Part shown: positions 1-64,000 of the stretch, piece by piece
Layout of the letters: each line of letters begins with the position of its first letter
How positions within the stretch are numbered: the stretch's first letter is position 1
NCBI RefSeq assembly: GCF_023277115.1
Contig: NZ_JALQCS010000001.1
Coordinates: 2,288,001-2,352,000 of the forward strand
Length of the DNA stretch: 64,000 nt
Reading direction: 5' to 3'
From: Acidithiobacillus acidisediminis
GTDB taxonomy: Bacteria; Pseudomonadota; Gammaproteobacteria; Acidithiobacillales; Acidithiobacillaceae
Translations under genes and position numbers: made by a program
Notes under the pieces: generated by a model
Databases searched by the model: none
What the model saw: the letters and a program-made list of their open reading frames with translations, nothing else
Told to the model about the DNA's origin: nothing

Positions 1-225
1 CCATTTGTCCCCATCCCTTCCTTCAGCATCGCCATCTGCCATCCTTTCCCCATCACGTTGGGTCGGCGGCCGTGCTCCATCAACGATCATCTGGAGATAG
101 GCCTCCAACAGCAAGGTATCCAGTATCTGCTCTGGCGGCATCCGCCAGCGTTTTGCCAGCTCATTCAGGCAATGCCGACGCCAGCGGGCATCTCGTCCCA
201 AATCAAGTGGAAAAATCTTCCGCAT
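1..225 (-). CDS. Hypothetical transposon cargo protein, N-terminal part (runs off window)
   Basis: An ATG at 225 follows the stop of the PilZ gene by two bases, so the two are almost certainly co-transcribed. The 75 visible codons begin MRKIFPLDLGRDARW and include an amphipathic helix-rich segment (HCLNELAKRW, ILDTLLLEAYLQMIV) followed by a charged, Gly/Asp-rich stretch. No family is recognised and the C terminus lies outside. Tight coupling to a PilZ protein suggests a shared function, but nothing in the residues shows what. Confidence 0.5.
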   Translation of the reverse strand, partial: MRKIFPLDLGRDARWRRHCLNELAKRWRMPPEQILDTLLLEAYLQMIVDGARPPTQRDGERMADGDAEGRDGDKW

Positions 226-227
226 AG

Positions 228-1001
228 TTAGAAGGTTTTGCCAGAAAAGCGATCCCGAGCAGAGTTCACCACTTTTTTGATCTGTTCGGCCTTTTTGCAT
301 AGGTACAGGTGTTCTGCCTTCCGCTGCTGAGCCTCAGTCAGCTGAAAGTAAATACCATACAAATACGGGTAGATCGGGTGGGTGATGCGCTCCCGGCGTG
401 CTATGGTAGCAACCGTTTCACAGATCCCACACTCCGGAATCTCGAACTCCACCAATACCATCTCTCCAGGCTCCAGGATGTCCTGATCCAGGAACATCGA
501 AGCCCCCCCAGGGCTGAAGTCGTGCAGCTTGCCATAGAGCGTCCTGCCATTCTTGGCTCGCATCAGGATGTTCCCTTCGATCGGCACCCGCCGCTGCTTA
601 CGAGCGTTTCTGGCAAGCACACGGGTGGGCAGTTCAAAATGGTGCAGACCTTCACCAGAATACTTCCAGTCTGCGAAGAACCCCAAAATCCGTGGCCGTG
701 CCAGCAGAAAGATGAGCGGCTTCCGTAGCTGCGTCTCTTCACCAAGGGAGGGACCCGCCGGTTCTAGTAGAAACTCGCGCCCTTCCCAGCGCAGAAAATG
801 ACATAGGGTACCATTGTCTCCCGAATCCGGGGTGTAAAAAATGGCACTTTGCCCTTCTGCTACCCCCAGGTCTTCCGGGTTCGGCAATAAGAACTCGTGG
901 GACCCTGATAAGAATGCGAGCGGCAGGAACTCGACCAAGGGTAAGTTTCCCCGGCTAGGAAGCAGTAAAGCCAACTCCGTATCGTCTTCACTGAGAGGCA
1001 A
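228..1001 (-). CDS. PilZ-domain protein (putative c-di-GMP receptor), transposon cargo
   Basis: 257 residues. The C-terminal half has the PilZ signature: an Arg-rich RKQRR near residue 136 followed about 30 residues later by DFSPGGA, the (D/N)xSxxG motif, then a beta-rich stretch ending in YGIYFQL and an Arg/Lys-rich helix. The N-terminal 100 residues resemble the YcgR-N-type beta domain of PilZ proteins only loosely. The start is TTG, chosen because AAGGGG lies six bases upstream and no ATG fits. It lies between tnsE and a second cargo gene, so it is transposon cargo. PilZ proteins bind cyclic di-GMP and control motility, exopolysaccharide or pili; the target here is unknown. Confidence 0.8.
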   Translation of the reverse strand: MPLSEDDTELALLLPSRGNLPLVEFLPLAFLSGSHEFLLPNPEDLGVAEGQSAIFYTPDSGDNGTLCHFLRWEGREFLLEPAGPSLGEETQLRKPLIFLLARPRILGFFADWKYSGEGLHHFELPTRVLARNARKQRRVPIEGNILMRAKNGRTLYGKLHDFSPGGASMFLDQDILEPGEMVLVEFEIPECGICETVATIARRERITHPIYPYLYGIYFQLTEAQQRKAEHLYLCKKAEQIKKVVNSARDRFSGKTF

Positions 1002-1244
1002 AGCAAACCCCTTCTGGTCTATTATAAATGTTACCGTGTAGCACTATTGGAACGAGCAAGCTACTCCGTCCTTCCTGAAGTTGCAACTACCCTGACCCGT
1101 CGCAGGAATTGGGGAACAGCTGTTCCTTGCGCTCAACGGCTCCGCCCAACGCAACAGCGCCTGCTGAGGCATCTTGCAAAACTGAGGGCGCTGATACATG
1201 GCGCCATATTGTGGGCCACTGACGGCAGTAAAGCCCGTTGTTTA

Positions 1245-2894
1245 TTACCATAGCAGGGCCTTTAGCCTCTTTGCCCATCTTTTCACATAGTTCTCATCAT
1301 TCCCCTTTTTCGTCATCCGGGCGAGCTTGGGCAATCGTGTAACTGTCGCGTAGCTAGACAATTCCCATTCTGTTTTCTCATCCCACCGGCCCGAAAGGTC
1401 TACCATATTGTCCAGTAACTGCTTTACCTGCCGCTCCATATCGGCAAGGCTACATTGCCGATTGTAGCGCAGCAGCAACCCCGATAATGCACCCGGAAGA
1501 TTGTTGTGATCGACATCAAGAACTACTCTGGGGAGCTGGGTCGGAGCTGTGAACACCGCCACCAGGCAAGCGCGTGGGCCATGGCGCGAAATGGCTCCAT
1601 GACCAGCCTTTAAGGCCACCAGAGAAACCGACAAGGTCACATCGGATTGCAGCATCTCAACTTGCTGCAGCACCTTGACCAGGAGCCCAAGATCGCCGAC
1701 AGCATCCCTATTCAGAGGCTCCAGCACGGACACTTCAACGGGGGGTAGACCTCCGGCGACAGCTGTTTCCCCCATGCTAACTGGTTTGGTAACAGTCACC
1801 GGTGACAAACGAGGGTCAACCGGAAGGCCTGTAGCGATTCTTTTTTTTCGCAATCCACCCTCCTGTTGTTCAGAGGAACTTGGCCTCCTTGATCGCGAGT
1901 GTGGAGGAGACAGCACCTTCTTCACCCATGCAAGTGTCTCAAATTCTCCTCGTTTGCCACCCAGAAGAATCAGCGCTTGATTGACATCCTGTTTACTCTC
2001 CGATTGGTCATCAACCAGTTCCTCGCAAACCTGTCTGGGGCGGCTGTCGTCCAGGTTGTCTTCTTCCGATTGCTTGCTATCCTCTTCCTCCTTGGTATCT
2101 TCTCCCCGCTCTCTTTCCGAAGGGTGCGTCCAGTTGATGATTGATGCCGGCAAGCTACGGCCTGATAAGGCTAGGATTTCGAGGACCAGCCAGACCTTAT
2201 TGAGAACGACACCACGAAAGGTCACACGACAATTTTTCAGAGGTGGTGGCTCAAACATTAAGCTTCGCTCCCCTTGGCTGAGTCGTAGGACACTGTCCCA
2301 TGCCCTCCTTCCATCGGGGTGAACCGCCAACCACGCAAACTCTTTGACAAATTCAGGACGAGTCAATGCACGCGGCATACCCGCCTGAAACTCGATCAGG
2401 ATTTCTCGATAAGAACCGGGGGTTGGGGTGATGGCCAGATCCATCAGGCCCATGGGCTGTAAAATGGTATTTGCCATCACCTTACCGTGGAGAAACAAAA
2501 ATCGGATCAACTCCATCTCGGGGATCAGAATTGCCCAATCTCTGGATTGGTAGCGAAGGATGCGGTGGCTGCCGCCAGTATGTCCTCCCAAATCGTAATG
2601 CCGACGCGTCACTGCATCGTGGATTGTGACGACCTCCGGCGCGGAAAGGTCAGAAATCGTCGCTCTACCCTGTTTTCCACCCCGACGAGTGGTCAGGGCC
2701 TCACCCCCGGATACGACGAATCCCGGCATCAGAAAGGGCAACATGCCAAACGGAAGACGTCGGAATACGGTCTCCCCGTTATCGCGAAGAAACAATGCAT
2801 TAACCCACATCCTATTGTCGGAGCCTTTCGCTATTGAATTGAGCCAACGCAGCGTGAGTTCGCTCCGATCATTGGCAAATGCTCTGACTTTCAT
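1245..2894 (-). CDS. tnsE: TnsE, target-selection protein of Tn7-type transposon
   Basis: 549 residues starting MKVRAFANDRSEL, with the ATG overlapping the tnsD stop (ATGA). Length is close to the 538 residues of Tn7 TnsE, and position at the end of tnsABCD is the classical one. TnsE of Tn7 binds the beta clamp and 3'-recessed DNA ends and directs insertion into replicating mobile elements such as conjugating plasmids; this is known for the family, not shown here. A low-complexity acidic and Ser-rich linker (EREDT..EEEDSKQSEEDNLDD type, near residues 260-300) separates an N-terminal half from the conserved C-terminal half. Identification rests on context, length and general resemblance, since TnsE diverges quickly. 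Confidence 0.82.
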   Translation of the reverse strand: MKVRAFANDRSELTLRWLNSIAKGSDNRMWVNALFLRDNGETVFRRLPFGMLPFLMPGFVVSGGEALTTRRGGKQGRATISDLSAPEVVTIHDAVTRRHYDLGGHTGGSHRILRYQSRDWAILIPEMELIRFLFLHGKVMANTILQPMGLMDLAITPTPGSYREILIEFQAGMPRALTRPEFVKEFAWLAVHPDGRRAWDSVLRLSQGERSLMFEPPPLKNCRVTFRGVVLNKVWLVLEILALSGRSLPASIINWTHPSERERGEDTKEEEDSKQSEEDNLDDSRPRQVCEELVDDQSESKQDVNQALILLGGKRGEFETLAWVKKVLSPPHSRSRRPSSSEQQEGGLRKKRIATGLPVDPRLSPVTVTKPVSMGETAVAGGLPPVEVSVLEPLNRDAVGDLGLLVKVLQQVEMLQSDVTLSVSLVALKAGHGAISRHGPRACLVAVFTAPTQLPRVVLDVDHNNLPGALSGLLLRYNRQCSLADMERQVKQLLDNMVDLSGRWDEKTEWELSSYATVTRLPKLARMTKKGNDENYVKRWAKRLKALLW

Positions 2895-4711
2895 CTCTCC
2901 CCTCGGTTCTGGGCAGCGAAGAGAGCTGTCTCCACTACCTTTGCACACTGTTCCGGCAGGCCGGCCAATCGGCGTAGCCGCCAGGCTTGGACAGGCAATC
3001 CCTGCCGGCACAATTCTGCATCGGCCCAAGCAATGCGCCGACATTGGAACGCAACCTCATTTTCCGTCACCTCGTCCAGGATTGACGCGCACAGCGGCAA
3101 TTTGTGTAGCCGCTTCCCCAGCCAACCTCGTCGATCCAGAGCGCGCTCCAATGCGGCACGGGTAACCCGAACCGGAGGGAGATGAGCCAACAATTTATCT
3201 GCTTCGCCTCGCAAAAACTCTGCAGTTTGGGCGTCTACATGTGCCCAGTTGATGCGCGCTCTGTTGTTTCTCAAGGACCTGGGCAAAGGTGGCTGGGACC
3301 CCAGCCACTCCCGGTCATAGCGGTAGAGCCACATATACACTGCAGGCATCCGCTTACGCAGTTCCTTTCGGGTAAGGCTCCGCTCTGCACAATACGCTCG
3401 ATTCCATCGTTCACGCATGGTCATGCGGTCGGGAGGCGGCAATGTGACTTGCTTTGGCAAGACCTTCCAAGGGGTCGTCAACTCCAGTCGAGCGACGTAA
3501 CGCAACACTGTCCTGGTGTCGACATGCAAGGCCTTGGCAGTACCGCGCAAACTGGTCCCGGAAATAACTAGTTCGCGCAGTCGGCTCTCGAACAGAGGGC
3601 CAAAGTTCAGGATTCTGGGACGACTATCGGGATGTGCCGCTCTGCTGAACGCGTAGCCACAGGTGCAACGGAACACTCCAATGATTTTCCTTTTTTCCGC
3701 ATGGAGTTGGCATTCGGCGATCATTAGGTGCCCGTAATGCTCGGCGAGCGGATTGCAACAGGGCCAAGGTCCGTCGCCGAATGGGCGAAGCTCCGGCACC
3801 AAGGGCCGAGAATCGATCAGCAGACGAATCAGAATATGGCGTAGTGGGGCAAAAGCGTGACGGTGTTTGCGTGTGATGGCTTCCAGCCACCCGTCGGGTA
3901 TGGCTTCCGGTAAGACATCGATGACCGCCCCAAAGCGGGCATAGTAGGAATGCAGCAGAGCGGATTGATCGATATGGGAGTTACCGCGACCGAACCCCCG
4001 CGCCCGCAACGCGGTCCGGTATTCCCGACCCCAGCTGTGCAGTGGAAGCGGATTTGGTGGTGCGATCAAAAGAGCGACGCTGGCCTTGGCGATCTCGAGT
4101 AGCCGTGCAGCAACGTTTGCGCGATCTGACCAAGTTGGCAGATTTGGATTGGCTGGGCAATTGTTCTCATCGGCAGCGATGAATTCATGTTGACCAGTAT
4201 GCGAGAGAATCACCCGGCTATCGACGAGTGGCACGGCATGAGTTGGGCAAACCAGTACGCCAGGAAGTTGATGGTCGCGCCGCCAGTAGAGTTCGCCGTA
4301 CTTCTCCAGCATCTCCGTGCGGTAAGCCGGACAATACCGCAGCGTGGTAGTAAGGTTCACGGAACTAGCGACAAGCCCCAATCTGATATACAGGGTATCG
4401 GCATCCCCGTTTTCACCCATCAGAACACTTAGCGCCCAGTCACGGACATCAGGCGTCGAAAAAGCTGTGAGATAGGGCAGCAAGGTGGTTTTGTGCGCCA
4501 ACCGTTTTGAAGTCAATTGGCGCCGAGCCGGTAATCGATCAGCGAGACAGTTCAATTCCGTCTGCAGAAACACTCCTGCACGAACACTCCGGTGCCCAAA
4601 AAACTCCTCCAGAGCAAGCTTCGGGCTTTGCCATCCGCTGTGGCGGCATGTTCGTGCCAATAGGCTATATAGCAGCTCCTCCGGATGCAGCGCGGGCAGG
4701 TACGTCAACAT
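2891..4711 (-). CDS. tnsD: TnsD/TniQ-family target-site selector with altered zinc finger
   Basis: 606 residues. The N-terminal TniQ region starts LPALHPEELLYSLLAR, as in TnsD. The zinc finger that is Cys-Cys-Cys-His in E. coli TnsD (124, 127, 152, 155) is present in the same spacing at C127, Y130, C155 and H158, so the second Cys is Tyr (codon TAC, one transition from TGC). A second Cys-rich cluster (CCNP, then FRCTCGYAF) lies near residues 315-355, followed by an HTH-like segment (SLRGTAKALHVDTRTVLRYV, about 385-405). TnsD of Tn7 recognises the attTn7 site at the end of glmS. The gene is in frame throughout; whether it folds without the fourth ligand is open. Confidence 0.9.
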   Translation of the reverse strand: MLTYLPALHPEELLYSLLARTCRHSGWQSPKLALEEFFGHRSVRAGVFLQTELNCLADRLPARRQLTSKRLAHKTTLLPYLTAFSTPDVRDWALSVLMGENGDADTLYIRLGLVASSVNLTTTLRYCPAYRTEMLEKYGELYWRRDHQLPGVLVCPTHAVPLVDSRVILSHTGQHEFIAADENNCPANPNLPTWSDRANVAARLLEIAKASVALLIAPPNPLPLHSWGREYRTALRARGFGRGNSHIDQSALLHSYYARFGAVIDVLPEAIPDGWLEAITRKHRHAFAPLRHILIRLLIDSRPLVPELRPFGDGPWPCCNPLAEHYGHLMIAECQLHAEKRKIIGVFRCTCGYAFSRAAHPDSRPRILNFGPLFESRLRELVISGTSLRGTAKALHVDTRTVLRYVARLELTTPWKVLPKQVTLPPPDRMTMRERWNRAYCAERSLTRKELRKRMPAVYMWLYRYDREWLGSQPPLPRSLRNNRARINWAHVDAQTAEFLRGEADKLLAHLPPVRVTRAALERALDRRGWLGKRLHKLPLCASILDEVTENEVAFQCRRIAWADAELCRQGLPVQAWRLRRLAGLPEQCAKVVETALFAAQNRGER

Positions 4712-4714
4712 AGA

Positions 4715-6337
4715 TCAGCATGGACCGAATTGTGGGCGGCGGATCAGCCCGGCAGCTATCAGCGATTCTTCGGCATTTCGCCCAACCTCCTGGCCCTTTC
4801 GCACCATGTCCGAGATCCTGGATACTGCTAAAGGTTTGCGTGGTACTTGCTTTCCTGATGGGCGTTTACCCTTCCTTGGCACCGCATTCCCCGGATCTTG
4901 TAACAAAACAGAGACGAAGCCGATAAGTTCCAGCATCGAAGCATCAGGGTGCAGGGCTCGAACCTTGGCGGCCATCGGTGTGGCAAGGTCTGTTGCCAAC
5001 CCGGCCTGCACCAAAACACCGATCAGCGGGTCGACATCGCCCGATTCCCCGCCCTTTCCAGAATCCAAGCCCGGCATGGATAGCGAAATGGTCTCCATTT
5101 GCGGCATAACATTCTGGAAAACCTGTGAAACGTGGCTATCCAAGGGTCGCAAATCGTCATACTTGCTAATCTCCCGCTGATTATTGGTCTTGAGCGCTCT
5201 CATCATTGGTTCGATGATCTTGAGGTGCCTCGCAGATGTCTCGCGGAACAGTCGCGCATCCATCACCTCGGGTGTGTTGCGGAAAGCGCTCTGCTCCATC
5301 ACCTGAAGTTGCGCCAACATAAACAGCTTGATCAGTACGTCAATGACCCCCTGACTTTCCTCGTATAAAACATAGCGGATCTCGTCTGTAAGCGGCGTTT
5401 CTTGCCGCGTCCATTGGTATTTCCACAAGACGTCGACGAAGTGGTCCCATGCTGACTCTGGCCGCAGGCGCTCCCAGACCGCGCACCCGAGGCCATTGGC
5501 GCGACGGGCTTGCCGAAAGTCATCCTGGAAGAGGGACAGGGCCCCCATCGTCCCAATCATAATTACCGGAATACCGATGGTATTGATGAGGGTCACCAAG
5601 AAGTTCAGTAAAGCATCCCGCCCCACTCCCTTGGCCAAGGTCAGATGTTGTATCTCGTCAATGATGAGCACGCCAAGTGCATGGCGATTTGCGAGTTGCG
5701 CCATCTGGGCCATCATCAAGTCCACTGGATTGCGCGTTTTGCCAAACTGGGCAAACGTTCGTGTGCCCAGGGCCAAATCAAGCTCCTGGAAAAAATGCAT
5801 GCAGAGCTGCTTCGGTGAGCCCTGGTGAGGACAGTCGAGCTTGAGCCAAACCACCTGCTGAAGGCTAAAGGGTTCGTCATGCGTAACAACCTGCGGGTAG
5901 TAGCTCAAAATCCGATTGATCGCAGTGCTTTTACCCGCCCCTGAGGCTCCAATGAGCGCAAACCCTTCCGCAGTTCCTCCAACATAATGACGTCCCGCAC
6001 TGAGATCGCGGGCGAGGATGCGCTCATGGCCATCTTGCAAGCGCCAGATGTAATCTGACTGCAAGGGATTGCGGCTGACATAACCTTGGCGCAACAGGGT
6101 GGAAAAAGCTGATTCCAGCCGCAGGTGGTGTTCCAGGGGCTCGAAGAAGCGGCGGAGCCGATACAGGCAATTCATTCGGAGTTGGATTGGGTAGGTCCGC
6201 TCCTCAAGGTTAAACTCCGGCGGGTCAGACAGAAACTGCCAAGCATTTCGCTGTGAGAGCTGCGGCGGTAAGCGATTGATGAAGGGGTTGTCCCGAAACT
6301 CCGGCAGAAGAGGGGGGGCGGTCGGGGATGAAGCCAT
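4715..6337 (-). CDS. tnsC: TnsC, AAA+ ATPase regulator of transposition
   Basis: 540 residues, close to the 555 of Tn7 TnsC. Walker A is GASGAGKST at residues 130-138 and Walker B is LIIDE at 224-228, followed by IQHL. TnsC forms ATP-dependent rings on DNA that connect the target selector (TnsD or TnsE) to the TnsAB transposase and mediate target immunity. The gene starts six bases after the tnsB stop and ends three bases before tnsD, within the single tns operon. The C-terminal 130 residues are less conserved, as expected for the region contacting TnsA and TnsB. Confidence 0.93.
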   Translation of the reverse strand: MASSPTAPPLLPEFRDNPFINRLPPQLSQRNAWQFLSDPPEFNLEERTYPIQLRMNCLYRLRRFFEPLEHHLRLESAFSTLLRQGYVSRNPLQSDYIWRLQDGHERILARDLSAGRHYVGGTAEGFALIGASGAGKSTAINRILSYYPQVVTHDEPFSLQQVVWLKLDCPHQGSPKQLCMHFFQELDLALGTRTFAQFGKTRNPVDLMMAQMAQLANRHALGVLIIDEIQHLTLAKGVGRDALLNFLVTLINTIGIPVIMIGTMGALSLFQDDFRQARRANGLGCAVWERLRPESAWDHFVDVLWKYQWTRQETPLTDEIRYVLYEESQGVIDVLIKLFMLAQLQVMEQSAFRNTPEVMDARLFRETSARHLKIIEPMMRALKTNNQREISKYDDLRPLDSHVSQVFQNVMPQMETISLSMPGLDSGKGGESGDVDPLIGVLVQAGLATDLATPMAAKVRALHPDASMLELIGFVSVLLQDPGNAVPRKGKRPSGKQVPRKPLAVSRISDMVRKGQEVGRNAEESLIAAGLIRRPQFGPC

Positions 6338-6343
6338 GATGAT

Positions 6344-8491
6344 TTACTCCTCTTCCTGCTCGGCTTCGCGAAATTTCTGCAGCATCTCCGTGATATCCGG
6401 CAGGCTGTAGTCCTTTGTGGGTGGAGCGCCAGGGAAAGAAACAACCTCGGCAGGGACGTCCGTCTTCATACTTGTCGTGCGCGTTGCGTCCTTATGACGT
6501 AAGGCAGCCAGTTCCGCGCGACGGTTACCACGGATGTCCTTGGTTCTTTGGCGATCAGACCGATCAGAAACCAGGGGAAGCCGTGCTTTGGCATCGGCAA
6601 CGACCCGTTGAATTTGATCGACCAGATTGATACGTCCAGTTGTTTCGCTACGCTGGTGGCTATGAGCAACCTCCTTCGATGCCTGCCGTAATTGGTCGAT
6701 CTCCCATAGAGTCTTGCATGCATGCTCGCGGCTTTGCTCCATAAGGGTACAAGCGATGAACTGCGGTTGCCCAGACTTCCCCTGCAACCATATAGCATCC
6801 ATACAACGCGGATCATAAGAAACACGGACCCGCCAATTTCGAATTTGGCGCGCACGTTCAAACCAATGCTCTTGCATGGCAAACGAACAGGAGTAATACA
6901 GCCCGAATAAACGGATACCTCTGGCGGTTACCATCGCGTCCGCATGTGGTAACAGGCTAAGGCGCACGATCTCATCCGGGTAGCGACGAAGCCGACCGCT
7001 ACGGTGCGAAATCCCCCAATTCCATAGCTCGATCGGAACAGCTGGAATTGCATCATGAATTATCTCTGGAGCAAGCGGGTACTCCTTGACCCGATGCTGG
7101 GTATTATAGTACTTTACACAATAAATCAGGATCTTGGTAAACTGATCAATATTTAGTTTCGCGTCCAAGCGGTAGTCGTTACCCCCACGCTCCCGATAGT
7201 CTGTCTGAATATACCCAGGCGTATAGGCCTTGAATCTCGCAGGCAGCAGGCGAAACTGTTGTTCTACAACCCCCTTCCAGTCGGCACGGTATGGAGCTGA
7301 ATTCTCTATTCGGACGGCGAAAGTCTGAATCAGCGTTTCGATCATCTCGCCAACCATTTCTCCGCGGTCGCCCAGAATTGCCTCCGGCATGCCTTGGCAC
7401 GGCCAGTCCGCAGTGTCGATAGCAACACCAAATTGGGCGCAGTAGTCCGTTTTATCGAGCACGGCGTTGCCTAACGCCTGCATGGCGCCGACCCAGCTCG
7501 GCCCCTCGAATCCCACGTGTAACCCGGCGATCATTCGACTGAATACGTCTATGACCACATACACCACGGGTCGACCGACGATTTTGTCGGGAAAATAGCG
7601 GGAGACGAGATAAATATCCGCAATCGTCGCGTCGATGAGGTAACGCGAGCCCGGGCCAACAGCCTCCCCCGTTGCCGTGCTGGTCAGAGCGCGCATGTCC
7701 TTGTCATAGACGCGTGAAGATGCCCGACGACGTTTGAGCGCAAAAATGTCGTTATCTTTCTGATACCAGTAACGAAACTGCCACCAGCTTGGCGCGCCCG
7801 AGCGCAAAACCCATTCCTGCTGGCCGGTGCCGGGGTCTACCACCGAATCCGAAAAAGAGGCACGCAGCATCGCGTGGTAACACTCCGTAAGCTCAAAAAC
7901 CGGATGCATGGCATAAAATCGGATGACGGCCGCCTTGAAAATCGCGCGCGTTTCCGGCGTGACATTGACGGAGTTCCCGTCGTTCTTCGGTGGTCGTCCA
8001 CGACGCTTGCCAGTGGCAGCGCGTTCCCGGCCACGTGCGCCGGAATTGGCGTAATCGGGCAGCAGAGCGTTCGGTGTCATGCCGCGCTGCCAGTAACGAC
8101 GCAACAACCGCAACAGGCTGTGATGACTTTCCCCATGAGTGGAAGAAAATTCAGCAAGGATTTTGCCGCGCTTGCGGAGATCAAAGATCTCCGGCTGTCG
8201 CTGCAGAACCGGAGCGATCCGAGCAAAGTTTTGGTCGCGCTTAGCCCGTTGTGCAGCAGAGAGCCGGCCTTCATTCTTGTTGATGAGCAAGGGATCTTCT
8301 TTGCCTAGTTGGACAGCACCCTCATCCAGCAGGCGAATCACATCGGCGTGACGTCGGTACAGCGGGTTGGAGTGCTCAGCATGAATGTCTATGCAAACAT
8401 AGCCCGGGTCGCCCGCGTCGATCCACAATACCCGCTCGGTGTGCCCGTCCTCGGAGAATTCCAACAGTTGGTTGAGGGCAAGAAAGCTCAT
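6344..8491 (-). CDS. tnsB: TnsB, DDE transposase subunit
   Basis: 715 residues (Tn7 TnsB has 702). The start is the ATG overlapping the tnsA stop (ATGA), giving MSFLALNQLLEF; longer readings run into tnsA. The retroviral-integrase-type catalytic triad is visible as D287 (LIDATIAD), D375 (ILGDRGE) and E410 (GVVEQQ), with the D-to-E spacing of 35 that also holds between D361 and E396 of Tn7 TnsB. TnsB binds the end repeats and performs 3' strand cleavage and joining. An Arg/Lys-rich linker (GKRRGRPPKN, 161-170) lies between the N-terminal DNA-binding region and the catalytic core. Confidence 0.95.
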   Translation of the reverse strand: MSFLALNQLLEFSEDGHTERVLWIDAGDPGYVCIDIHAEHSNPLYRRHADVIRLLDEGAVQLGKEDPLLINKNEGRLSAAQRAKRDQNFARIAPVLQRQPEIFDLRKRGKILAEFSSTHGESHHSLLRLLRRYWQRGMTPNALLPDYANSGARGRERAATGKRRGRPPKNDGNSVNVTPETRAIFKAAVIRFYAMHPVFELTECYHAMLRASFSDSVVDPGTGQQEWVLRSGAPSWWQFRYWYQKDNDIFALKRRRASSRVYDKDMRALTSTATGEAVGPGSRYLIDATIADIYLVSRYFPDKIVGRPVVYVVIDVFSRMIAGLHVGFEGPSWVGAMQALGNAVLDKTDYCAQFGVAIDTADWPCQGMPEAILGDRGEMVGEMIETLIQTFAVRIENSAPYRADWKGVVEQQFRLLPARFKAYTPGYIQTDYRERGGNDYRLDAKLNIDQFTKILIYCVKYYNTQHRVKEYPLAPEIIHDAIPAVPIELWNWGISHRSGRLRRYPDEIVRLSLLPHADAMVTARGIRLFGLYYSCSFAMQEHWFERARQIRNWRVRVSYDPRCMDAIWLQGKSGQPQFIACTLMEQSREHACKTLWEIDQLRQASKEVAHSHQRSETTGRINLVDQIQRVVADAKARLPLVSDRSDRQRTKDIRGNRRAELAALRHKDATRTTSMKTDVPAEVVSFPGAPPTKDYSLPDITEMLQKFREAEQEEE

Positions 8492-9330
8492 GCCCGGTTC
8501 TCCTGGCGTCCGCCAGGCAGCGTGCGGAAGGACGCCATGGTGATCAGCGGGTCGCTCAGCACCACTGACTCCATATCGCAAAGAACCGACTTGGTCGCCA
8601 GAAGGTGTCGGAACAGCATCAAACCCTCTTCGCTGCCCAGACCCAAGCGGACTTCCATGTCCCCACAAAATTGTCGCAGCGACAACCAGGGGGAGGCGCT
8701 GACTTGTGCCCGCATTCGGCGTCCAGCGTCTTGGTAGAAGCCCGGGTGCGGTTCGACAAGGCCCTCCAGGCGGTAGAAATTGTGAACCCACTCAATATTA
8801 CGGATCAGTTGGGTCGGAAGAACGGCCGGGGTGACGATGCTCCACTCAATTTCCTTTCTTTCCCAGTAGTGCCTTTCTATTTCCAACTTTTCCAGTGTTC
8901 TGGGCTGGTCGAGATCCTTGGCGGATTTTACGGCATAGGCCGTTTGCACCAATTTGCCGCCGGCGCAGGCATCGACCACAAAGTCCGTGGTCATAACCAT
9001 CGGTGTCACCATACCCGGGAAGCGGGGGTGCGGAATATTGCAGGCTTCGGCAATCTGGGAGGTCGCGGATCGGTCCAAGGGGAACTGTTCCCGAATATCA
9101 GCGACCGAATCTTCCCAATCCAAGCAGTAGAAGAGGCTTCGTTCAATGTCAGAGAGCAAATGGTGTATGCGCCCGGTATGAATCCCTCGGAGGCGGGTAC
9201 TCCGCCCCGTTGACGGCACGTCCTGAATCGCCAACCAGGGTTTGTAGTCCGCGCCGACACCTCTGCCCCGTCCCTCTTGCTCAAACAGGGCAATCCGCTG
9301 TTCGTCGATAGTGTAACGGCGTCGGGCCAC
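8488..9330 (-). CDS. tnsA: TnsA, restriction-like endonuclease subunit of the transposase
   Basis: 280 residues (Tn7 TnsA 273). TnsA cuts the 5' ends so that Tn7 moves by cut-and-paste. Visible active-site candidates are E63 (DIERS, same number as E63 of Tn7), D116 in TTDFVVD, and K135 in AVKSA. In Tn7 TnsA the catalytic Gln lies two residues before the Lys; here that position is Ala133. First gene of the operon; the leader up to 9403 must hold its promoter, with TnsB-type repeats directly upstream, which implies autoregulation by transposase binding, as proposed for Tn7. Confidence 0.92.
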   Translation of the reverse strand: MARRRYTIDEQRIALFEQEGRGRGVGADYKPWLAIQDVPSTGRSTRLRGIHTGRIHHLLSDIERSLFYCLDWEDSVADIREQFPLDRSATSQIAEACNIPHPRFPGMVTPMVMTTDFVVDACAGGKLVQTAYAVKSAKDLDQPRTLEKLEIERHYWERKEIEWSIVTPAVLPTQLIRNIEWVHNFYRLEGLVEPHPGFYQDAGRRMRAQVSASPWLSLRQFCGDMEVRLGLGSEEGLMLFRHLLATKSVLCDMESVVLSDPLITMASFRTLPGGRQENRA

Positions 9331-9403
9331 AGTGCCCTCCCCGGATCGAGACTACCGAAAGTTCACGCTACTCCTCACCATCGGAAATGGCAACAGCTGT
9401 GAG

Positions 9404-9463
9404 CAAACTTTATTGCCCATGTCCAAACTTTATTACCCATGATCAAACTTTATTGCCTGCGAA
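9404..9463. repeat. Three 20-bp direct repeats, putative TnsB-binding sites at the transposon end
   Basis: Copies start at 9404, 9424 and 9444 with exact 20-bp periodicity. The shared core on the plus strand is CAAACTTTATTGCCCATG (second copy A for G at one position, third copy diverging after TTGCC). The array lies between tnsA and the inferred transposon terminus, as do the 22-bp TnsB sites of Tn7, four of which are packed at its right end. The match to TnsB-site function is by position and arrangement. Confidence 0.8.
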
Positions 9464-9642
9464 CACAATCCGCTGCCTTCCACGAAAGACAGTGGATTGC
9501 GCCCTCTGGTATCCGCATCGGCCCGATAATCCGTCTTGTGCTTCTCCTTGCGGCTATACACCTTTCGGTCCCGCTCCACCTTGGTCGGCAGAACCCCCAT
9601 CCGCACCTTGAGGCGCGGGAGTTTTCCTCGCAGCTTTTCCAT
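9433..9642 (-). CDS. Small basic protein, C terminus apparently replaced by transposon end
   Basis: 69 residues starting MEKLRGKLPRLKVRMGVLP, preceded by a strong ribosome-binding site (GGAGGTGAACA directly before the ATG). The first 45 residues are Arg/Lys-rich, and no defined domain is recognised. The last ten or so codons (SQAIKFDHG and neighbours) are encoded by the TnsB-site repeats of the Tn7-type element, so the original gene was probably cut by the insertion and now reads into transposon DNA. It could remain functional if the lost residues are dispensable. Confidence 0.5.
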   Translation of the reverse strand: MEKLRGKLPRLKVRMGVLPTKVERDRKVYSRKEKHKTDYRADADTRGRNPLSFVEGSGLCSQAIKFDHG

Positions 9643-9739
9643 TGTTCACCTCCGTAACCAATTGTCTCAGCCGTTCCATGGCGGATTTGCTATAGGCCAA
9701 GTTTACCACAGGCATACCCCACAGATCCTCCTCACCCAC
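9554..9739 (-). CDS. Hypothetical small island protein
   Basis: 61 residues from a GTG start, beginning MGEEDLWGMPVVNLAYSKS. The N-terminal 35 residues read as plausible coding sequence (SAMERLRQLVTEV helix), while the Gly/Ala-rich tail overlaps the next gene's start out of frame, so the true end could differ. Box A lies directly at its 5' end (9741-9758). No family is recognised; overlap with a better-supported gene makes this weak. Confidence 0.35.
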   Translation of the reverse strand: MGEEDLWGMPVVNLAYSKSAMERLRQLVTEVNNGKAARKTPAPQGADGGSADQGGAGPKGV

Positions 9740-9740
9740 A

Positions 9741-9758
9741 GCACGGATTTTCTCGTCA
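9741..9758 (-). promoter_or_regulatory. Box A island motif, copy 1 (two mismatches)
   Basis: Minus-strand TGACGAGAAAATCCGTGC, two differences from the 18-bp consensus TGACGAGACAATCCGCGC. It abuts the start of the 61-residue ORF. See the other four copies at 10877, 12642, 15814 and 18296. Confidence 0.5.
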
Positions 9759-9816
9759 ACCAGAAAAAAGCCACCACATCAAAAAGATATGGTGGCGCGT
9801 GCTTGGTGGTGGTGGA

Positions 9817-10323
9817 CTAGAACTTCACGCGAGGGCGAGATGGTACATCAAAAGGCACCACGAACGGGATCTCGTCGTCGAAATCCATGGGAGCGGCATG
9901 ACCACCACCGCCACCGGAACGGGCAGGCGCGGCAGATGGAGCAGAACCAGCCGATGCGCCCGCACCATCATGCTCACCGCCAGTTCCACCACTGCGTCCG
10001 CCAACCAGCTGCAAACGATCGCCGATGATCTCGGTCGTGTAGCGATCCTGGCCTTCCTTATCGGTCCACTTGCGCGTCTGCAGCTTCCCTTCGATGTAGG
10101 CCATACTTCCCTTTTTCAGGTACTCGCCAGCAACCTCGGCGATGCGCCCGAAGAGCGCGACTCGATGCCACTCGGTATTTTCTACCTTGTTTCCATCTTT
10201 ATCCTTGTAGGTTTCCGACGTTGCAATTGCCAGATTGGCAACTGCCTTACCGTCGGGCATATACCGCATCTCGGGGTCCCGCCCCAAGTGGCCCAAAATG
10301 ATTACACGATTTACACCTGCCAT
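9817..10323 (-). CDS. ssb: Single-stranded DNA-binding protein (mobile-element copy)
   Basis: 168 residues. The OB fold is evident in the first 110 residues ([64 protein letters not shown]), followed by a Gly/Ala/Ser-rich linker. SSB normally ends in an acidic tip DDDIPF that recruits other replication proteins; here DFDDEIPF is followed by 14 more residues ([14 protein letters not shown]). The start ATG has AGGAG ten bases upstream. Island and plasmid SSBs protect transferred single strands; neighbours are DNA-processing genes. Confidence 0.95.
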
Positions 10324-10356
10324 GACTGCATTCTCCTAAAAATGAAACACCAAGAC

Positions 10357-10380
10357 GGTATAGCGCCGACCCATGGCGAC
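10357..10380 (-). promoter_or_regulatory. Box B promoter element upstream of ssb
   Basis: Minus-strand CGCCATG-N7-GCTATACC, about 35 bases before the ssb start. The terminal GCTATACC resembles a -10 hexamer (TATACC). The same arrangement occurs at 15777-15800 and 18254-18277. Confidence 0.55.
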
Positions 10381-10391
10381 AAGAAAAAAGG

Positions 10392-10658
10392 CTATTCCGT
10401 CAGGTATCGGCGGATATCCGAGCCAGGAACATTGCGCCCTGCCTTTTCCCGACGCCCAGCGCACTCCACACAACGAACCGCATGGACAGCTTCTACGCGC
10501 GCGGGAGGGATCGTGTCTCCACAATCCAGGCAGTACCGGCCATGCTCATCTTCATCTGGTTCTTCCACATCCACAGCAATACGCAACCGTGCGATTGCCG
10601 CTTCCCGTTCCGCTTCCTCAAAATGGGAAGCGATGTCTCCCTCATCCCCCTGTAACAA
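10392..10658 (-). CDS. TraR/DksA-type C4 zinc-finger protein
   Basis: 88 residues. The C-terminal half has the four-Cys finger of the family (CLDCG near residue 43 and CVEC near 63) after an acidic helical N terminus (EEAEREAAIARLRIAVDVEEPDEDE in two parts). TraR proteins of conjugative elements and phages bind RNA polymerase through the secondary channel and imitate DksA with ppGpp. The start is TTG, with AGGAGG six bases upstream, placed just behind the stop of the 55-residue ORF, so both are co-transcribed. Function is by family only. Confidence 0.85.
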   Translation of the reverse strand: MLQGDEGDIASHFEEAEREAAIARLRIAVDVEEPDEDEHGRYCLDCGDTIPPARVEAVHAVRCVECAGRREKAGRNVPGSDIRRYLTE

Positions 10659-10667
10659 AGGTGCCTC

Positions 10668-10835
10668 CTAGTATCGAATGACAAACTTCACCAAAAACAA
10701 ATCACGCCCTTGCTGCGCCAGGCGCTTGCAGATTTTTGCTGCACGGGTCTTCGGGCGAAGTTTCATCCCCAAAGACTTTGAATACAGACTACCACCAGCA
10801 AACTCCCGAATCTCGTATAGCGTCTTGCTTTTCAT
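10668..10835 (-). CDS. Hypothetical 55-residue island protein
   Basis: Starts MKSKTLYEIREFAGG at an ATG with GGAGG five to eight bases upstream; a longer in-frame reading to 10910 lacks such a site and crosses box A. The protein is basic, with an Arg/Lys-rich middle (RPKTRAAKICKRLAQQGRD). No family is recognised. Its stop is followed at once by the ribosome-binding site of the TraR/DksA gene. Confidence 0.6.
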   Translation of the reverse strand: MKSKTLYEIREFAGGSLYSKSLGMKLRPKTRAAKICKRLAQQGRDLFLVKFVIRY

Positions 10836-10876
10836 CAGCGTTCCTCCAAACAATCGTGATGCTTCGCCTATCCTAA

Positions 10877-10894
10877 GCGCAGATTGTCTCGTCA
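10877..10894 (-). promoter_or_regulatory. Box A island motif, copy 2
   Basis: Minus-strand TGACGAGACAATCTGCGC, one difference from consensus, 41 bases upstream of the 55-residue gene. Preceded by T, which makes TTGACG, a good -35 hexamer, but no convincing -10 follows at 17 bases (GATAGG). Confidence 0.65.
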
Positions 10895-10913
10895 AGACGG
10901 AATATTCCACCAG

Positions 10914-12602
10914 CTACGCAACATGCTCCAATAAAAGACTGGATTGCGCACCTTCAGCATGATCAATAGAGGCATTCCAATCCATGTGGTAGCCAAGCTC
11001 TTTTTGCGTGCTTTCCAGTGCTTCGGAAATTTTTTCTTCTTTGCTTTCCTTGCCCTCCCATCGAGCAAGAGATACCCGCTTCATGGCCTTGTCGGAGATC
11101 TTCTCCGCATCCGCATACTGTGCCCAGAAGCCTTCGTTCTCGCCCCCCGGAATCCAGGACCGGGCACGGCCAACCAACAGATTCAGCCGGTCAATGAGGT
11201 CAGGGCGCGTTGGGAAGAAATGGATCGTACCGATTCCTGGGTAAAACCGTACATCCATGTACGAACAGGAAACTCTCTCTCCGTCGCGCAGGTTTTGAAA
11301 GCTGCTCGTCCCCTCTTCGAATACCGATTCCAGAGAAATTTCCGGTTCCGTTTTTCCGTCGAGAATAGCAAAGGCACGATCCAGATCTTTCAGACTCTGC
11401 ATTTCGCTCCAACCAAGGCCACGCCTCCACCCCTCCAGAGAGAATCCACCAAGGATGAAACGCTTGTTGCGAATCCGCATGCCTACCCGGTGCTTGGCGT
11501 TGGACTTCCAGGGGCGATAAAAGGCGACGTTCTCCGTTCCCTGTCGCGTGATCCGGTCGAACAGGTCCAGGCAGATGTCCAGGTGGATATCGCCTTGCGA
11601 CTCGGCCAATCCCTGCAGGAATCCATAGATGTTAGGCAAACTGAACTCCAGCTTCGAGATATGGGAAAACTCCGCACGGATTCGATCGACCGCCTTGCGC
11701 GTCAGATACTTCTCTGTCTCTGTTGCCATAAGAACCGCCGTCCAAGCCCGCTCTTTCAGGCCTTCGTACGTTTCTGCAAGGTGCTTCTGCATTGATGTCT
11801 TGCCAGAAAATCCAGTCTGCACGCGAATATTGGGGCTTTCCTTTTTCTCCGCGTTGCTCACCAGATCGGCAAGCTTGAGTCCCAGCATCCCGCGGAAGTA
11901 ATCCGCCCGCATCCGTGGGCCCACTGTAGCCAATTCAGCCTGCCAAGCCTCCTGGAAGGCGATCACCAGGTTTTTGATAGTTTCTCCGCGCAGGGCGATT
12001 TTCCCGCCAATCTCAAAGTCCACGGCCTCCGGCCCCGCATCTTTTTTGAGTCCATCCAGAAAATCGGTGCTGAAGCAGCCAGCCTCTGGCGTTTTCTTGA
12101 GCCAAACAAGGGCCACTTCCACATCGGTTTTGCGCTGTGTATCTGGGTCCAGAAAGGCCGATTTCTCGTATCGCACAGACCCGTTCTTCTCGACCAGCTT
12201 CACCAGCCGTTCGCGTTTCTCGCTGAACGGGTTGCGGATCGTCTCAGCATTGAGAATGGCGACGATCTCGCCAGACAGCAGCCCGTCCCATGCATACAGA
12301 ACGTGCTCCGCTCCATTCCGGAATGGGGGATTCATAATAATGTGCGAATACATACTGAGCCCGCCCATTTCCAGAAAATCCACACCAACCACGGTCCCCT
12401 TCTCTCGCAAAGCGGCATGTCGTCTCAAATCGATTTCTGCAGCATGGATACGATCATTCCGCAAGTCGTAGGGCTTCGCATCCAGCAGGTCGCCGTTGCC
12501 CGCCGACGGCTCAAGAACCAGAAGGAAATCCCGGTCTTGGAACAAGGACCATGCAGTACGGGCAAGATTTTCTGGTGTTGGGTAAAATTGCAGATTTTCC
12601 AT
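10914..12602 (-). CDS. N6-type DNA methyltransferase with DUF4942 domain
   Basis: 562 residues. The N-terminal 170 residues form a class I SAM methyltransferase: motif I EPSAGNGDLL at 31-40 and catalytic NPPF at 91-94, typical of N6-adenine or N4-cytosine methylases. The C-terminal half matches the DUF4942 pattern common in mobile-element methylases (VAFYRPWKSN, RNKRFILGGF, DLDRAFAILDGK, MDVRFYPGIGTIHFF). No restriction endonuclease gene is adjacent, so an orphan methylase that protects the island from host restriction is the likely role. A box A copy lies 40 bases upstream of the ATG. Confidence 0.85.
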   Translation of the reverse strand: MENLQFYPTPENLARTAWSLFQDRDFLLVLEPSAGNGDLLDAKPYDLRNDRIHAAEIDLRRHAALREKGTVVGVDFLEMGGLSMYSHIIMNPPFRNGAEHVLYAWDGLLSGEIVAILNAETIRNPFSEKRERLVKLVEKNGSVRYEKSAFLDPDTQRKTDVEVALVWLKKTPEAGCFSTDFLDGLKKDAGPEAVDFEIGGKIALRGETIKNLVIAFQEAWQAELATVGPRMRADYFRGMLGLKLADLVSNAEKKESPNIRVQTGFSGKTSMQKHLAETYEGLKERAWTAVLMATETEKYLTRKAVDRIRAEFSHISKLEFSLPNIYGFLQGLAESQGDIHLDICLDLFDRITRQGTENVAFYRPWKSNAKHRVGMRIRNKRFILGGFSLEGWRRGLGWSEMQSLKDLDRAFAILDGKTEPEISLESVFEEGTSSFQNLRDGERVSCSYMDVRFYPGIGTIHFFPTRPDLIDRLNLLVGRARSWIPGGENEGFWAQYADAEKISDKAMKRVSLARWEGKESKEEKISEALESTQKELGYHMDWNASIDHAEGAQSSLLLEHVA

Positions 12603-12641
12603 CGTTTCCCCGCCATCAATTCTGAGTCAGATTCACCCTTG

Positions 12642-12659
12642 GCGCGGATTGTCTCGTCA
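12642..12659 (-). promoter_or_regulatory. Box A island motif, copy 3 (exact)
   Basis: Exact TGACGAGACAATCCGCGC on the minus strand. Its first three bases are the stop codon of the upstream uracil-DNA glycosylase gene, and its end is 40 bases before the methyltransferase start. Confidence 0.7.
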
Positions 12660-13286
12660 GCCGGGGATCGTTGGTTTTGCCCGCAGGAAACTCGCGGCTT
12701 TCCGTACCACTTCCTCTCCGATTGCGCTCCATTTGCGGCCATCTGGAGCATTGCGGTTCCACGCCAGTGGGCTTGTGTGGGGCATGGCGTAGAGCCGTGC
12801 CCCACGAGGCCAAGCCGCCCGCAAATCTTCCCGGTACAGGCATGCGGCTTTTTGGGGGTCGTGGCCATTGGCATCCAGTGTCCCAATGTTGCTCTCCAGT
12901 TTCGCAATTCCCGTCAGGGCAGCAATGGCTGTAGCCCCGACGGTCAGCACCACTTCTGGCCTTGCATTGGCAATCGTCCCTGCCAGATAGGGCAGGCAAT
13001 TCGCGATTTCCTGATTCGTCGGCTTCCGATTCCCCTCTGGCCGACAGCGCACGATATTGGCGCACCCATAGTCATAGCCGCGTCGCAAGCCGTATTCTTC
13101 CAGCAGGCGATGTAGGGTCCGCCCTGCCCTGCCTACAAAGCCCTTGCCCTGAGCGTCCTCATCGGCCCCTGGCGCCTCGCCAATGACCAGCAGGCGACAG
13201 GAACGACCAAAATCTGGCAGGTCCGGCATGACCACTTGGGTGCGAGAAGCACAAAGGGACGGGCAACGAGTGCAGTCGCTAATCAT
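12657..13286 (-). CDS. Uracil-DNA glycosylase, family 4/5-like iron-sulfur type
   Basis: 209 residues from MISDCTRCPSLCASRTQ. The N-terminal Cys pair (CTRCPSLC) and later cysteines (NIVRC, NCLPYL region) fit the 4Fe-4S ligands of family 4 enzymes. Catalytic motif A is IGEAPGADEDAQGKGFVGRAG (split: IGEAPGADED, GKGFVGRAG) and the C-terminal motif is HTSPLAWN. The enzyme removes uracil arising from cytosine deamination, or dUTP misincorporation. The ATG overlaps the end of the upstream membrane-protein gene, so it belongs to the operon starting at the helicase. Confidence 0.88.
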   Translation of the reverse strand: MISDCTRCPSLCASRTQVVMPDLPDFGRSCRLLVIGEAPGADEDAQGKGFVGRAGRTLHRLLEEYGLRRGYDYGCANIVRCRPEGNRKPTNQEIANCLPYLAGTIANARPEVVLTVGATAIAALTGIAKLESNIGTLDANGHDPQKAACLYREDLRAAWPRGARLYAMPHTSPLAWNRNAPDGRKWSAIGEEVVRKAASFLRAKPTIPG

Positions 13287-13650
13287 GATGATCTTCCCGC
13301 AATGGATGATCGATAAAAAATATGATCCGGTCCAATTCACCCCAGGTTGGGTGCCGCTCCTGGCCGCAGATTGCAACCCAAGAGCACCGTACCGCATCGA
13401 ACCTGGATGCTTCACTGCGCAAGATGTGCATGGCCGCATCGCTTACCGGCTGATCGCTCCAAACCACCCGCACCAACCAAAGGATTGCGGTAATGCAGAG
13501 CAGGGCAACACCAAGGCCCAAAATGACCGCGCTCCAAGGATGCAGAAAATCTCTCTGGTACCCGGTAATGACACCCATACATCCAAGGGTAAAGGTGTAA
13601 ATCTCAATCCACGGGAACGGCGCGTGTGGGCCGGGAAAGGTGTATCTCAT
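13279..13650 (-). CDS. Small integral membrane protein, unknown function
   Basis: 123 residues from MRYTFPGPHAPFPW. Two hydrophobic segments are clear, about residues 15-35 (IEIYTFTLGCMGVITGY) and 42-65 (AVILGLGVALLCITAILWLV), followed by a soluble C-terminal tail of about 55 residues. The ATG overlaps the previous gene's stop (ATGA), with GGAGC upstream. No family is recognised. Confidence 0.65.
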   Translation of the reverse strand: MRYTFPGPHAPFPWIEIYTFTLGCMGVITGYQRDFLHPWSAVILGLGVALLCITAILWLVRVVWSDQPVSDAAMHILRSEASRFDAVRCSWVAICGQERHPTWGELDRIIFFIDHPLREDHHD

Positions 13651-13832
13651 GAAAGAAGCTCCAACAGAGTGCGATGATCCTCTACCGCAATCCACAGCGC
13701 GGCTATAGTGAGCCAAAAGCTCTCGGCAAACATGGCAGCATCATTATCCATAAGGCCCTGCATACCTTCGCCCAAGGCCAGAGAAAGGCCAGTCATGGTG
13801 CAGAGCAGGCGGAGCAGGACCATCGTAGCCAT
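13647..13832 (-). CDS. Small membrane protein, 61 residues
   Basis: One or two hydrophobic segments (MVLLRLLCTMTGLSLALG and ESFWLTIAALWIAV). It starts one base after the stop of the zinc-ribbon gene and overlaps the next gene by four bases, so translation is coupled. Unknown function; conserved packing with neighbours is the main evidence that it is real. Confidence 0.55.
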   Translation of the reverse strand: MATMVLLRLLCTMTGLSLALGEGMQGLMDNDAAMFAESFWLTIAALWIAVEDHRTLLELLS

Positions 13833-13833
13833 C

Positions 13834-14187
13834 TCACAAATCTTTCACAGATGGCCACTTCCGCCGTATTTTCCCTTCTCGGTCACCACCGCACCGCTTG
13901 CAGAGGCCTGTTTCCTTGGCGCAGTCTCGGCACAAGATATCAGTGGCCGTGCTGCTGTAGACCTGCTCCTTTCCACAGCACATGCACGGCTCTGTGGTGA
14001 TAGCTTGCCCACCAATGCAACTGCCGTAGTAGCAGATTTGGCATAGGCCAGACTGTACCCGATTCTGATGCTCTGGGTCCGTGCGCAGCTTGTCGGCAAA
14101 GTCGATAGCCCGCTGCATACGGTCTTTCGATGCGCGGGTCCAGGATTCCATATTGGCTGCGCTCATGATCCTGCGTTTACGCTCCAT
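13834..14187 (-). CDS. Cys-rich zinc-ribbon protein, unknown function
   Basis: 117 residues from MERKRRIMSAANMES, chosen because GGAG lies seven bases before this ATG. The C-terminal half has four CxxC-like pairs (CQICYYGSC, CMCCG, CRDC, CKRCG), suggesting two zinc ribbons. It follows the helicase gene by 18 bases in the same operon. No family could be named. Confidence 0.65.
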   Translation of the reverse strand: MERKRRIMSAANMESWTRASKDRMQRAIDFADKLRTDPEHQNRVQSGLCQICYYGSCIGGQAITTEPCMCCGKEQVYSSTATDILCRDCAKETGLCKRCGGDREGKIRRKWPSVKDL

Positions 14188-14205
14188 CACAATTCTCCAC
14201 AGCAT

Positions 14206-15723
14206 TCAAACCCTCAACCCTGCATAATCCGTCGGCTGCCTAAGCGTATGGATTGCACGAGTCTTGGCGACATATAGCAATCGCTTTTCCTCATCACTCT
14301 CAAGCCTTTTCTTGTTGAAAAGGCCATCAGAAAGACAGACGGAATCGAACTCCATCCCCTTGCTTTTGTGAGCCGTAATGACAATACGATCACAGGACTT
14401 CCATGCATCCTTGTCGCCATCCAGATCCACAGAGGAATCCATGACGGACTGCAGCCCGTCAACGCCATAGTCGTCGACCAGCTTCAACAACATCTTGATA
14501 TCGTTTCCTTCACTTGACCCCGCGTGTTCTCGTAACTCATCCTCTGACTTGAAAAGCGCGAATTGCCCTGATGGCTCACCATCCACCAGTTTCTGATAAT
14601 CTCGGAGGAAAGCGCGGATTCCGGCTTTCCCACTAACACCAACCCGCTGCTTGTCAGACAATCCACTCATGGCTCGGTCGATGGCCTCGGCATTGGTGCG
14701 CACAATGGTGGCACGCGAAGCCTCAGTAGATTTGCCAGTGAACACTTTTGATGTTCTGTCCGGGCGTCCCTCCAGAAAGTATTTTGCCCCCAAGCTCTGC
14801 AACACCTGGTTTGCGTCGTCGGCCACCGCCTGCCCAAAGCGGAAGCTCATGGTCAAAGGCGTCTCCGGTAGATCGAGAGACTGCATGGCGTTCTTCGCCC
14901 CGCGCCACTCGTAGATCTGCTGGAATGCATCACCCACATAAAAAACCGGGATCTTCTGTGCCGTCGTCAATAGCAACATCAGTCCGTCAGCATCTTGCGC
15001 CTCATCAAACAGGATGTAGTCGTAGCGAAAGCCAGCAGCGTTAAGTTTTGGGGACGAAAGCACGAATTCCCGAAGATAGAGGTCATGCGTCACGGGGAAA
15101 TCACTTTTAGGATTGAGCATTTCCCCCAATGCCCGCTTGGCAAGTTCTATAGCCTGATCGCGAATCTTGTAGCAGGTTTTGCAGTTTTGCTCGTTCTCTG
15201 CCAGCTTCTGGTTGATCTCGGTTTTGAGGCTCTGGTTCTCACCACAAGAGGCAAAGATTGCCTCCAATTCCCGACGCTCAGCGAAAATGGCCTTGCAGGC
15301 ATCATTCCATGCCACGTGTTCCTTCGTAATCTGTGCATCCGAGGTGCGCAGAAACCTGGAGAGAGTGCCTAATGCCACTTCCCCTATGGCGTAGCTGTAA
15401 TCTCCGGTGACCCCGAATCTGGAGCGAAGGTAGGAAGCATTCAGGCGCTTGTTCAGTCGGGCGCCGTATTTGCGTCCAAACCCCGCAAAAGCCAGCGAGT
15501 GAAACGTCCGTGCCTGGCATGCAGAACCCTCGAACTTCCTTTGTGCCTCTGTGGCGATTGCCTTGTTGAAAGACAGGTAAAGCCCCCGCTTTTGCCCGAG
15601 TTCCTGCGCAATCGCGGCGAGAGTGGTGGTTTTGCCGGTCCCGGCCAGGGCAGAGACCTTGAAGCTCTGCATTTTCTTGGCCATGGCAACCGCCTTGCGC
15701 TGTTCTTGAGTAAGGGCAAACAT
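14206..15723 (-). CDS. UvrD/Rep-type superfamily 1 helicase
   Basis: 505 residues. Q-motif-like N terminus (LTQEQRKAVA), Walker A ALAGTGKTTT at about residues 29-38, motif Ia FNKAIATEAQRKF, motif II DEAQDADGLML near 265, motif III GDAFQQIYEWRGA, and a C-terminal motif V/VI region (VITAHKSKGMEFDSV, KRLLYVAKTRA). Shorter than UvrD (about 720), with reduced 2A/2B domains, as in FBH1-like and mobile-element helicases. It is the first gene of the operon; box A and box B lie 90 and 55 bases upstream. Role in island replication or repair is inferred. Confidence 0.88.
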   Translation of the reverse strand: MFALTQEQRKAVAMAKKMQSFKVSALAGTGKTTTLAAIAQELGQKRGLYLSFNKAIATEAQRKFEGSACQARTFHSLAFAGFGRKYGARLNKRLNASYLRSRFGVTGDYSYAIGEVALGTLSRFLRTSDAQITKEHVAWNDACKAIFAERRELEAIFASCGENQSLKTEINQKLAENEQNCKTCYKIRDQAIELAKRALGEMLNPKSDFPVTHDLYLREFVLSSPKLNAAGFRYDYILFDEAQDADGLMLLLTTAQKIPVFYVGDAFQQIYEWRGAKNAMQSLDLPETPLTMSFRFGQAVADDANQVLQSLGAKYFLEGRPDRTSKVFTGKSTEASRATIVRTNAEAIDRAMSGLSDKQRVGVSGKAGIRAFLRDYQKLVDGEPSGQFALFKSEDELREHAGSSEGNDIKMLLKLVDDYGVDGLQSVMDSSVDLDGDKDAWKSCDRIVITAHKSKGMEFDSVCLSDGLFNKKRLESDEEKRLLYVAKTRAIHTLRQPTDYAGLRV

Positions 15724-15776
15724 TTCATCTCCGCTTCGTTGTCCTGCAGACGTAGTGCAGGCTGCCTACCAGTTAC

Positions 15777-15800
15777 GGTATAGCAACTAGCCATGGCGGC
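15777..15800 (-). promoter_or_regulatory. Box B promoter element upstream of the helicase
   Basis: Minus-strand CGCCATG-N7-GCTATACC with an extended -10 (TTGCTATACC) located 55 bases before the helicase ATG; box A lies a further 14 bases upstream. Confidence 0.6.
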
Positions 15801-15813
15801 CCGCTCAACTACT

Positions 15814-15831
15814 GCGCGGATTGTCTCGTCA
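15814..15831 (-). promoter_or_regulatory. Box A island motif, copy 4 (exact)
   Basis: Exact TGACGAGACAATCCGCGC. Start-to-start distance to the TATACC hexamer of box B is 49 bases, a position suited to an activator site upstream of the -35 region. Confidence 0.7.
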
Positions 15832-15869
15832 GAGATGAGGTGGAGACCCCTTGTGATACTAGACGATCA

Positions 15870-16271
15870 TCATTCAATTTCAATATTTTTGATGATCTTC
15901 CTCTTGATCTCAGAGATAAACCGGCCTGCACTTGCAATGTGCTCATGCGCGCCTACTTTGTCCAAAGAGTCATAGCTGTAGTCGGCAACCAATCTTGCAC
16001 TTTCAGCCCTGGTCAGGATTTTACTCATTTCAACGCCAACTTTCCCAGTCTTTACAAAGTGCCTGGAAAACTCAGAGATCAAACCACTATGAGACCTAAT
16101 ATTTTCCGCTCCCTGCACTCTCTGATGAATCAAAGCAGCTTTTGCAGCGTCTAGCATTGCATAGTACGCACGATTTACCGAACCATTATAGTCTTCGGCA
16201 TTATACAGAGTTATAGCAGACTTGAATGCTACATCAGCTTTGGACATAAGCTCATTAGATAAACTTTTCAT
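15870..16271 (-). CDS. HEPN-domain protein of an MNT/HEPN toxin-antitoxin pair
   Basis: 133 residues, helical, with the family's NRAYYAMLDAAKAAL stretch near residue 33 and HSGLISEFSRHFVKTG near 62, then a second helix pair (LTRAESARLVADYSYDS). HEPN proteins are usually ribonuclease toxins or their relatives. The start overlaps the nucleotidyltransferase stop by four bases, the standard layout. Its coding sequence is clearly richer in A/T than its neighbours, which suggests separate acquisition. Whether the RNase motif is intact cannot be judged safely from the sequence alone. Confidence 0.85.
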   Translation of the reverse strand: MKSLSNELMSKADVAFKSAITLYNAEDYNGSVNRAYYAMLDAAKAALIHQRVQGAENIRSHSGLISEFSRHFVKTGKVGVEMSKILTRAESARLVADYSYDSLDKVGAHEHIASAGRFISEIKRKIIKNIEIE

Positions 16272-16624
16272 AATTGGATACCCTCTCTTTTAATGTTATC
16301 CAAAAGTTCTTGATTTGTATATTTGTCTGGATGATCCCAATACTCTACTGGAACCAAAACCGTTGTAATTACGTAACCAGTTTCTAACAAGACTTCTGCA
16401 GAAAGATCTGCGAGACGCATACTCAACGCATACACTTGGCTCTGCGGAATGTTGGAAACCAAAGCAACATCAACGTCGCTATCGCTCCGTGCGTCACCAC
16501 GAGCACGACTGCCAAAAAGAATGGCCTTTTCAAAAGATACCACACCCATCGCTCCATCGATAAATCTTTGGAGCGATTGCAAAAGATCCGGTGGAATATC
16601 CTGCCTTGATTTTTTCAGTTCCAT
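16268..16624 (-). CDS. MNT-type minimal nucleotidyltransferase (antitoxin)
   Basis: 118 residues from MELKKSRQDIPP; a TTG six bases upstream is the alternative start. The nucleotidyltransferase signature GSRARGDARSDSDVDVAL is complete (GSxARG and DxD). MNT antitoxins adenylylate their HEPN partner on a conserved Tyr and so block it. Gene order antitoxin then toxin, with overlap, fits. AT-rich like its partner. Confidence 0.87.
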   Translation of the reverse strand: MELKKSRQDIPPDLLQSLQRFIDGAMGVVSFEKAILFGSRARGDARSDSDVDVALVSNIPQSQVYALSMRLADLSAEVLLETGYVITTVLVPVEYWDHPDKYTNQELLDNIKREGIQL

Positions 16625-16697
16625 AACCAAGCCTGTGACACCAGTAGCCGTCTCTCATTGTACCGCGAAATCAATATTCTCCCTACAAACGAAGTCT

Positions 16698-17636
16698 TTA
16701 GAACCGCGAAAACCAGCCCTTGGCCTTGGCTACCAAGCCACCAACGCCACCACCAGCCATCTTCCAGTCCTGATTGAACTGCGCTTGCAGATTCCCGATG
16801 TCGCTCCCGTTCAGCAGCAGGCCCATCTCCCGGTTCTGCTCCAGACTGGTCTGGGTGAAGTTCTCGGAACCAATGAAAGCCAAGGAACGTCCCACGATCA
16901 TCTTGGCGTGCATGTAGATGGGGCTCTTGGGCAGCAGGCGAACCTGACACCCATGCGCCTTGAGAAAGTCCACATCGCGTTGATCCGCGCTATTGATGCT
17001 GGCCGGCAGTATCAGCCGAAGATCCTTGCCCTTCGCCGCCAGGGCATCAAGGATCGGGCGGTAGGGGCCAAGCTCTTCCGACTCAACACTGATCGGTCCT
17101 GGCTGATTGATGACCTGCAATAACTGTCCGGCTGAACTCCCGGGAGAAACGACGAGAACTCGATGCGCATAGGCTGGCGCCCTGCGGTTGTTCCAGTCGG
17201 CATTGAAAACAGCGTTCGCCGCCTGCACCACGGCGCGGTTGCTCGTGACATAGAGATACTCCCGGTTCTTGTGGAATGCGGACCAATCGAAGTTGGCGGT
17301 GCCAACCTCGCATTCATGCCCGTTGCAGACGTACTTTGCGTGCATGAAGGCGTAATGGTCACCATGGCTGGTGAAACGGTACGGGGCCAATTTGAGAGTG
17401 GCTCCCGTGGCCTGGATGGCCCGCTCCTCGCGCCGTACCTGCCAGGGTTTCATGCCATAAGGTTTACCCTCTATGATGACGCGCACGTCCACGCCCCGCG
17501 CGTGAGCAGACTGCAAGGCCCGAAGGATCGGTTTGTCGGACAGGTAGTAGACTTCCAGACTCACTTCCCGCCGCGCCTGCTGGATCACCTGGATGATCGG
17601 CGCAGGACCGGCTTGTGGTTCAATGTACATTGGCAT
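16698..17636 (-). CDS. Phospholipase D-family protein with two HKD motifs
   Basis: 312 residues. Two HxK motifs are visible: HAKYVCNGHECEVGTANFD near residue 120 and HAKMIVGRSLAFIGSENFT near 245, each followed by the expected Gly/Ser-Asn. The tandem arrangement forms one active site, as in cardiolipin synthase and in PLD-type nucleases. There is no signal peptide or membrane segment, so a cytoplasmic phosphodiesterase or nuclease role is more likely than lipid synthesis. The ATG at 17636 has AGAGAGG upstream. Confidence 0.85.
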   Translation of the reverse strand: MPMYIEPQAGPAPIIQVIQQARREVSLEVYYLSDKPILRALQSAHARGVDVRVIIEGKPYGMKPWQVRREERAIQATGATLKLAPYRFTSHGDHYAFMHAKYVCNGHECEVGTANFDWSAFHKNREYLYVTSNRAVVQAANAVFNADWNNRRAPAYAHRVLVVSPGSSAGQLLQVINQPGPISVESEELGPYRPILDALAAKGKDLRLILPASINSADQRDVDFLKAHGCQVRLLPKSPIYMHAKMIVGRSLAFIGSENFTQTSLEQNREMGLLLNGSDIGNLQAQFNQDWKMAGGGVGGLVAKAKGWFSRF

Positions 17637-17648
17637 CAAAAACCTCTC

Positions 17649-17740
17649 TTAATCATGGCAATCCCCAGTATCATCAATCAGATCAAAAGGAATGCTCAAG
17701 AACATAAACATCCCACAGAGAAAAACGGCAGCCCCTAACA
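17649..17740 (-). pseudogene. 3' remnant of a membrane-protein gene cut by the IS fragment
   Basis: Only the last 29 codons survive (LGAAVFLCGMFMFLSIPFDL, then IDDTGDCHD and a stop). They form one hydrophobic helix and end 12 bases before the PLD gene, so an intact operon gene once stood here. The reading frame continues into the IS remnant to 17969 only by chance. Confidence 0.45.
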
Positions 17741-18087
17741 GACTGCTGAAAAACCGAGCGATAAAATCCACTTGGCGTCTATTGTTCTCGAAAAACGCAT
17801 CTTGAGGACAGTTCTGGACGGCTTTTGTGCGGTTTTTCTGGTCAATCTGCCCGGTTTCCCGAACTCTGGACGCAGCACCCCCATCACGCCACCCCCAGTC
17901 GTGCCATACGCACCAGATTGTAGGCGGTGGACACCAGGGTGAAGTGCAGCCCCACCCGTTCCAATCCACGAAATCGCGTTTTGCGCATCCCGCCCACGGT
18001 CTTCATCCACCCAAAGATCGACTCGATCCGCTTGCGTACACGAATGCTGATGCTGTACCCGACATGACGGGTAGTGCGGCCATCTAC
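17741..18087 (-). mobile_element. IS5-family insertion sequence remnant (3' part)
   Basis: Codes for the last 67 residues of an IS5-type transposase (TTRHVGYSISIRVRKRIE, FGWMKTVGGMRKTR, FTLVSTAYNLVRMARL) at 17884-18087. The Glu in RKRIESIFGW is the third DDE residue; the first two are lost. The presumed outer inverted repeat is GACTGCTGAAAAACCG at 17741-17756. The 5' part is missing, so it cannot move by itself. Confidence 0.75.
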
Positions 18088-18210
18088 CGCGGATCCCTTG
18101 CAAGGCCCGCGGCAATACCGTGGAACGGCATAGGGAACGCAGAGGCGTTGGCAACGGCGGAAATGGCAAGGGCAAACATGCCCGCGGTGATGGCAGTAGT
18201 CTTGGTCATA
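18085..18210 (-). pseudogene. Truncated exported protein, N-terminal fragment with signal peptide
   Basis: 41 codons from MTKTTAITAGMFALAISAVA, a typical Sec signal peptide with an ANASA cleavage site, then 15 residues and a stop at the junction with the IS remnant. It has a full upstream region with box A and box B, so it was an expressed island gene before truncation. It may still be transcribed. Confidence 0.5.
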
Positions 18211-18253
18211 AAAACTCCATGTTGTCGATGAAAGGTGCTTCTCTACCAAAGCT

Positions 18254-18277
18254 GGTATAGCAACCGGTCATGGCGCG
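18254..18277 (-). promoter_or_regulatory. Box B promoter element upstream of the truncated exported protein
   Basis: Minus-strand CGCCATG-N7-GCTATACC, with the extended TTGCTATACC, 44 bases upstream of the ATG at 18210. Confidence 0.6.
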
Positions 18278-18295
18278 AAACCCGCTTCACCGATA

Positions 18296-18313
18296 GCGCG
18301 GATTGTCTCGTCA
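18296..18313 (-). promoter_or_regulatory. Box A island motif, copy 5 (exact)
   Basis: Exact TGACGAGACAATCCGCGC, preceded by TT. Paired with box B at 18254-18277, five bases further from it than in the helicase promoter. Confidence 0.7.
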
Positions 18314-18480
18314 AAGGGTTTTGGGGATGGAGTGATATGCGGATCCGGCCTGTGCCAGACTGTGCCATATTTGTACCATGCACAGCGCGTAAGTGCCTGT
18401 TTTGTGGTCTTGAGTGACAGGATTTCGCCGTTGGCAGACGGGCTAACCTGTTGATAAATAAGATATTATATTAGCAAATC

Positions 18481-18530
18481 ACCGATTTGTAATCAGAAGG
18501 TCACGAGTTCGATTCTTGTTGCCGGCACCA
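18481..18530 (+). repeat. 3' fragment of tRNA-Thr(TGT): island attachment site
   Basis: Contains the 3' side of the anticodon arm around TTTGTAA (anticodon TGT), the variable loop, a T arm with the GTTCGATT loop and stem pairs ACGAG/CTTGT, the 3' acceptor strand TGCCGGC and ACCA. No matching 5' acceptor strand or D arm lies upstream, so it is not a complete tRNA. A 3' fragment of this size is the usual product of integration into a tRNA gene. Confidence 0.8.
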
Positions 18531-18713
18531 ATAATAACAAATAACTACTCCAATCTCTTTTAAATCATTTCCCTGCCCGTAGACACCTCGTAGACGCTTG
18601 GAGCCCAATTCGTTCTGTCAGCGTGCAAGGCAAGATACGGCAGCGACAGTGAGGATCTCTCCCCCTATCGAACTTATCGTTATCCACACTCCACGGCAGA
18701 TTGAGGCAGCAGC

Positions 18714-19619
18714 TCAGATCACTTCCACTCCCTGCGGTAAATTCGCTTGGAGAATCGCGGCAAGTTGGTCGAAGATTTCAGATGTCGGGGCACGTCTGCG
18801 CCAGACCAGGGAAATGGTCCTTCCCGGCCCGGGCTTGGTGAATGGCCGGATTTCCAGACTATTGCAGCGAGCACCAGACTGATCTGGAACGGCCAGTGCT
18901 GGCAGCAACGTTAGGCCGATGCCAGTGCACACCATTTGGCGCAACGTCTCCAAACTGGTCGCACGCACCTCTTCCCGCTCGCTCGAGTACCTGCCGCAGA
19001 TCTCCAGCAGTTGATCGCGCAGGCAGTGGCCTTCGTCGAGCAACAGTATGTTCTCGTTGAGGATGTCAAGGACAGTCAGGGTATTGCGTGCCCCGAGCCG
19101 GTGCCCAGCTGGCAGTGCCACATAGAATGATTCCTGGAAAAGTGACACTACTTGCAACTGTTCATCCGTTACCGGGGTCGCCAGCAGACCGGCATCAAGC
19201 TTGCCCGTGGTGAGATTTTCAAGAATCTGGGAGGTCAATTCTTCGCGCAAGAGAAGACGCAGGTTGGGACACTGCCCATGGACCACGTTCAGGGCATGGG
19301 GCAGATAGTAGGGAGCAAGAGTCGGGATGACCCCCAATCGCAGCGTTTGAATCACCGGGCCGTGTGCCTGCTTGCAGCGCTTACGGATATCCTCAGCCTG
19401 GGCAACAACATGGCGTGCGATAGGGAGGATTTCGCGCCCGATGGGGGTAAGCGCCACGTGTTTCAGGCTGCGATCAAACAGTGTCACCCCGAGAAAGTCC
19501 TCCAGTTTCTTGATCTGGGTGGACAGCGTAGACGGGGTGATGAAACAGGCCGCAGCAGCCCGGCCAAAATGCCCGTGATCCGCCAGTGCGACCAGGTATT
19601 TCAGTTCCTGCAGTGTCAT
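18714..19619 (-). CDS. oxyR: OxyR, LysR-family hydrogen peroxide sensor
   Basis: 301 residues. N-terminal winged HTH (ELKYLVALADHGHFGRAAAA, TPSTLSTQIKKLED). The redox pair falls at C199 (LDEGHCLRDQ) and C208 (LEICGR), the same numbers as E. coli OxyR, so peroxide sensing by disulfide formation is expected. Divergent from katG, its standard target. A perfect 15-bp palindrome lies ten bases upstream of the ATG, suggesting autorepression. Confidence 0.95.
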   Translation of the reverse strand: MTLQELKYLVALADHGHFGRAAAACFITPSTLSTQIKKLEDFLGVTLFDRSLKHVALTPIGREILPIARHVVAQAEDIRKRCKQAHGPVIQTLRLGVIPTLAPYYLPHALNVVHGQCPNLRLLLREELTSQILENLTTGKLDAGLLATPVTDEQLQVVSLFQESFYVALPAGHRLGARNTLTVLDILNENILLLDEGHCLRDQLLEICGRYSSEREEVRATSLETLRQMVCTGIGLTLLPALAVPDQSGARCNSLEIRPFTKPGPGRTISLVWRRRAPTSEIFDQLAAILQANLPQGVEVI

Positions 19620-19628
19620 ACGTAATCG

Positions 19629-19643
19629 TTAGATATTATCTAA
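19629..19643. promoter_or_regulatory. OxyR-type operator palindrome between oxyR and katG
   Basis: TTAGATATTATCTAA is a perfect inverted repeat around a central T, resembling half of the OxyR site (ATAG and CTAT spaced by 7). It is close to the oxyR start and about 110 bases from katG. A second, weaker AT-rich half follows toward katG, where TACACT at 19689-19694 could be the katG -10. Confidence 0.65.
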
Positions 19644-19709
19644 CACCTCATTCTAAATGTTTCACAATACAACATAACACGGACGACCTACACTAAAAAT
19701 GCCCTGTAG

Positions 19710-21938
<2,229 letters not shown>

Positions 21939-22006
21939 TTCGTCGTCTCCGGACACGGAAACGTAGGCCTCTTCGCGCCAGATGTTCCTCCAATCTCGCG
22001 TGCAGA

Positions 22007-22035
22007 TTAACACTGCGCTCCACCTGCGCTAGAGT
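22007..22035 (+). promoter_or_regulatory. Putative sigma-70 promoter for the ecsC-like gene
   Basis: TTAACA at 22007-22012 and TAGAGT at 22030-22035, 17-base spacer; start codon 53 bases downstream. Confidence 0.4.
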
Positions 22036-22088
22036 AATTGGGAGTCCAAGAACCCATCCCTTTTCACCAGCCTGGGGGAGTGATCCAG

Positions 22089-22886
22089 ATGGCACAGATT
22101 CAACGAATCCTGACCACAGAGGATGAAGCCGAGCTCCGGGCGGCGCGGCGGATTCTGGATAATCCGGGACTGGCGGCGCGCCTGATGGATATGCTGGGCA
22201 CGCCGATTGAGCTGGGGTTGAAACGTCTTCCCAGTCAATGGCATGAGAAGCTCGGTCGCCTGACCGAGCAAGCCCTGCAGAAGGCTGCGGATGCGGCTCT
22301 GTTCTCTCTTGACGACGCGCCCTTTCGTAAAGCATCAACACGTTGGCACAAGGCCGCCGTAGCGACTTCGGGTGGTGTTGGTGGGCTCTTTGGCCTGTCT
22401 GCCCTGGCCATCGAGTTACCCATCTCCACTACCATCATGTTGCGCTCCATCATCGACATCGCCCGCAGCCAAGGGGAATCGATCAGCAGCGCCAACACGC
22501 GGGCTGCATGCCTGGAGGTCTTTGCCATGGGCAGCCCGCATAGTCGCGAGGATGATCGCGCGGAAGCAGGCTATTACGCGACACGCTTTGCTTTGAGTGG
22601 CTTCATTGCGGAAGCCAGCAAAACCGTTACTGGAAGCGGTGGCGCTGTGTCGAGCGCGGCACTGGCGCTATTGCTGCGCAAAGTCGCAGAGCGTTTTGGT
22701 GTAGCAGTGACAGACAAAGCGATGGCACAGATGATTCCAGCCGCCGGTGCAATCGGCGGCGCGACGATCAATACCATCTTCATTACCCATTTTCAGGACA
22801 TGGCGACGGGTCATTTCGTCATCCGCAAACTCGAGCGCAAGTACGGCGAATCATTGATCGCTGAGGCTTACCGCGCCCTTACCTGA
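22089..22886 (+). CDS. EcsC-family protein
   Basis: 265 residues from MAQIQRILTTEDEAEL, preceded by GGGGGAG. The pattern of a charged N terminus, a Gly/Ser-rich hydrophobic helix near residue 95 (ATSGGVGGLFGLSALAIELP), then a second hydrophobic region (AAGAIGGATINTIFI) before a conserved HFQDMATGHFVIRKLE end is typical of EcsC. The biochemical role of this family is unknown; in Bacillus EcsC is encoded with an ABC exporter. Its 3' end overlaps the convergent transporter gene by 19 bases. Confidence 0.8.
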   Translation: MAQIQRILTTEDEAELRAARRILDNPGLAARLMDMLGTPIELGLKRLPSQWHEKLGRLTEQALQKAADAALFSLDDAPFRKASTRWHKAAVATSGGVGGLFGLSALAIELPISTTIMLRSIIDIARSQGESISSANTRAACLEVFAMGSPHSREDDRAEAGYYATRFALSGFIAEASKTVTGSGGAVSSAALALLLRKVAERFGVAVTDKAMAQMIPAAGAIGGATINTIFITHFQDMATGHFVIRKLERKYGESLIAEAYRALT

Positions 22887-24037
22887 CGCTGCTGCCCAGA
22901 AGAGATGGAACACGATGTGGGCAGACCCGTCTCTTCCGATAGACAAGGGGCACGGAATAGCTGACCGGTCCACATGCCGAGAAAGCTCTTGCGCGTAACC
23001 ACGATCCAGAAAAACGCGAGCAGGATGGTGAAGATCGCGCCTAGAGGCGCAAAAATCCAGAACCCCGTTTTATCCGCTAGCAGATAGGTTGCTGCATTAA
23101 AAACGCCAAGGGGGAAGGTAAAGCCCCACCAGCCCATATTGAAGGGCAATCCTTCGCGCAGATAGCGTAAGGTGAAGAATATCGCCATACACATCCACCA
23201 CAAGCCAAAACCCCAGAGAATCAGGGCTACCATCAAACCGGCCATTTGCGCAAACTGTGCCATTTGCGCAAGCGCGCCATGAAAACTGGCAAAATCTGCA
23301 TTACCCAAGGTGATCATGGCCATGGCGCCGGTGCCCAAGGGACCAAGAGTCAGCCAGCTCGAAACCGCCATATCCTGATGCGGCAATTTGTGCAAGGTAA
23401 GGCGAAGCAACAGAATGGCCAGGATGCCCATCGCTAACAAGACGGAAATGGACCAAAGAATATAGCTCATGTAAATAACGTTTTCCGCTGCTCCCACCGC
23501 CAAGTGCGGTGCCAGCAGGCCCCCACTCGCCGCAGCAACCTCCGGTGGAACGATGGGTAGGAGCCACGCAGCAGTCATTCGCTCCATGCTATGCTGATGG
23601 CTGGTAAACATGAAATACGGCACCAGCAAAACCGAAATCAGGGCCAAAAAAACATCCACCCACCAAAACGCCGTCGCGACCGCAAGACTCGCAGTACTGA
23701 GGGGCCAGATGATGAAAAATCCATTGATGATGGTGGCGAATCCCATCGGGATGGCACCGATGAACAGCGATTGCAACGGATGGTCAAACAGTCGGCGAAA
23801 ATCGCGAAAGTAAAAGACTGCCCGGCTCAAAAAGAGTAGGCTGAACAACGCAAAAAAGAAGCTGTTGATGCTCCACAATACCTGAGCCAAGTCCTGCTGG
23901 CCCCAGTGCTCGTAGGGAAAGAGCGCCAACATCAGAGCCAGAATACCCGTGCCCATGTTGGCCGTGAACCAGTTGGGTGTAAATTGACGAACGATTTGGC
24001 GCGGATCATTGCCCGGCGCAGCAGAGAGAAAGCCCAT
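22868..24037 (-). CDS. TDT/SLAC1-family transporter, possibly sulfite efflux
   Basis: 389 residues with about ten transmembrane segments. N-terminal FTPNWFTANMGTGILAL is the TDT family hallmark (yeast Ssu1, TehA, plant SLAC1), as are the GFATIINGF and MGWWGFTFPLGVF segments. Members export sulfite or carry anions and C4-dicarboxylates. In a sulfur oxidiser sulfite efflux is plausible but not shown. The Cys/Ser-rich tail after residue 360 is less conserved. Divergent from a LysR regulator, which is probably its controller. Confidence 0.8.
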   Translation of the reverse strand: MGFLSAAPGNDPRQIVRQFTPNWFTANMGTGILALMLALFPYEHWGQQDLAQVLWSINSFFFALFSLLFLSRAVFYFRDFRRLFDHPLQSLFIGAIPMGFATIINGFFIIWPLSTASLAVATAFWWVDVFLALISVLLVPYFMFTSHQHSMERMTAAWLLPIVPPEVAAASGGLLAPHLAVGAAENVIYMSYILWSISVLLAMGILAILLLRLTLHKLPHQDMAVSSWLTLGPLGTGAMAMITLGNADFASFHGALAQMAQFAQMAGLMVALILWGFGLWWMCMAIFFTLRYLREGLPFNMGWWGFTFPLGVFNAATYLLADKTGFWIFAPLGAIFTILLAFFWIVVTRKSFLGMWTGQLFRAPCLSEETGLPTSCSISSGQQRQVRAR

Positions 24038-24151
24038 TGGCAGCTCCAGTCAACGATTGGACGGGAACATTCTATAGCCGATAATATATCAAATCTAATT
24101 CATATATTTTACGTTAATGATTACTTATCCTAATTTCATGAAGGTTTGCTC

Positions 24152-25048
24152 ATGGATCGACGCCTTGACCCCAGCCTGCTGCTGATCTGGGCACAGGCCG
24201 CTCGCGCTGGCAACCTGCATCAAGCCGCGGAGCGCCTCTTTCTCACCCAGCCGGCAGTTTCCCATCGTCTCAAGCTGTTGCAAGAGCGAGTGGGTGAACC
24301 ACTCTATCGCCGCACCCATCGCGGCATCAGTCCTACCCCCATGGGCATCGCCTTGTGGCGCATTGCGGAAAGGATTGAGGTGGCTGTTGCGGAAGCCAGC
24401 AACTTGTGTACCGACAGTCAGGGGCTACTGACAGGCACAGCGCATCTTGCTGCGAGCCAGAGCAATGCCGAGGTATTACTACCCCGTGTTCTGGCACAAT
24501 TCCATCATACCTACCCAGCCATTCACCTGCAGGTCTGCTCATTGAATAGTCGCCAGGCGCGGCAGAGCAAGGAGGAATATGATCTGGTCTTTGTGGAGGA
24601 TGATCTCCCGGCGACGGAGCAGGGCGTCTGGGTACAAGAGACCCTGGTCGAAACCGAGATCGACCTGATCGTGCCCGCAAACCATCCTTGGGCACACACG
24701 GAAACAGCCATTACCCTTGAAGATCTTGAAGCTGCGGACCTCATCTGGCGCGAACCCGGCTCGGGTATTCGCGAGGCCGTTCTGCAAGCCAGCAAGGCAG
24801 CGGGCATCTCCCTGGCCATTCGTTACGAGTTCAGCGGCCTCGCTGCAATTCGGGAGGGGGTGCGCAGCGGCCTTGGTTTTGGCTTTGCCTCCCGCTACCA
24901 CGCCAATCTTGCTGCCGACCTGCGTCTGCTCCCCCTCTCGCCTCCCATTCCCCATCGCCTCTCGGTGCTGCACCGCACGGATGCCAGCCCGGCCACCCTC
25001 GCCCTCTTGCAAACCTTGCGCAGTCACCTGCAGACTGCGGAGCCATGA
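24152..25048 (+). CDS. LysR-family transcriptional regulator
   Basis: 298 residues. HTH at residues 10-60 (WAQAARAGNLHQAAERLFLT, QPAVSHRLKLLQERVGEPLY) and a LysR effector domain with IWREPGSGIREAV and GLAAIREGVRSGLGFGF, a pattern found in CbbR/YeiE-like regulators. It faces the TDT transporter across 115 bases of AT-rich DNA. The ATG is chosen over an in-frame TTG at 24146 because GAAGG lies seven bases upstream. Effector unknown; a sulfur anion is possible by context. Confidence 0.85.
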   Translation: MDRRLDPSLLLIWAQAARAGNLHQAAERLFLTQPAVSHRLKLLQERVGEPLYRRTHRGISPTPMGIALWRIAERIEVAVAEASNLCTDSQGLLTGTAHLAASQSNAEVLLPRVLAQFHHTYPAIHLQVCSLNSRQARQSKEEYDLVFVEDDLPATEQGVWVQETLVETEIDLIVPANHPWAHTETAITLEDLEAADLIWREPGSGIREAVLQASKAAGISLAIRYEFSGLAAIREGVRSGLGFGFASRYHANLAADLRLLPLSPPIPHRLSVLHRTDASPATLALLQTLRSHLQTAEP

Positions 25049-25743
25049 AATTACCTCCGCTAACCCCGGCGCGCCTGTTGCGTCGATATCAACGCTTTTT
25101 GGCCGATTGCGAGCTTGCGTCTGGCGAAATCGTGCAGGTGCACTGCCCGAATCCCGGCAGCATGCGCAGTTGTGCCGAACCTGGCCAAGCCGTTCTGCTG
25201 TCCTGGCATGGCGAGGGCAAACGGAAGCTGCCCTGGACCTGGGAGCTGTATTGGAGTGGCGCCAGTTGGGTGACGATCAATACCCAGCGCCCCAACGCGG
25301 TGGTGGCCGAAGCGCTGCAGGAGCAGCAAATCGCCGAACTGCGAGGCTACGCCACCCTGCGCAAAGAGGTGTCGTATGGCATGCGAGAGCGGGTGGATTT
25401 CCATCTGAACGACCCAGATCGTGGTCAGGTATTTTTGGAGGTGAAGTCCTGCACCCTACTGGATGAGGACGGGGTGCTCCGTTTTCCCGACGCCCGCAGC
25501 ACCCGCGCCCTGCGGCATCTGCACGCCTTGGAACAGGAGCTCCGGCACGGACACCGCGCGGTCATGCTCTTTTTGCTGGGCCGTGAAGATGGCCGAGGTT
25601 TCGCCCCCGCTGACACAATCGACCCCGAATATGGCACCGCCCTGCGTCGTGGGCGAGACCTGGGTATCGAAATCCTTGCCTACCGCAGCCGGGTCAGGCC
25701 TGATAGTATAGAGATCAGCAACGCGGAACCCTTACTCTTTTGA
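25045..25743 (+). CDS. sfsA: SfsA, DNA-binding sugar-fermentation-stimulation family
   Basis: 232 residues. Family motifs are intact: HCPNPGSMRSCAEPG near 32-46, NTQRPNAVV near 80, YGMRERVDFHL and FLEVKSCTL, FPDARSTRALRHL. The FLEVKS motif follows the PD-(D/E)xK nuclease fold. SfsA was named from overexpression effects in E. coli; its role is unknown. The start overlaps the regulator's stop (ATGA). Confidence 0.93.
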   Translation: MKLPPLTPARLLRRYQRFLADCELASGEIVQVHCPNPGSMRSCAEPGQAVLLSWHGEGKRKLPWTWELYWSGASWVTINTQRPNAVVAEALQEQQIAELRGYATLRKEVSYGMRERVDFHLNDPDRGQVFLEVKSCTLLDEDGVLRFPDARSTRALRHLHALEQELRHGHRAVMLFLLGREDGRGFAPADTIDPEYGTALRRGRDLGIEILAYRSRVRPDSIEISNAEPLLF

Positions 25744-25765
25744 TTTATCCGCGGAAGGAGTCCTG

Positions 25766-26575
25766 ATGTTACGCCGAGCCCAAACCCGTCCCCCCGTCGT
25801 CATCCACAACGCCGAAGAGATCGAGAAGATGCGTGTGGCAGGACAGCTCACCGCCATGGTCCTGAAGATGATCGCCGGTCATGTTCGTGCAGGAATCAGC
25901 ACCGGAGAGCTCGATCGCATCTGCCATGAGTATATCGTCGACGAGCTGCAAGGCATTCCTGCGCCCCTCAACTATCAACCCAGCCCCGAATATCCCCCCT
26001 TCCCCAAATCGGTCTGCATTTCCGTCAACCATGTGATCTGTCATGGAATTCCGGGGGACCGGATCGTAAAGGAGGGGGATATCCTCAACATCGACGTAAC
26101 CGTTATCAAAGACGGTTTTCATGGCGACAGCAGTAAGATGTTTCTGGTGGGTGATGTGCCCCTCAAGGCGCGGCGGGTCGTGGAAGTAGCGCACGAAAGC
26201 ATGATCCGCGGCATTGAGGTCGTCCGCCCTGGCGCCACCCTGGGCGACATCGGCCATGCTATTCAGAGCTATGCCGAGGCGCAGCACTGTTCTGTGGTCC
26301 GGGAGTTCTGCGGTCACGGTATCGGGCGCAAGTTCCACGATGAGCCGCAGATTCTGCATTATGGTGAGCCTGGCGCCGGCCAAAGCCTGGTCGCTGGGCA
26401 GACGTTTACCATCGAACCGATGATCAATGCGGGTAAACGCCATATCAAGGCCCTTCCGGATGGCTGGACCATCGTGACCAAAGACCACAGCCCATCGGCA
26501 CAATGGGAGCATACGGTCTTGGTAACGGATACCGGCTATGAGGTCCTCACCCAACTGCCCGGAGATCCACTCTGA
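25766..26575 (+). CDS. map: Methionine aminopeptidase, type I
   Basis: 269 residues (E. coli 264). Metal ligands fit the family: D in NIDVTVIKDGFHGD (two Asp), His in FCGHGIGRKFH, Glu in FTIEPMIN and Glu in QWEHTVLVT; substrate His in VICHGIP. It removes N-terminal Met from new proteins. Clear GGAAGGAG upstream. Directly precedes glnD, an arrangement seen in many proteobacteria (map-glnD). Confidence 0.96.
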   Translation: MLRRAQTRPPVVIHNAEEIEKMRVAGQLTAMVLKMIAGHVRAGISTGELDRICHEYIVDELQGIPAPLNYQPSPEYPPFPKSVCISVNHVICHGIPGDRIVKEGDILNIDVTVIKDGFHGDSSKMFLVGDVPLKARRVVEVAHESMIRGIEVVRPGATLGDIGHAIQSYAEAQHCSVVREFCGHGIGRKFHDEPQILHYGEPGAGQSLVAGQTFTIEPMINAGKRHIKALPDGWTIVTKDHSPSAQWEHTVLVTDTGYEVLTQLPGDPL

Positions 26576-29097
26576 GGAGTGCGGGATCACCCTCCGCGAT
26601 ACTATCCGCGCTCTCACCAGCCAGCGCGGAGGTCCTGCGGCCACCCTTTGCGAATCTGGGAAGCCCAACGCAGCGTCTGCGGCAATTCGCCAAGGGCACG
26701 GATCGCTATCTCCGCACCCTTTGGCAGCAATTCGCTCCCCCCCCGGGTCTCGCCCTCATCGCCGTGGGTGGCTACGGTCGTGGGATGTTGTTTCCCTTTT
26801 CCGACCTCGACTTGCTGCTATTACGCCAGCCAGACTGCGCCGCCGATGATTTCGTTACCCGATTTCTGACTGCGCTCTGGGATCAAGGACAGCAGGTGGG
26901 GGCGTCTCTGCGCACGGTGGCAGAAACACTGGACGTTGCACGGGGCGATCTGAGCATTGCGACAACGCTGTTGGAGCGACGACTCGTGGCCGGCGACCAA
27001 GCGCTCTGGCGTGAGCTGCAACAACAACTGCAAGAACATCCGCCGTGGTCCATCAATGCCTTTTTTGCCGCCAAGGTTGCAGAACAGGACGCGCGCCATC
27101 GCCGTTTTCGTGACACTGCGTATCATCTGGAACCGCAAATCAAGGATGGCCCCGGAGGGTTGCGGGACGTACATCAGCTCCTGTGGCTAGCGGGTCAGAT
27201 TTGGCACCGGCCCGAACTTGCAGTCCTTGCTCAGGTTGGAATTCTGGACGCAGCCGACTTGCGTCGTTTGCGCGCCGCAGAGGGCTTCCTCGCCAGCGTG
27301 CGGGTGGCGCTCCATCAGCGGAGTGGTCGTGCGGAAGACCGCCTACGCCTGGAATTGCAAGAGAGCATTGCGGGCGATCTGGGCTTTCGCAGTGGGCGTA
27401 ACCGCAGCGCCGCCGAGCGCCTGATGCAGCGCCTCTATCAGTCCTTTGCCCTGATTCAGGGCTTGGCTGCGGTGGCGGAAGAAGAAATTGCCGAATTTCT
27501 CGCCACCGGCACGATCCACAACCATGTCGTCGAGCCGGCTGAATCGCCCAGCGCCCTGCTGCGGCATTGGACGCAATGCGCCAGCACGGACCAAGAACTA
27601 TCCGCGCAGGCATTACACGCGGCACGGCGCCAACAGCCACTGTGGAATCCGCAGTTGTTCAGCGATATCGGTTTCCGCGCGACGTTTTTGCAGGCCATCG
27701 TCGATCCACTACGGGCCAGCCGAGTGCTTGGCTGGTTACACAAGGCAGAGCTCCTGGGGCGTATTCTTCCCCCGTTTCGCCGTATTAGCGGCCTCATTCA
27801 GCATGACCTTTTCCACGCCTATACCGTGGATCAACATACCCTCTTTCTCATCGGTCAACTTGCCGACCTGTGGCGCCATACCGAGGGACGGGCATTGCGC
27901 AACGCCTGGCGGGAGATCGACCAACCCGCGTATCTCGTGCTTGCAGGTATTTTTCATGATATTGGCAAAGGACAAGGGGGCGATCACTCACACATTGGTG
28001 CGCGCGCCTGGCGCAGCTTTGCTCGGCGCCTGCAGATTCCTGAAAGTGAACGGGCCCTCGTTGCCTGGCTGGTCGAAGCGCATCTACAAATGTCCTCGAC
28101 CTCGCAACGCCGTGATCTCGATGACCCCGAGACCATCCATCAATTCGCGCAGATTGTGGGTACACGCAAGCGACTTGCGCACCTGTTTCTGCTGACGGTA
28201 GCGGACATGCGCGCTACCAACCCTGACCTTTGGAATAGTTGGAAGGCCAGCCTGCTGTATAAATTGTATGAACGTACAGATGCGTTTCTCGCTTCCGGCA
28301 CCACGCCGGATGATCGTTTAGAGGCCGCACGGCAATGCATGCATCGGCTCGGAGAGGAGTTCTCTGCAGAGCAACGCGGGGGACTGGAGCGCTTGTGGCG
28401 CGCCCTACCCGCTGGCTATTTTTTACGCTACGACAGCGAAGAGCTGCTCTGGCAAGCGCAGGAAATCCTGCACCGCGAGACAGACTATCGGATTGCGATT
28501 CGCCCACACCGGCTGCAGGGGGAGCAGATCTTCATTTTTGGACCAGACCGTCCAGCGCTCTTTCAGGACATCGCCGGAGTACTTGATCGTCATTCCTTGA
28601 GCATTTTGGACGCCCGCATCGATACCAGCGACAACGGTCTGGCCCTCGACACCTTCCAAGTACTGGATGAGACCCGGGCGTTCCAACGTTCGACCGCCGC
28701 CCACGCCGAGCTTGCCGACGAACTGAGTGCAGCACTCAACGCTGGACTGTGCAGCGCCCCGCGCTTTGGCTTACGTCATCACGACGCGCGTCATCGCTTT
28801 TTTTCTGCGGTGCCGCTGCACCTCCATCTCGACAATGCCGCGCTCCTCGACGACACGCTGCTCGAACTGCACAGTTCCGACCAGGTGGGGCTACTCTATT
28901 CGGTCGCTGCGGTGATTGCACGCTTAGGCTTTAGCGTGGTGGGGGCTAAAATTTCCACCTTTGGCGAGCGCGTGGAGGACACCTTTTTTATTCGCAATGG
29001 CAAGGGCGAAAAACTCAGCCGGCGAGAACGACAAGTGTTGCAAAGCACACTGGAAGAACGATTACGCGACCTGAACGGCAGTCACTCATGCCATTGA
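26572..29097 (+). CDS. glnD: GlnD, [protein-PII] uridylyltransferase/uridylyl-removing enzyme (unusual start)
   Basis: About 841 residues if read from CTG at 26572. Nucleotidyltransferase motif GGYGRGMLFPFSDLDLL, HD hydrolase motif HDIGKGQGGDHSHIG, and two C-terminal ACT domains (FGPDRPALFQDIAGVLD; SDQVGLLYSVAAVIARLGFS) are all present. The frame upstream of GGYGRG is open and family-like (TQRLRQFAKGTDRYLRTLW) back to a TGA at 26539, but it holds no ATG, GTG or TTG before GTG 26764, which would cut off the first 64 residues. CTG 26572 overlaps the map stop, with GGAG seven bases upstream. GlnD senses glutamine and controls nitrogen assimilation through PII. Confidence 0.93.
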   Translation: MRSAGSPSAILSALSPASAEVLRPPFANLGSPTQRLRQFAKGTDRYLRTLWQQFAPPPGLALIAVGGYGRGMLFPFSDLDLLLLRQPDCAADDFVTRFLTALWDQGQQVGASLRTVAETLDVARGDLSIATTLLERRLVAGDQALWRELQQQLQEHPPWSINAFFAAKVAEQDARHRRFRDTAYHLEPQIKDGPGGLRDVHQLLWLAGQIWHRPELAVLAQVGILDAADLRRLRAAEGFLASVRVALHQRSGRAEDRLRLELQESIAGDLGFRSGRNRSAAERLMQRLYQSFALIQGLAAVAEEEIAEFLATGTIHNHVVEPAESPSALLRHWTQCASTDQELSAQALHAARRQQPLWNPQLFSDIGFRATFLQAIVDPLRASRVLGWLHKAELLGRILPPFRRISGLIQHDLFHAYTVDQHTLFLIGQLADLWRHTEGRALRNAWREIDQPAYLVLAGIFHDIGKGQGGDHSHIGARAWRSFARRLQIPESERALVAWLVEAHLQMSSTSQRRDLDDPETIHQFAQIVGTRKRLAHLFLLTVADMRATNPDLWNSWKASLLYKLYERTDAFLASGTTPDDRLEAARQCMHRLGEEFSAEQRGGLERLWRALPAGYFLRYDSEELLWQAQEILHRETDYRIAIRPHRLQGEQIFIFGPDRPALFQDIAGVLDRHSLSILDARIDTSDNGLALDTFQVLDETRAFQRSTAAHAELADELSAALNAGLCSAPRFGLRHHDARHRFFSAVPLHLHLDNAALLDDTLLELHSSDQVGLLYSVAAVIARLGFSVVGAKISTFGERVEDTFFIRNGKGEKLSRRERQVLQSTLEERLRDLNGSHSCH

Positions 29098-29756
29098 TCA
29101 ACCCTCTCTTACCGGATCCCCGACGCTTGTCGGACCGCTGCCTGGCCTTGGCCGGTATGCTGCGTGCCGCCCTGGAAGTTCAGGAAGTTGCACGCCGCGG
29201 ACGCAGCGATAATCATCTCTTGCTGCTGAGCATACAAAGTATCCTCGCCATTGATGCGCGGGATAGCGTCACTGCAGTAGCCGGTCTGGAGGGACTACAG
29301 CGACCGCTGCAGGCGCTCTGCCCGCTGTTGCACCGTGGCCCAGGGCAGGCAGATGAGGCCGAGATCCTGCGCTATACTCTATCGCTGGCCAAGTTGAGTG
29401 GGCGATTACTGCGCAATCAAAAGGCGCTGGGCCGAGTACAGCGGGGAATCGAACAGGCGCGCCGCCAGGTGGATCACTTTGGCGAACTGCTCCACCCCAG
29501 CGTCCTAGCCGGTCTTGCCGATACCTACGCCGAGGGCATTGGCACCCTCTCCCCCCGCATCATCGTCTCCGGCGAGAGTCGTTTCCTTACCCGAGATGAG
29601 GACACGACCCGCATCCGCACCTTATTGTTGGGTGGAATCCGCGCCGGAGTACTGTGGCGTCAATCCGGCGGAAAGATCTGGACGACGCTACTGGAGCGAC
29701 AAAAGTTATGTGAATGCAGCCGGGATTATTTGCGGCAATTACCTGGGCATGGCTGA
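29088..29756 (+). CDS. hflD: HflD homologue (high-frequency lysogenisation regulator family)
   Basis: 222 residues, helical, with the family's N-terminal DRCLALAGMLRAALEVQEVA and SILAIDARDSVTAVAGL, then YTLSLAKLSGRLLRNQ and a HPSVLAGLADTYAEGIGTLSPRIIV segment. HflD in E. coli is a membrane-associated protein that sequesters phage lambda CII; its general role is unclear, often next to mnmA or purB. Here its start overlaps glnD and its end overlaps the convergent glycosylase gene by 18 bases. A long basic C terminus follows. Confidence 0.85.
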   Translation: MPLINPLLPDPRRLSDRCLALAGMLRAALEVQEVARRGRSDNHLLLLSIQSILAIDARDSVTAVAGLEGLQRPLQALCPLLHRGPGQADEAEILRYTLSLAKLSGRLLRNQKALGRVQRGIEQARRQVDHFGELLHPSVLAGLADTYAEGIGTLSPRIIVSGESRFLTRDEDTTRIRTLLLGGIRAGVLWRQSGGKIWTTLLERQKLCECSRDYLRQLPGHG

Positions 29757-30425
29757 TCGCGCATAAGCACAATGACTGACAAGTGGGCATTGCGTACAGC
29801 GTGGTCGCTTCGGTCGGCAGCATTCCTTGCCCAACGTAACCAGTAATGCATGGAACTCATTGCGAATACTCGCGTCCTCCGCTGGCAAATTACGCTCTAT
29901 GCTTGCCTGTAAGGATGCGTACGAGACGTTTTCGTCTACCCAGCCCAAGCGACTGCCAATCCTTCGGGTATAGGCATCCACCACCATGATCGGCAGACCC
30001 AGGGCGTAGAGCAGTATCGAGTCTGCGGTCTCTTCCCCTACGCCATGCACCTGGAGCAACCGTTTGCGTAACTCCGCAACCCCAGCCCGTTCGCGCAAAT
30101 GCCGCGGTTCCTCCGCACAGCCCTCTGCCAGCAGAAACTGGCACAGGGCACGCAAACGACGGCCTTTGACGCGATAGTACCCAGATGGACGCAGGCATGC
30201 TTCGAGGGTCGTATCATCGCTGTCGAGAATCGCTTGCACCGAAAGAAGCTTGGCGCTACGCAGTTGCGCGATCGCCTTCTCGACATTCGTCCAGGCGGTA
30301 TTTTGGGTCAGAATGGCCCCCACCATTACCTCGAAAACTGTCTCAGCAGGCCACCAGTGTTGCGTCCCCCACTGCGCTCGCAGCTGCGCATACAAGCATT
30401 GCAAATCGCCGGGCTTCGTAGTCAT
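29739..30425 (-). CDS. Endonuclease III-family (HhH-GPD) DNA glycosylase
   Basis: 228 residues. HhH motif VHGVGEETADSILLYALG, catalytic Asp in IMVVDAYTRRIG, and four Cys of the 4Fe-4S loop (CCRPKRPRCTQCPLVSHC). In Nth the HhH has Lys (GVGRKTAN), which makes it a bifunctional lyase; here the position is Glu, as in a glycosylase-only subgroup related to 3-methyladenine glycosylase MagIII. It removes damaged bases, substrate unknown. Overlaps rluB's end by four bases, so the two are one operon. Confidence 0.87.
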   Translation of the reverse strand: MTTKPGDLQCLYAQLRAQWGTQHWWPAETVFEVMVGAILTQNTAWTNVEKAIAQLRSAKLLSVQAILDSDDTTLEACLRPSGYYRVKGRRLRALCQFLLAEGCAEEPRHLRERAGVAELRKRLLQVHGVGEETADSILLYALGLPIMVVDAYTRRIGSRLGWVDENVSYASLQASIERNLPAEDASIRNEFHALLVTLGKECCRPKRPRCTQCPLVSHCAYARSAMPR

Positions 30426-31258
30426 CGGTTTCTTGGTGTCCGACGGATGCGGCGATCCCCTGTACTTTTCGCTGCGGGGCTTGGGCGCCGCGGCGTCACG
30501 GTTCGCGCTGCCACCCCCTCTTCCTGCCAGTCGACCTGGGCAAAGAGCAGGTCACGCTCCTCATCGGGTAATTCCTCAAAATAGCCACTCTTCAGGTGCC
30601 GTGGCATATCAATCGGCCCATAGCGCACGCGTATCAAGCGACTGACAGCCAGATTCAGCGCGGCGAAGAGGCGGCGCACCTCGCGATTCCGCCCCTCTTC
30701 CAGAGTAACGTGATACCAATGGTTTGCTCCTTCACCGCCTGCATCTTCAATTTCCAGAAATTTGGCGGGACCATCCTCCAAGTTTACGCCCGTGCGAAGT
30801 TGATCGATCTGCGCCTCGCTCAGGCGCCCAAGCACGCGCACCGCATACTCGCGCTGCAGGCCATGGCGCGGGTGCATCAGGCGGTTGGCTAGGTCGCCAT
30901 TATTGGTGAGCAACAACAAGCCCTCGGAATTGAGATCGAGACGTCCGACGGAGATCCAGCGGCTCGCCCGCAAACGGGGCAAGCGATCAAAGACCGAGGG
31001 CCGACCTTCCGGATCACGACGACTGCAAATCTCCCCTGCGGGTTTGTGGTAGCGCAGGATACGCAGTCTGCCCTGGGTCCAAGACGGAACCTGCAGCGGT
31101 TTGCCATCCACCAGAATCTGCGCACGCTCATCAACGCGATCCCCGAGCTTGGCGATTTGTCCGTTGATGCTGATGCGGCCGGCCGCTATCCACTCCTCCA
31201 GCGCCCGGCGAGAACCCAATCCATAGCGTGCCAAAACTTTCTGTAACTTTTCGTCCAT
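30422..31258 (-). CDS. rluB: RluB-type 23S rRNA pseudouridine synthase
   Basis: 278 residues from MDEKLQKVLARYGLGSRRAL; the ATG has GGGAGG upstream, and a longer reading crosses the sqr terminator. S4 domain at the N terminus (ALEEWIAAGRISINGQIAKLGDRV, split), then the catalytic region with GRLDLNSEGLLLLTNNGDLANR (Asp in GRLDLNSEGL) and EGRNREVRRLFAALN. It isomerises uridine 2605 in 23S rRNA. The Arg/Lys-rich tail is typical of RluB. Confidence 0.92.
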   Translation of the reverse strand: MDEKLQKVLARYGLGSRRALEEWIAAGRISINGQIAKLGDRVDERAQILVDGKPLQVPSWTQGRLRILRYHKPAGEICSRRDPEGRPSVFDRLPRLRASRWISVGRLDLNSEGLLLLTNNGDLANRLMHPRHGLQREYAVRVLGRLSEAQIDQLRTGVNLEDGPAKFLEIEDAGGEGANHWYHVTLEEGRNREVRRLFAALNLAVSRLIRVRYGPIDMPRHLKSGYFEELPDEERDLLFAQVDWQEEGVAARTVTPRRPSPAAKSTGDRRIRRTPRNR

Positions 31259-31278
31259 TGCTTCTGCCTCCCGGCAGT

Positions 31279-31312
31279 AAAAAAATCGGCCCCACCACGC
31301 AGGTGAGGCCGA
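31279..31312 (-). terminator. Rho-independent terminator after sqr
   Basis: On the minus strand, TCGGCCTCACC (31312-31302) pairs with GGTGGGGCCGA (31296-31286) over 11 bases with one G-T, loop TGCGT, followed by seven T. It ends the sqr transcript 22 bases past the stop and before rluB. Confidence 0.9.
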
Positions 31313-31333
31313 CACGACTCATGTCAAGGTTGC

Positions 31334-32704
<1,371 letters not shown>

Positions 32705-32789
32705 TCATCTCCTCAGCTTCCAGCCGAACTATTGATCAGGCGGCATCTGCAGTCAAATCAGCACTTTCTAACCTTTTCATCATATTTGC

Positions 32790-33311
32790 TTATGATTCGG
32801 ACGGTTCCATTTCCAGAATGGCATCCGGCAGCTCTGCGAGGGAAGACAGACCGAAGTGGCGCAGAAATTCCGCAGTGGTGCCCCATAATGCGGGTCGCCC
32901 CGGGGTATCGCGATGGCCTTTGACTTCGATCCAAGCAAAATCCTGGAGTTGCTGTAAAATACCGTTACTGAGCGCGACGCCACGCCAGTGCTCGATTTCG
33001 GGACGCGTAATGGGCTGGTGATAGGCAATGACGGCGAGGGTTTCCAGCACTGCTTTGCGCAACGGTCGGGGTTTCTCCATCTGCAGGTCTTCCAGCAAGT
33101 GCAAGTAGCGTGGCCGCAGATGCGCCCGATAATGCGTGCCTTGCCTATGGATTTCCACTGGCCCCCATCCCTGGGCACAGAGTACATCGAGGGTTTCACG
33201 CCAGAGCGGGTGTTCCGCAGCAAGCAGTCGCTCCAGCTCCTCCTCACTGACCCCGTCTCCGCGTAGGAACAAGATGGCCAGCAAAAGCTCGCCGAGATCC
33301 TTAGTCTCCAT
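32790..33311 (-). CDS. scpB: Chromosome segregation and condensation protein ScpB
   Basis: 173 residues from METKDLGELLLAILFL, two winged-helix domains (residues 1-80 and 85-160; PLRKAVLETLAVIAYHQPITRPEIEHWRG, given in part: LETLAVIAYHQPITRPEIE, and FLRHFGLSSLAELPD). ScpB binds ScpA and SMC to form the condensin-like complex. The ATG overlaps the end of scpA, so the two are translated together. Confidence 0.93.
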   Translation of the reverse strand: METKDLGELLLAILFLRGDGVSEEELERLLAAEHPLWRETLDVLCAQGWGPVEIHRQGTHYRAHLRPRYLHLLEDLQMEKPRPLRKAVLETLAVIAYHQPITRPEIEHWRGVALSNGILQQLQDFAWIEVKGHRDTPGRPALWGTTAEFLRHFGLSSLAELPDAILEMEPSES

Positions 33312-34080
33312 CACCCTTTTCCACCGCAATCACCTGCCACTCCGTACCTAGCGAGAGCAGACGCAAGGCCTGTTGGCGGAGTAATTCGAGAATGGCCAGC
33401 AAATTCAGACCCAGCTGCACCCGGTCTGGTCGCGGTGGCAAGGTGTCGCGAAAATACAGCGGTCGATCTGCTACACGGCAACGCTGCAGCACGTCCAGAA
33501 TTCTCTGTCGCAGATCCAAGGAGCGCTGTGGGAGCGGCGGCACACGGCGGCGCTTTTGCTGCGACCGCAGGGAAAGCTGCCGCAGTAATCCGGCGAAATC
33601 TTCCAGTGGAAGCTCGGGTGCTGGTGTTGGCAATGCATCATGGGCCAGTGGCGCGAGCAACAAAAAATCCTGTCCTGCTCGGGGTAGCGTGGCAAGACCA
33701 GCTGCTTCGGCCTGCACCTGCGCCAGCAGGGCCAAACGCTGCGCCAACTCCTCGCGTGGATCCATCGGCTCCCCCTCATCCACCGGCGGCAAAGGGAGCA
33801 ACATTCTCGCTTTGATTTCGGCGAGCCAAGCCGCCATGAGCAGATAATCTGCGGCCAGCTCCAGATCCTGACGCCGCGCCTCCTCCAGATAGACGAGATA
33901 TTGCCGAGTCACTTCCGCCACTGGGATATCCCGAATATCCATCCGGTTCCGGCGAATCAGCCAGAGCAAGAGATCCAGCGGACCCGCAAACTGCTCGAGG
34001 AAGAGCTCCAGGGCATTGGGCGGTATATACAGACCGTCGGGCAGGCGGTGCGCCGCGGCAGCCTCAGGACTGACCGCCAT
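33301..34080 (-). CDS. scpA: Chromosome segregation and condensation protein ScpA (kleisin)
   Basis: 259 residues. N-terminal kleisin motif FAGPLDLLLWLIRRNRMDI, then AEVTRQYLVYLEEARRQDLE (first 20 shown) and AADYLLMAAWLAEIKARMLL; C-terminal winged helix before residue 250. It bridges the SMC heads. Overlaps trpS by 17 bases and scpB by 11, forming trpS-scpA-scpB as in other proteobacteria. Confidence 0.94.
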   Translation of the reverse strand: MAVSPEAAAAHRLPDGLYIPPNALELFLEQFAGPLDLLLWLIRRNRMDIRDIPVAEVTRQYLVYLEEARRQDLELAADYLLMAAWLAEIKARMLLPLPPVDEGEPMDPREELAQRLALLAQVQAEAAGLATLPRAGQDFLLLAPLAHDALPTPAPELPLEDFAGLLRQLSLRSQQKRRRVPPLPQRSLDLRQRILDVLQRCRVADRPLYFRDTLPPRPDRVQLGLNLLAILELLRQQALRLLSLGTEWQVIAVEKGDGD

Positions 34081-35269
34081 CCAGCCCCATGACCTCGCGC
34101 ACCCGAATCAAGGTTTGTTCAGCGCGGGCACGAGCCTTTTCTGCACCATGCTCCGCAATCTCGCGCAGACGCTGCGGCTGGGCCGCCCATTCTTCCGCCT
34201 TGGCACGGATCGGCGCCTGTTCCGCCAGCACTCTTTCCACCAGCGCACCCTTACAGTCGACGCAGCCGATCCCAGCGCTGCGACATCCTTCCTCTACCCA
34301 CGCGCGCGTCTCGGCGCTGGAATAGACTTGATGAAAAGGCCAAACCGGACAACACTCGGGATTCCCCGGGTCCGTGCGACTTACGCGCGCAGGATCGGTG
34401 GGCATGGTCAGCAGCTTTTTTCGTACCACGTCCGGCTCTTCGCGCAAACCAATGGCATTCCCGTAGGACTTCGACATCTTGCGTCCATCCAGTCCCGGCA
34501 TTTTCGCGGCCTCGGTGAGCAACGCCTGCGGCTCGACGAGAATGGCACGACCCTTGCCCTCCAGGGTTGCCAGTAGCAGCGTTCGAGTCGCCTCATTGAT
34601 GCTCGCAGCACTCTGCAGGAGCTCCTGGGCAGCCGTGATGGCTCCCTCCTCGCCGTGTTCCTGGTATTGTGCTTTCAACTGCAGGTATTGCTGTTTCAAG
34701 CGCTTGCCAAGGGCACGCAGCCCCGCCTCTACGGCCTCGCCGTCCGCCGCACTCCGTCCATACAAGCTATTGAAGCGTCGCGCCAGCTCTCGACAAATTT
34801 CCAAATGCGCCACCTGATCCGCCCCCACCGGCACCCAGGCAGCGTCGTAGAGCAGGATATCGGCACTCATCAGGGTCGGATAGCCCAGAAAACCGAAGGT
34901 TGCCAAATCCCGGTCACGCAACTGTTCTTGCTGGTCCTTGAAGGTCGGCACCCGCTCCAGCCAGGACAGCGGTGTCAACATCCCCAGCAACAACGCCAAT
35001 TCGGCATGCTGCGGCACCCAACTCTGCACGAAGAGGGTGGCCTTTTCTGGATCAAGGCCGACAGCCAACCACTCGATCAGCAATTCCCAGGTAGACTCGC
35101 GGATTCCCTGCGGGTGCTCGTAGTGAGTGGTGAGGGCGTGCAGATCTGCAACGAAGTAGAAGCAATCCTGCTCCTCCTGCAAACGGCACCAATTTTTCAG
35201 CACCCCATGGAAATGGCCTAGATGTAGACGCCCGGTAGGACGCATCCCGGAGACGACCGTGGCACTCAT
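34064..35269 (-). CDS. trpS: Tryptophan-tRNA ligase
   Basis: 401 residues, longer than the compact bacterial enzymes (about 330) because of an insertion near residues 170-250 that includes KQQYLQLKAQYQEHGEEGA. Class I motifs are present: HLGH in PTGRLHLGHFHG and KMSKS in GRKMSKSYGN. It charges tRNA-Trp. The start overlaps the end of the protease gene upstream by four bases. Confidence 0.95.
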   Translation of the reverse strand: MSATVVSGMRPTGRLHLGHFHGVLKNWCRLQEEQDCFYFVADLHALTTHYEHPQGIRESTWELLIEWLAVGLDPEKATLFVQSWVPQHAELALLLGMLTPLSWLERVPTFKDQQEQLRDRDLATFGFLGYPTLMSADILLYDAAWVPVGADQVAHLEICRELARRFNSLYGRSAADGEAVEAGLRALGKRLKQQYLQLKAQYQEHGEEGAITAAQELLQSAASINEATRTLLLATLEGKGRAILVEPQALLTEAAKMPGLDGRKMSKSYGNAIGLREEPDVVRKKLLTMPTDPARVSRTDPGNPECCPVWPFHQVYSSAETRAWVEEGCRSAGIGCVDCKGALVERVLAEQAPIRAKAEEWAAQPQRLREIAEHGAEKARARAEQTLIRVREVMGLDGGQS

Positions 35270-35928
35270 GCGAGCCCTCCCAAACGAAAAAAGAAGCCCT
35301 GAAACAGCTCAAAGGCTGGCCCGAGGACCGTCCACAAGATACCCGTAAAGAGCAAGACGATCAGGATGATAAAGCCGTAGGGCTCCACCCGCGACAAGAC
35401 CTGGGAGGCATGCTGAGGCAAAAGCCCGACCGCGACCCGGCCACCATCCAGGGGCGGGATGGGAATGAGGTTAAAAAGGAACAATACGCCATTGATGAGA
35501 ATCCCCGCCTGCCCCATCAACTGCAGGGGTTCGGCAAAATAGGGTAGGCTGGCGGCAAAATGTACCCCGAGCCAGAGCACGAGGGTCCAGAAGGCTGCCA
35601 TGAGGAGATTTGCCACGGGTCCCGCAATGGCCACGAGGACCATGTCTCGTTTGGGATCGCGCAGTCCGGCGAAATTCACTGGCACCGGTTTGGCGTAACC
35701 AAAGAGAAAAGGCGAGTGAAACAACAGCAGCATGGCGGGAAGGAGGATCGTACCAAAGGGATCGATGTGTTTCAGCGGGTTCAGGGTCAAGCGGCCCATC
35801 AGCATCGCCGTGGGATCTCCCCTCTTCCACGCCATCCAGCCGTGCGCCACTTCATGCACGGTAATCGCAAAGAGTACCGGAATAGCCCAGATACTCAATT
35901 GACGGAGGATGTTCTCGATATCGTTCAT
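35266..35928 (-). CDS. Site-2 protease family (M50) membrane metalloprotease
   Basis: 220 residues from MNDIENILRQLSIW with four to six membrane segments. Zinc motif HEVAH near residue 24 and the second motif with the Asp ligand PPLDGGR near 155 are intact. Lacks PDZ domains, so it is the minimal YwhC-like type rather than RseP. Substrates unknown. Lies in a row yciO, M50, trpS, scpA, scpB that is common in proteobacteria. Confidence 0.9.
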   Translation of the reverse strand: MNDIENILRQLSIWAIPVLFAITVHEVAHGWMAWKRGDPTAMLMGRLTLNPLKHIDPFGTILLPAMLLLFHSPFLFGYAKPVPVNFAGLRDPKRDMVLVAIAGPVANLLMAAFWTLVLWLGVHFAASLPYFAEPLQLMGQAGILINGVLFLFNLIPIPPLDGGRVAVGLLPQHASQVLSRVEPYGFIILIVLLFTGILWTVLGPAFELFQGFFFRLGGLA

Positions 35929-35935
35929 GCTGCGA

Positions 35936-36613
35936 CTATACCCTTTCCTCGTCGGCATTTCCGCCTGTCTGCAACGGCACACCCAACAAATCCGGGTCGC
36001 CCAGCCCGCGCCGGAGCAAACGTGGGGGCCAGGTGCACAAGTCAATCACCGAAGAGCATGCCATCGCTCCCTTTCCGGCGAGCAGGATAACGTCTACTCG
36101 GCTACCAACTTTTTCTTGAATGTCTTCCGGATCACTGAGCGGATCCGGCTCTCCCGGGAGCTGAAGGGTTGAACTCATGAGCGGCTCACCCAAATCGGCC
36201 AACAATGTCTGAAGGATGGGCGCATCGGGTACGCGCACGCCAATGCTACGCCGCCGCGGGTCTGCCAAGCGCCGGGGAACATCGTGCGTCGCCGGAAGAA
36301 TGAAGGTGAATGGCCCCGGCAACACCCGTCGCAAGATACCAAAGCTCCGATCATCCAGCTTGGCGTATTCTGTCAACTGCGAAATACTCGAAAAGACCAG
36401 CGACAGATCGTGATGTACATCCAACTGGCGAATTTGCCGCAGACGATCTTGCGCTGCCTTGGCGCTAATCCGACAGCCCAAGGCATAACAACTATCGGTG
36501 GGATAGACGAGAAGACCATCAGCGCGTGCCTGCTCCACGGCTCGACGGATCAGTCGAACTTGCGGATTCAGCGGATGCAGATCCAGAATCAGGGCCAAAG
36601 AGTGCTCGTCCAT
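35936..36613 (-). CDS. YciO/Sua5/YrdC-family protein
   Basis: 225 residues from MDEHSLALILDLHP. YrdC-fold motifs: a KxR-type region replaced by RLIRRAVEQARADG, YPTDSCYALGC, LPGPFTFIL and SIGVRVPDAP. YrdC/TsaC make threonylcarbamoyl-AMP for tRNA t6A; YciO is a paralogue of uncertain function, and the NPQVRLIRRAVEQ start and C-terminal SSVIDLCTWPPRLLRRGLGD fit YciO. The gene is divergent from the queC-like gene with only 17 bases between starts. Confidence 0.88.
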   Translation of the reverse strand: MDEHSLALILDLHPLNPQVRLIRRAVEQARADGLLVYPTDSCYALGCRISAKAAQDRLRQIRQLDVHHDLSLVFSSISQLTEYAKLDDRSFGILRRVLPGPFTFILPATHDVPRRLADPRRRSIGVRVPDAPILQTLLADLGEPLMSSTLQLPGEPDPLSDPEDIQEKVGSRVDVILLAGKGAMACSSVIDLCTWPPRLLRRGLGDPDLLGVPLQTGGNADEERV

Positions 36614-36630
36614 AAGGAGAAAACCGCAGC

Positions 36631-37299
36631 ATGATAGACCAGGTGCAACATCTGCTACCAGCGCCCCAGCATCAGGAACGCGTGCTCCTACTGATGAGTG
36701 GTGGGGTCGAAAGTAGCACCTTGCTTCGGCTGCTGGATGCATCCGGATATCTGCCGGTACCCCTATTTCTCGATTACGCACAACGCGCTGCAGCGCAGGA
36801 GTGGAAACGGGTGATCGCGCAATGTCAACGCCTGGGAATCACCGCTCAGCGCCTTCCTCTGGCTGACTTGGGCGAGGCGCTGAGCGCTCTGCGCCCACAT
36901 CGCTTCCATGTGCCCATTCTCCATCGCAACCTCGTTGCCATTAGCATCGCTTCCAGCGCTGCCGCTGCGCTACACATTCCCATGCTCTGCCTGGGTATCT
37001 CAGCGGATGATGCCGCAGTCGATGCGAGCTCACGCCGCGAAATGCTGACACCCTTGGCGCAGTGTCTTGATGCCCTGGGGCGGAAACTACTGCTGCCATT
37101 CCAGCAGTTACGCAAGGTGGACATCGTACGTCTGGGGCAAGACTTGGGGGTAGACTGGGATTTGTCGTACAGTTGCCTGCTTGGAAGGGCGCAGCATTGC
37201 GGAAGTTGTCCGCAGTGCCTGAAGCGGCGGGAGGCTTTCCGGGAAGCCGGTCTGCAAGCTTCAGACGTACGTTACGCCCGCGATTTGTCATCACGATAA
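36631..37299 (+). CDS. QueC-like 7-cyano-7-deazaguanine synthase family protein
   Basis: 222 residues. PP-loop LLLMSGGVESSTLL near residues 18-31 (QueC usually has SGGxDS; here Glu replaces Asp), LDYAQR in place of the YGQRH motif, and the zinc site SYSCLLGRAQHCGSCPQC in the C terminus with four Cys. QueC converts carboxy-deazaguanine to preQ0 in queuosine synthesis; no other que gene is next to it. Departures from the motifs leave open a paralogue with another ATP-dependent role. Next gene follows after 18 bases. Confidence 0.75.
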   Translation: MIDQVQHLLPAPQHQERVLLLMSGGVESSTLLRLLDASGYLPVPLFLDYAQRAAAQEWKRVIAQCQRLGITAQRLPLADLGEALSALRPHRFHVPILHRNLVAISIASSAAAALHIPMLCLGISADDAAVDASSRREMLTPLAQCLDALGRKLLLPFQQLRKVDIVRLGQDLGVDWDLSYSCLLGRAQHCGSCPQCLKRREAFREAGLQASDVRYARDLSSR

Positions 37300-37317
37300 A
37301 AAGGAGAACTGCTTCGC

Positions 37318-38139
37318 ATGGCCGATAAAACCCGCCATCCCCGCTGGTCTCTGCAGGATATCCCCTTCGCGCAGGTGGAAAGGGCGGCGATTGCCGATAA
37401 CACCGATTGGTTTTATCTCTTGGCTGGCGCGTCTTTCGTGGAAACACTTTCCGACCTGTATGCCCAAAATTTATCCTCCTACTATCAAGGAAATAAAGCT
37501 GCGCAAGCCTGGCTTCGCGACCATTGGGAAAAAGAAGAGGTGCAACACGGTCATGCACTCCGTACCTATGTCTTGACCGTCTGGCCGGATTTCGATTGGG
37601 ATGCGGCCTATCAACGATTCGTGGCGGCTTACACCCCACTATGTCGGACCGAGACTCTGGGACCGACACCGGCCCTGGAAATGGCAGCACGTTGTGTAGT
37701 CGAAACCGGAACGGCCAGTTTCTACACCATGATTCAGGGCGCCAGTCCCGAGCCCATTCTACGTGCACTTGCAGGCCGCATTCGTGCTGATGAGGTCCAG
37801 CATTACAAGTATTTCTTTCGCTTTTTCCGCGACTACTATGCGCGCGAGAAGGTATCCCGCTGGCGCCTCATCCGTGGGCTTTGGCAACGGGTTGCCGAGG
37901 CCGACCTGGAGGACAGCTATCTCGCGATACGTTGTGCCTACGAAATCCGCAATCCGGGCCAGGAGTTTACTCCCGCAGACTTCCGCGCCTTTCGCCGGCG
38001 CCTGCGGGAATGGATCCGCGCGCACTACCCCTTTGAAATGGCGATCAAGATGTTGCTCAAGCCAGTATCTTTGCCTCCACTTCTTCAGCGCCTGATCCTG
38101 CCGCTGCTGAAGACTGGAGCTCGCCTTGCCATAGCCTAG
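37318..38139 (+). CDS. Ferritin-like diiron-type protein, unknown substrate
   Basis: 273 residues, helical. Candidate iron ligands occur in pairs: a Glu in ASFVETLSD and KEEVQHGHAL (ExxH), then VVETGTASFY and ADEVQHYKYF (ExxH). This two-fold E/ExxH pattern is that of ferritin-like diiron oxidases and desaturases. GGAG lies upstream of the ATG at 37318. Adjacent to queC-like and MscS genes, which does not reveal a pathway; oxygenation or iron/peroxide handling are the options. Confidence 0.7.
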   Translation: MADKTRHPRWSLQDIPFAQVERAAIADNTDWFYLLAGASFVETLSDLYAQNLSSYYQGNKAAQAWLRDHWEKEEVQHGHALRTYVLTVWPDFDWDAAYQRFVAAYTPLCRTETLGPTPALEMAARCVVETGTASFYTMIQGASPEPILRALAGRIRADEVQHYKYFFRFFRDYYAREKVSRWRLIRGLWQRVAEADLEDSYLAIRCAYEIRNPGQEFTPADFRAFRRRLREWIRAHYPFEMAIKMLLKPVSLPPLLQRLILPLLKTGARLAIA

Positions 38140-38142
38140 GCC

Positions 38143-40410
38143 ATGGATTTCCGCTGCAAAGAGAGTTGTCCTAGATCATCACTCCTGCAGTTTTTCGCGA
38201 TCTGTCTTCTCTGTCTCCTCACACTCTACTCGGGGCGGACGATAGCGAGTGAAAACCACTTGTTCCACGACGATGCCAGTGTACTGCATGCCATCCATCA
38301 GGCACTGTCTGGATCAGTCAGTACCGTACAGCTTCAACGCTGGCAAGGCCAAACCCAAGGGATTGTTCACTCTGCCTACGCCTGTATGCAGAGTCAGGAG
38401 GCATCCCTCACCGAAATCAACAAATCCCTACAGATCCTCGGGCCCACCGTAGCCGGCGAACCCACCAGTCTCACGCAGCTTCGCCGGCGGCTGGAGTCCC
38501 AAAAAACATCTGCCAGCGGTGAGCTCGCCGCCTGCAAGGTGCTGTACGTTGGCGGCAACTCCATACTCAGTGACATACGCGCCAAGGAAACTCGCATTCA
38601 TACGCGCAAACTTCTGCAACGCGGACCATTTTTCACTCAGCAGATTACCGAGTTGGAAGATTTTCCAAAGGCGGACTGGGAAAAGGAAAAGGCGTTTTGG
38701 ACCCGCTCTGACCATATTTCGATAGTGAACCATCACGGGTTTCAAGGGGCATGGGGAATAGGGATAGCCCTGTATGTTCTTGCCATCGTTCTCCGCCGCC
38801 ATTCGCAAAGTCGGCTGCGGGAGCTTTATCCCCTACCAGCGATTTTTCTTTGGGCGCTGGCAAGCTATCTTCTCGATGCATGGTATCCCATCACCATTCT
38901 CATCCTACTCACGCTCCTTGCGTACAACGGAAGTACTTGGCTAGCTCGATCCATGCTCCGTCATCTCGCCGAAATTCCCACTCGCGCTCAGCGTGAAGCG
39001 GTGTTGCTGCGAGTATTCTGGCGACCGTTGCGATTTGTCATCACGTTTGGCACCTTTCTCCTTTCCTACCAATCCCTCGATCCGCAAGGCAGCACGATCA
39101 TTACGCAACACACTCTGCTGCTCACCCTAATCCATACGGCCTTGCTGGGGAGCGTCATCTGGGTGCTCTGGCGCGCTCGCCGCTTTACCTTTCTCAAGGA
39201 TTGGCGCTGGCTGCAAATTCTGCTCTTTGGTACAGCAATCCTACTCATCCTATTGAATTTCATTGGCTATCTAGAACTTGCCGCATACCTCACCAGCGGC
39301 TTTGTCATTAGCCTGGTTGCTATCCTGATCGCTCGGGTGATTACTTGGTTTGTTGACGACATTTGGGGCGATGACGAGAATGAGGAAGGGGAATTACCCC
39401 GTCTGTTACGTCAGCATTTGGGGCTTGGCGAAAGGGGTAGTTCGTGGCTATCGTGGCTACGACTACTGATCCACACGGCATTGTGGATTTCTGTTTTAGC
39501 CATTTGTCTCCTCGCTTGGGGATTGACCAGCAGTGGTTTTACCTTTTTTTGGCAATATTTTATTCACGGATTTACTATAGGAAATTTTCACATACAGCCG
39601 TTCCGCTGGCTCATTGCCATCGCACTACTTATTTTTCTCTTCAATGTTAACCAATGGATACAGAATCGACTATCCTCAGCGCGAGGAATATTTCACCACT
39701 TTGACGCCGGATCGCGTCACTCCGTTCTCGCCATATTTCGCTATATCGGCTTTGTCGTTGCCATTTTACTCTCGTTATCAACGGCTGGCGTCGCACTACA
39801 CAATCTTGCGATCATCGCCGGCGCCCTATCGGTAGGCATTGGCTTTGGTCTGCAAAATATTGTCAATAACTTTGTTTCCGGCATCATTCTATTACTGGAG
39901 CGCCCTATCCGCGTAGGAGACTGGGTAAAGGTTGGCACTACGGAGGGATATGTACAACGCCTCAGTATTCGCTCCACCCTCATCCTGACCTTTGATCGCA
40001 CGGAAGTCTTTGTGCCTAATTCGGAACTGATCTCCGGCCAAGTCACCAACTGGACTTACAGCAACAATGTACTGCGCTTGATGATTCCATTGCGTGTCCA
40101 TCATCAGTCGGATGTAGATGAGGTGCGCGGCATACTGGAGAACGTTGGCCAACAACACCCGGAGGTCCTGCAGGATGATCCGCGCGGGATTCCTCCGACA
40201 GCGTTGCTGCTGGACGTGACTGAAAATGCTCTCGTTTTCTATTTGCGCGTCTATATTGCCGATTGCAACAACAGTTTTATGATCCAGACAGACCTACGTG
40301 CCCAAGCCGTAGAGGCGTTGCATCGCCGGGGCATCCGTCTGGCACATCAGCAGCAAGATCTGTACTTTCCCGAACGAGCAACAGCCGTTGGCGGTCCTAA
40401 TTCGACTTAG
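38143..40410 (+). CDS. MscS-family mechanosensitive channel with extended N terminus
   Basis: 755 residues. A signal-like hydrophobic N terminus (residues 14-32), a periplasmic domain of about 150 residues, then about ten membrane helices. The pore and beta domain are clear: GALSVGIGFGLQNIVNNFVS near 565, ERPIRVGDWVKVG, and FVPNSELISGQVTNWTYS. Similar in layout to MscK/YbiO-type large channels, which release solutes on hypo-osmotic shock. Three bases separate it from the upstream gene, so they may be co-transcribed; its 3' end overlaps convergent proB. Confidence 0.9.
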   Translation: MDFRCKESCPRSSLLQFFAICLLCLLTLYSGRTIASENHLFHDDASVLHAIHQALSGSVSTVQLQRWQGQTQGIVHSAYACMQSQEASLTEINKSLQILGPTVAGEPTSLTQLRRRLESQKTSASGELAACKVLYVGGNSILSDIRAKETRIHTRKLLQRGPFFTQQITELEDFPKADWEKEKAFWTRSDHISIVNHHGFQGAWGIGIALYVLAIVLRRHSQSRLRELYPLPAIFLWALASYLLDAWYPITILILLTLLAYNGSTWLARSMLRHLAEIPTRAQREAVLLRVFWRPLRFVITFGTFLLSYQSLDPQGSTIITQHTLLLTLIHTALLGSVIWVLWRARRFTFLKDWRWLQILLFGTAILLILLNFIGYLELAAYLTSGFVISLVAILIARVITWFVDDIWGDDENEEGELPRLLRQHLGLGERGSSWLSWLRLLIHTALWISVLAICLLAWGLTSSGFTFFWQYFIHGFTIGNFHIQPFRWLIAIALLIFLFNVNQWIQNRLSSARGIFHHFDAGSRHSVLAIFRYIGFVVAILLSLSTAGVALHNLAIIAGALSVGIGFGLQNIVNNFVSGIILLLERPIRVGDWVKVGTTEGYVQRLSIRSTLILTFDRTEVFVPNSELISGQVTNWTYSNNVLRLMIPLRVHHQSDVDEVRGILENVGQQHPEVLQDDPRGIPPTALLLDVTENALVFYLRVYIADCNNSFMIQTDLRAQAVEALHRRGIRLAHQQQDLYFPERATAVGGPNST

Positions 40411-41551
40411 AAGGACTGCGCACCAGATTATCCCGATGTATGACGACGCGATAATCATCATCAACCGCTTCACCCGTCTCCAGCAAAATGCGCAGATGTT
40501 GCAGTAATTGTGCATCGAGATTGACCAGACCTCGTGCAATTTCCAATCCCTTGCCGTCCACGCAACTGACCAATTCACCGCGACGAAATTGCCCTTCCTG
40601 CCCTTGGATGCCAAAAAGCAGCAAACTCGCCCCATCTTCGCCAACCGCTACCACCGCGCCAGGATCCAGGTAGAGTTTACCATGCACTCGAAGGTGATCG
40701 GAGAGCCAGCGTTTGCGTGCACCGAGCACGGGCACTTTGGCTTCGAGGAGCGTTCCCACATCCTCCTGTGCTGCGAGCCGCAGCAATATGTTTTCCTCGA
40801 GGCCACTGCCAATAATGGTGGAGGTCCCAGAGCGTGCGGCGCGTGCCGCCGCCTTCACCTTGGCAAGCATACCGCCTGTACCAACAGCAGAACCACCGGA
40901 CCCGGCTAGCCGCTCCAGACGCAGTTCCCCGGCACGAGCACGGCGAATCAGCTTGGCGTTCGGGTTTTCGCGTGGATCAGCCTCATAAAGCCCACGCTGA
41001 TCCGTAAGCAAGACAAGTAAATCCGCGTCCCATAGGTTGGCCACCAGTGCTGCCAGGGTATCATTGTCGCCCAGCTGTATGGCGCGATGGGAGATCGCGT
41101 CATTCTCATTCACGATGGGGAGCACCCCATGTTCGATTAAGGTACGCAGAGTCTCACGCGCATTCAAATAACGGGAGCGATTTCGCAGCTCTTCATGCGT
41201 AAGAAGCACTTGGCCGCAGTGCAGAGGAGGATGATTTTCTCGCTGAATTTGATGCAGTATTTTTTCATATCCATGCATCAGAATGGATTGCCCCACACTC
41301 GCGGCAGCCTGACGATCCGCCAGCGCGCTGGGCCGGCCCGACCACCCCATACGCCTGGCGCCAACTCCCACCGCACCAGAGGATACCAGCACAATTTGAT
41401 AGCCCTGATGAATCAAAGCCTGCATTTGCGCGAGCCAACCGGCTACGCGATCCTCAGCCAACCCTCCCACCCCATTCATGAGCAGACTACTGCCGATTTT
41501 GATGACCCACTTTTTGCCAAAAGCAGGCCGAGACACTCCATCAGCGCTCAT
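40397..41551 (-). CDS. proB: Glutamate 5-kinase
   Basis: 384 residues. Amino-acid kinase domain (KKWVIKIGSSLL, VSSGAVGVGARRMGW, VNENDAISHRAI, GDNDTLAALVA, GTGGMLAKVKAA) and a C-terminal PUA domain (LYLDPGAVVAVGEDGASLL). It catalyses the first step of proline synthesis and is feedback-inhibited by proline in the family. Divergent from putA, which degrades proline. 14-base overlap with the MscS gene at the 3' end. Confidence 0.95.
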   Translation of the reverse strand: MSADGVSRPAFGKKWVIKIGSSLLMNGVGGLAEDRVAGWLAQMQALIHQGYQIVLVSSGAVGVGARRMGWSGRPSALADRQAAASVGQSILMHGYEKILHQIQRENHPPLHCGQVLLTHEELRNRSRYLNARETLRTLIEHGVLPIVNENDAISHRAIQLGDNDTLAALVANLWDADLLVLLTDQRGLYEADPRENPNAKLIRRARAGELRLERLAGSGGSAVGTGGMLAKVKAAARAARSGTSTIIGSGLEENILLRLAAQEDVGTLLEAKVPVLGARKRWLSDHLRVHGKLYLDPGAVVAVGEDGASLLLFGIQGQEGQFRRGELVSCVDGKGLEIARGLVNLDAQLLQHLRILLETGEAVDDDYRVVIHRDNLVRSPSKSN

Positions 41552-41922
41552 GTTGCCCCGGCGCTATCGAGACCCCAGCGATAAATCGGGAAATCATTAT
41601 TGAGCATCACGCCTTTTGCTATCCGCTACATAATAAATCGATCATCTCACAGAAAACTTTATCTGTCAACAGAATTTCTTGTAATTTTCCCCAAAGATAT
41701 ATTCAACAAATTTAATCAACCTTTCGGTTTGTGCTATCCTTTGTATCGAAACGCAGCTCATGGCAACCGTCAACCTCACCTCAGTTTCATCGCAATAGCA
41801 TCAAGAGATGGTTCGACAGTTGCTCTCGCCGATACGAGTAGGCTGCATCACGATTGCGCTTCGGCATACATCATGCATGCATTTATAGGGGAAAATCTCT
41901 GATTCATTCCGTGGAGAACAAG
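41552..41922. other. Long AT-rich intergenic region between proB and putA
   Basis: 371 bases, clearly richer in A/T than the flanking genes, and carrying the two divergent promoters. Several -10-like stretches (for example GATATATTC near 41694) exist, but I cannot assign one with confidence. The ORF across 41600-41902 looks non-coding. No repeat or hairpin stands out. Confidence 0.5.
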
Positions 41923-44900
41923 ATGTTTGAGGAAACAAAAACTGACAGCGATAATTGCGCTATGGCGAATAGACTCGCCGCGCGGCCAGTGCTGCGGCTT
42001 CCGCCTGCGGTGCGCAGCGAGCAACGTTGTGTTTCGGAAGCGCTGGAACGCCTAGGGGAAATTTCCTGGGATGCGGTGGTAGAACTCGCCACGCCATGGA
42101 TCAGCGCGGCACGGGAGGCGCAGAAACACAATTCTCTGAGCATGGAGTCACTGCTGGCCGAATATCCCCTCGACAGCGCCAGTGGACTGGCGTTGATGCG
42201 CTTATCTGAGGCGCTGCTGCGCGTACCGGATCGCGCCACTGCAGCAGCCTTGGCGGCAGACCAGCTGCGACGGGGTTTTTCCACACTTAGCACCAGCCTG
42301 GAAAACGGGCGGTCATTGATTACCCCGATGTTGCGCATGGCAGCGCAGTGGCTTCCCGATCCTAGCCAAGGTCCATTAGCAAAACAGACCCTGCGTGCGC
42401 GGACAATCGTCAATGCCGCAACCCAGGCGGTACGTTTTCTTGGGCATCAATTCATTCTGGGAGAGACCATTGAGCAGGCGATTGTGCGCGCGGACAACAA
42501 GCGCAAACAGTCGCAGGTATGGCGATTTTCCTTTGACATGCTTGGCGAAAGTGCGCGTTGCGATCGAGATGCAGAACGGTATCTTCAAGCGTATCAGCAG
42601 GTTCTGGAACAGCTTGCACAAAAAAATGAAAAGGGTGGACCGCGGGAACGGGATGGCCTTTCCATCAAGCTTTCCGCGTTGGAACCCCGCTTCGAGGCGG
42701 TGCAACGTGACCTGATCCTGCCCAGGCTTCTGCCCAAACTGGTGCATCTAGCCAAGCTCGCGGCGCAGGCACGGGTGGGACTGACGATCGATGCAGAGGA
42801 AAGTGAGCGTCTGGAATTGAACTTGGAGACTTTGGAGGCCTTACTGGCCGCTCTCGCCGAGGAGCCGGACTGCACAGGCTGGGAAGGCTTGGGCGTAGCC
42901 GTGCAAGCCTATCAAACACGGGCGATCGAGACTGTCGATGCCGTGATTGCTTTAGCGCGCCGTTCCCAACGGCCCCTGATGCTGCGTTTGGTCAAAGGGG
43001 CTTACTGGGATGCTGAAATCAAACGCGCACAGGAATTGGGCCTATCCGGCTATCCAGTCTACACCCGCAAACATCACAGCGATCTTTCCTATCTGGCCTG
43101 CGCACGCAGCATGCTGGATGCCAGCGGCGAAGGTTTGATTTTCGCGCAGTTTGCAACGCACAACGCAACAACCATAGCTGCAATTCTGCTGATGGCCGAG
43201 GATCTTCCGCGCGCCAGTTTCGAGTTGCAAAAACTGCATGGCATGGGCGACAGCGTATATGCCGAAGTACTCCAGAAGCGCAACATCCCCGTACGAGTCT
43301 ACGCCCCGGTCGGCATCCACCGCGACTTATTGGCCTACCTCGTGCGGCGCCTGCTGGAAAATGGCGCAAACACCTCCTTCGTCCACCAACTCGCCAATCC
43401 CAAGACGCCACTGTCCGCCCTGCTCGCCAACCCCTTTCTTGCGGACCGCGAATCGTCTCTCCCCTTCCCCGTCGACATCTACGGCGAACTCGCCGGCCGC
43501 GCGCGCCGGAATCCGCTGGGGATAGACGTTGCGGAAGAAGGGCAACGGTCCGCATTGTTGCGTGCCTGGACGGCGTTGCCGAAACCCCGCTCCCAAGCCG
43601 CAGATCATGATGCGACCATTCCGGCACGGATGCGTGCCTTACAGGAGGGATTCAAGCGCTGGAATGAGCGCGCCCTCCCAGAGCGTTGTGCTTGTCTGCT
43701 GCGTGCCGGGGATCTTCTGGAACAGGCACGTGATGAATTTATCGCCCGCATTGTCTGGGAAGGCCATAAGAGCTGGGTAGATGCCACCGCAGAGGTCCGT
43801 GAGGCCATTGATTACTGCCGCTATTACGCCCTGCTCGCAGAGGAGCAGCTTGCCGACCAGGCGCTACCAGGACCAACCGGAGAAGCAAACACCCTGCGGA
43901 TGACGGGGCGTGGATGTATGCTCTGTATCAGCCCCTGGAATTTTCCCCTCGCCATTTTTGCCGGCCAACTTCTTGCCGCCTTGGTCTGTGGCAATAGTGT
44001 GGCAGTCAAGCCAGCGGAGCAGACAAGCCAGGTCGCCAAGGACTTCGTGGAGCTGTTATGGCGTGCGGGCGTTCCACGCGATGCGATCGATTTATTCCAT
44101 GGCCCCGGCCATAGTCTGGGTGCGGAGTTGGTGCGCGCGCCGGAGGTGGCCGGGGTACTCTTCACCGGATCGACCGGGGTAGGGAAACAAATTCAGCGGA
44201 ATCTCGCCGCGAGCGACGGCGCCATCGTTCCGCTGGTTGCGGAAACCGGCGGCCTCAATGCCATGATCGTGGATGCCACGGCACTACCAGAGCAGGTGGT
44301 CGATCATGTCGTACTCAGCGCCTTTCGCAGCGCCGGACAGCGCTGTTCGGCCTTGCGGATCCTGTTTGTGCAGGAAGAGATTGCCGACGAACTGGAAGAA
44401 ATGCTCGCCGGCGCCATGGCCCTGCTACAACTTGGCGCACCAGAAGACTTTGCCACTGACGTCGGTCCTGTAATCGATCAGCGCGCACAAAAACACATTA
44501 TCAGCCAGCTGCAAAAGCTGACAGAACGGGGAGGTCGACTCCTGGCCCGTACTCCCTGGCCACAAGCTGCAATGATGGGAGACCCCTCAGTCTCCGCCGG
44601 AGCAAGTCTTACCGATAGCCTTGGGCGCGCTCTCCACTATATTGCCCCCAGCCTGTATGCCGTGACCTCCGAACAGCTCCTGGCGGAGGAAATCTTTGGT
44701 CCTGTTCTACAACTGGTGCGTTGGTCTGGATCCTGGCAAGCCGTAGTAGAGCAAATCAATGGCTACGGCTACGGCTTGACCCTGGGCGTACAGACGCGCA
44801 TCGACAGCCGCGCGCAGACGATTACCCGCGGCGCCCGCATCGGCAACATCTATGTCAATCGCGGTATGACCGGGGCGGTCGTCGGGGTACAACCCTTTGG

Positions 44901-45039
44901 CGGCATGGGGCTTTCCGGCACCGGGCCAAAGGCCGGGGGACCCCACTTTCTACCGCGCCTCTGTCAAGAACAAAGCATCAGCATCAACACCGCGGCGGCA
45001 GGAGGAAATGCCAGTTTGCTCAGTCAAGCCCGTTGGTAG
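41923..45039 (+). CDS. putA: PutA, bifunctional proline dehydrogenase / P5C dehydrogenase
   Basis: 1038 residues from MFEETKTDSDN, with GGAGAACAAG before the ATG. Proline dehydrogenase barrel at about 80-480 (RLVKGAYWDAEIKRAQELG, given in part) and aldehyde dehydrogenase domain at about 540-1010 with the Glu region VAETGGLNAM and catalytic Cys in GQRCSALR. It oxidises proline to glutamate with FAD then NAD. It lacks the N-terminal ribbon-helix-helix and the extra C-terminal domain of E. coli PutA (1320 residues), so it cannot act as its own repressor. Confidence 0.95.
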   Translation: MFEETKTDSDNCAMANRLAARPVLRLPPAVRSEQRCVSEALERLGEISWDAVVELATPWISAAREAQKHNSLSMESLLAEYPLDSASGLALMRLSEALLRVPDRATAAALAADQLRRGFSTLSTSLENGRSLITPMLRMAAQWLPDPSQGPLAKQTLRARTIVNAATQAVRFLGHQFILGETIEQAIVRADNKRKQSQVWRFSFDMLGESARCDRDAERYLQAYQQVLEQLAQKNEKGGPRERDGLSIKLSALEPRFEAVQRDLILPRLLPKLVHLAKLAAQARVGLTIDAEESERLELNLETLEALLAALAEEPDCTGWEGLGVAVQAYQTRAIETVDAVIALARRSQRPLMLRLVKGAYWDAEIKRAQELGLSGYPVYTRKHHSDLSYLACARSMLDASGEGLIFAQFATHNATTIAAILLMAEDLPRASFELQKLHGMGDSVYAEVLQKRNIPVRVYAPVGIHRDLLAYLVRRLLENGANTSFVHQLANPKTPLSALLANPFLADRESSLPFPVDIYGELAGRARRNPLGIDVAEEGQRSALLRAWTALPKPRSQAADHDATIPARMRALQEGFKRWNERALPERCACLLRAGDLLEQARDEFIARIVWEGHKSWVDATAEVREAIDYCRYYALLAEEQLADQALPGPTGEANTLRMTGRGCMLCISPWNFPLAIFAGQLLAALVCGNSVAVKPAEQTSQVAKDFVELLWRAGVPRDAIDLFHGPGHSLGAELVRAPEVAGVLFTGSTGVGKQIQRNLAASDGAIVPLVAETGGLNAMIVDATALPEQVVDHVVLSAFRSAGQRCSALRILFVQEEIADELEEMLAGAMALLQLGAPEDFATDVGPVIDQRAQKHIISQLQKLTERGGRLLARTPWPQAAMMGDPSVSAGASLTDSLGRALHYIAPSLYAVTSEQLLAEEIFGPVLQLVRWSGSWQAVVEQINGYGYGLTLGVQTRIDSRAQTITRGARIGNIYVNRGMTGAVVGVQPFGGMGLSGTGPKAGGPHFLPRLCQEQSISINTAAAGGNASLLSQARW

Positions 45040-45047
45040 CAGGTCAT

Positions 45048-48000
45048 TTAATGAAAATCGCGTGAAATACCGGTTAACAGCGGTGGTATACGCGCGCTCA
45101 GATCCACGAGTTCCTCGACAATGATGTTGTGCACATAGGGCCCCGTCTTTTCCAGGCGTCCCTGAATGGCCAGCAATCTACCGCGCAGAATCTGCCGTCG
45201 CCACTGTTCGACGCGTTGTGGCCAGACAATGAGATTGGCACGACCCGACTCATCTTCGATGGTCAAAAACACGGTTCCATGGGCTGTGCCTGGACGCTGA
45301 CGATGAGTCACCATTCCTGCCAAGCGCACCTGCGTACCACTAGAGCGACGCAAGGACTGGGCAATGCTGTCGTACCCGGATCGCTGCAAACGTGTACGCA
45401 GAAATGCCAGGGGATGTGGCCCAAGACTCAGACCCAGCTGCTGGTAGTCTTCTACACAGAGTTCCTGGGCAGGGGCAGGTGGCAAGCCTGATGCCTTGAC
45501 TGATGGCATCGGTGGGAGTGGCAAGGCAGCATTTTTGCGTAGCGCCAATACCTGCCACAACGCCTCGCGACGATTTCCCAACAAGGGATCAAACGCTCCG
45601 GCACGGGCAAGCGTTTCCAAACTACGCCGCCCTACTCCAGCATCATGAAACAAAATGGCAGGGTCCAGGGCAGCACTCGTAGCGCGCCAAGCCAAGCAGC
45701 GCTCAGCTTCTTCACGCGGCAAGCCTTTGATCTGATGCAAGCCCAATCGCAAGCGTTGCCCACGAGCACGACTTTCCCAATGACTGCGCTGGATGTCCAC
45801 TGGCAGCACCGTCACCCCTTGTCGCTTGGCCTCTTGCACAATTTGTGCGGGCGCGTAAAACCCCATGGGCTGACTATTCAGCAAGGCGGCGGCAAATATG
45901 GCGGGGTGATGGCACTTGATCCAGGCGGAAGCATACACCAGGAGCGCAAAACTGGCGGCGTGAGACTCCGGAAAACCATATTCGGCAAAGCCACGAATCT
46001 GCTCGCAGAGTTGCTGGGCAAACTCCACCGCATACCCTCGCGCCGCCAAGCCTTGCAACAAGCGCTCCTGATACGGGCCTAGATTACCCTTGCGTCGCCA
46101 GGCGGCCATGGCGCGGCGCAGGCCATCGGCAGCGTCGCCATCAAAGCCTGCCGCGTCCATGGCAATCTGCATTACCTGTTCCTGGAAAATAGGGATACCC
46201 AGGGTACGCTCGAGAACCTTTTGCACCTCGGGGCCAGGATAGGAGATTTTTTCCCGTCCCGCCCGGCGCCGTAGATAGGGATGAACCATGCCCCCCTGAA
46301 TCGGACCTGGACGAATAATGGCCACCTCGATTACGAGATCATAAAAACAGCGCGGCCGTAGCCGGGGTAGCATACTCATCTGCGCCCGCGACTCTACTTG
46401 AAATACCCCAAGACTCTCCGCGCGTTGCAACATCTTATAGACCGCAGGGTCTTCGCGAGGAATTGCCGCCAGGTCGCTGCCCAGATCAGTAAGCGCGCGC
46501 CGCAAGACACTGAGCATCCCCAAAGCCAGCAGATCCACTTTGAGAATTCCCAGCAGATCCAGATCGTTCTTATCCCACTGCAGTAGCGTCCGCTCGGGCA
46601 TTCGTGCGGGCTCGATAGGCACCAGACTCGATAGGGGGGCTTGAGAAAGCACCATCCCACCAACGTGCTGCGACAGATGGCGGGGCATACCGACCAAGGC
46701 GTTCACGACGATGATCAAACGCTGAATGGCCGCACTTTGCGGATCAAAACCGGCTTCCTGCAAGCGTTCCGGCAGTACTTTACGGCCATCCCACCAAGCC
46801 AGATGGCGACTGAGCTGATCCTGCTCAGCGGGAGAAAAGCCCAAGGCACGAGCTGCATCACGCATTGCACTACGCGGACGATAATGAATGATTGTCGCGG
46901 TCAAGGCGGCATGTTGCCGACCATAACGGGTAAAAACAAACTGAATCACCTCTTCCCGGCGCTCATGCTCAAAATCTACGTCGATATCTGGCGGCTCGCC
47001 GCGTTCCCGGGATAAAAAACGAGAGAAGAGCAAATGGGCACGGGCAGGATCCACCTCGGTAATCCCCAAGGCATAACAAAGCACGGAGTTGGCCGCCGAA
47101 CCACGCCCCTGACAGAGGATGGCGCGACTCTTGGCAAAACAGACAATCTCATACACCGTCAGGAAATAATTAGCATAATCAAGTTCGGCAACAATGCGCA
47201 GCTCTTCTGCCAATTGTTCTTGCACTGCTGCTGGAATTCCTGCAGGGTAGCGTTGCTGCAAACCTTTTTCAGCCTCCTGCTGCAGATATTGCTGCGGACT
47301 GTTTTGCTCTGGGCAGGCACCCTGCGGATAGATATAGCGCAATTCTGCCAGAGAAAAATGGCAGCGCTGCACGATCTGTACAGTCTCAGCAAGTAAATCT
47401 GCTGGATAGAGTTGTCCCAAACGCTGACGCGAACGCAGGTGGCATTCCCCATTTTTCGGCAGCGCCCAACCCAACTCCTGTAGCGGCTTGCCTTGACGAA
47501 TAGCCGTTAGCACATCCAGTACAAAGCGCTCTCCACGGCGCGCCATACGCGCTCCCGTACAAGCCACCGCAGACAAGGAAAAATGCTCTTGCCAGCGGCG
47601 CAATCCCGCCAAATGCTCCTGGTGATCACCACTACAACGCAAAGAAAGACCGAGCCATAAGCGCTCTCTTCCCCAGGAAGAACAAAGGGATGCAATGTAT
47701 TCTCCAGCCTGCTGCGGCTCTTGCCGGTAATCTGGAAGCACAATCGCCAAAAGCCCCACGAGGGGGAGCAAATCAGCCAAAAAAGCTCGATAGCCCCCCT
47801 TTTCTGCCCGACTGCGAGCCAGCGTGATCAACTGCGCCAGAGCGGTATACCCTTGTCGATTCTCGATCAACAAGATGGTTTCCAGCCCCTCTTCCAATCG
47901 CAGCGTTGCGCCCAGGAGTAAGGGCAAAGCAATCGACTGGGCATGGGTGTGGGCACGCGGCGCACTATACAGCGCACATTCCTCGGTAATGGCCAAGGCG

Positions 48001-48119
48001 GCGTAGCCCAGTTCCTTGGCACGATCGAGCAAGTCTTCTACTTCTGCCGTAGCCTGTAGAAAGCTAAGATTGCTCAGACAATGCAGTTCGGCATAGGACG
48101 GCTCAGGCGAAGTAGCCAT
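45048..48119 (-). CDS. dnaE2: DnaE2, error-prone DNA polymerase III alpha-type
   Basis: 1023 residues from MATSPEPSYAELHCLSNLSF. PHP domain at the N terminus (AELHCLSNLSFLQATAE, LAITEECAL), polymerase active site PPDIDVDFEHERREEV with Asp 378, 380 and 382, finger and OB domains toward the C terminus (LAGMVTHRQRPGTAHGTVFL, in part). DnaE2 is the polymerase of the SOS mutasome and acts with ImuA and ImuB in damage-induced mutagenesis. The start overlaps imuB by 17 bases; a longer frame to 48398 reads back into imuB and is spurious. Confidence 0.95.
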   Translation of the reverse strand: MATSPEPSYAELHCLSNLSFLQATAEVEDLLDRAKELGYAALAITEECALYSAPRAHTHAQSIALPLLLGATLRLEEGLETILLIENRQGYTALAQLITLARSRAEKGGYRAFLADLLPLVGLLAIVLPDYRQEPQQAGEYIASLCSSWGRERLWLGLSLRCSGDHQEHLAGLRRWQEHFSLSAVACTGARMARRGERFVLDVLTAIRQGKPLQELGWALPKNGECHLRSRQRLGQLYPADLLAETVQIVQRCHFSLAELRYIYPQGACPEQNSPQQYLQQEAEKGLQQRYPAGIPAAVQEQLAEELRIVAELDYANYFLTVYEIVCFAKSRAILCQGRGSAANSVLCYALGITEVDPARAHLLFSRFLSRERGEPPDIDVDFEHERREEVIQFVFTRYGRQHAALTATIIHYRPRSAMRDAARALGFSPAEQDQLSRHLAWWDGRKVLPERLQEAGFDPQSAAIQRLIIVVNALVGMPRHLSQHVGGMVLSQAPLSSLVPIEPARMPERTLLQWDKNDLDLLGILKVDLLALGMLSVLRRALTDLGSDLAAIPREDPAVYKMLQRAESLGVFQVESRAQMSMLPRLRPRCFYDLVIEVAIIRPGPIQGGMVHPYLRRRAGREKISYPGPEVQKVLERTLGIPIFQEQVMQIAMDAAGFDGDAADGLRRAMAAWRRKGNLGPYQERLLQGLAARGYAVEFAQQLCEQIRGFAEYGFPESHAASFALLVYASAWIKCHHPAIFAAALLNSQPMGFYAPAQIVQEAKRQGVTVLPVDIQRSHWESRARGQRLRLGLHQIKGLPREEAERCLAWRATSAALDPAILFHDAGVGRRSLETLARAGAFDPLLGNRREALWQVLALRKNAALPLPPMPSVKASGLPPAPAQELCVEDYQQLGLSLGPHPLAFLRTRLQRSGYDSIAQSLRRSSGTQVRLAGMVTHRQRPGTAHGTVFLTIEDESGRANLIVWPQRVEQWRRQILRGRLLAIQGRLEKTGPYVHNIIVEELVDLSARIPPLLTGISRDFH

Positions 48120-49515
48120 GCAGGAAATAGTGGCCGGAGCGGCGATCGCGAAAGACCCAGCACTCTGCCCCATCGATACGCCGCCAACGAAAGTAGTCCC
48201 GGCTACAATCCCTGCCATCCCACCAACCACCCTCAATTCGTTCCAATTCTGCGGGCTCAGGTAAGAAAACCGGTGTGATTGCCTCCGGTTGAGGCAGCAA
48301 CCACAAGGGACGCGGTGGGCAATCTGGCAGGGGAAAATGATCTTGTGGTCTATCAGGGGCCAGAACACGCCAAGCATATTCCGGGCGATGATCGGCATGG
48401 ACCTGCACGCGATACACCTGATCCACGCCCAACCGAGCGCGCCAACGATCGAGTAATCGTCCTTGTTGCCGCGCCAAATCCTGCTCCCACAAACTGCCCT
48501 GCTCTCCTATCCAGTCTTGCGCATCGAGGGTACGCAGTTGTAGATAACGTATGGGAAAATCCCAGGAATATCGCAGCAATTTCTCTTGCCAGAGCTGCAG
48601 AAAAAACTCCGGACTGGTTAGCGGATCGCGGCTATGCAGCTGGGCGCAATATTGCTCATCAGCCCGTCCCCGCAAGCGCAACTCCCAGCCAGAGCTGGCA
48701 CGGTGCCGCAAGCGTAAGCGTAACTCCTGAAAAGCACGGCGCAAAGAAAAACGCAATTCTTCCCAACTACTAACTTCCTGCAATAAAGGGAAAGAAACCA
48801 GAAACTCTTCCTGTACAGGCCAAGCATTCCGGGGGTCGGCTTCCTCACCCCGCATCCGGGCAAAAAAGCGTTCCCACTCGGGACCAAAGCGAAGCGCTCG
48901 CTCCTGCGGATCAAGCCGCATCCAATCCGCGCAAGTCTGCAGTCCTAAGCTTTGCCACAGTGCCCGAAGATGATCCGGCGCGGGAAACAATGAGAGGGGA
49001 AAGGCATGCCAACAATCGGCAAAGCTTTCCTGTGCAGGGCATTGGCACAACGCAGCATCGCTACATTGCCAAGCGAGCAATGCCGCCGCCAGGGGCGTAG
49101 CGGCCAACCCCAGGCGATAACTCAACCTCTCTCCAGCAAAATCGTAAATCGCCTGTAGTAATGTCGCAGCGTTTTCCCGCCATAGTCGATTGCCTTGCAG
49201 TTCCACCGCCAATACATGCGGCCACTCCGTGAGGGCTACTACCTGCGGCCCCCAGGCATACAGGAGCTGAGCAGCGCGATCCAGAAGGTTATGCTCCTGC
49301 TCTGCTGCGCGCGCCACCATCTGGATCTCTGGTGCCAGGGCCTTGGCTTGTGCCGTACTCATTCCGATCTGCAGGCCCTGCCTGACAGCTCCGCGATCCA
49401 TCTGCCAAACACGCTGTCGGGCATCCGCAACCCACACCCCGGGCAAACGACCATCCAGATTCCAGAGCTCTGCCGCCAGGGCCGGGAAAACCAGCGCCAG
49501 CCACTGCTGCGCCAT
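48103..49515 (-). CDS. imuB: ImuB, catalytically inactive Y-family polymerase homologue
   Basis: 470 residues. Y-family layout is present (WLALVFPALAAELWN at the N terminus, QIGMSTAQAKALAP, a little-finger region near 230-330), but the catalytic Asp and Asp-Glu motifs are absent, as is usual for ImuB. It links DnaE2 to the beta clamp and to ImuA. Cassette position between imuA and dnaE2 confirms it. Confidence 0.93.
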   Translation of the reverse strand: MAQQWLALVFPALAAELWNLDGRLPGVWVADARQRVWQMDRGAVRQGLQIGMSTAQAKALAPEIQMVARAAEQEHNLLDRAAQLLYAWGPQVVALTEWPHVLAVELQGNRLWRENAATLLQAIYDFAGERLSYRLGLAATPLAAALLAWQCSDAALCQCPAQESFADCWHAFPLSLFPAPDHLRALWQSLGLQTCADWMRLDPQERALRFGPEWERFFARMRGEEADPRNAWPVQEEFLVSFPLLQEVSSWEELRFSLRRAFQELRLRLRHRASSGWELRLRGRADEQYCAQLHSRDPLTSPEFFLQLWQEKLLRYSWDFPIRYLQLRTLDAQDWIGEQGSLWEQDLARQQGRLLDRWRARLGVDQVYRVQVHADHRPEYAWRVLAPDRPQDHFPLPDCPPRPLWLLPQPEAITPVFLPEPAELERIEGGWWDGRDCSRDYFRWRRIDGAECWVFRDRRSGHYFLHGYFA

Positions 49516-49524
49516 GTGCCCAGC

Positions 49525-50151
49525 TCAAATCGCCAACGGCAATTCCAGATTGGCCGCGGCAACGCCCGCACCGCGCCGCTTTTCCACCTGGACCTGAGTT
49601 TGCCCCGCCGCTGGCTGCAAGCGTAAGCGTAAGGCGGCAGAACTCCGGCTACTCACGGCGTCACGATAAAAGAAAAAACCCAGGCTATTTCCTGCCTCAG
49701 CGGCCAATTGCAAACGCCGCTGCGTGCTATCTTCCAGAGTGGGAGGCCAAGCCAGCACTGCACTACAGGTACCGGAACGCAGGGCCGATTCCAGCGCCCA
49801 AAGTTGATCCTGGCGCTGACGTGGATGGAGCACAAGCATGCGCTCCAGACGGACCCCCGCCGCCGCCAAGGCTGGCGCATAAGGAACATAGGGAGGTAGA
49901 CACCACAGTACCCAGCGCTTTTCCTGCTGACTCAATGCGGCGATAGTCGGTAGCAAGAGGCGTAATTCCCCAATTCCATGGACTTGGCTATGAATCTCCG
50001 TGATTGCGCCCCGTGGCCAACCACCGAGCATATCGCGTAGGGCTGGGTGTCCGGGATCCTGCAGGTGCTTGCGTGCATCTACATCAGCGGATTGAGCGCG
50101 CCATAGACGCTGGGGATGACGGGCTAACAGTTCTTCGACAGCAGTTTTCAT
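49525..50151 (-). CDS. imuA: ImuA, SOS mutasome accessory protein (RecA/SulA-like)
   Basis: 208 residues from MKTAVEELLARHPQ; the ATG overlaps the lexA stop, with AGGAGG just upstream. Family pattern with a central RecA-like core (GGWPRGAITEIHSQVHGIGE, then WVLWCLPPYVPYAPALAAAG) and ELRLLLPTIAAL. It binds RecA and ImuB in other species. Lies directly after lexA and before imuB. Confidence 0.9.
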   Translation of the reverse strand: MKTAVEELLARHPQRLWRAQSADVDARKHLQDPGHPALRDMLGGWPRGAITEIHSQVHGIGELRLLLPTIAALSQQEKRWVLWCLPPYVPYAPALAAAGVRLERMLVLHPRQRQDQLWALESALRSGTCSAVLAWPPTLEDSTQRRLQLAAEAGNSLGFFFYRDAVSSRSSAALRLRLQPAAGQTQVQVEKRRGAGVAAANLELPLAI

Positions 50152-50759
50152 CACAGACCTCCTAAGCGCAGCAATCCGATCACCAGACCTTCCAGGCGGA
50201 GATCTTGCGTACGCAAATCGACTTCTATGGGAGAAAAATCCGGGTTTTCCGGCAACAAAAATACTTGGTGACCATCTTGACGCCAGCGTTTGACGGTAAC
50301 TTCTCCATCCACACGTGCTACGACTACCTGGCCATTTCGCGCTTCGCTGCTTTGCTGTATGGCCAACAAATCGCCATCCAGAATTCCCGCATCGCGCATA
50401 CTCATCCCCTGTACTCGCAGAAGAAAATCGGCTCCAGGAAAGAGTTGTGTGTCTACCGGCAAGCGCTTTTCCTGCAGACTCTCTGCCAGGATGGGCTGAC
50501 CAGCGGGCACCCTGCCAATCACCGGAAGACCCGTTTCTTCCAGAACCTGATGCAGGAGTTGGATACCGCGCGCCCTTCCTTCTTGCAAACGCAAATATCC
50601 TTTGCGCGCCAGGGTCCGCAAATGGCTTTCGGCGGCGTTGGGAGAGCGGAACTGAAAGGCTTGCTGCAGCTCCGCCCGAGTGGGTGGCAAGCCCTGCTTG
50701 GCAATTTGCCCTTCAATCCATTGCAAAATCTGATGTTGCCGACGAGTCAAAGGTTCCAC
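50151..50759 (-). CDS. lexA: LexA, SOS repressor and self-cleaving protease
   Basis: 202 residues from GTG at 50759 (MEPLTRRQHQILQWIEG), the same length as E. coli LexA; GGAGAGGG lies just upstream. An upstream ATG at 50780 would give seven extra residues, begins four bases from the LexA box and has no ribosome-binding site. Residues fit the family: cleavage at A86-G87 (VPAGQ), catalytic S120 (GMSMRD) and K157 (TVKRW). N-terminal winged helix with PPTRAELQQAFQF. First gene of the cassette lexA-imuA-imuB-dnaE2. Confidence 0.96.
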   Translation of the reverse strand: MEPLTRRQHQILQWIEGQIAKQGLPPTRAELQQAFQFRSPNAAESHLRTLARKGYLRLQEGRARGIQLLHQVLEETGLPVIGRVPAGQPILAESLQEKRLPVDTQLFPGADFLLRVQGMSMRDAGILDGDLLAIQQSSEARNGQVVVARVDGEVTVKRWRQDGHQVFLLPENPDFSPIEVDLRTQDLRLEGLVIGLLRLGGL

Positions 50760-50783
50760 GCGATCCCTCTCCATACTCATTAA

Positions 50784-50799
50784 CTGTATTTTTATACAG
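50784..50799. promoter_or_regulatory. LexA box (SOS operator) before lexA
   Basis: CTGTATTTTTATACAG, the CTGT-N8-ACAG consensus in perfect palindromic form. On the minus strand it contains TATAAA, so it overlaps the probable -10 element. Repression by LexA would cover the whole cassette. Confidence 0.93.
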
Positions 50800-50832
50800 T
50801 ATTCTGGGCAAATGCAAGCGCCCGCCTACCCT

Positions 50833-51444
50833 CTAGCGTGGATGCGGGAGAGACCACCGCCGATAGATCGCGAGGGTGCGCAAGGCAAACGTACAAGCAG
50901 CCCCAAACAGCAGACTGATCCAGGAGGGCAACTGTAGCCAGTCGCCGCAAAGCACCAGGACAGAGCCCAATAGGGCCGCGGATGCATAGATTTCGCCACG
51001 CAGCACCACAGGTACTTGTGCTGTCAACACGTCGCGCACCATGCCTCCTCCGATTCCACTGATCATCCCCAGTACCGCCGCCATCTCTGGCGCCAAGCCG
51101 TAGCTCAATGCCTTCTGTGTACCCGTTACCGCGAAAAGTCCCAAACCAGCAGCGTCAAAGAGCAGCACTGGGTACTGCAAGCGCTCAAAATATCGGTGAA
51201 AGAAAAACACCAGCACCCCAGCGCCAATGGCCAGAGCGATTCCATGCCAGTTTTGGATGGATTGCGGCGGGATGGCACCCATCAAAAGATCACGCAGAAT
51301 GCCACCCGATACCGCGGTGACCACTGCCAGCACGAGAATGCCAAAAATATCCAGACTGGCACGTACCCCGCGCATGGCCCCACTCACCGCAAATACAAAA
51401 ATTCCAATAAAGTTAAATAGTTGCAGGAATAAAGAGAAATGCAT
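50833..51444 (-). CDS. TRIC-type trimeric cation channel family (YicG/UPF0126)
   Basis: 203 residues from MHFSLFLQLFNFIG, chosen because the family starts here; the 379-residue frame upstream crosses the SDR gene. Two-fold repeat typical of the family: FAVSGAMRGVRASLDIFGIL and FDAAGLGLFAVTGTQKALSY, each followed by SGGILRDLL or GGGMVRDVL. Six to seven membrane helices. Members conduct monovalent cations. Divergent to the SDR gene. Confidence 0.88.
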   Translation of the reverse strand: MHFSLFLQLFNFIGIFVFAVSGAMRGVRASLDIFGILVLAVVTAVSGGILRDLLMGAIPPQSIQNWHGIALAIGAGVLVFFFHRYFERLQYPVLLFDAAGLGLFAVTGTQKALSYGLAPEMAAVLGMISGIGGGMVRDVLTAQVPVVLRGEIYASAALLGSVLVLCGDWLQLPSWISLLFGAACTFALRTLAIYRRWSLPHPR

Positions 51445-51612
51445 GATAAGACAATACACGGGAAAGTGCGTAGGGTAGCGCATATCCCTACCTACAGAAA
51501 CATGGCCGCAGACCATGATTACCCAGCAGGGCTGTCGATTATTTGTTAGAATCCATCCCCTATCCCACGCGAAGACGATTGTCTTGGCTATGAGAATCAA
51601 GGAGCCTATTCC

Positions 51613-52353
51613 ATGAGCAAACAGCAAAAAACAGCAGTCGTTACTGGTGCTTCCTCGGGCATTGGTGCTGCTACCGTAAAACTCTTGCATACAGAAGGCT
51701 ATCGGATCGTCCTTGGCGCGCGCCGGATGGACCGTTTGCAACAACTGGCCCAACAGGTGGATGGAATCCCTCTCGAGCTCGATGTGACCTCTACGGCGTC
51801 CGTCACCGCCTTTGCCGCCCAGATCGATTTTCCCGTTGATGTCCTGGTGAATAACGCTGGCGGCGCGCTGGGCAAAGAAACTGTAGTGGAATGCAACGAG
51901 GAGCATTGGCTGCAGATGTATCAGAGCAATGTCTTGGGACTTGCCCGCGTCACCCGTGCACTCTGGCCTCATCTACAGCAGTCCCCTGCTGCTACGGTGG
52001 TCAATATCGGCTCCGTTGCCGGAGAGGAAACCTATGTCGGTGGCGCCGGCTACACCGCCTGCAAACATGCCGTACGAGCAATCACCGAGACCATGCGCTT
52101 GGAATGGTTGGGCCAGCCCATTCGGATTACCGAGATCGATCCCGGCCTTGTCGAGACGGAGTTCTCCCTGGTTCGCTTCGCGGGCGACCGCAGCGCCGCC
52201 AAGGCCGTCTATCAGGGCATGACACCATTGGTAGCAGAAGACATCGCGGAGGCCATTCGCTGGGTCCTTTCCCTACCCGAGCATGTCAACATCGATCGCT
52301 TGGTCATCAAACCCCGCGATCAGGCCCGCGTAGACAAGGTCGTTCGGCGCTAA
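51613..52353 (+). CDS. SDR-family NAD(P)-dependent oxidoreductase
   Basis: 246 residues. Rossmann motif TGASSGIG at 11-18, NNAG near 85, catalytic Ser in NIGSVAG and YxxxK in GYTACKHAV. Closest in pattern to YdfG/RutE-like serine or 3-hydroxy-acid dehydrogenases. AAGGAG is upstream of the ATG. The substrate cannot be deduced; the next gene is an ABC exporter five bases downstream. Confidence 0.88.
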   Translation: MSKQQKTAVVTGASSGIGAATVKLLHTEGYRIVLGARRMDRLQQLAQQVDGIPLELDVTSTASVTAFAAQIDFPVDVLVNNAGGALGKETVVECNEEHWLQMYQSNVLGLARVTRALWPHLQQSPAATVVNIGSVAGEETYVGGAGYTACKHAVRAITETMRLEWLGQPIRITEIDPGLVETEFSLVRFAGDRSAAKAVYQGMTPLVAEDIAEAIRWVLSLPEHVNIDRLVIKPRDQARVDKVVRR

Positions 52354-52357
52354 GCCA

Positions 52358-54166
52358 ATGGCAGCCAATCCCTGGCAGCGGCCCACAAGCAAGAATTGGC
52401 ACGCCCTTTTCTCCCTCTTTCCGTTCTTGCGGCCACGGGTATGGCTATTGTTCTTTTACGCACTCGCCCTGTTACTAAGCGCGATGGGCACCCTCGCCCT
52501 GCCGCAGGGGGCACGCTACCTTCTGGACCATGGCTTTCACAACGCCCGCATCCTGTTATTGGCGAGCATTGCGCTACTGCTCTTGGGGATTTTTACTACT
52601 GCAGCACGCGCTGCGCGGGAGGCCCTCGCCACCTGGATCGGACAAAAGGTAGTCGCCGACTTGCGCGAGCAAGTCTTTGCCCATGCCCTGCATTTGCCCG
52701 CGATATTTTACGAAAAATTTCGCACGGGCGAGGTGATTTCCCGCCTGAGCAGTGACGTTACCATCCTCCGCTTCGGACTGGCGGGGGTTCTTGGAGGTGC
52801 ATTACAACATGGCCTGACCCTGATTGGTTCGTTGATCTTGATGGTTGTCACCGCGCCCATCCTCGTGCTCCCGGTGATTGTCATTGTACCCCCGCTGGTT
52901 TGGGTCAACCTGCGTTCCGGTCGCTTGCAGCGAACCTATAGTCGACAGGAGCAAGATTATCTAGCCGACCTTTCTGCGCACACTGAGGAAAGCATCAACG
53001 CCATTCGTACGGTACAGGCACTGACGCGGGAGAGCGCGGCGAGGACCACCTATCAGGAGGGAATTGCTGGCTTACTGCAACAGGTGCGTGGACGGATTCG
53101 CGTACAGGCGGTCGCGTCGCTGCTCAGCGGCTTTCTCATCTTCCTCCTACTCGCTGGGATGCTCTATCTGGGCGGCTGGCGCATTCTGCATCACCGCGGC
53201 AGTCTGGGCGGCCTTACCGCCTTCCTCATCTACGCCATGTTTGCCACCTCTGCGCTCTCCTCTCTTGGCAGTCTGTGGGGGCAACTGGGACGCCTGCTGG
53301 GCGCCATTGAGCGCCTCTTATCTCTGCTGGACCAGAAAACCGAAGAAACTGTCGAGGAAACAGCACATATCTCAAGCCTGGAGTACGAGGAGCATAGCAA
53401 GCCAGCGGCGCTCTCTTTTGAACAGGTGTTTTTCTCCTACCCAAGTCGGCCCGACATCGCCACTCTGGAAGCCATCGACTTGCGCATCGCACCAGGCGAG
53501 CATCTTGCCCTAGTCGGCGCATCCGGAGCAGGGAAAAGTACATTTTTTGAACTGCTACTACGCCACTACGCACCCACTCAGGGACGTATTCTCCTTGATG
53601 GTCAGGATATTGCAGCGCTCCGCGTGCATGACCTACGCCAGCAGATTGCCATTGTACCTCAGCATCCGGCCATCTTTTCCCTTAGCGTGGCGGACAACAT
53701 CCTGCTCGCTCGTCCCGGTGCCTCGACAGCAGCCTTGCGCGCCGCCATGCGTGCAGCGCGGGTGGATGAGTTTGCCGATCAACTCCCGGAGGGAATTGAT
53801 ACCCACGTAGGCGAGAAAGGGATTACCCTCTCTGGCGGCCAACGCCAGCGGATCGCCATTGCCCGTGCCCTGTTGCGAGACCCGCGGATTCTCATTCTCG
53901 ACGAAGCCACCAGTGCTCTCGACGCCGAAAATGAGCGATTGATCCAGGAGGCGCTGGCCACGCTCATTCGTGGACGAACCACGTTGGTTGCGGCCCACCG
54001 ACTGGCTACCATTCGCGATGCGGATCGCATTGTCGTGCTGGAATCTGGCCGCATCACCGCCATTGGCAACCATGCCCGGCTGCTCGCGCAATCCCCGGTG
54101 TATCGCCACTTCGCCAGTTTACAGTCTCTTGACGAGCAACCAGAGTCCATAGCCGCATCGTCGTGA
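52358..54166 (+). CDS. ABC exporter, fused membrane and ATPase domains
   Basis: 602 residues: six membrane helices in residues 25-320, then the nucleotide-binding domain with GASGAGKST (Walker A), LSGGQ signature, RILILDEATSALD (Walker B) and AHRLATI (H-loop). Arrangement and motifs match the MsbA/multidrug class (type IV exporters), acting as a homodimer. Substrate may be a lipid, drug or peptide. It follows the SDR gene by four bases and is probably in the same operon. Confidence 0.92.
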   Translation: MAANPWQRPTSKNWHALFSLFPFLRPRVWLLFFYALALLLSAMGTLALPQGARYLLDHGFHNARILLLASIALLLLGIFTTAARAAREALATWIGQKVVADLREQVFAHALHLPAIFYEKFRTGEVISRLSSDVTILRFGLAGVLGGALQHGLTLIGSLILMVVTAPILVLPVIVIVPPLVWVNLRSGRLQRTYSRQEQDYLADLSAHTEESINAIRTVQALTRESAARTTYQEGIAGLLQQVRGRIRVQAVASLLSGFLIFLLLAGMLYLGGWRILHHRGSLGGLTAFLIYAMFATSALSSLGSLWGQLGRLLGAIERLLSLLDQKTEETVEETAHISSLEYEEHSKPAALSFEQVFFSYPSRPDIATLEAIDLRIAPGEHLALVGASGAGKSTFFELLLRHYAPTQGRILLDGQDIAALRVHDLRQQIAIVPQHPAIFSLSVADNILLARPGASTAALRAAMRAARVDEFADQLPEGIDTHVGEKGITLSGGQRQRIAIARALLRDPRILILDEATSALDAENERLIQEALATLIRGRTTLVAAHRLATIRDADRIVVLESGRITAIGNHARLLAQSPVYRHFASLQSLDEQPESIAASS

Positions 54167-54362
54167 TCTGACAACAATATTACAAAATATTTTCAAACGG
54201 TTAAGGGAAGGCCCCAATCCACGTCGGGTCATCGCAACAATAATGCGATCTTCTAGCCGAGCAGATAACGTATATCCCATTGTTTTGTTTTGTTTTTTAT
54301 TGTTGGCACAGCGTTTGCTTAATCCGGATGCAGTTCACTGTTACTTTTTGAGGAGAAATTCC

Positions 54363-54614
54363 ATGTCTGTCAAAACTTCCGCTATCGTTGTTGCCTTGGC
54401 TTCCTTGTTTGCCGTCTCCAGCGCCTTCGCCACCACCTCTGCTGCTACTTCGGCAAAGCCTGCAGCGAAGGTGGAAACCCACAAAGCGCCGATGAAGAAG
54501 GAAATGAAGAAGGTCGAGCACAAGACTCCGGTCAAGAAAGAGATGAAGAAAGTCGAGCACAAGGCTCCGGTCAAGAAGATGGAAGCCAAAAAAGCTGAGG
54601 CCAAGAAGAGCTAA
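54363..54614 (+). CDS. Exported Lys-rich repeat protein, acid-shock (Asr)-like
   Basis: 83 residues from MSVKTSAIVVALASLFAVSS, a signal peptide ending in AFA, preceded by AGGAG. The mature part is a short tandem repeat: about 14-residue units built on MKKEMKKVEHK(T/A)PV, repeated two and a half times, then KKAEAKKS. Composition and layout resemble Asr acid-shock proteins, which are periplasmic and basic. Fits an acidophile; the link to acid is inferred. Confidence 0.75.
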   Translation: MSVKTSAIVVALASLFAVSSAFATTSAATSAKPAAKVETHKAPMKKEMKKVEHKTPVKKEMKKVEHKAPVKKMEAKKAEAKKS

Positions 54615-54640
54615 TAGCTTTAATCAAGCGGCAACAAGCT

Positions 54641-54658
54641 GGGGGCCAATTGGCCCCC
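54641..54658. terminator. Perfect 18-bp palindrome after the Asr-like gene
   Basis: GGGGGCCAATTGGCCCCC, 27 bases after the stop. A very GC-rich stem with no T run beyond ATACTTTAT, so a terminator is likely but not certain; a protein-binding site is possible. Confidence 0.5.
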
Positions 54659-54728
54659 ATACTTTATCCGGAACTCCCGTGCGGTATGATAGCCTAACGT
54701 AAAAGCAATTGCCGGACGTCAAGCGACC

Positions 54729-55127
54729 ATGACCCACAAAGCCATTCACATTTTTCTTGCCGCAGCCTTCCTCGTTGCCACCCCTGTCTGGAGCCTTGCT
54801 GCGGATCACACCCTGAGCAATGCAAAAATTGCCCATCTGCAGCGGTCCGCCAAACTCGGCTACGGACCCGCGCAGTACGAGTTGGGCTTGGCCTACGCCG
54901 CTGGTGATGGCCTCCCCCAGAACCTGCAACTTGCGGCATTCTGGTGGCAAAAAGCGGCAGAGAATCTAGATGGCGCCGCGCAATTACAGCTCGGTACAGC
55001 CTACGCCCATGGCTGGGGCGTGCAGAAAAACATGGATCTGGCCATTCACTGGTGGCAAAAGGCAGCACAGGACGGCAACCACGTTGTCGCCGATCAAGCC
55101 CGCTTGCTGCTCGATCAAGCAGCCTGA
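54729..55127 (+). CDS. Exported Sel1-repeat protein
   Basis: 132 residues with a signal peptide (AIHIFLAAAFLVATPVWSLA). Two Sel1 repeats follow: AKLGYGPAQYELGLAYAAGD with DLPQN-type linker to AFWWQKAAE, and GAAQLQLGTAYAHGWGVQKN with AIHWWQKAAQDG. Sel1 repeats mediate protein contacts in the periplasm. Single gene upstream of tRNA-Leu. Confidence 0.85.
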   Translation: MTHKAIHIFLAAAFLVATPVWSLAADHTLSNAKIAHLQRSAKLGYGPAQYELGLAYAAGDGLPQNLQLAAFWWQKAAENLDGAAQLQLGTAYAHGWGVQKNMDLAIHWWQKAAQDGNHVVADQARLLLDQAA

Positions 55128-55157
55128 CCGATCAAGCCCCATCAGGCGGCGCAAGCG

Positions 55158-55186
55158 AGGACAAACCCAAAGCCTGCTGCTATACT
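55158..55186 (+). promoter_or_regulatory. Putative promoter for tRNA-Leu
   Basis: AGGACA at 55158-55163 and TATACT at 55181-55186 with a 17-base spacer and extended TGCTGC before the -10; the tRNA starts ten bases later. Confidence 0.5.
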
Positions 55187-55195
55187 CCTGAGCCT

Positions 55196-55280
55196 GCCCA
55201 AGTGGCGAAATCGGTAGACGCAAGGGACTTAAAATCCCTCGGCTTATGCCGTGCCGGTTCGAGTCCGGCCTTGGGCACCA
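55196..55280 (+). tRNA. tRNA-Leu(UAA)
   Basis: Acceptor GCCCAAG pairs with CTTGGGC, anticodon loop CTTAAAA with anticodon TAA in stem AGGGA/TCCCT, a long variable arm (CGGCTTATGCCG) and a T arm with GGTTCGAGTCC. Encoded ACCA at the 3' end. Fully formed class II tRNA. Confidence 0.97.
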
Positions 55281-55362
55281 CCGTTTATGACCATGGCGAC
55301 TCGGGAACGATTTTGCGCGCCATTAGTCCCATTTTGTAGGGTGGGGTACTTGGGAGCGGCGA

Positions 55363-55647
55363 ATGCAAGTACGCATGGTGGGTATGAAAAAGTTGGCCTG
55401 GTGGCAAAAGCTGGGGGTTTTTGTTGCGCTACTCGCCTTTTCTGCGATTGCCCTGCTATTTTTTGCGGTCTTTCTTGGCCTCCTTGCTGCGACGCTGGTG
55501 TTTTCTAGCCTTTGGGTTCTTTGGCGGCGCTGGCGTCTGCGCCACACTCAACATCTATACCAGGATGGGACTCTACGTGCGGAGTACCGCGAGATTCGGC
55601 GTGGGGAAGAGCAGTTTCCTAGGCGGAATGATTCCGCAAGCGAATAG
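55363..55647 (+). CDS. Small membrane protein, unknown
   Basis: 94 residues with one or two membrane segments (WWQKLGVFVALLAFSAIALL and FFAVFLGLLAATLVFSSLWV) followed by an Arg-rich tail. Start could be the ATG at 55363 or 55384. No family is recognised. The 284 bases to prkA contain nothing I can define. Confidence 0.55.
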   Translation: MQVRMVGMKKLAWWQKLGVFVALLAFSAIALLFFAVFLGLLAATLVFSSLWVLWRRWRLRHTQHLYQDGTLRAEYREIRRGEEQFPRRNDSASE

Positions 55648-55931
55648 TTCCCGTCGCACTATGTTAGTGCATTACTCGCGTCGCCCGCAAAAGGTATCGC
55701 ACCGTTATGGCGCAGCTTTCTCCTGGAGCTGTCCGTAAGCGCACAGTCCTAGCGCATTTTGGCTTCTCCTTCTCGCTCCCTGCCCAATATTGGGGTCTTC
55801 GCGGTCCAAGAGTACCTGGCACAGATATGCTGCTCTCCCAGTGCGACAGGGATTGATAGGGAAACGTCCAGCCCATTTCAACGTCTAAGTTTTATGACCA
55901 GAGGGAAGCCCAAGGGCAAGGAGTGTGTAGT

Positions 55932-57866
55932 ATGACTCTGTTTGACAATTACCAAGAGCGTTTCTTGCAACAGCAAGAAAGTATTCTCTCTCTGGACGAG
56001 TATTTGGAGCTCTGCCAGACCGAACCATTGGCCTACGCCAGTGCAGCCGAACGGATGTTGGCTGCCATCGGCGAACCCCGGATTCTCGATACCCAGGCAG
56101 ACCCGCGTTTGGCGCGCATCTTCATGAACCGGAAACTACTGACCTATCCGGCGTTTGAAGACTTCTATGGGATTGAGGACGCCATTGAAAACCTGGTGGC
56201 GTACTTCCGCCACGCCGCACAGGGGCTGGAAGAACGGAAGCAGATTCTCTATCTGCTGGGCCCGGTGGGTGCCGCCAAGTCCTCCCTTGCGGAGCGCCTC
56301 AAGACACTGATGGAACAACACCCCATTTACTGCCTGGCAGCCCACGGCAAAGTTTCGCCGCTTTTTGAGTCGCCCTTGGGTCTATTCGATCCGCGCGAAG
56401 ATGGGGCCATTTTGGAAGACCGCTATGGCATTCCGCGGCGTGCCCTCCATGGTGTCATGTCTCCCTGGGCGGCAAAACGTCTGCGCGAATTCAATGGTGA
56501 TATTCGGAAGTTTACGGTGCACCGCTTACTCCCCTCGCAATTACATCAAATCGGCATCACCAAGGTGGAGCCTGGCGACGAAAACAATCAGGACATCGCC
56601 AGCTTGGTAGGCAAGGTAGATATCCGCAAGCTGGAAGATTTTTCCCAGGACGATCCCGATGCTTACGCCTACTCCGGCGGTCTGAATGTCGCCAACCAAG
56701 GGGTGCTCGAGTTTGTGGAGATGTTCAAAGCACCCATCAAGATGCTGCATCCGTTGCTGACTGCGACGCAGGAGGGCACCTATAACGGTACGGAAGGCTT
56801 TGGCGCCATGCCCTTTCAGGGGGTTGTGCTCGCCCACAGCAACGAATCCGAATGGTCGGCGTTCCGGAATAATCGACGCAATGAGGCATTCCTCGATCGT
56901 GTCTATATCGTCAAGGTGCCCTACTGCCTGCGCGTTACGGAAGAAACGCGCATCTATCATAAGCTCCTCGAAAACAGCGCCTTGGGCAATGCTCCCTGTG
57001 CGCCGGATACCCTCGATATGCTCGCCCGATTCTCCGTGCTCAGTCGTCTCAAGGAACCGGGCAATAGTAGCCTGTGGTCAAAGATGGAGATTTATGATGG
57101 CAAGACCCTGAAAGACAAGGACCCGAAAGCCAAGAGCCTGCAGGAGTATCACGACGCCGCCGGCGTGGATGAGGGAATGGATGGGATATCGACTCGTTTT
57201 GCCTACAAGATTCTCTCTCGCACCTTCAACTATGATGCCGATGAGGTTGCGGCAAATCCGGTACATCTGCTGCACATCTTGGAAACCCAGATACGCTCAG
57301 AACAGTTCCCCGAAGATCAGGAAAACCGGTATATCGGTTTCTTGAAAACCGAACTGGCACCACGGTATGCCGAGTTCCTTGGCCTGGAAATTCAGAAGGC
57401 ATACCTCGAAAGCTATGGTGAATATGGACAGAACCTCTTTGATCGCTATATTCAGTATGCAGATTTTTGGTTGCAAGACACGGAGTTTCGTGATCCCGAT
57501 ACCGGCCAGTTGCTGGACCGCGCATTGCTCAACGAAGAGTTGGAGAAGATCGAAAAACCGGCAGGCATTGTGAATCCCAAGGATTTCCGCAATGAAGTGG
57601 TAAATTTTGTCTTACGCGCCAAGGCCGCCAATGACGGCGTTGGACCCGCTTGGACCAGCTACGAAAAGCTACGCTCGGTCATCGAAAAGAAGATGTTTGC
57701 CAATACGGAAGATCTTCTTCCGGTAATTTCTTTTGGCAAGAAAAGCTCTTCGGAGGACGAGCGCAAGCACCAGGATTTCGTCAGCCGCATGACTGCGAAG
57801 GGCTACACGGAAAAACAGGTCCGTCTGCTGGTCGACTGGTATATGCGCTATCGCAAGCATCATTGA
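55932..57866 (+). CDS. prkA: PrkA serine/threonine protein kinase
   Basis: 644 residues from MTLFDNYQERFLQ, with AAGGAG eight bases upstream. N-terminal AAA-like domain: Walker A LLGPVGAAKSSLAERL near 108-123, with a C-terminal kinase-like region. PrkA phosphorylates proteins in stress, and in E. coli its homologue YeaG is linked to nitrogen starvation. First of three genes prkA-yeaH-ycgB that always occur together. Confidence 0.95.
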   Translation: MTLFDNYQERFLQQQESILSLDEYLELCQTEPLAYASAAERMLAAIGEPRILDTQADPRLARIFMNRKLLTYPAFEDFYGIEDAIENLVAYFRHAAQGLEERKQILYLLGPVGAAKSSLAERLKTLMEQHPIYCLAAHGKVSPLFESPLGLFDPREDGAILEDRYGIPRRALHGVMSPWAAKRLREFNGDIRKFTVHRLLPSQLHQIGITKVEPGDENNQDIASLVGKVDIRKLEDFSQDDPDAYAYSGGLNVANQGVLEFVEMFKAPIKMLHPLLTATQEGTYNGTEGFGAMPFQGVVLAHSNESEWSAFRNNRRNEAFLDRVYIVKVPYCLRVTEETRIYHKLLENSALGNAPCAPDTLDMLARFSVLSRLKEPGNSSLWSKMEIYDGKTLKDKDPKAKSLQEYHDAAGVDEGMDGISTRFAYKILSRTFNYDADEVAANPVHLLHILETQIRSEQFPEDQENRYIGFLKTELAPRYAEFLGLEIQKAYLESYGEYGQNLFDRYIQYADFWLQDTEFRDPDTGQLLDRALLNEELEKIEKPAGIVNPKDFRNEVVNFVLRAKAANDGVGPAWTSYEKLRSVIEKKMFANTEDLLPVISFGKKSSSEDERKHQDFVSRMTAKGYTEKQVRLLVDWYMRYRKHH

Positions 57867-57896
57867 GCTTGCAAGCAGGCGCGTGGAGGGTTCTGC

Positions 57897-59198
57897 ATGA
57901 GCAGCATCATTGATCGTCGTCTATCGGGATCACGCTCCGACGCGAATCGTGAACGTTTACAGCGACGCGTGCGGGGGCGATTGAAGGAAGCCGTCGAAAA
58001 GATGGGGCGCGCCGGCGCAATCGAGTCGTTGAGCAAAGGCGACAAGGCGGTGGTCATCCCGGGCAACGATTTGCACGAGCCCAGTTTTCGTCGCGATCCG
58101 AGCCAGGGTTCCTGGGATCGCGTTTTCCCCGGCAACAAGAGCTTTCATCGCGGCGACGAAATCCCGAAAGGCGGCGGCGGTGGACAATCCGGTCGAGAGG
58201 GCGCACCCGACGGGGAAGGGGATGACGTCCTTGGCGTTCTGTTGTCTCCAGATGAGTTTCTCGACCTGCTCTTCGACGGTCTTTCCCTCCCCGATTTACG
58301 ACTGGGAACCGGCGGTGAGATAGAGGCCGAGCAGTGGCACCGCAGCGGCTTCGTGCGCGACGGCAGCCCCTCCCGCATGCATGTGTCACGCACCATGCGC
58401 GCGGCCCGAGCCCGGCGTCTTGCCTTGCGAGCGGGCAAGCGCAAGGCGTTGGAAGAGTACCAAAAAGAACGCGACGTTCTGCAGCAAGAAATCATCGCGC
58501 GCCGGAAGAAAAAGGCTGATGTCAGTATTGAAGAAGAACGGTTACGGCAACTTGACGAACAGATTTCCGTATTGCAGCGCAAAATCCGCGCGATACCCTT
58601 CATTGACGATTCCGATCTTCGCTTTGCTCATATCGACCGACAAATGCAGCCCCGCAGTCAAGCGGTGATGCTTTGTGTCATGGATGTCTCTGGCAGCATG
58701 GGAGAAACGGAAAAGGATTTGTCCAAGCGCTTTTTCCTCCTGCTATACCTGTTCCTGCAGCGACAATATCGGAATGTACAGATTGTTTTTATCAAGCATC
58801 ACAGTGTTGCTCAGGAATGCACGGAAAAGGAATTTTTTGCCGCCCGCGAGGGTGGTGGAACTTTGGTCTCCCCTGCCTTGGTGCTGGCGGAAGAAATCAT
58901 TTCTGCACGTTTCCCCGCGAGCGACTGGAACGTATATTTGGCGCAGGCATCAGACGGCGACAATTACTTTGCCGATAATGTCGTGGTAGAGGAAACGTCC
59001 CAACGTCTATTGGAGGAGTTACGCGGCTTTTATTATCTGGAGGTGAACCGCGATGATGAAAGCCATCTCCTGCAGCTCTATCAAGAACTCCAGGAGCAGT
59101 ATCCGCAATTGGTTTGCACGCGGGCACAGCAGCGTGAGGATGTGTATCCATTGTTCCGTGAACTGTTTTCCAAATCGCAGGTGAAAGAACATGTCTAA
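57897..59198 (+). CDS. YeaH/UPF0229 family protein with VWA-like domain
   Basis: 433 residues. Ends of the sequence show a VWA-like fold: MLCVMDVSGSMGETEKDLSK (MIDAS DxSxS) near residue 260, KHHSVAQECTEKEFF, and RFPASDWNVYLAQASDGDNY (in part). Middle is charged and Arg-rich. Function unknown; encoded between prkA and spoVR, and it is thought to work with PrkA. Start ATG 30 bases after prkA; overlaps next gene by 8 bases. Confidence 0.93.
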   Translation: MSSIIDRRLSGSRSDANRERLQRRVRGRLKEAVEKMGRAGAIESLSKGDKAVVIPGNDLHEPSFRRDPSQGSWDRVFPGNKSFHRGDEIPKGGGGGQSGREGAPDGEGDDVLGVLLSPDEFLDLLFDGLSLPDLRLGTGGEIEAEQWHRSGFVRDGSPSRMHVSRTMRAARARRLALRAGKRKALEEYQKERDVLQQEIIARRKKKADVSIEEERLRQLDEQISVLQRKIRAIPFIDDSDLRFAHIDRQMQPRSQAVMLCVMDVSGSMGETEKDLSKRFFLLLYLFLQRQYRNVQIVFIKHHSVAQECTEKEFFAAREGGGTLVSPALVLAEEIISARFPASDWNVYLAQASDGDNYFADNVVVEETSQRLLEELRGFYYLEVNRDDESHLLQLYQELQEQYPQLVCTRAQQREDVYPLFRELFSKSQVKEHV

Positions 59199-60672
59199 TC
59201 TGCTCTTTACCGATAACGATTGGTCTTTCTCCCGCCTCGACGCGGTAGACCGCGCCTGCGCCAAGATCGCTCAGGAAGAACTGGGGTTAGACACCTATCC
59301 CAACCAACTGGAGTTGATCAGTGCTGAACAGATGCTGGATGCCTATGCCTCCATTGGCCTGCCGGTATATTACGCCCATTGGTCGTTTGGCAAACAACAC
59401 GCACTGGAATCGGGGCAATACAAACGTGGCGAGATGGGGCTTGCCTACGAACTGGTGATCAATAGCAACCCTTGCATCAGTTATCTCATGGAAGAAAATA
59501 CCATGACGATGCAAACGCTGGTCATTGCTCACGCGGCATATGGCCACAATGCGTTTTTCAAAAACAATATATTCTTTCAGCAATGGACAGACGCGGAAGG
59601 TATCCTCGACTACCTGAGCTTTGCCCAATCCTATATCGCTGCCTGCGAGGAGCGTTATGGAGTCCAGGAAGTCAGTGCTGTGCTCGACGCTGCCCATGCC
59701 ATTGCAAAAAATGGCATAGATCGGGCGCGTCGTCCGCGCCGCCTTTCCGCCCGCGAAGAGGAAGCCAGACGTCAGGAGAGGGAAACCTATCTCGAGCAAC
59801 AACTCTCTGCACTCTGGAGCACGCTGCCACCGCCAACAAATGATAGTCCCAGACCAGAACCTTCGCGTTTCCCCGCGGAACCACAGGAGAACCTGCTCTA
59901 TTTCATTGAAAAAAATGCGCCCCAGATGGCCAATTGGCAGCGGGAAATTTTACGGATCGTGCGCAAGATCAATCAATATTTATATCCGCAAGGCCAGACC
60001 AAGATCATGAATGAAGGCTTTGCCTGTTTCGTTCATTATTACATCATGCATCGCCTGCATGAAACCCGGCAGATCTCTGATGGCAGTCTACTGGAGTTTT
60101 ACGCCAGCCACACGGCTGTCGTTTTTCAGCCCGATTATGATGATCCACGTTACAACGGCATCAATCCCTATGCCCTGGGTTTTGCCGTTTTCCGTGATAT
60201 TCAAAGGATTTGCCTGCAACCCACGGACGAGGACCGACGATTTTTTCCCTTCGCTGGGGATCCAGACTGGAAAAAGCAAATTCTCTTTGCCATGCGCGAA
60301 TTCCGCGACGAGAGTTTTCTGTTGCAATATCTCTCGCCGAAAGTCATCCGCGACCTGCACCTCTTCGCACTGCACAGCGATCCAGATGCGGATGTCTATC
60401 GCGTCTCGGCGATCCATGACGATGCCGGCTACCGCGCGATTCGGGAGCATTTGGCACAGCAGGTTGCGGAGAGCAGCCGCCCGCCCAACATTGTGGTTGA
60501 TCGGGTGGATCGCTGGGGCGACCGCCACCTGGATCTACGCCAACTCGATAATGCAGCACTGCTGGAAGGCGAGACGCGGAGCACCCTGCGCATGATTCGT
60601 CGACTGTGGGGCTACGACGTGTTTCTGTACCCGCACGACGCAGATACCCCCTGGTCTGCCCAAGACCACTGA
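59191..60672 (+). CDS. SpoVR family protein (YcgB-like)
   Basis: 493 residues with family motifs LISAEQMLDAYASIGLPVYY (first 20) near 42-61, HWSFGKQ, LAYELVINSNPCISYLMEEN (in part), HAAYGHNAFFKNN, EGFACFVHYYIMHRLHE (in part), NPYALGFAVFRDIQRIC. SpoVR is needed for spore cortex in Bacillus, but in non-spore bacteria it is of unknown function and linked to PrkA. Third gene of the operon. Confidence 0.94.
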   Translation: MSNLLFTDNDWSFSRLDAVDRACAKIAQEELGLDTYPNQLELISAEQMLDAYASIGLPVYYAHWSFGKQHALESGQYKRGEMGLAYELVINSNPCISYLMEENTMTMQTLVIAHAAYGHNAFFKNNIFFQQWTDAEGILDYLSFAQSYIAACEERYGVQEVSAVLDAAHAIAKNGIDRARRPRRLSAREEEARRQERETYLEQQLSALWSTLPPPTNDSPRPEPSRFPAEPQENLLYFIEKNAPQMANWQREILRIVRKINQYLYPQGQTKIMNEGFACFVHYYIMHRLHETRQISDGSLLEFYASHTAVVFQPDYDDPRYNGINPYALGFAVFRDIQRICLQPTDEDRRFFPFAGDPDWKKQILFAMREFRDESFLLQYLSPKVIRDLHLFALHSDPDADVYRVSAIHDDAGYRAIREHLAQQVAESSRPPNIVVDRVDRWGDRHLDLRQLDNAALLEGETRSTLRMIRRLWGYDVFLYPHDADTPWSAQDH

Positions 60673-60729
60673 GCTTTCCCCAGTTTTTTGCTATGCTCAG
60701 CCGCTGCAGACGCAGTGGTGAGACTCTAC

Positions 60730-60942
60730 ATGAAGCAAAAACGGACGCCTCCTCGATTGGGATGGCAAGGGCTGATCTACCTCTCGATCCCCTGCATTGC
60801 TGTGCTGGCGGTTCCCCTCTATAACCGCGCCAGCCCGAGCCTGTTTGGCATCCCCTTCTTCTATTGGTGGCAAATTGTTTGGGTTCCGCTGTCGGGTGTC
60901 TTTCTCTTTCTCGCCTACCGGCGTTACCAGACGAGAGATTGA
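60730..60942 (+). CDS. DUF3311 small membrane protein
   Basis: 70 residues from MKQKRTPPRLGWQ. Two membrane helices and the family motif PLYNRASPSLFGIPFFYWWQ. DUF3311 proteins are almost always encoded directly before a sodium:solute symporter, as here (four bases gap), and are probably a small subunit. Confidence 0.9.
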   Translation: MKQKRTPPRLGWQGLIYLSIPCIAVLAVPLYNRASPSLFGIPFFYWWQIVWVPLSGVFLFLAYRRYQTRD

Positions 60943-60946
60943 GTAG

Positions 60947-62488
60947 ATGCAGAAGCCTACCGCAATCATCGTCTTTGTTGCCTTTTTTCTCTTCATTGCC
61001 CTGCTGGGATTTCTTTCCGCGCGGTGGCAGCGCGGCGACCTGAGTCAGTTACACGAATGGGGACTTGGGGGTCGGCGATTTGGCGCCTGGATCACCTGGT
61101 TTCTGATCGGCGGCGACCTCTACACCGCCTATACCTTTATCGCAGTGCCCGCGCTGGTATTTGGCGCCGGTGCACTGGGCTTTTTTGCCCTGCCCTACAC
61201 GGTATTGGTCTATCCCTTGGTCTTTGCGGTGTTGCCCCGCCTGTGGGTGATTGCAAAGCACCACAATTTCATCACCACGGCAGATTTTGTGGCCGCACGC
61301 TACGATAGTCCCTTGTTGGCTTTGGCCATCGCCATCACCGGCATCATCGCGACCATGCCTTACATTGCTCTGCAATTGGTGGGTATCGAGGTGGTCATCG
61401 GCGGCCTCGGTTTTCCCACCCAAGGGATTGTGGGCGAATTACCGCTGATCGTGGCCTTTGTCGTTCTCGCCACCTTCACCTATACCAGCGGCTTACGTGC
61501 TCCGGCCTCCATCGCCATCGTCAAGGATGTATTGGTCTACATCACGGTGCTGGCATTGGTCGTAGTCGTACCCTGGAAACTCGGTGGCTTCGGCAAAATC
61601 TTTGCGGCCATTCCTAGCCACCAGCTCTATCTTCCCGCCATCCATGCCGGCAATTTTGGCTTGCAGTCCTTTTATTTTAGCTTGGCCCTGGGCTCGGCCT
61701 TGGCCCTTATGCTGTATCCGCATGCCAGCACCGCCGTGCTCTCGGCCAAGGGCCCCAAGACCCTGCGTCGCAATTGGATTTTCCTGCCGGCCTATTCCTT
61801 TGTGTTAGGGCTGATCGCCCTGCTTGGCTATATGGCCTATGCTGCGAAATTGCCAAACAATCCGGCGCTCGCCCCCTACTTTCACCAGTATGGACCGCAA
61901 TTCGCCATGCCTGGCCTGCTATTGCAGTATTTTCCCGGTTATTTCGTAGGTATTGGGTTTGCTGCGGTAGCGATAGGCGCCTTGGTTCCCGCGGCGATCA
62001 TGTCGATTGCCGCCGCCAACCTGTTCACCCGCAATATTTACCGTGCATATATTCGCCCTAACTGTGATGCACGACAGGAAACGCAAGTCGCAAAACTGGT
62101 TTCTCTGGTGGTGAAATTTGGTGCCCTTTTGTTTATTTTGCTGCTCCCCATGCATTTTGCCATCCAATTGCAACTCTTGGGTGGTGTCCTGATCTTACAA
62201 ACCCTGCCTGCGATCGTCGGTGGTATTTATACACGCTGGTTTGATCCTCGGGCATTGCTCCTGGCTTGGGCCATTGCCCTGGCTTGGGCAATTTGGGCCG
62301 CATCGCTGACCGGCTTTCAAAAGTCGGGCTACGCGTTGCATCTGTTGGGGTGGGTGATCCCCGGGTATATTGGCTTGTATGCATTGCTACTGAATTTTTT
62401 GGTGGCGTCTCTTGCTACGCTGGCCCTGCGTGCGAGCGGGCGTCATTCCGTACGTGACCATACCGATACCGCGGCCTATCGAGAGTAA
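60947..62488 (+). CDS. Sodium:solute symporter (SSS) family
   Basis: 513 residues, about 13 membrane segments. N-terminal ALLGFLSARWQRGDLSQLHEW then WGLGGRRFGAWITWFLIGGD, and FTYTSGLRAPASIAIVKDV, are typical of SSS (MctP-like) carriers. Solute likely a monocarboxylate or other organic acid; with DUF3311 it forms the familiar pair. In an acidophile, uptake of organic acids could serve mixotrophy; that is inference. Confidence 0.9.
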   Translation: MQKPTAIIVFVAFFLFIALLGFLSARWQRGDLSQLHEWGLGGRRFGAWITWFLIGGDLYTAYTFIAVPALVFGAGALGFFALPYTVLVYPLVFAVLPRLWVIAKHHNFITTADFVAARYDSPLLALAIAITGIIATMPYIALQLVGIEVVIGGLGFPTQGIVGELPLIVAFVVLATFTYTSGLRAPASIAIVKDVLVYITVLALVVVVPWKLGGFGKIFAAIPSHQLYLPAIHAGNFGLQSFYFSLALGSALALMLYPHASTAVLSAKGPKTLRRNWIFLPAYSFVLGLIALLGYMAYAAKLPNNPALAPYFHQYGPQFAMPGLLLQYFPGYFVGIGFAAVAIGALVPAAIMSIAAANLFTRNIYRAYIRPNCDARQETQVAKLVSLVVKFGALLFILLLPMHFAIQLQLLGGVLILQTLPAIVGGIYTRWFDPRALLLAWAIALAWAIWAASLTGFQKSGYALHLLGWVIPGYIGLYALLLNFLVASLATLALRASGRHSVRDHTDTAAYRE

Positions 62489-62498
62489 AAGTTTGCGC

Positions 62499-62527
62499 TT
62501 GACAATGGCTATCCACCCCCGAACAAT
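62499..62527 (+). promoter_or_regulatory. Putative promoter for folD
   Basis: TTGACA at 62499-62504 (consensus -35), 17-base spacer, AACAAT at 62522-62527. Leads to a leader of about 90 bases before folD. Confidence 0.5.
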
Positions 62528-62566
62528 CTCGATCACTATTCCATACCTTACCCATAGAGGGATTGC

Positions 62567-62629
62567 ATGCACGCCCTAGATCGCCCACTTGCTCCGCGCC
62601 TTCCGGTTTCTGAGGAGGTCGGCAAATGA
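62567..62629 (+). CDS. Possible 20-codon leader ORF coupled to folD
   Basis: ATG at 62567 after GAGGG, reading [20 protein letters not shown] and stopping at TGA that overlaps the folD ATG (ATGA). The folD ribosome-binding site (GAGGAGG) lies inside it. Arrangement suggests translational coupling; the peptide itself has no recognisable motif, so it may be chance. Confidence 0.3.
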
Positions 62630-63489
62630 CCGCGATCCGAATCGATGGCAAGGCGGTTGCGCAACGGCTGCGCGAGCAAAGCAGGGGTGCGGTGGAAGCC
62701 TTCCGCGCCCGGCATGATCGGGCACCCGGCCTTGCCGTGATTCTGGTGGGCACCGATCCCGCCTCGCAGATCTACGTACAACACAAGCAAAACGCCTGCA
62801 AACAGGTGGGTATCGAGTCCCATGCTCAAATTCTCGCCGGCGATAGCGACCCCGCACAGTTACTGGCGGAAATTGCGCGTTGCAATGCCGATGATCATAT
62901 CGATGGCATTCTGGTTCAGCTCCCTTTGCCCGCACAGTTCGACGCCGAGGCGATGATTGAAGCCATCTCCGTCCACAAGGATGTCGATGGATTCCATCCC
63001 TACAATGTCGGGCGCTTGGCGTTGCGTGCGCCCACCCTGCGCTCCTGTACCCCCGCCGGGATCATGACGCTGCTGGCGGAATATCAAGTCCCGGTCAAAG
63101 GGCGGGAAGCGGTCATTGTTGGCGCCTCCAACATCGTCGGGCGGCCCATGGCGCTGGAATTGTTGTTGGCGGGAGCGACGGTAACGGTTTGTCATCGCTT
63201 TACCGAAAATCTTGCCGCCCATGTCGAGCGCGCCGATATTGTTGTCGCTGCGGCGGGCAAGCCAGGACTGATTCGTGGATCGTGGATCAAACCGGGAGCA
63301 GCGGTGATTGATGTCGGCATCAATCGTTTGGCAGATGGGAGCTTGGCCGGAGATGTCGAGTTTGCCGAAGCGGCGGAGCGCGCGGGATGGATCACCCCGG
63401 TCCCCGGCGGCGTTGGCCCGATGACCGTCGCCACGCTGCTCCAAAACACCGTGCATGCCGCGCAAACACGTCTCGAGGGCAAGGTATGA
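62626..63489 (+). CDS. folD: FolD, methylenetetrahydrofolate dehydrogenase/cyclohydrolase
   Basis: 287 residues. Family motifs: [20 protein letters not shown] (YxxxK, catalytic Lys), [27 protein letters not shown], and C-terminal VIDVGIN and GDVEF. It interconverts methylene-, methenyl- and formyl-tetrahydrofolate with NADP. Preceded by GAGGAGG. Its stop overlaps the ppk start. Confidence 0.97.
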
Positions 63490-64000
63490 CGGAGACCCCT
63501 ACCCCCTCTCTCAGCGACCCCAGTCTCTATTTCAATCGTGACCTGAGCATCCTGGAATTCAATCGTCGCGTCCTCGCCCTCGCCGATGATGATCAGATCC
63601 CCCTGCTGGAACGATTGCGTTTTCTCACCATCGTCTCCAGCAATCTTGATGAATTCTTTGAAGTGCGTTTTGCTGGGGTCATGCAGCGGCGCAAATATGG
63701 TGCTGGCCCCCTGGGTCCGGATGGTTTGGGTCCGGAAGAGGAAATGCGAGCCGTATCGGCGGTGGCCCATCAAATCATTGCCGCACAATACCGATGCTTG
63801 AATGAACGGCTCATTCCCGCCCTCAGTTCTGAGGGAATTCACTTGCTGCGTCGGCGCGAATGGAAGGCGGCACAGAAACGCTGGGTGGCGGAGTATTTTC
63901 GCGCCGAGGTTCAGCCGCTTCTAACGCCGTTGAGTCTGGATCCGGCGCATCCCTTTCCCAAGGTCCAGAATAAGGGACTGAATTTTGCCATCGTGTTGGA
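63486..64000 (+). CDS. ppk: Polyphosphate kinase, N-terminal part (runs off window)
   Basis: 171 codons are visible, starting [20 protein letters not shown], with the PPK1 N-terminal pattern [45 protein letters not shown] and the HPFP..NKGLNFA region. PPK1 makes polyphosphate from ATP. The ATG overlaps the folD stop (ATGA). Catalytic His residues lie beyond the window. Confidence 0.95.

Follow-up and report, generated by a model that had tools for sequence, protein, structure and literature searches.

The TnsD protein encoded by a Tn7-like element of Acidithiobacillus acidisediminis carries a Tyr at the position of the second Cys of its zinc finger, a change that, by sequence comparison, is derived and private to one genome and that likely represents an ordinary, recent loss of function. 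The change lies in a stretch of 64,000 nucleotides, referred to here as the window, which corresponds to G000:C1:2288001-2352000 in a 2.8-Mb genome (G000) that shares its genus with Acidithiobacillus sp. YTS05. The element is a standard two-pathway Tn7 relative carrying TnsD and TnsE and occupies 27.8 kb in total (G000:C1:2269657-2297465). The features inside the window are the following:

Window 1-9465: portion of the element inside the window (end mapping).
Window 1245-2894, minus strand: tnsE, 549 aa (profile comparison, tblastn and a weak Pfam TnsE_C match).
Window 2891-4711, minus strand: tnsD, 606 aa, with TniQ and TnsD domains (Pfam TnsD 5e-74, TniQ 5.5e-19; phmmer to 8glu 5.2e-26).
Window 4322-4324, minus strand: TnsD codon 130, TAC (Tyr), at the second zinc-finger Cys position, TGC in relatives (sequence comparison).
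Window 4715-6337, minus strand: tnsC, AAA ATPase, 540 aa (Pfam AAA_22, TniB).
Window 6344-8791, minus strand: tnsB transposase, 815-aa reading frame (Pfam Mu-transpos_C; aligns locally with the TnsB of an E. coli Tn7-like element).
Window 8488-9330, minus strand: tnsA endonuclease, 280 aa (Pfam TnsA N- and C-terminal domains).
Window 9400-9465, minus strand: right end of the element, TGTTCGCAGGCAATAAAG, with three TnsB-type repeats (end comparison).
Window 9466-9470: CAATC, the tnsA-side copy of the 5-bp target duplication, whose counterpart precedes the left end at G000:C1:2269657.
Window 9817-18175: right flank in the island, with an ssb-like gene (from sequence), DUF4942, UDG, UvrD and PLD-nuclease genes (domain matches).

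The assignment of the element to the Tn7 group derives from its tnsABCD operon, from a tnsE gene placed after tnsD, and from repeat-bearing ends flanked by a 5-bp duplication. The genes tnsA, tnsB, tnsC and tnsD follow one another in this order on the minus strand, all four with Pfam matches, and the whole tnsABCDE set is open; the true start of tnsB probably lies within the 815-aa frame. The ATG of tnsE at position 2894 overlaps the tnsD stop codon as ATGA and was preferred to the start at 3044 given by a mechanical list of reading frames. It is known that TnsE proteins diverge strongly (PMC10293859). Comparison of the tnsE product with two annotated TnsE proteins by hhalign gave a probability of 98.4 (E 9.8e-15, 484 columns), tblastn matched it to an annotated TnsE with an E of 8e-4, and the Pfam TnsE_C match was weak and below the cut-off (E=0.0075); two sequence searches of the PDB returned no TnsE entry. 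The left end lies 18.3 kb to the left of the window, and each end of the element carries three TnsB-type repeats. Joining of the two flanks indicates that the insertion affected just the end of a short reading frame. Among the cargo are PilZ, GGDEF/EAL, MFS transporter and chemoreceptor-type genes.

At the level of the zinc site, codon reading gives C127, Y130, C155 and H158 as the ligand positions of TnsD, that is, CYCH in place of CCCH. The protein aligns with E. coli TnsD (PDB 8glu) across the N-terminal half, and the phmmer alignment sets its motif in register with the RYCPDC...CPKH of the E. coli protein, so that the four positions correspond to C124, C127, C152 and H155 and Tyr130 falls on Cys127; the sequences make this register clear. 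Tyr130 is real in the assembly. In the sister tnsD of strain YTS05 (G007) codon 130 is TGC within a surrounding stretch, CGGTATTGTCCGGCTTGCCGC, that is otherwise identical, and the substitution is consequently a single G-to-A transition. A preliminary description of this DNA had read the motif as CYCH at the E. coli spacing, its Tyr codon as one transition away from TGC, the rest of tnsD as open and the TnsE gene as intact, and all of these readings hold; codon 130 also lies within the interval that it gave for the motif, 4319-4345.

The same description had equated a Tyr restricted to a single strain with a recent loss, and the alignment of TnsD homologues corresponds to that case. CCCH was found in 37 of the 38 distinct TnsD/TniQ sequences, nearly all from Pseudomonadota, that were readable at every one of the four ligand columns; the sole exception is the sequence of the window, and none of the 37 other natural homologues carries Tyr at the second ligand. 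These 38 were drawn from 41 rows, after setting aside a misalignment (L104) and a broken gene with only the first two ligands readable (L025) and after counting once two rows, L067 and L075, that cover the same stretch of one genome. Cys occupies position 130 in the TnsD of YTS05 (99% protein identity), of G003 (76%), of G017 (57%) and of a 44%-identical group. When the tnsD changes were polarized with G003 as outgroup, just one non-synonymous change, C130Y, fell unambiguously on the branch of the window. The tnsD dN/dS is 0.60 between the window and YTS05 sisters, as against 0.15 to G003, the sister figure coming from only 13 codon differences on both branches. This raised value fits with relaxed constraint, as a ratio that mixes both branches over few changes and falls short of statistical demonstration.

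The expected effect of losing this ligand can be gauged from E. coli TnsD, in which Ser in place of any of the four ligands left 0.05 of wild-type attTn7 binding and less than 0.001 of wild-type transposition (Mitra et al. 2010, PMC2918618). For C127S in particular, binding was 5% and transposition below 0.1%, a zinc chelator strongly lowered binding of the E. coli protein, and rare attTn7 insertions were still seen with the Ser mutants (PMC2918618). These data cover the change of Cys to Ser, not to Tyr, which is the larger residue. By analogy, C130Y would be expected to deprive TnsD of zinc binding, and attTn7 homing by the window copy is probably dead, since the E. coli Ser mutants fail and Tyr, the larger residue, occurs at this ligand in none of the natural homologues examined. 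This would leave TnsE as the remaining route. The earlier proposal that attTn7 targeting may have been lost or altered is thus strengthened by a single-genome change at a ligand essential in E. coli Tn7, whereas the dependence of the window copy on TnsE, which it also put forward, is something that we infer from the probable loss of homing. A second TnsD with CCCH, 44% identical to that of the window, is encoded in the same genome (2089939-2091729). Help in trans from this protein seems unlikely on sequence grounds because the element-like end close to its gene differs in sequence. In the TnsD-family search, three further loci (G000:C1:1989491, 2030746 and 2083048) gave identical scores and lengths, with weakly matching 525-aa frames, and are perhaps copies of one TniQ-bearing element.

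The location of the element is a conjugative island. To its left lie genes for a VirB4-type ATPase, TrbL/VirB6, thin-pilus-type ATPases with T2SSF and secretin, and ParA/ParB, and ordinary chromosomal genes start again near 18.7 kb of the window. A. caldus is known to harbour integrated elements that carry genes for type IV secretion (PMC3826726). No empty CAATC island site was found in 57 relatives; a near-identity search of plasmids gave no match to the tns region, neither did protein and end-pattern searches of viral contigs, and no further strain with this element was found. Several other features of the region were recorded. A T2SSE-type ATPase of the island (G000:C1:2260615-2262657; L038:12615-14657) has internal Hint and LAGLIDADG matches and, judging from these domains, probably contains an intein with a homing endonuclease. 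The PLD-type nuclease of the right flank (window 16698-17639) matches the PADLOC models for DrmC, a DISARM-type component, with values of up to 5e-25. A second and different tnsA/tnsB pair is present at G000:C1:2208160-2211195 (L127:160-3195), beside parAB and hydrogenase/Mrp-like genes, which means that no fewer than two Tn7-like elements have entered the region.

The glmS gene of the host maps far from the element, at G000:C1:386269-388098, and the window copy is not inserted directly downstream of it, a site that TnsE insertions do not need. At the host attTn7, 25 bp past the last sense codon of glmS, nothing of a Tn7-like element was found beyond a 25-bp right-end relic (G000:C1:386219-386243), which is the sole remnant of an earlier occupant. 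In YTS05, G003 and G017, element ends lie 28-30 bp past the last glmS sense codon. The order in YTS05 (NZ_CP094359) is glmS, CGACA, element A (69364-95588), CGACA, element B (95594-126584) and CGACA, and the DNA past the third CGACA leads to the same downstream genes as in the genome of the window. Element B, which carries the Cys TnsD, therefore belongs to a tandem array at glmS; a reading of it as a copy lying off attTn7 was rejected because of the three CGACA duplications and because the neighbouring element has its left end there. Tn7 as a rule inserts next to glmS, so that element B presumably arrived first and A later. In G017 an element end is likewise found at glmS, and part of tnsB and tnsC is apparently missing. 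In G003, whose TnsD has Cys, an element end is found at glmS (C35), and a copy (C23) adjoins genes for DotH/IcmK, TrbI, DotM and a TraG/TrwB-type coupling protein. The locations in G003 and YTS05 show that the family follows both Tn7 lifestyles with an intact TnsD. Moreover, the tns genes of the window and YTS05 sisters are 97-99% identical while their hosts share 76.5% at glmS, so that the element has recently moved from one lineage to another. An IS110-family element (356-aa transposase, Pfam Transposase_20) was also noted in YTS05 in six copies (C1:94022-99930 and 123584-126584; L040-L042), most of them with a boundary at the same spot within the TnsB-type repeat (AATAAAG) of Tn7-like ends. 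It looks as if this element targets such ends; some IS110-family elements target the ends of Tn21.

The most probable explanation, and the one favored here, is that a standard Tn7-like element underwent a recent C130Y change that ended homing, left the TnsE and island routes in place and has not yet been purged. TnsE is credited with steering Tn7 into conjugating DNA (PMC11406308). Of the two target selectors, TnsD would direct the element to the end of glmS and TnsE to conjugating DNA, and the element would have reached the island through the usual TnsE pathway, with tnsD being hit by the point mutation afterwards, or just before, at little immediate cost. In analogy with E. coli C127S, the mutation would abolish attTn7 binding and TnsD-driven transposition, and movement by TnsE or carriage by the island would persist, as no damage is apparent in TnsA, B, C or E or at either end. 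A copy on a conjugative island has no immediate need of homing, and this may be why selection, presumably relaxed, has not yet removed the Tyr. A more far-reaching version, in which a Tn7 relative has dropped homing by one ligand mutation and spreads only via TnsE and the island with its mutant TnsD kept open, is doubtful.

It is unlikely that TAC is a sequencing or consensus error for a true TGC. The change is a single transition in a single assembly, and the genome offers no second copy of the element for comparison; nevertheless, the assembly looks good here, as all tns genes are full length and open with no frameshift, and private changes in the neighbouring genes occur at an unremarkable rate. 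The possibility that the Tyr came first, with a dead TnsD leaving only TnsE-type insertions and the island location as a consequence, is about as unlikely. It agrees with the earlier suggestion that dependence on the TnsE route fits the island position, and the contrast between a Tyr copy in a conjugative island with its CAATC duplication and a Cys sister at glmS speaks for both. However, the Cys copy of G003 also adjoins conjugation genes, so that a copy can take up such a position without the Tyr, and only one Tyr copy is known, which makes the order of the mutation and the island jump unreadable. The link between Tyr130 and the island is thus weaker than the preliminary description held. 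It is very improbable that zinc is held well enough for homing by the three remaining ligands with the help of Tyr or an adjacent residue: the remainder of tnsD is open, with 98.5% identity to the sister gene, but in E. coli TnsD every Ser replacement of a single ligand cost about 95% of binding and over 99.9% of transposition (PMC2918618), and Tyr is absent from the other natural homologues examined.

Under the favored explanation, a recent C130Y loss in an otherwise standard element, the window provides a naturally occurring equivalent of an engineered TnsD mutant, together with a near-identical sister at attTn7. The matched pair formed by the window and YTS05 copies offers a way to ask how much a Tn7 element living in a conjugative element gains from homing; should the change be no more than a chance loss or a base-calling error, it would have little importance. 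Compared with the laboratory C127S mutant of E. coli TnsD (PMC2918618), the window protein has lost the same ligand, although the E. coli change is a Ser introduced by design, for which alone assay data exist, whereas that of the window is a natural Tyr. The closest relative is element B of YTS05, with 99% identity in TnsD and 96.5% nucleotide identity over about 23 kb, which differs in having Cys130, a place in the tandem array at glmS and IS110-family insertions in its ends, in contrast to the Tyr130 and island location of the window element. With E. coli Tn7 (TnsABC+D / TnsABC+E) the window element shares the gene order tnsABCDE, a TnsD with TniQ and TnsD domains, a TnsE, the 5-bp duplication, TGT...ACA-type ends with repeated TnsB-type sites and, in its relatives at glmS, a right end adjoining the gene. 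It departs from Tn7 in its Tyr second ligand, its location off attTn7, its signalling and transport cargo and a very divergent TnsE.

Follow-up and report, generated by a model that had tools for sequence, protein, structure and literature searches.

Box A, a candidate promoter motif private to a group of Trb-type ICEs in Acidithiobacillia

Introduction

Near one end of a mobile element of Acidithiobacillus acidisediminis, an 18-bp sequence (box A) recurs ahead of several genes, always in the same orientation. Is it a protein-binding site accompanying ordinary promoters, a signal read in RNA, or part of a promoter? Throughout, the window is the whole 64-kb stretch of DNA that was analysed, and coordinates are those of the window unless a genome is given. 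G000 is the source genome, G000a is its second Trb-type element and the other G-numbers are the other genomes compared.

Results

Copies of box A and the elements that carry them

A motif scan of the 64-kb window at ≤3 mismatches returned five matches, all on the minus strand (two mismatches at 9741, one at 10877, none at 12642, 15814 and 18296); shuffled versions of the window gave 0.06 on average and never more than 2. The first-pass annotation had given the same five copies, three of them exact, with the same positions, mismatches and strand. Its spacing of 40 to 90 bases before a gene start was nearly right: the next plausible start codon lies 41 nt (10877), 39 nt (12642), 90 nt (15814) or 86 nt (18296) past the end of the box. 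The copy at 9741 has an ambiguous target ORF (25 nt to a 53-aa ORF or approximately 98 nt to a 69-aa ORF). The copy at 12642 overlaps the end of the upstream UDG ORF, and its TGA is the UDG stop codon.

Within the window, box A was confined to the island, as had been claimed; the island edge is a 49-bp direct repeat (Table 1). The repeat matches an intact tRNA-Thr(TGT) at G000 2064659-2064734 and is its 3' part, so that the window shows the far end of an ICE of approximately 242 kb (2064659-2306532). The intact tRNA gene is adjoined by a tyrosine integrase, an HTH_17 excisionase-like gene, RecT and an S24 (CI-type) repressor. This ICE carries ten copies of box A: the five of the window and those at G000 positions 2066269 (preceding an ORF of 83-88 aa and then xis-like and int genes), 2164727, 2222571, 2225500 and 2225914. 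The second Trb-type element, near 526-541 kb, carries three copies (at 526-535 kb). One of these, at 526666, has three changes and stands in the same orientation ahead of parA; with the 12 copies at ≤2 changes it makes 13 in G000. The genome-wide scan found no copy at ≤2 mismatches in G000 outside the two elements; equal density in the host chromosome, named by the first-pass annotation as an argument against an island signal, was therefore not observed. The proposal of a cis-acting, orientation-fixed control element common to the genes of one mobile element is thus supported.

Table 1. Box A, box B and neighbouring features in the window
Feature	Position	Strand	Remarks
Box A copy 5 + 3' extension (TGACGAGAAAATCCGTGC TGTGGGTG)	9733..9758	-	2 mismatches; starts 11 bp past terminator-like stem
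Intrinsic-terminator-like hairpin after ssb	9770..9796	-	11-pair stem + T6; stem ends 11 bp upstream of box A copy 5
ssb	9817..10323	-	PF00436, 7e-37
Box B (GCTATACC) before ssb	10357..10364	-	
TraR/DksA-type C4 zinc-finger protein	10392..10658	-	PF01258, 1e-9; also in the G018 ICE
p55, conserved 55-aa protein	10668..10835	-	55% identical to G018 copy; no Pfam match
Box A copy 4 + 3' extension (TGACGAGACAATCTGCGC TTAGGATA), ahead of p55-traR operon	10869..10894	-	1 mismatch
DUF4942 protein with NPPF methylase-type motif	10914..12602	-	PF13708, 5e-45; motif read from sequence
Box A copy 3 (TGACGAGACAATCCGCGC CAAGGGTG), ahead of DUF4942/NPPF methyltransferase-like gene	12634..12659	-	Exact
Uracil-DNA glycosylase (UDG) superfamily gene	12657..13439	-	PF03167
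UvrD-like helicase	14206..15723	-	PF00580
Box B (GCTATACC) between box A copy 2 and helicase	15777..15784	-	
Box A copy 2 (TGACGAGACAATCCGCGC AGTAGTTG), ahead of UvrD-like helicase	15806..15831	-	Exact
PLD-family nuclease-like protein	16698..17639	-	PF13091; 70% identity to G018 ortholog
Box B (GCTATACC) downstream of box A copy 1	18254..18261	-	
Box A copy 1 (TGACGAGACAATCCGCGC TATCGGTG), first element inside ICE end, ahead of short secreted-protein-like ORF	18288..18313	-	Exact
ICE end: 49-bp direct repeat of 3' part of tRNA-Thr(TGT)	18484..18532	+	Identical 49 bp at G000:2064688

Sequence and placement of box A

Alignment of 34 copies extended box A to 26 bp, YGACGAGACNATCYGYGC-TATRGGTG, with the sequence blocks GACGAGAC, ATCYGYGC and TATRGG. 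Positions 3-8, 11-13, 15, 17 and 18 were invariant in the 34 copies and position 10 was free; positions 14 and 16 held C or T only (31 non-redundant copies). The aligned copies were picked at ≤3 changes in the 18-mer, so conservation of the 18-mer is partly a matter of selection; that of the extension is not, since TATRGGTG was conserved although it lay outside the search pattern. Copies of G000a and G022 are not independent of each other, nor are the tandem copies in G000b and G025. Information was near zero upstream of position -1, conservation being confined to the 26 bp, and no dyad symmetry of a palindromic operator was found in box A, as read from its sequence and per-position base counts.

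The start codon usually lies 29-41 nt past the 18-mer, and 53-90 nt past it in several copies. A Shine-Dalgarno sequence (SD) and an ORF followed on the same strand within 18-95 nt for 26 of 29 distinct copies, compared with 22% at random positions; of the other three, one lies at the end of a fragment, one has an interrupted ORF and one has lost its ATG. Box A often stands directly behind an upstream stop codon.

Terminator-like hairpins were found upstream of 5 of 26 copies, versus 28 of 411 control windows (7%), a modest excess. Besides the stem next to copy 5, three other copies in G000 and G018 have GC-rich hairpins approximately 50 bp upstream. Barring readthrough, transcripts of the genes behind such hairpins cannot begin upstream of the box. 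Sigma-70 promoters showed no excess upstream of the box A copies.

Box B

A second motif, box B (GCTATACC or GATCTATACC), lies approximately 27-36 nt before many Trb-type ICE genes in G000, G018, G022, G017, G007 and G003, often with ATC-C approximately 16 bp upstream of it. It dominates the related Trb elements without box A (G017, G007 and G003), partly as GATCTATACC. Its distances to the ATG resemble those of box A, and the two boxes were found in both orders (A-B and B-A) and singly. They share GCTAT, possibly a common -10-like part, and box B is itself promoter-like. The earlier statement that box A acts on the whole gene set went too far, since box B takes its place before many ICE genes, among them ssb and many trb genes.

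Genes behind box A

The box-A genes of the window are the secreted-protein-like ORF, the UvrD-like helicase, the DUF4942/NPPF gene, p55-TraR and a gene cut by a Tn7-like element. IS5 similarity was found at approximately 17735-18101; this remnant cuts short the secreted-protein-like ORF behind copy 1 and intervenes before the PLD gene, whose G018 ortholog has box A directly upstream. The other box-A genes of G018, which belongs to a second genus, encode p55-TraR, a DinG-like helicase (assigned by eye), a UvrD-like helicase fragment, a beta-clamp-like protein, AntA, RecT and small membrane proteins; those of G000a encode ParA, a lipoprotein-like ORF and a small membrane protein. What these sets have in common is DNA processing, partition, excision and small envelope proteins. 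Box A was retained before the G018 ortholog of p55-traR although most of the flank differs, and before that of the UvrD-like helicase, where the flanks are largely unrelated between the two genera.

Other features of these loci were recorded as follows. p55 and the TraR/DksA-type zinc finger (10392-10835, minus strand) make up an operon that is conserved ahead of ssb in two genera. Tn7-like transposition genes (TnsA, TnsB-like, TniB/TnsC, TnsD/TniQ and, weakly, TnsE) occupy 228-9460 on the minus strand; AATAAAGTTTG-type repeats near 9390-9455 apparently mark the end of this Tn7-like element, which is inserted in an ICE ORF. A HEPN and nucleotidyltransferase pair (toxin-antitoxin-like; 15870-16630, minus strand) is flanked by the PLD gene and box A copy 2. 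Tandem small membrane or signal-peptide ORFs, each with its own box A, were seen at L012 (G000:2222262-2225914) and at L060 and L061 (G025), some copies with identical terminator-like hairpins; these ORFs look like members of one family, duplicated locally and broken up by other insertions.

Distribution of box A

All 12 exact matches of GACGAGACNATCYGYGC in G018 fell within 1801282-1979375, with no exact match elsewhere in its 3.0 Mb; this element is most likely ICEAcaTY.2 of A. caldus ATCC 51756 (PMC3826726). When 29 genomes of the family were scanned, exact copies were found in G000, G018, G022, G025, G027 and G012 (one of the last four belongs to a third genus), and the reversed-pattern control gave near zero. 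In G000 and G018 the same motif thus stands ahead of several operons of the ICE and is absent from the rest of the chromosome. This confinement, together with the occurrence in further genomes, shows box A to be specific to the elements and present in three genera of the family; conservation in related ICEs, asked for by the first-pass annotation, was therefore found in other Acidithiobacillia genomes.

Wider searches returned little. Outside G000, 369 sampled gammaproteobacterial genomes held four single matches. The exact 18-mer occurred in 12 stretches of 85,000 species genomes, ten of them outside Acidithiobacillia, which is about chance level for 257 Gb (expectation approximately 7 by our arithmetic). 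Viral contigs gave three single matches, all without the conserved extension, and matches in plasmid records were only IS5-type and other short ones. Rfam gave no match to box A beyond a sub-threshold snoRNA.

Search for a factor that reads box A

Single-subunit RNA polymerase (PF00940) was absent from G000, G018 and G022 even at E ≤10; the positive control, phage T7, was recovered at 1e-109. FlhC (PF05280), the family to which BisC of ICEclc belongs, was absent from four genomes at E ≤10. Among element-carried sigma factors (a flagellar-type sigma at G018:1934768 and one sigma at G000:557713), none was common to the box-A elements; a sigma encoded by the host may still read box A. The island regulator predicted by the first-pass annotation was sought by a three-way comparison for proteins confined to box-A elements, which gave no clear candidate among the matches listed. 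A 155-aa protein without a Pfam match, placed by eye in the RHH class, was considered and rejected: it was present in 13 of 29 genomes, mostly those without box A, and is therefore not specific.

Discussion

Box A as part of a promoter

On the combined sequence evidence, box A is probably the upstream recognition part of a 26-bp promoter that is confined to one group of large Trb-type ICEs among Acidithiobacillia, would need a dedicated factor and would define a box-A regulon. The conserved 3' half, the short spacing, the terminator upstream of 9741 and the lack of sigma-70 enrichment make it most likely that the element contains a promoter; TATRGG is a poor sigma-70 -10, which counts against this. 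The earlier view that box A does not by itself make a full promoter is probably mistaken, as it misses the conserved TATRGGTG and the short distance to the start codon. Transcription would start within or just after TATRGGTG, giving a leader of approximately 20-35 nt.

Box A is contiguously conserved, and not palindromic, where sigma-70 promoters have a free spacer; this implies a dedicated factor (an activator or an unusual specificity factor), which would guide RNA polymerase to box A. Given such a factor, the genes behind box A would be one regulon separate from the box-B genes. Its predicted members are the nuclease, helicase, recombinase and clamp genes, the TraR/DksA-like protein, ParA, the excision module and the small envelope proteins, probably expressed in the excised or newly transferred state. 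The narrower proposal that an ICE-encoded specificity factor, neither sigma-70-like nor T7-like, reads box A as a complete promoter is distinctly unlikely; if true, that factor would give the element its own transcription programme, working after transfer into different genera.

From sequence alone, box A marks out a candidate regulon in the conjugative elements of biomining bacteria and sets DNA processing, excision, partition and TraR genes apart from the box-B genes (ssb and many trb). Box A may also serve as a marker for genes of these ICEs in other genomes and as a route toward the factor and the timing of ICE switch-on.

Other readings

Box A could be an operator only, bound by a repressor or activator with the actual sigma-70 promoter at another place in the short gap, as the first-pass annotation supposed. 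Element-wide, orientation-fixed copies would suit an operator, as would those copies that box B separates from a start codon 53-90 nt away. We nevertheless consider it rather unlikely: the box lacks a dyad, the usual 29-41 nt to the ATG are too few for a -35/-10 downstream, sigma-70 promoters are not enriched upstream, and boxes A and B occur in both orders and alone. It is quite improbable that box A acts instead as an RNA element of the 5'-UTR, the site of a regulatory protein or small RNA. The terminator stem 11 bp ahead of box 9741 leaves no room for a separate upstream promoter, the genome-wide matches included no recognisable antisense-oriented copy that might be the small RNA gene, Rfam gave no match and 18 near-invariant positions would make an unusually long small-RNA site. 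The pyrimidine-only variation at positions 14 and 16 in the 31 non-redundant copies, as G-U pairing would allow, and the closeness to the SD, often right behind an upstream stop codon, do favour an RNA role.

Two further readings invoke special promoters. With its contiguous stretch of approximately 22 bp ending in CTATAGG and no gap in conservation, box A could be a promoter for a single-subunit (T7-type) RNA polymerase; GCTATRGG resembles T7 promoter positions -5 to +3. The absence of PF00940 from the three genomes searched, despite a working T7 control, makes this very unlikely. Hardly more credible is a single-stranded leading-region promoter (Frpo/ssi type), suggested by a gene set (ssb, methyltransferase-like, nuclease-like) and a common strand that resemble plasmid leading regions (PMC11541004): the complement of box A did not occur in the flanks much beyond chance, which argues against a hairpin promoter, and box A also precedes ParA, trb-cluster and integrase-module genes that lie far apart.

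Comparison with known systems

No earlier report of the motif was found in the open-access literature, where the search returned only an unrelated mouse paper. ICEAcaTY.2, probably the G018 element with 12 copies of box A, is alike in having a Trb system, a tRNA target and a CI-type repressor; a text search of its paper did not return the word 'promoter' (PMC3826726). T7-family phage promoters, like box A, are contiguous asymmetric elements ending in CTATAGG near the putative start, but no single-subunit polymerase was found in G000, G018 or G022. Functional parallels are offered by Frpo/ssi, repeated promoters on a common strand before ssb and anti-defence-like genes (PMC11541004), although no hairpin containing box A was predicted, and by EGeRS1 and EGeRS2 of the pLS20 family, regulatory sequences repeated before several conjugative-element operons with accessory DNA-protecting genes (PMC8708921). 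EGeRS1, however, spans 400-600 bp with inverted repeats, whereas box A has 18-26 bp and no dyad, and EGeRS2 works via an RHH repressor (PMC8708921).

The nearest known kind is found in ICEclc, where one 27-bp motif lies upstream of eight of nine co-regulated transfer-competence promoters and nowhere else on the ICE (the BisDC regulon; PMC9286271). Host and ICE family differ, and FlhC was not found in the four genomes searched. Box A lies close to the start codon; the ICEclc motif, by contrast, was reported 152 bp from a mapped start site (PMC9286271). By description, the two are alike: each is an element-wide motif, in ICEclc before co-regulated promoters (PMC9286271).

Follow-up and report, generated by a model that had tools for sequence, protein, structure and literature searches.

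The displaced 3′ part of a tRNA-Thr(TGT) gene as the predicted attR of a 241.8-kb Trb-type ICE in Acidithiobacillus acidisediminis

The element considered here is related to ICEAcaTY.2, a mobile element of A. caldus. According to the sections of PMC3826726 (2013) that deal with them, the ICE-2 type of A. caldus carries an integrase, an excisionase, CI, CII, Cro, and ParAB; membership is defined by more than 90% similarity over about 100 kb to another member, and the two ICE-2 elements of this species occupy different sites. Table 2 of that paper lists ICEAcaTY.2 of A. caldus ATCC 51756 as an element of 183,318 bp at Asn-GTT with repeats of 77 and 47, and the text reports its excision (PMC3826726). 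Genome G013 contains a 182-kb stretch between tRNA-Asn(GTT) and a 47-nt 3′ part of the same tRNA, starting at tRNA position 30. This stretch fits ICEAcaTY.2, an identification made in the present analysis, and is used below as the reference.

The window, i.e., the whole 64,000-nt stretch that was analysed, spans C1:2288001–2352000 of a genome (G000) of 2.81 Mb in 4 contigs. It contains a tRNA fragment that is, as judged from the sequence, almost certainly the attR of a 241.8-kb Trb-type ICE inserted in tRNA-Thr(TGT). Insertion into a tRNA gene is a textbook case, and this is one more such ICE, a kind already well documented in this family of bacteria. Both att copies, the integrase gene, and the relation to ICEAcaTY.2 can be read directly from the DNA. 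In the literature searched, which includes the genome paper of strain S30A2 (PMC11021618), no description of this element was found. With the two termini of a large mobile element fixed in a recently named acidophile genus, the exact junctions are now available for an excision test. Features of the window are collected in Table 1.

Table 1. Features of the window on either side of the predicted attR, in window coordinates
Feature	Position	Strand	Basis
Right-hand 18.5 kb of the ICE	1..18483		Lies between the two att copies
Tn7-like genes: TnsA-, TnsB-, TnsC-, and TnsD-like, and a 549-aa protein without match	1245..9330	-	Pfam
HEPN / nucleotidyltransferase gene pair	15870..16624	-	PF05168, PF01909, PADLOC PDC-S09
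Last gene of the element, PLD-domain nuclease-like (DrmC-like in PADLOC)	16698..17630	-	PF13091; PADLOC DrmC 4.9e-25
Transposase remnant between PLD gene and attR	17884..18249	-	PF13751 1.4e-08
Right-end sequence alignable with the right end of ICEAcaTY.2, ~100 bp	18361..18462	+	Local alignment, score 56
Putative arm-type repeat TTTGTACCATG	18370..18380	+	Second copy 57 bp inside the other (left) element end
Predicted attR core, displaced 3′ part of tRNA-Thr(TGT)	18484..18530	+	49-bp exact match to G000:C1:2064659-2064734
Immediate right flank	18531..18713	+	Like DNA downstream of tRNA-Thr(CGT) in the same genome: 74% over 155 bp including tRNA part
LysR-type regulator, first gene right of attR	18714..19619	-	Pfam
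katG, catalase/peroxidase	19740..21938	+	TIGR00198
Chromosomal block common to congeners, ending at tRNA-Leu(TAA)	22090..55280		Methionyl aminopeptidase, tryptophanyl-tRNA synthetase, others

The original prediction described the fragment as 50 bases (18481–18530) equal to the 3′ part of a threonine tRNA, with CCA and without the 5′ half. Its nature is borne out, and its extent is corrected to 47 bases: these are identical to tRNA-Thr(TGT) positions 30–76, CCA included, whereas 18481–18483 are non-tRNA sequence, the base immediately left of 18484 being a mismatch. Position 30 belongs to the 5′ side of the anticodon stem. On the right, the identity continues for two bases (AT) past the tRNA, so that 18484–18532 is an exact 49-bp copy. 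Since ARAGORN reports no tRNA gene in the window except tRNA-Leu(TAA), the fragment alone is not a tRNA gene; it is also absent from the 47 tRNAs of the genome detected with the Rfam model. The prediction stood or fell with a second copy of the segment. A whole-genome pattern search allowing up to 3 mismatches found it at exactly two places, C1:2064688 and C1:2306484, both exact and on the same strand (a reversed control pattern gave no matches in the same search). The two copies are 241.8 kb apart and agree over the whole segment; an exact 47-bp repeat of this kind is not due to chance.

The upstream copy is part of an intact 76-nt tRNA-Thr(TGT) (C1:2064659–2064734), 241,796 bp upstream of the fragment, which is what the proposed leftward search was expected to yield. 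The integrase gene predicted for that end adjoins it: C1:2064737–2065786 encodes 349 aa on the strand opposite to tRNA-Thr, and the two genes converge, the stop codon facing the tRNA at a distance of 2 bp. The protein matches PF00589 (1.6e-33), its reading frame is uninterrupted, and it shows the R, K, H-x-x-R, W, and Y residues that a tyrosine recombinase should have; this is an intact tyrosine integrase gene. Behind it, profile searches recognise an HTH_17 protein (excisionase-like by its domain match), a RecT-family protein, an S24-type (CI-like) repressor, and a CII-like protein. An intact tRNA, a fragment on the same contig, and an integrase inside, the three features by which the Islander definition recognises tRNA-gene islands, are all present. 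Joining the flanks in silico yields a whole tRNA-Thr, while joining the element ends yields no tRNA.

We infer the crossover point, integrase activity, excision, and transfer as follows. The tyrosine integrase would recombine the att site of the element with the host tRNA gene inside the shared 47-bp segment, with the crossover probably at the anticodon stem-loop. A 2018 paper reportedly ties ICE recombination in Acidithiobacillus to this very part of the tRNA. The element would bring in a new, identical 3′ part and displace the original 3′ part to the far end; tRNA-Thr would have stayed whole because the supplied part is identical. On excision, the two 47-bp copies would recombine, rebuild tRNA-Thr, and free a circle, which could then be transferred by the Trb-type conjugation machinery.

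The gene content is consistent with such a route. Between the two att copies, 229 genes were called with a simple script, which is not a published tool, and selected proteins among them were subjected to profile searches. These matched a coupling protein (PF02534, 4.6e-86), ParA, ParB, TrbI, TrbL, the TrbE/VirB4 ATPase, pilus-type proteins, and VirB3. Both the coupling protein and the Trb/VirB mating-pair genes (TrbI, TrbL, VirB4/TrbE, VirB3, and TrbB) that characterise a Trb-type ICE are found, with matches to TrbF and TrbJ falling under the NCBIfam cut-offs. The relaxase candidate is RlxS-like (3.7e-53) at 181 bits, compared with a cut-off of 850. TrbB, the conjugation ATPase (L036:10615–12657 = C1:2260615–2262657), contains an intein carrying a LAGLIDADG homing endonuclease domain. 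The low relaxase score, the intein in TrbB, and the transposase remnant near attR would suit an island whose att sites are intact but which has lost excision or transfer. We consider this doubtful, though it is the best of the alternatives, since the integrase is open and full length, and ICEAcaTY.2, reported to excise in PMC3826726, has the same kind of ends.

Other element proteins include an ArdC anti-restriction domain, an RND efflux pump, and a metal P-type ATPase. Tn7-like transposition genes occur at three places, one in the window (Table 1) and two outside it (C1:2085401–2093410 and C1:2171226–2176169), with a TnsD-like match in all three; adjoining proteins of 549 and 546 aa, both without matches, may be TnsE-like. 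An enolase gene, the third in the genome, lies inside the ICE (C1:2206789–2208081) near complex-I-like gene clusters. It was considered as essential cargo and rejected as such: with two further enolase genes elsewhere in the genome, excision would not remove the sole copy. A simple repeat script found no CRISPR array in the region.

The right end of the element resembles that of ICEAcaTY.2 beyond the tRNA fragment itself. Both have the PLD-domain gene as the last gene, separated from the fragment by 854 bp here and by 259 bp in ICEAcaTY.2, and roughly 100 bp of the end can be aligned between them. The repeat TTTGTACCATG has only two exact copies in the 296-kb region, one near each element end, and ICEAcaTY.2 likewise has a pair near both ends, one copy with a single mismatch. 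That ICEAcaTY.2 carries this last gene and this arm sequence beside its own tRNA fragment upholds the claim that the fragment marks the end of an island. The PLD gene was also tried as a general boundary marker and rejected. A 47-nt tRNA fragment lies upstream of the PLD gene in only two of 20 loci, namely in this element and in ICEAcaTY.2 (it is missing from the other 18, one of which has a chance-like 13-nt tRNA match), so the gene alone is no marker of ends. The HEPN / nucleotidyltransferase pair next to it is probably of the toxin-antitoxin type.

Both the DNA immediately right of the fragment (18531–18690) and the DNA downstream of tRNA-Thr(CGT) contain a pair of GTAGAC motifs about 11 bp apart, and other such pairs are found in the tRNA-Thr flanks of G003, G004, and G007; these paired repeats are possibly remains of older attachment arms. 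The likeness of this flank to the tRNA-Thr(CGT) downstream DNA, as if to an older arm, together with the three tns sets and IS copies inside the element, would suit a tandem or composite island, in which successive insertions at the same tRNA have left only the outermost fragment. Such a history is improbable, in our opinion, given that the genome holds only two copies of the segment even at up to 3 mismatches and that the genes at both ends correspond to those of a single related element, ICEAcaTY.2.

The fragment was originally placed exactly between accessory and housekeeping genes. The left side of that statement stands, being mobile element, while the right side holds only roughly: a LysR-type regulator and katG come first and conserved DNA thereafter. 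In the genus, katG is patchy: two of the seven congeners match it at the DNA level, G007 at a distant location. The conserved block matches G002, G003, and G007 at ~73% over the stretches compared (22.09–38.0 kb and 45.1–55.28 kb). In G002 and G007, a stretch ending in tRNA-Thr separates two blocks that adjoin each other in the present genome, 110 bp apart (C1:2376355/2376465), and G003 shares the left junction. From a reading of its sequence, this stretch appears to be a cytochrome-oxidase-like cluster. Here, a 15-kb block ending in tRNA-Thr (C1:2049543–2064734) has another chromosomal position than in G002 and G007. With the tRNA-Thr block placed differently, the genes right of attR differ from those that follow tRNA-Thr in relatives, and taking them as simply the original chromosomal neighbour needs qualifying. 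Because congeners carry tRNA-Thr elsewhere, attR falls on or close to the breakpoint of a rearrangement. A simple empty-site proof was abandoned, since mapping of G002, G003, and G007 revealed this rearrangement instead; among 57 genomes, its own included, no empty site with the same flanks was found, the best congeners matching ~10–13 bp beyond the tRNA. The breakpoint might suggest that the fragment is a product of chance copying or of rearrangement and not an att site, but the start at tRNA position 30 beside the same last gene and arm sequence, an end structure common to ICEAcaTY.2, contradicts this reading and leaves it hardly any probability.

Two further observations concern the surroundings. 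Left of the tRNA-Thr block, a further region (C1:1989479–2031003) holds genes related to those of the ICE, with protein identities reaching 87%. One IS21-like gene pair is found, unchanged, twice in this region and once in the ICE. At tRNA-Leu(TAA), the flanking blocks that are adjacent here are ~92 kb apart in G007, which makes this tRNA a possible island site in that genome.

The integrase of the element can be compared with relatives at other tRNA genes. Of 35 loci, two at 31% identity were dropped. In 26 of the remaining 33, a tRNA gene lies within 400 bp past the integrase stop, in all 26 cases on the opposite strand; two of the 26 (L136 and L150) are apparently the same sequence in two bins. 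Among the seven loci without a neighbouring tRNA, one contig ends first and several genes are broken. The neighbouring tRNAs belong to nine isotypes (Thr, Asn, Ala, Pro, Phe, Met, Arg, His, and Leu), and by their position we infer them to be the integrase targets; displaced fragments were looked for, and found, in this element and ICEAcaTY.2. On a tree of 19 proteins in 9 target groups, no clustering of targets was seen over all groups: 10 changes were counted against a shuffled mean of 11.0, and 59 of 200 shuffles were as low. The Arg group taken by itself came out below most of the shuffles (as low in 7 of 500), and the ingroup of 16 labelled rows shows 9 changes against a minimum of 8. We tentatively suggest that the lineage might move between tRNA targets with hardly any restriction and yet preserve a single layout, the int-attP cassette being retargeted by a swap of the 47-bp segment. 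In that layout, int would run into the tRNA with its stop a few bases off the 3′ end, and the arm site would lie in the 3′ coding end of int. If this is true, one ICE type could occupy nearly any tRNA gene. Integrases beside nine tRNA isotypes are a useful set for studying how a tRNA target changes.

Compared with known systems, the element is closest in plan to ICEAcaTY.2. Both use a tRNA target with a 47-bp displaced part from position 30, both have the integrase as the first gene (79% identical) and the PLD-domain gene as the last (69% identical), and counterparts of the RecT-, CI-, and CII-like, Par, and Trb genes are common to them. They differ in the target, tRNA-Thr(TGT) here and tRNA-Asn(GTT) there, and largely in cargo. 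ICEAcaTY.2 has counterparts of 61 of the 229 genes (at least 40% identity over half the length), whereas a control 40-kb A. caldus stretch, smaller than the 182-kb element, has none. Of the ICE-2 features covered by the profile searches, integrase, CI, CII, and ParAB are found, and the excisionase as an HTH_17 domain only. With a DNA identity of 71–76% in the compared element parts, as against 90%, the element is related to the ICE-2 type but falls outside it. The iMGE10 of A. ferrooxidans CCM 4253 is likewise a Trb-type ICE in tRNA-Thr(TGT), according to its description in PMC10322971, whose table gives it 81 kb as compared with 242 kb for the present element. As for the tRNA-gene islands of Islander, as described in PMC4383910, the same plan of a restored tRNA, a displaced fragment opposite, and an integrase inside is found here, with no difference seen.
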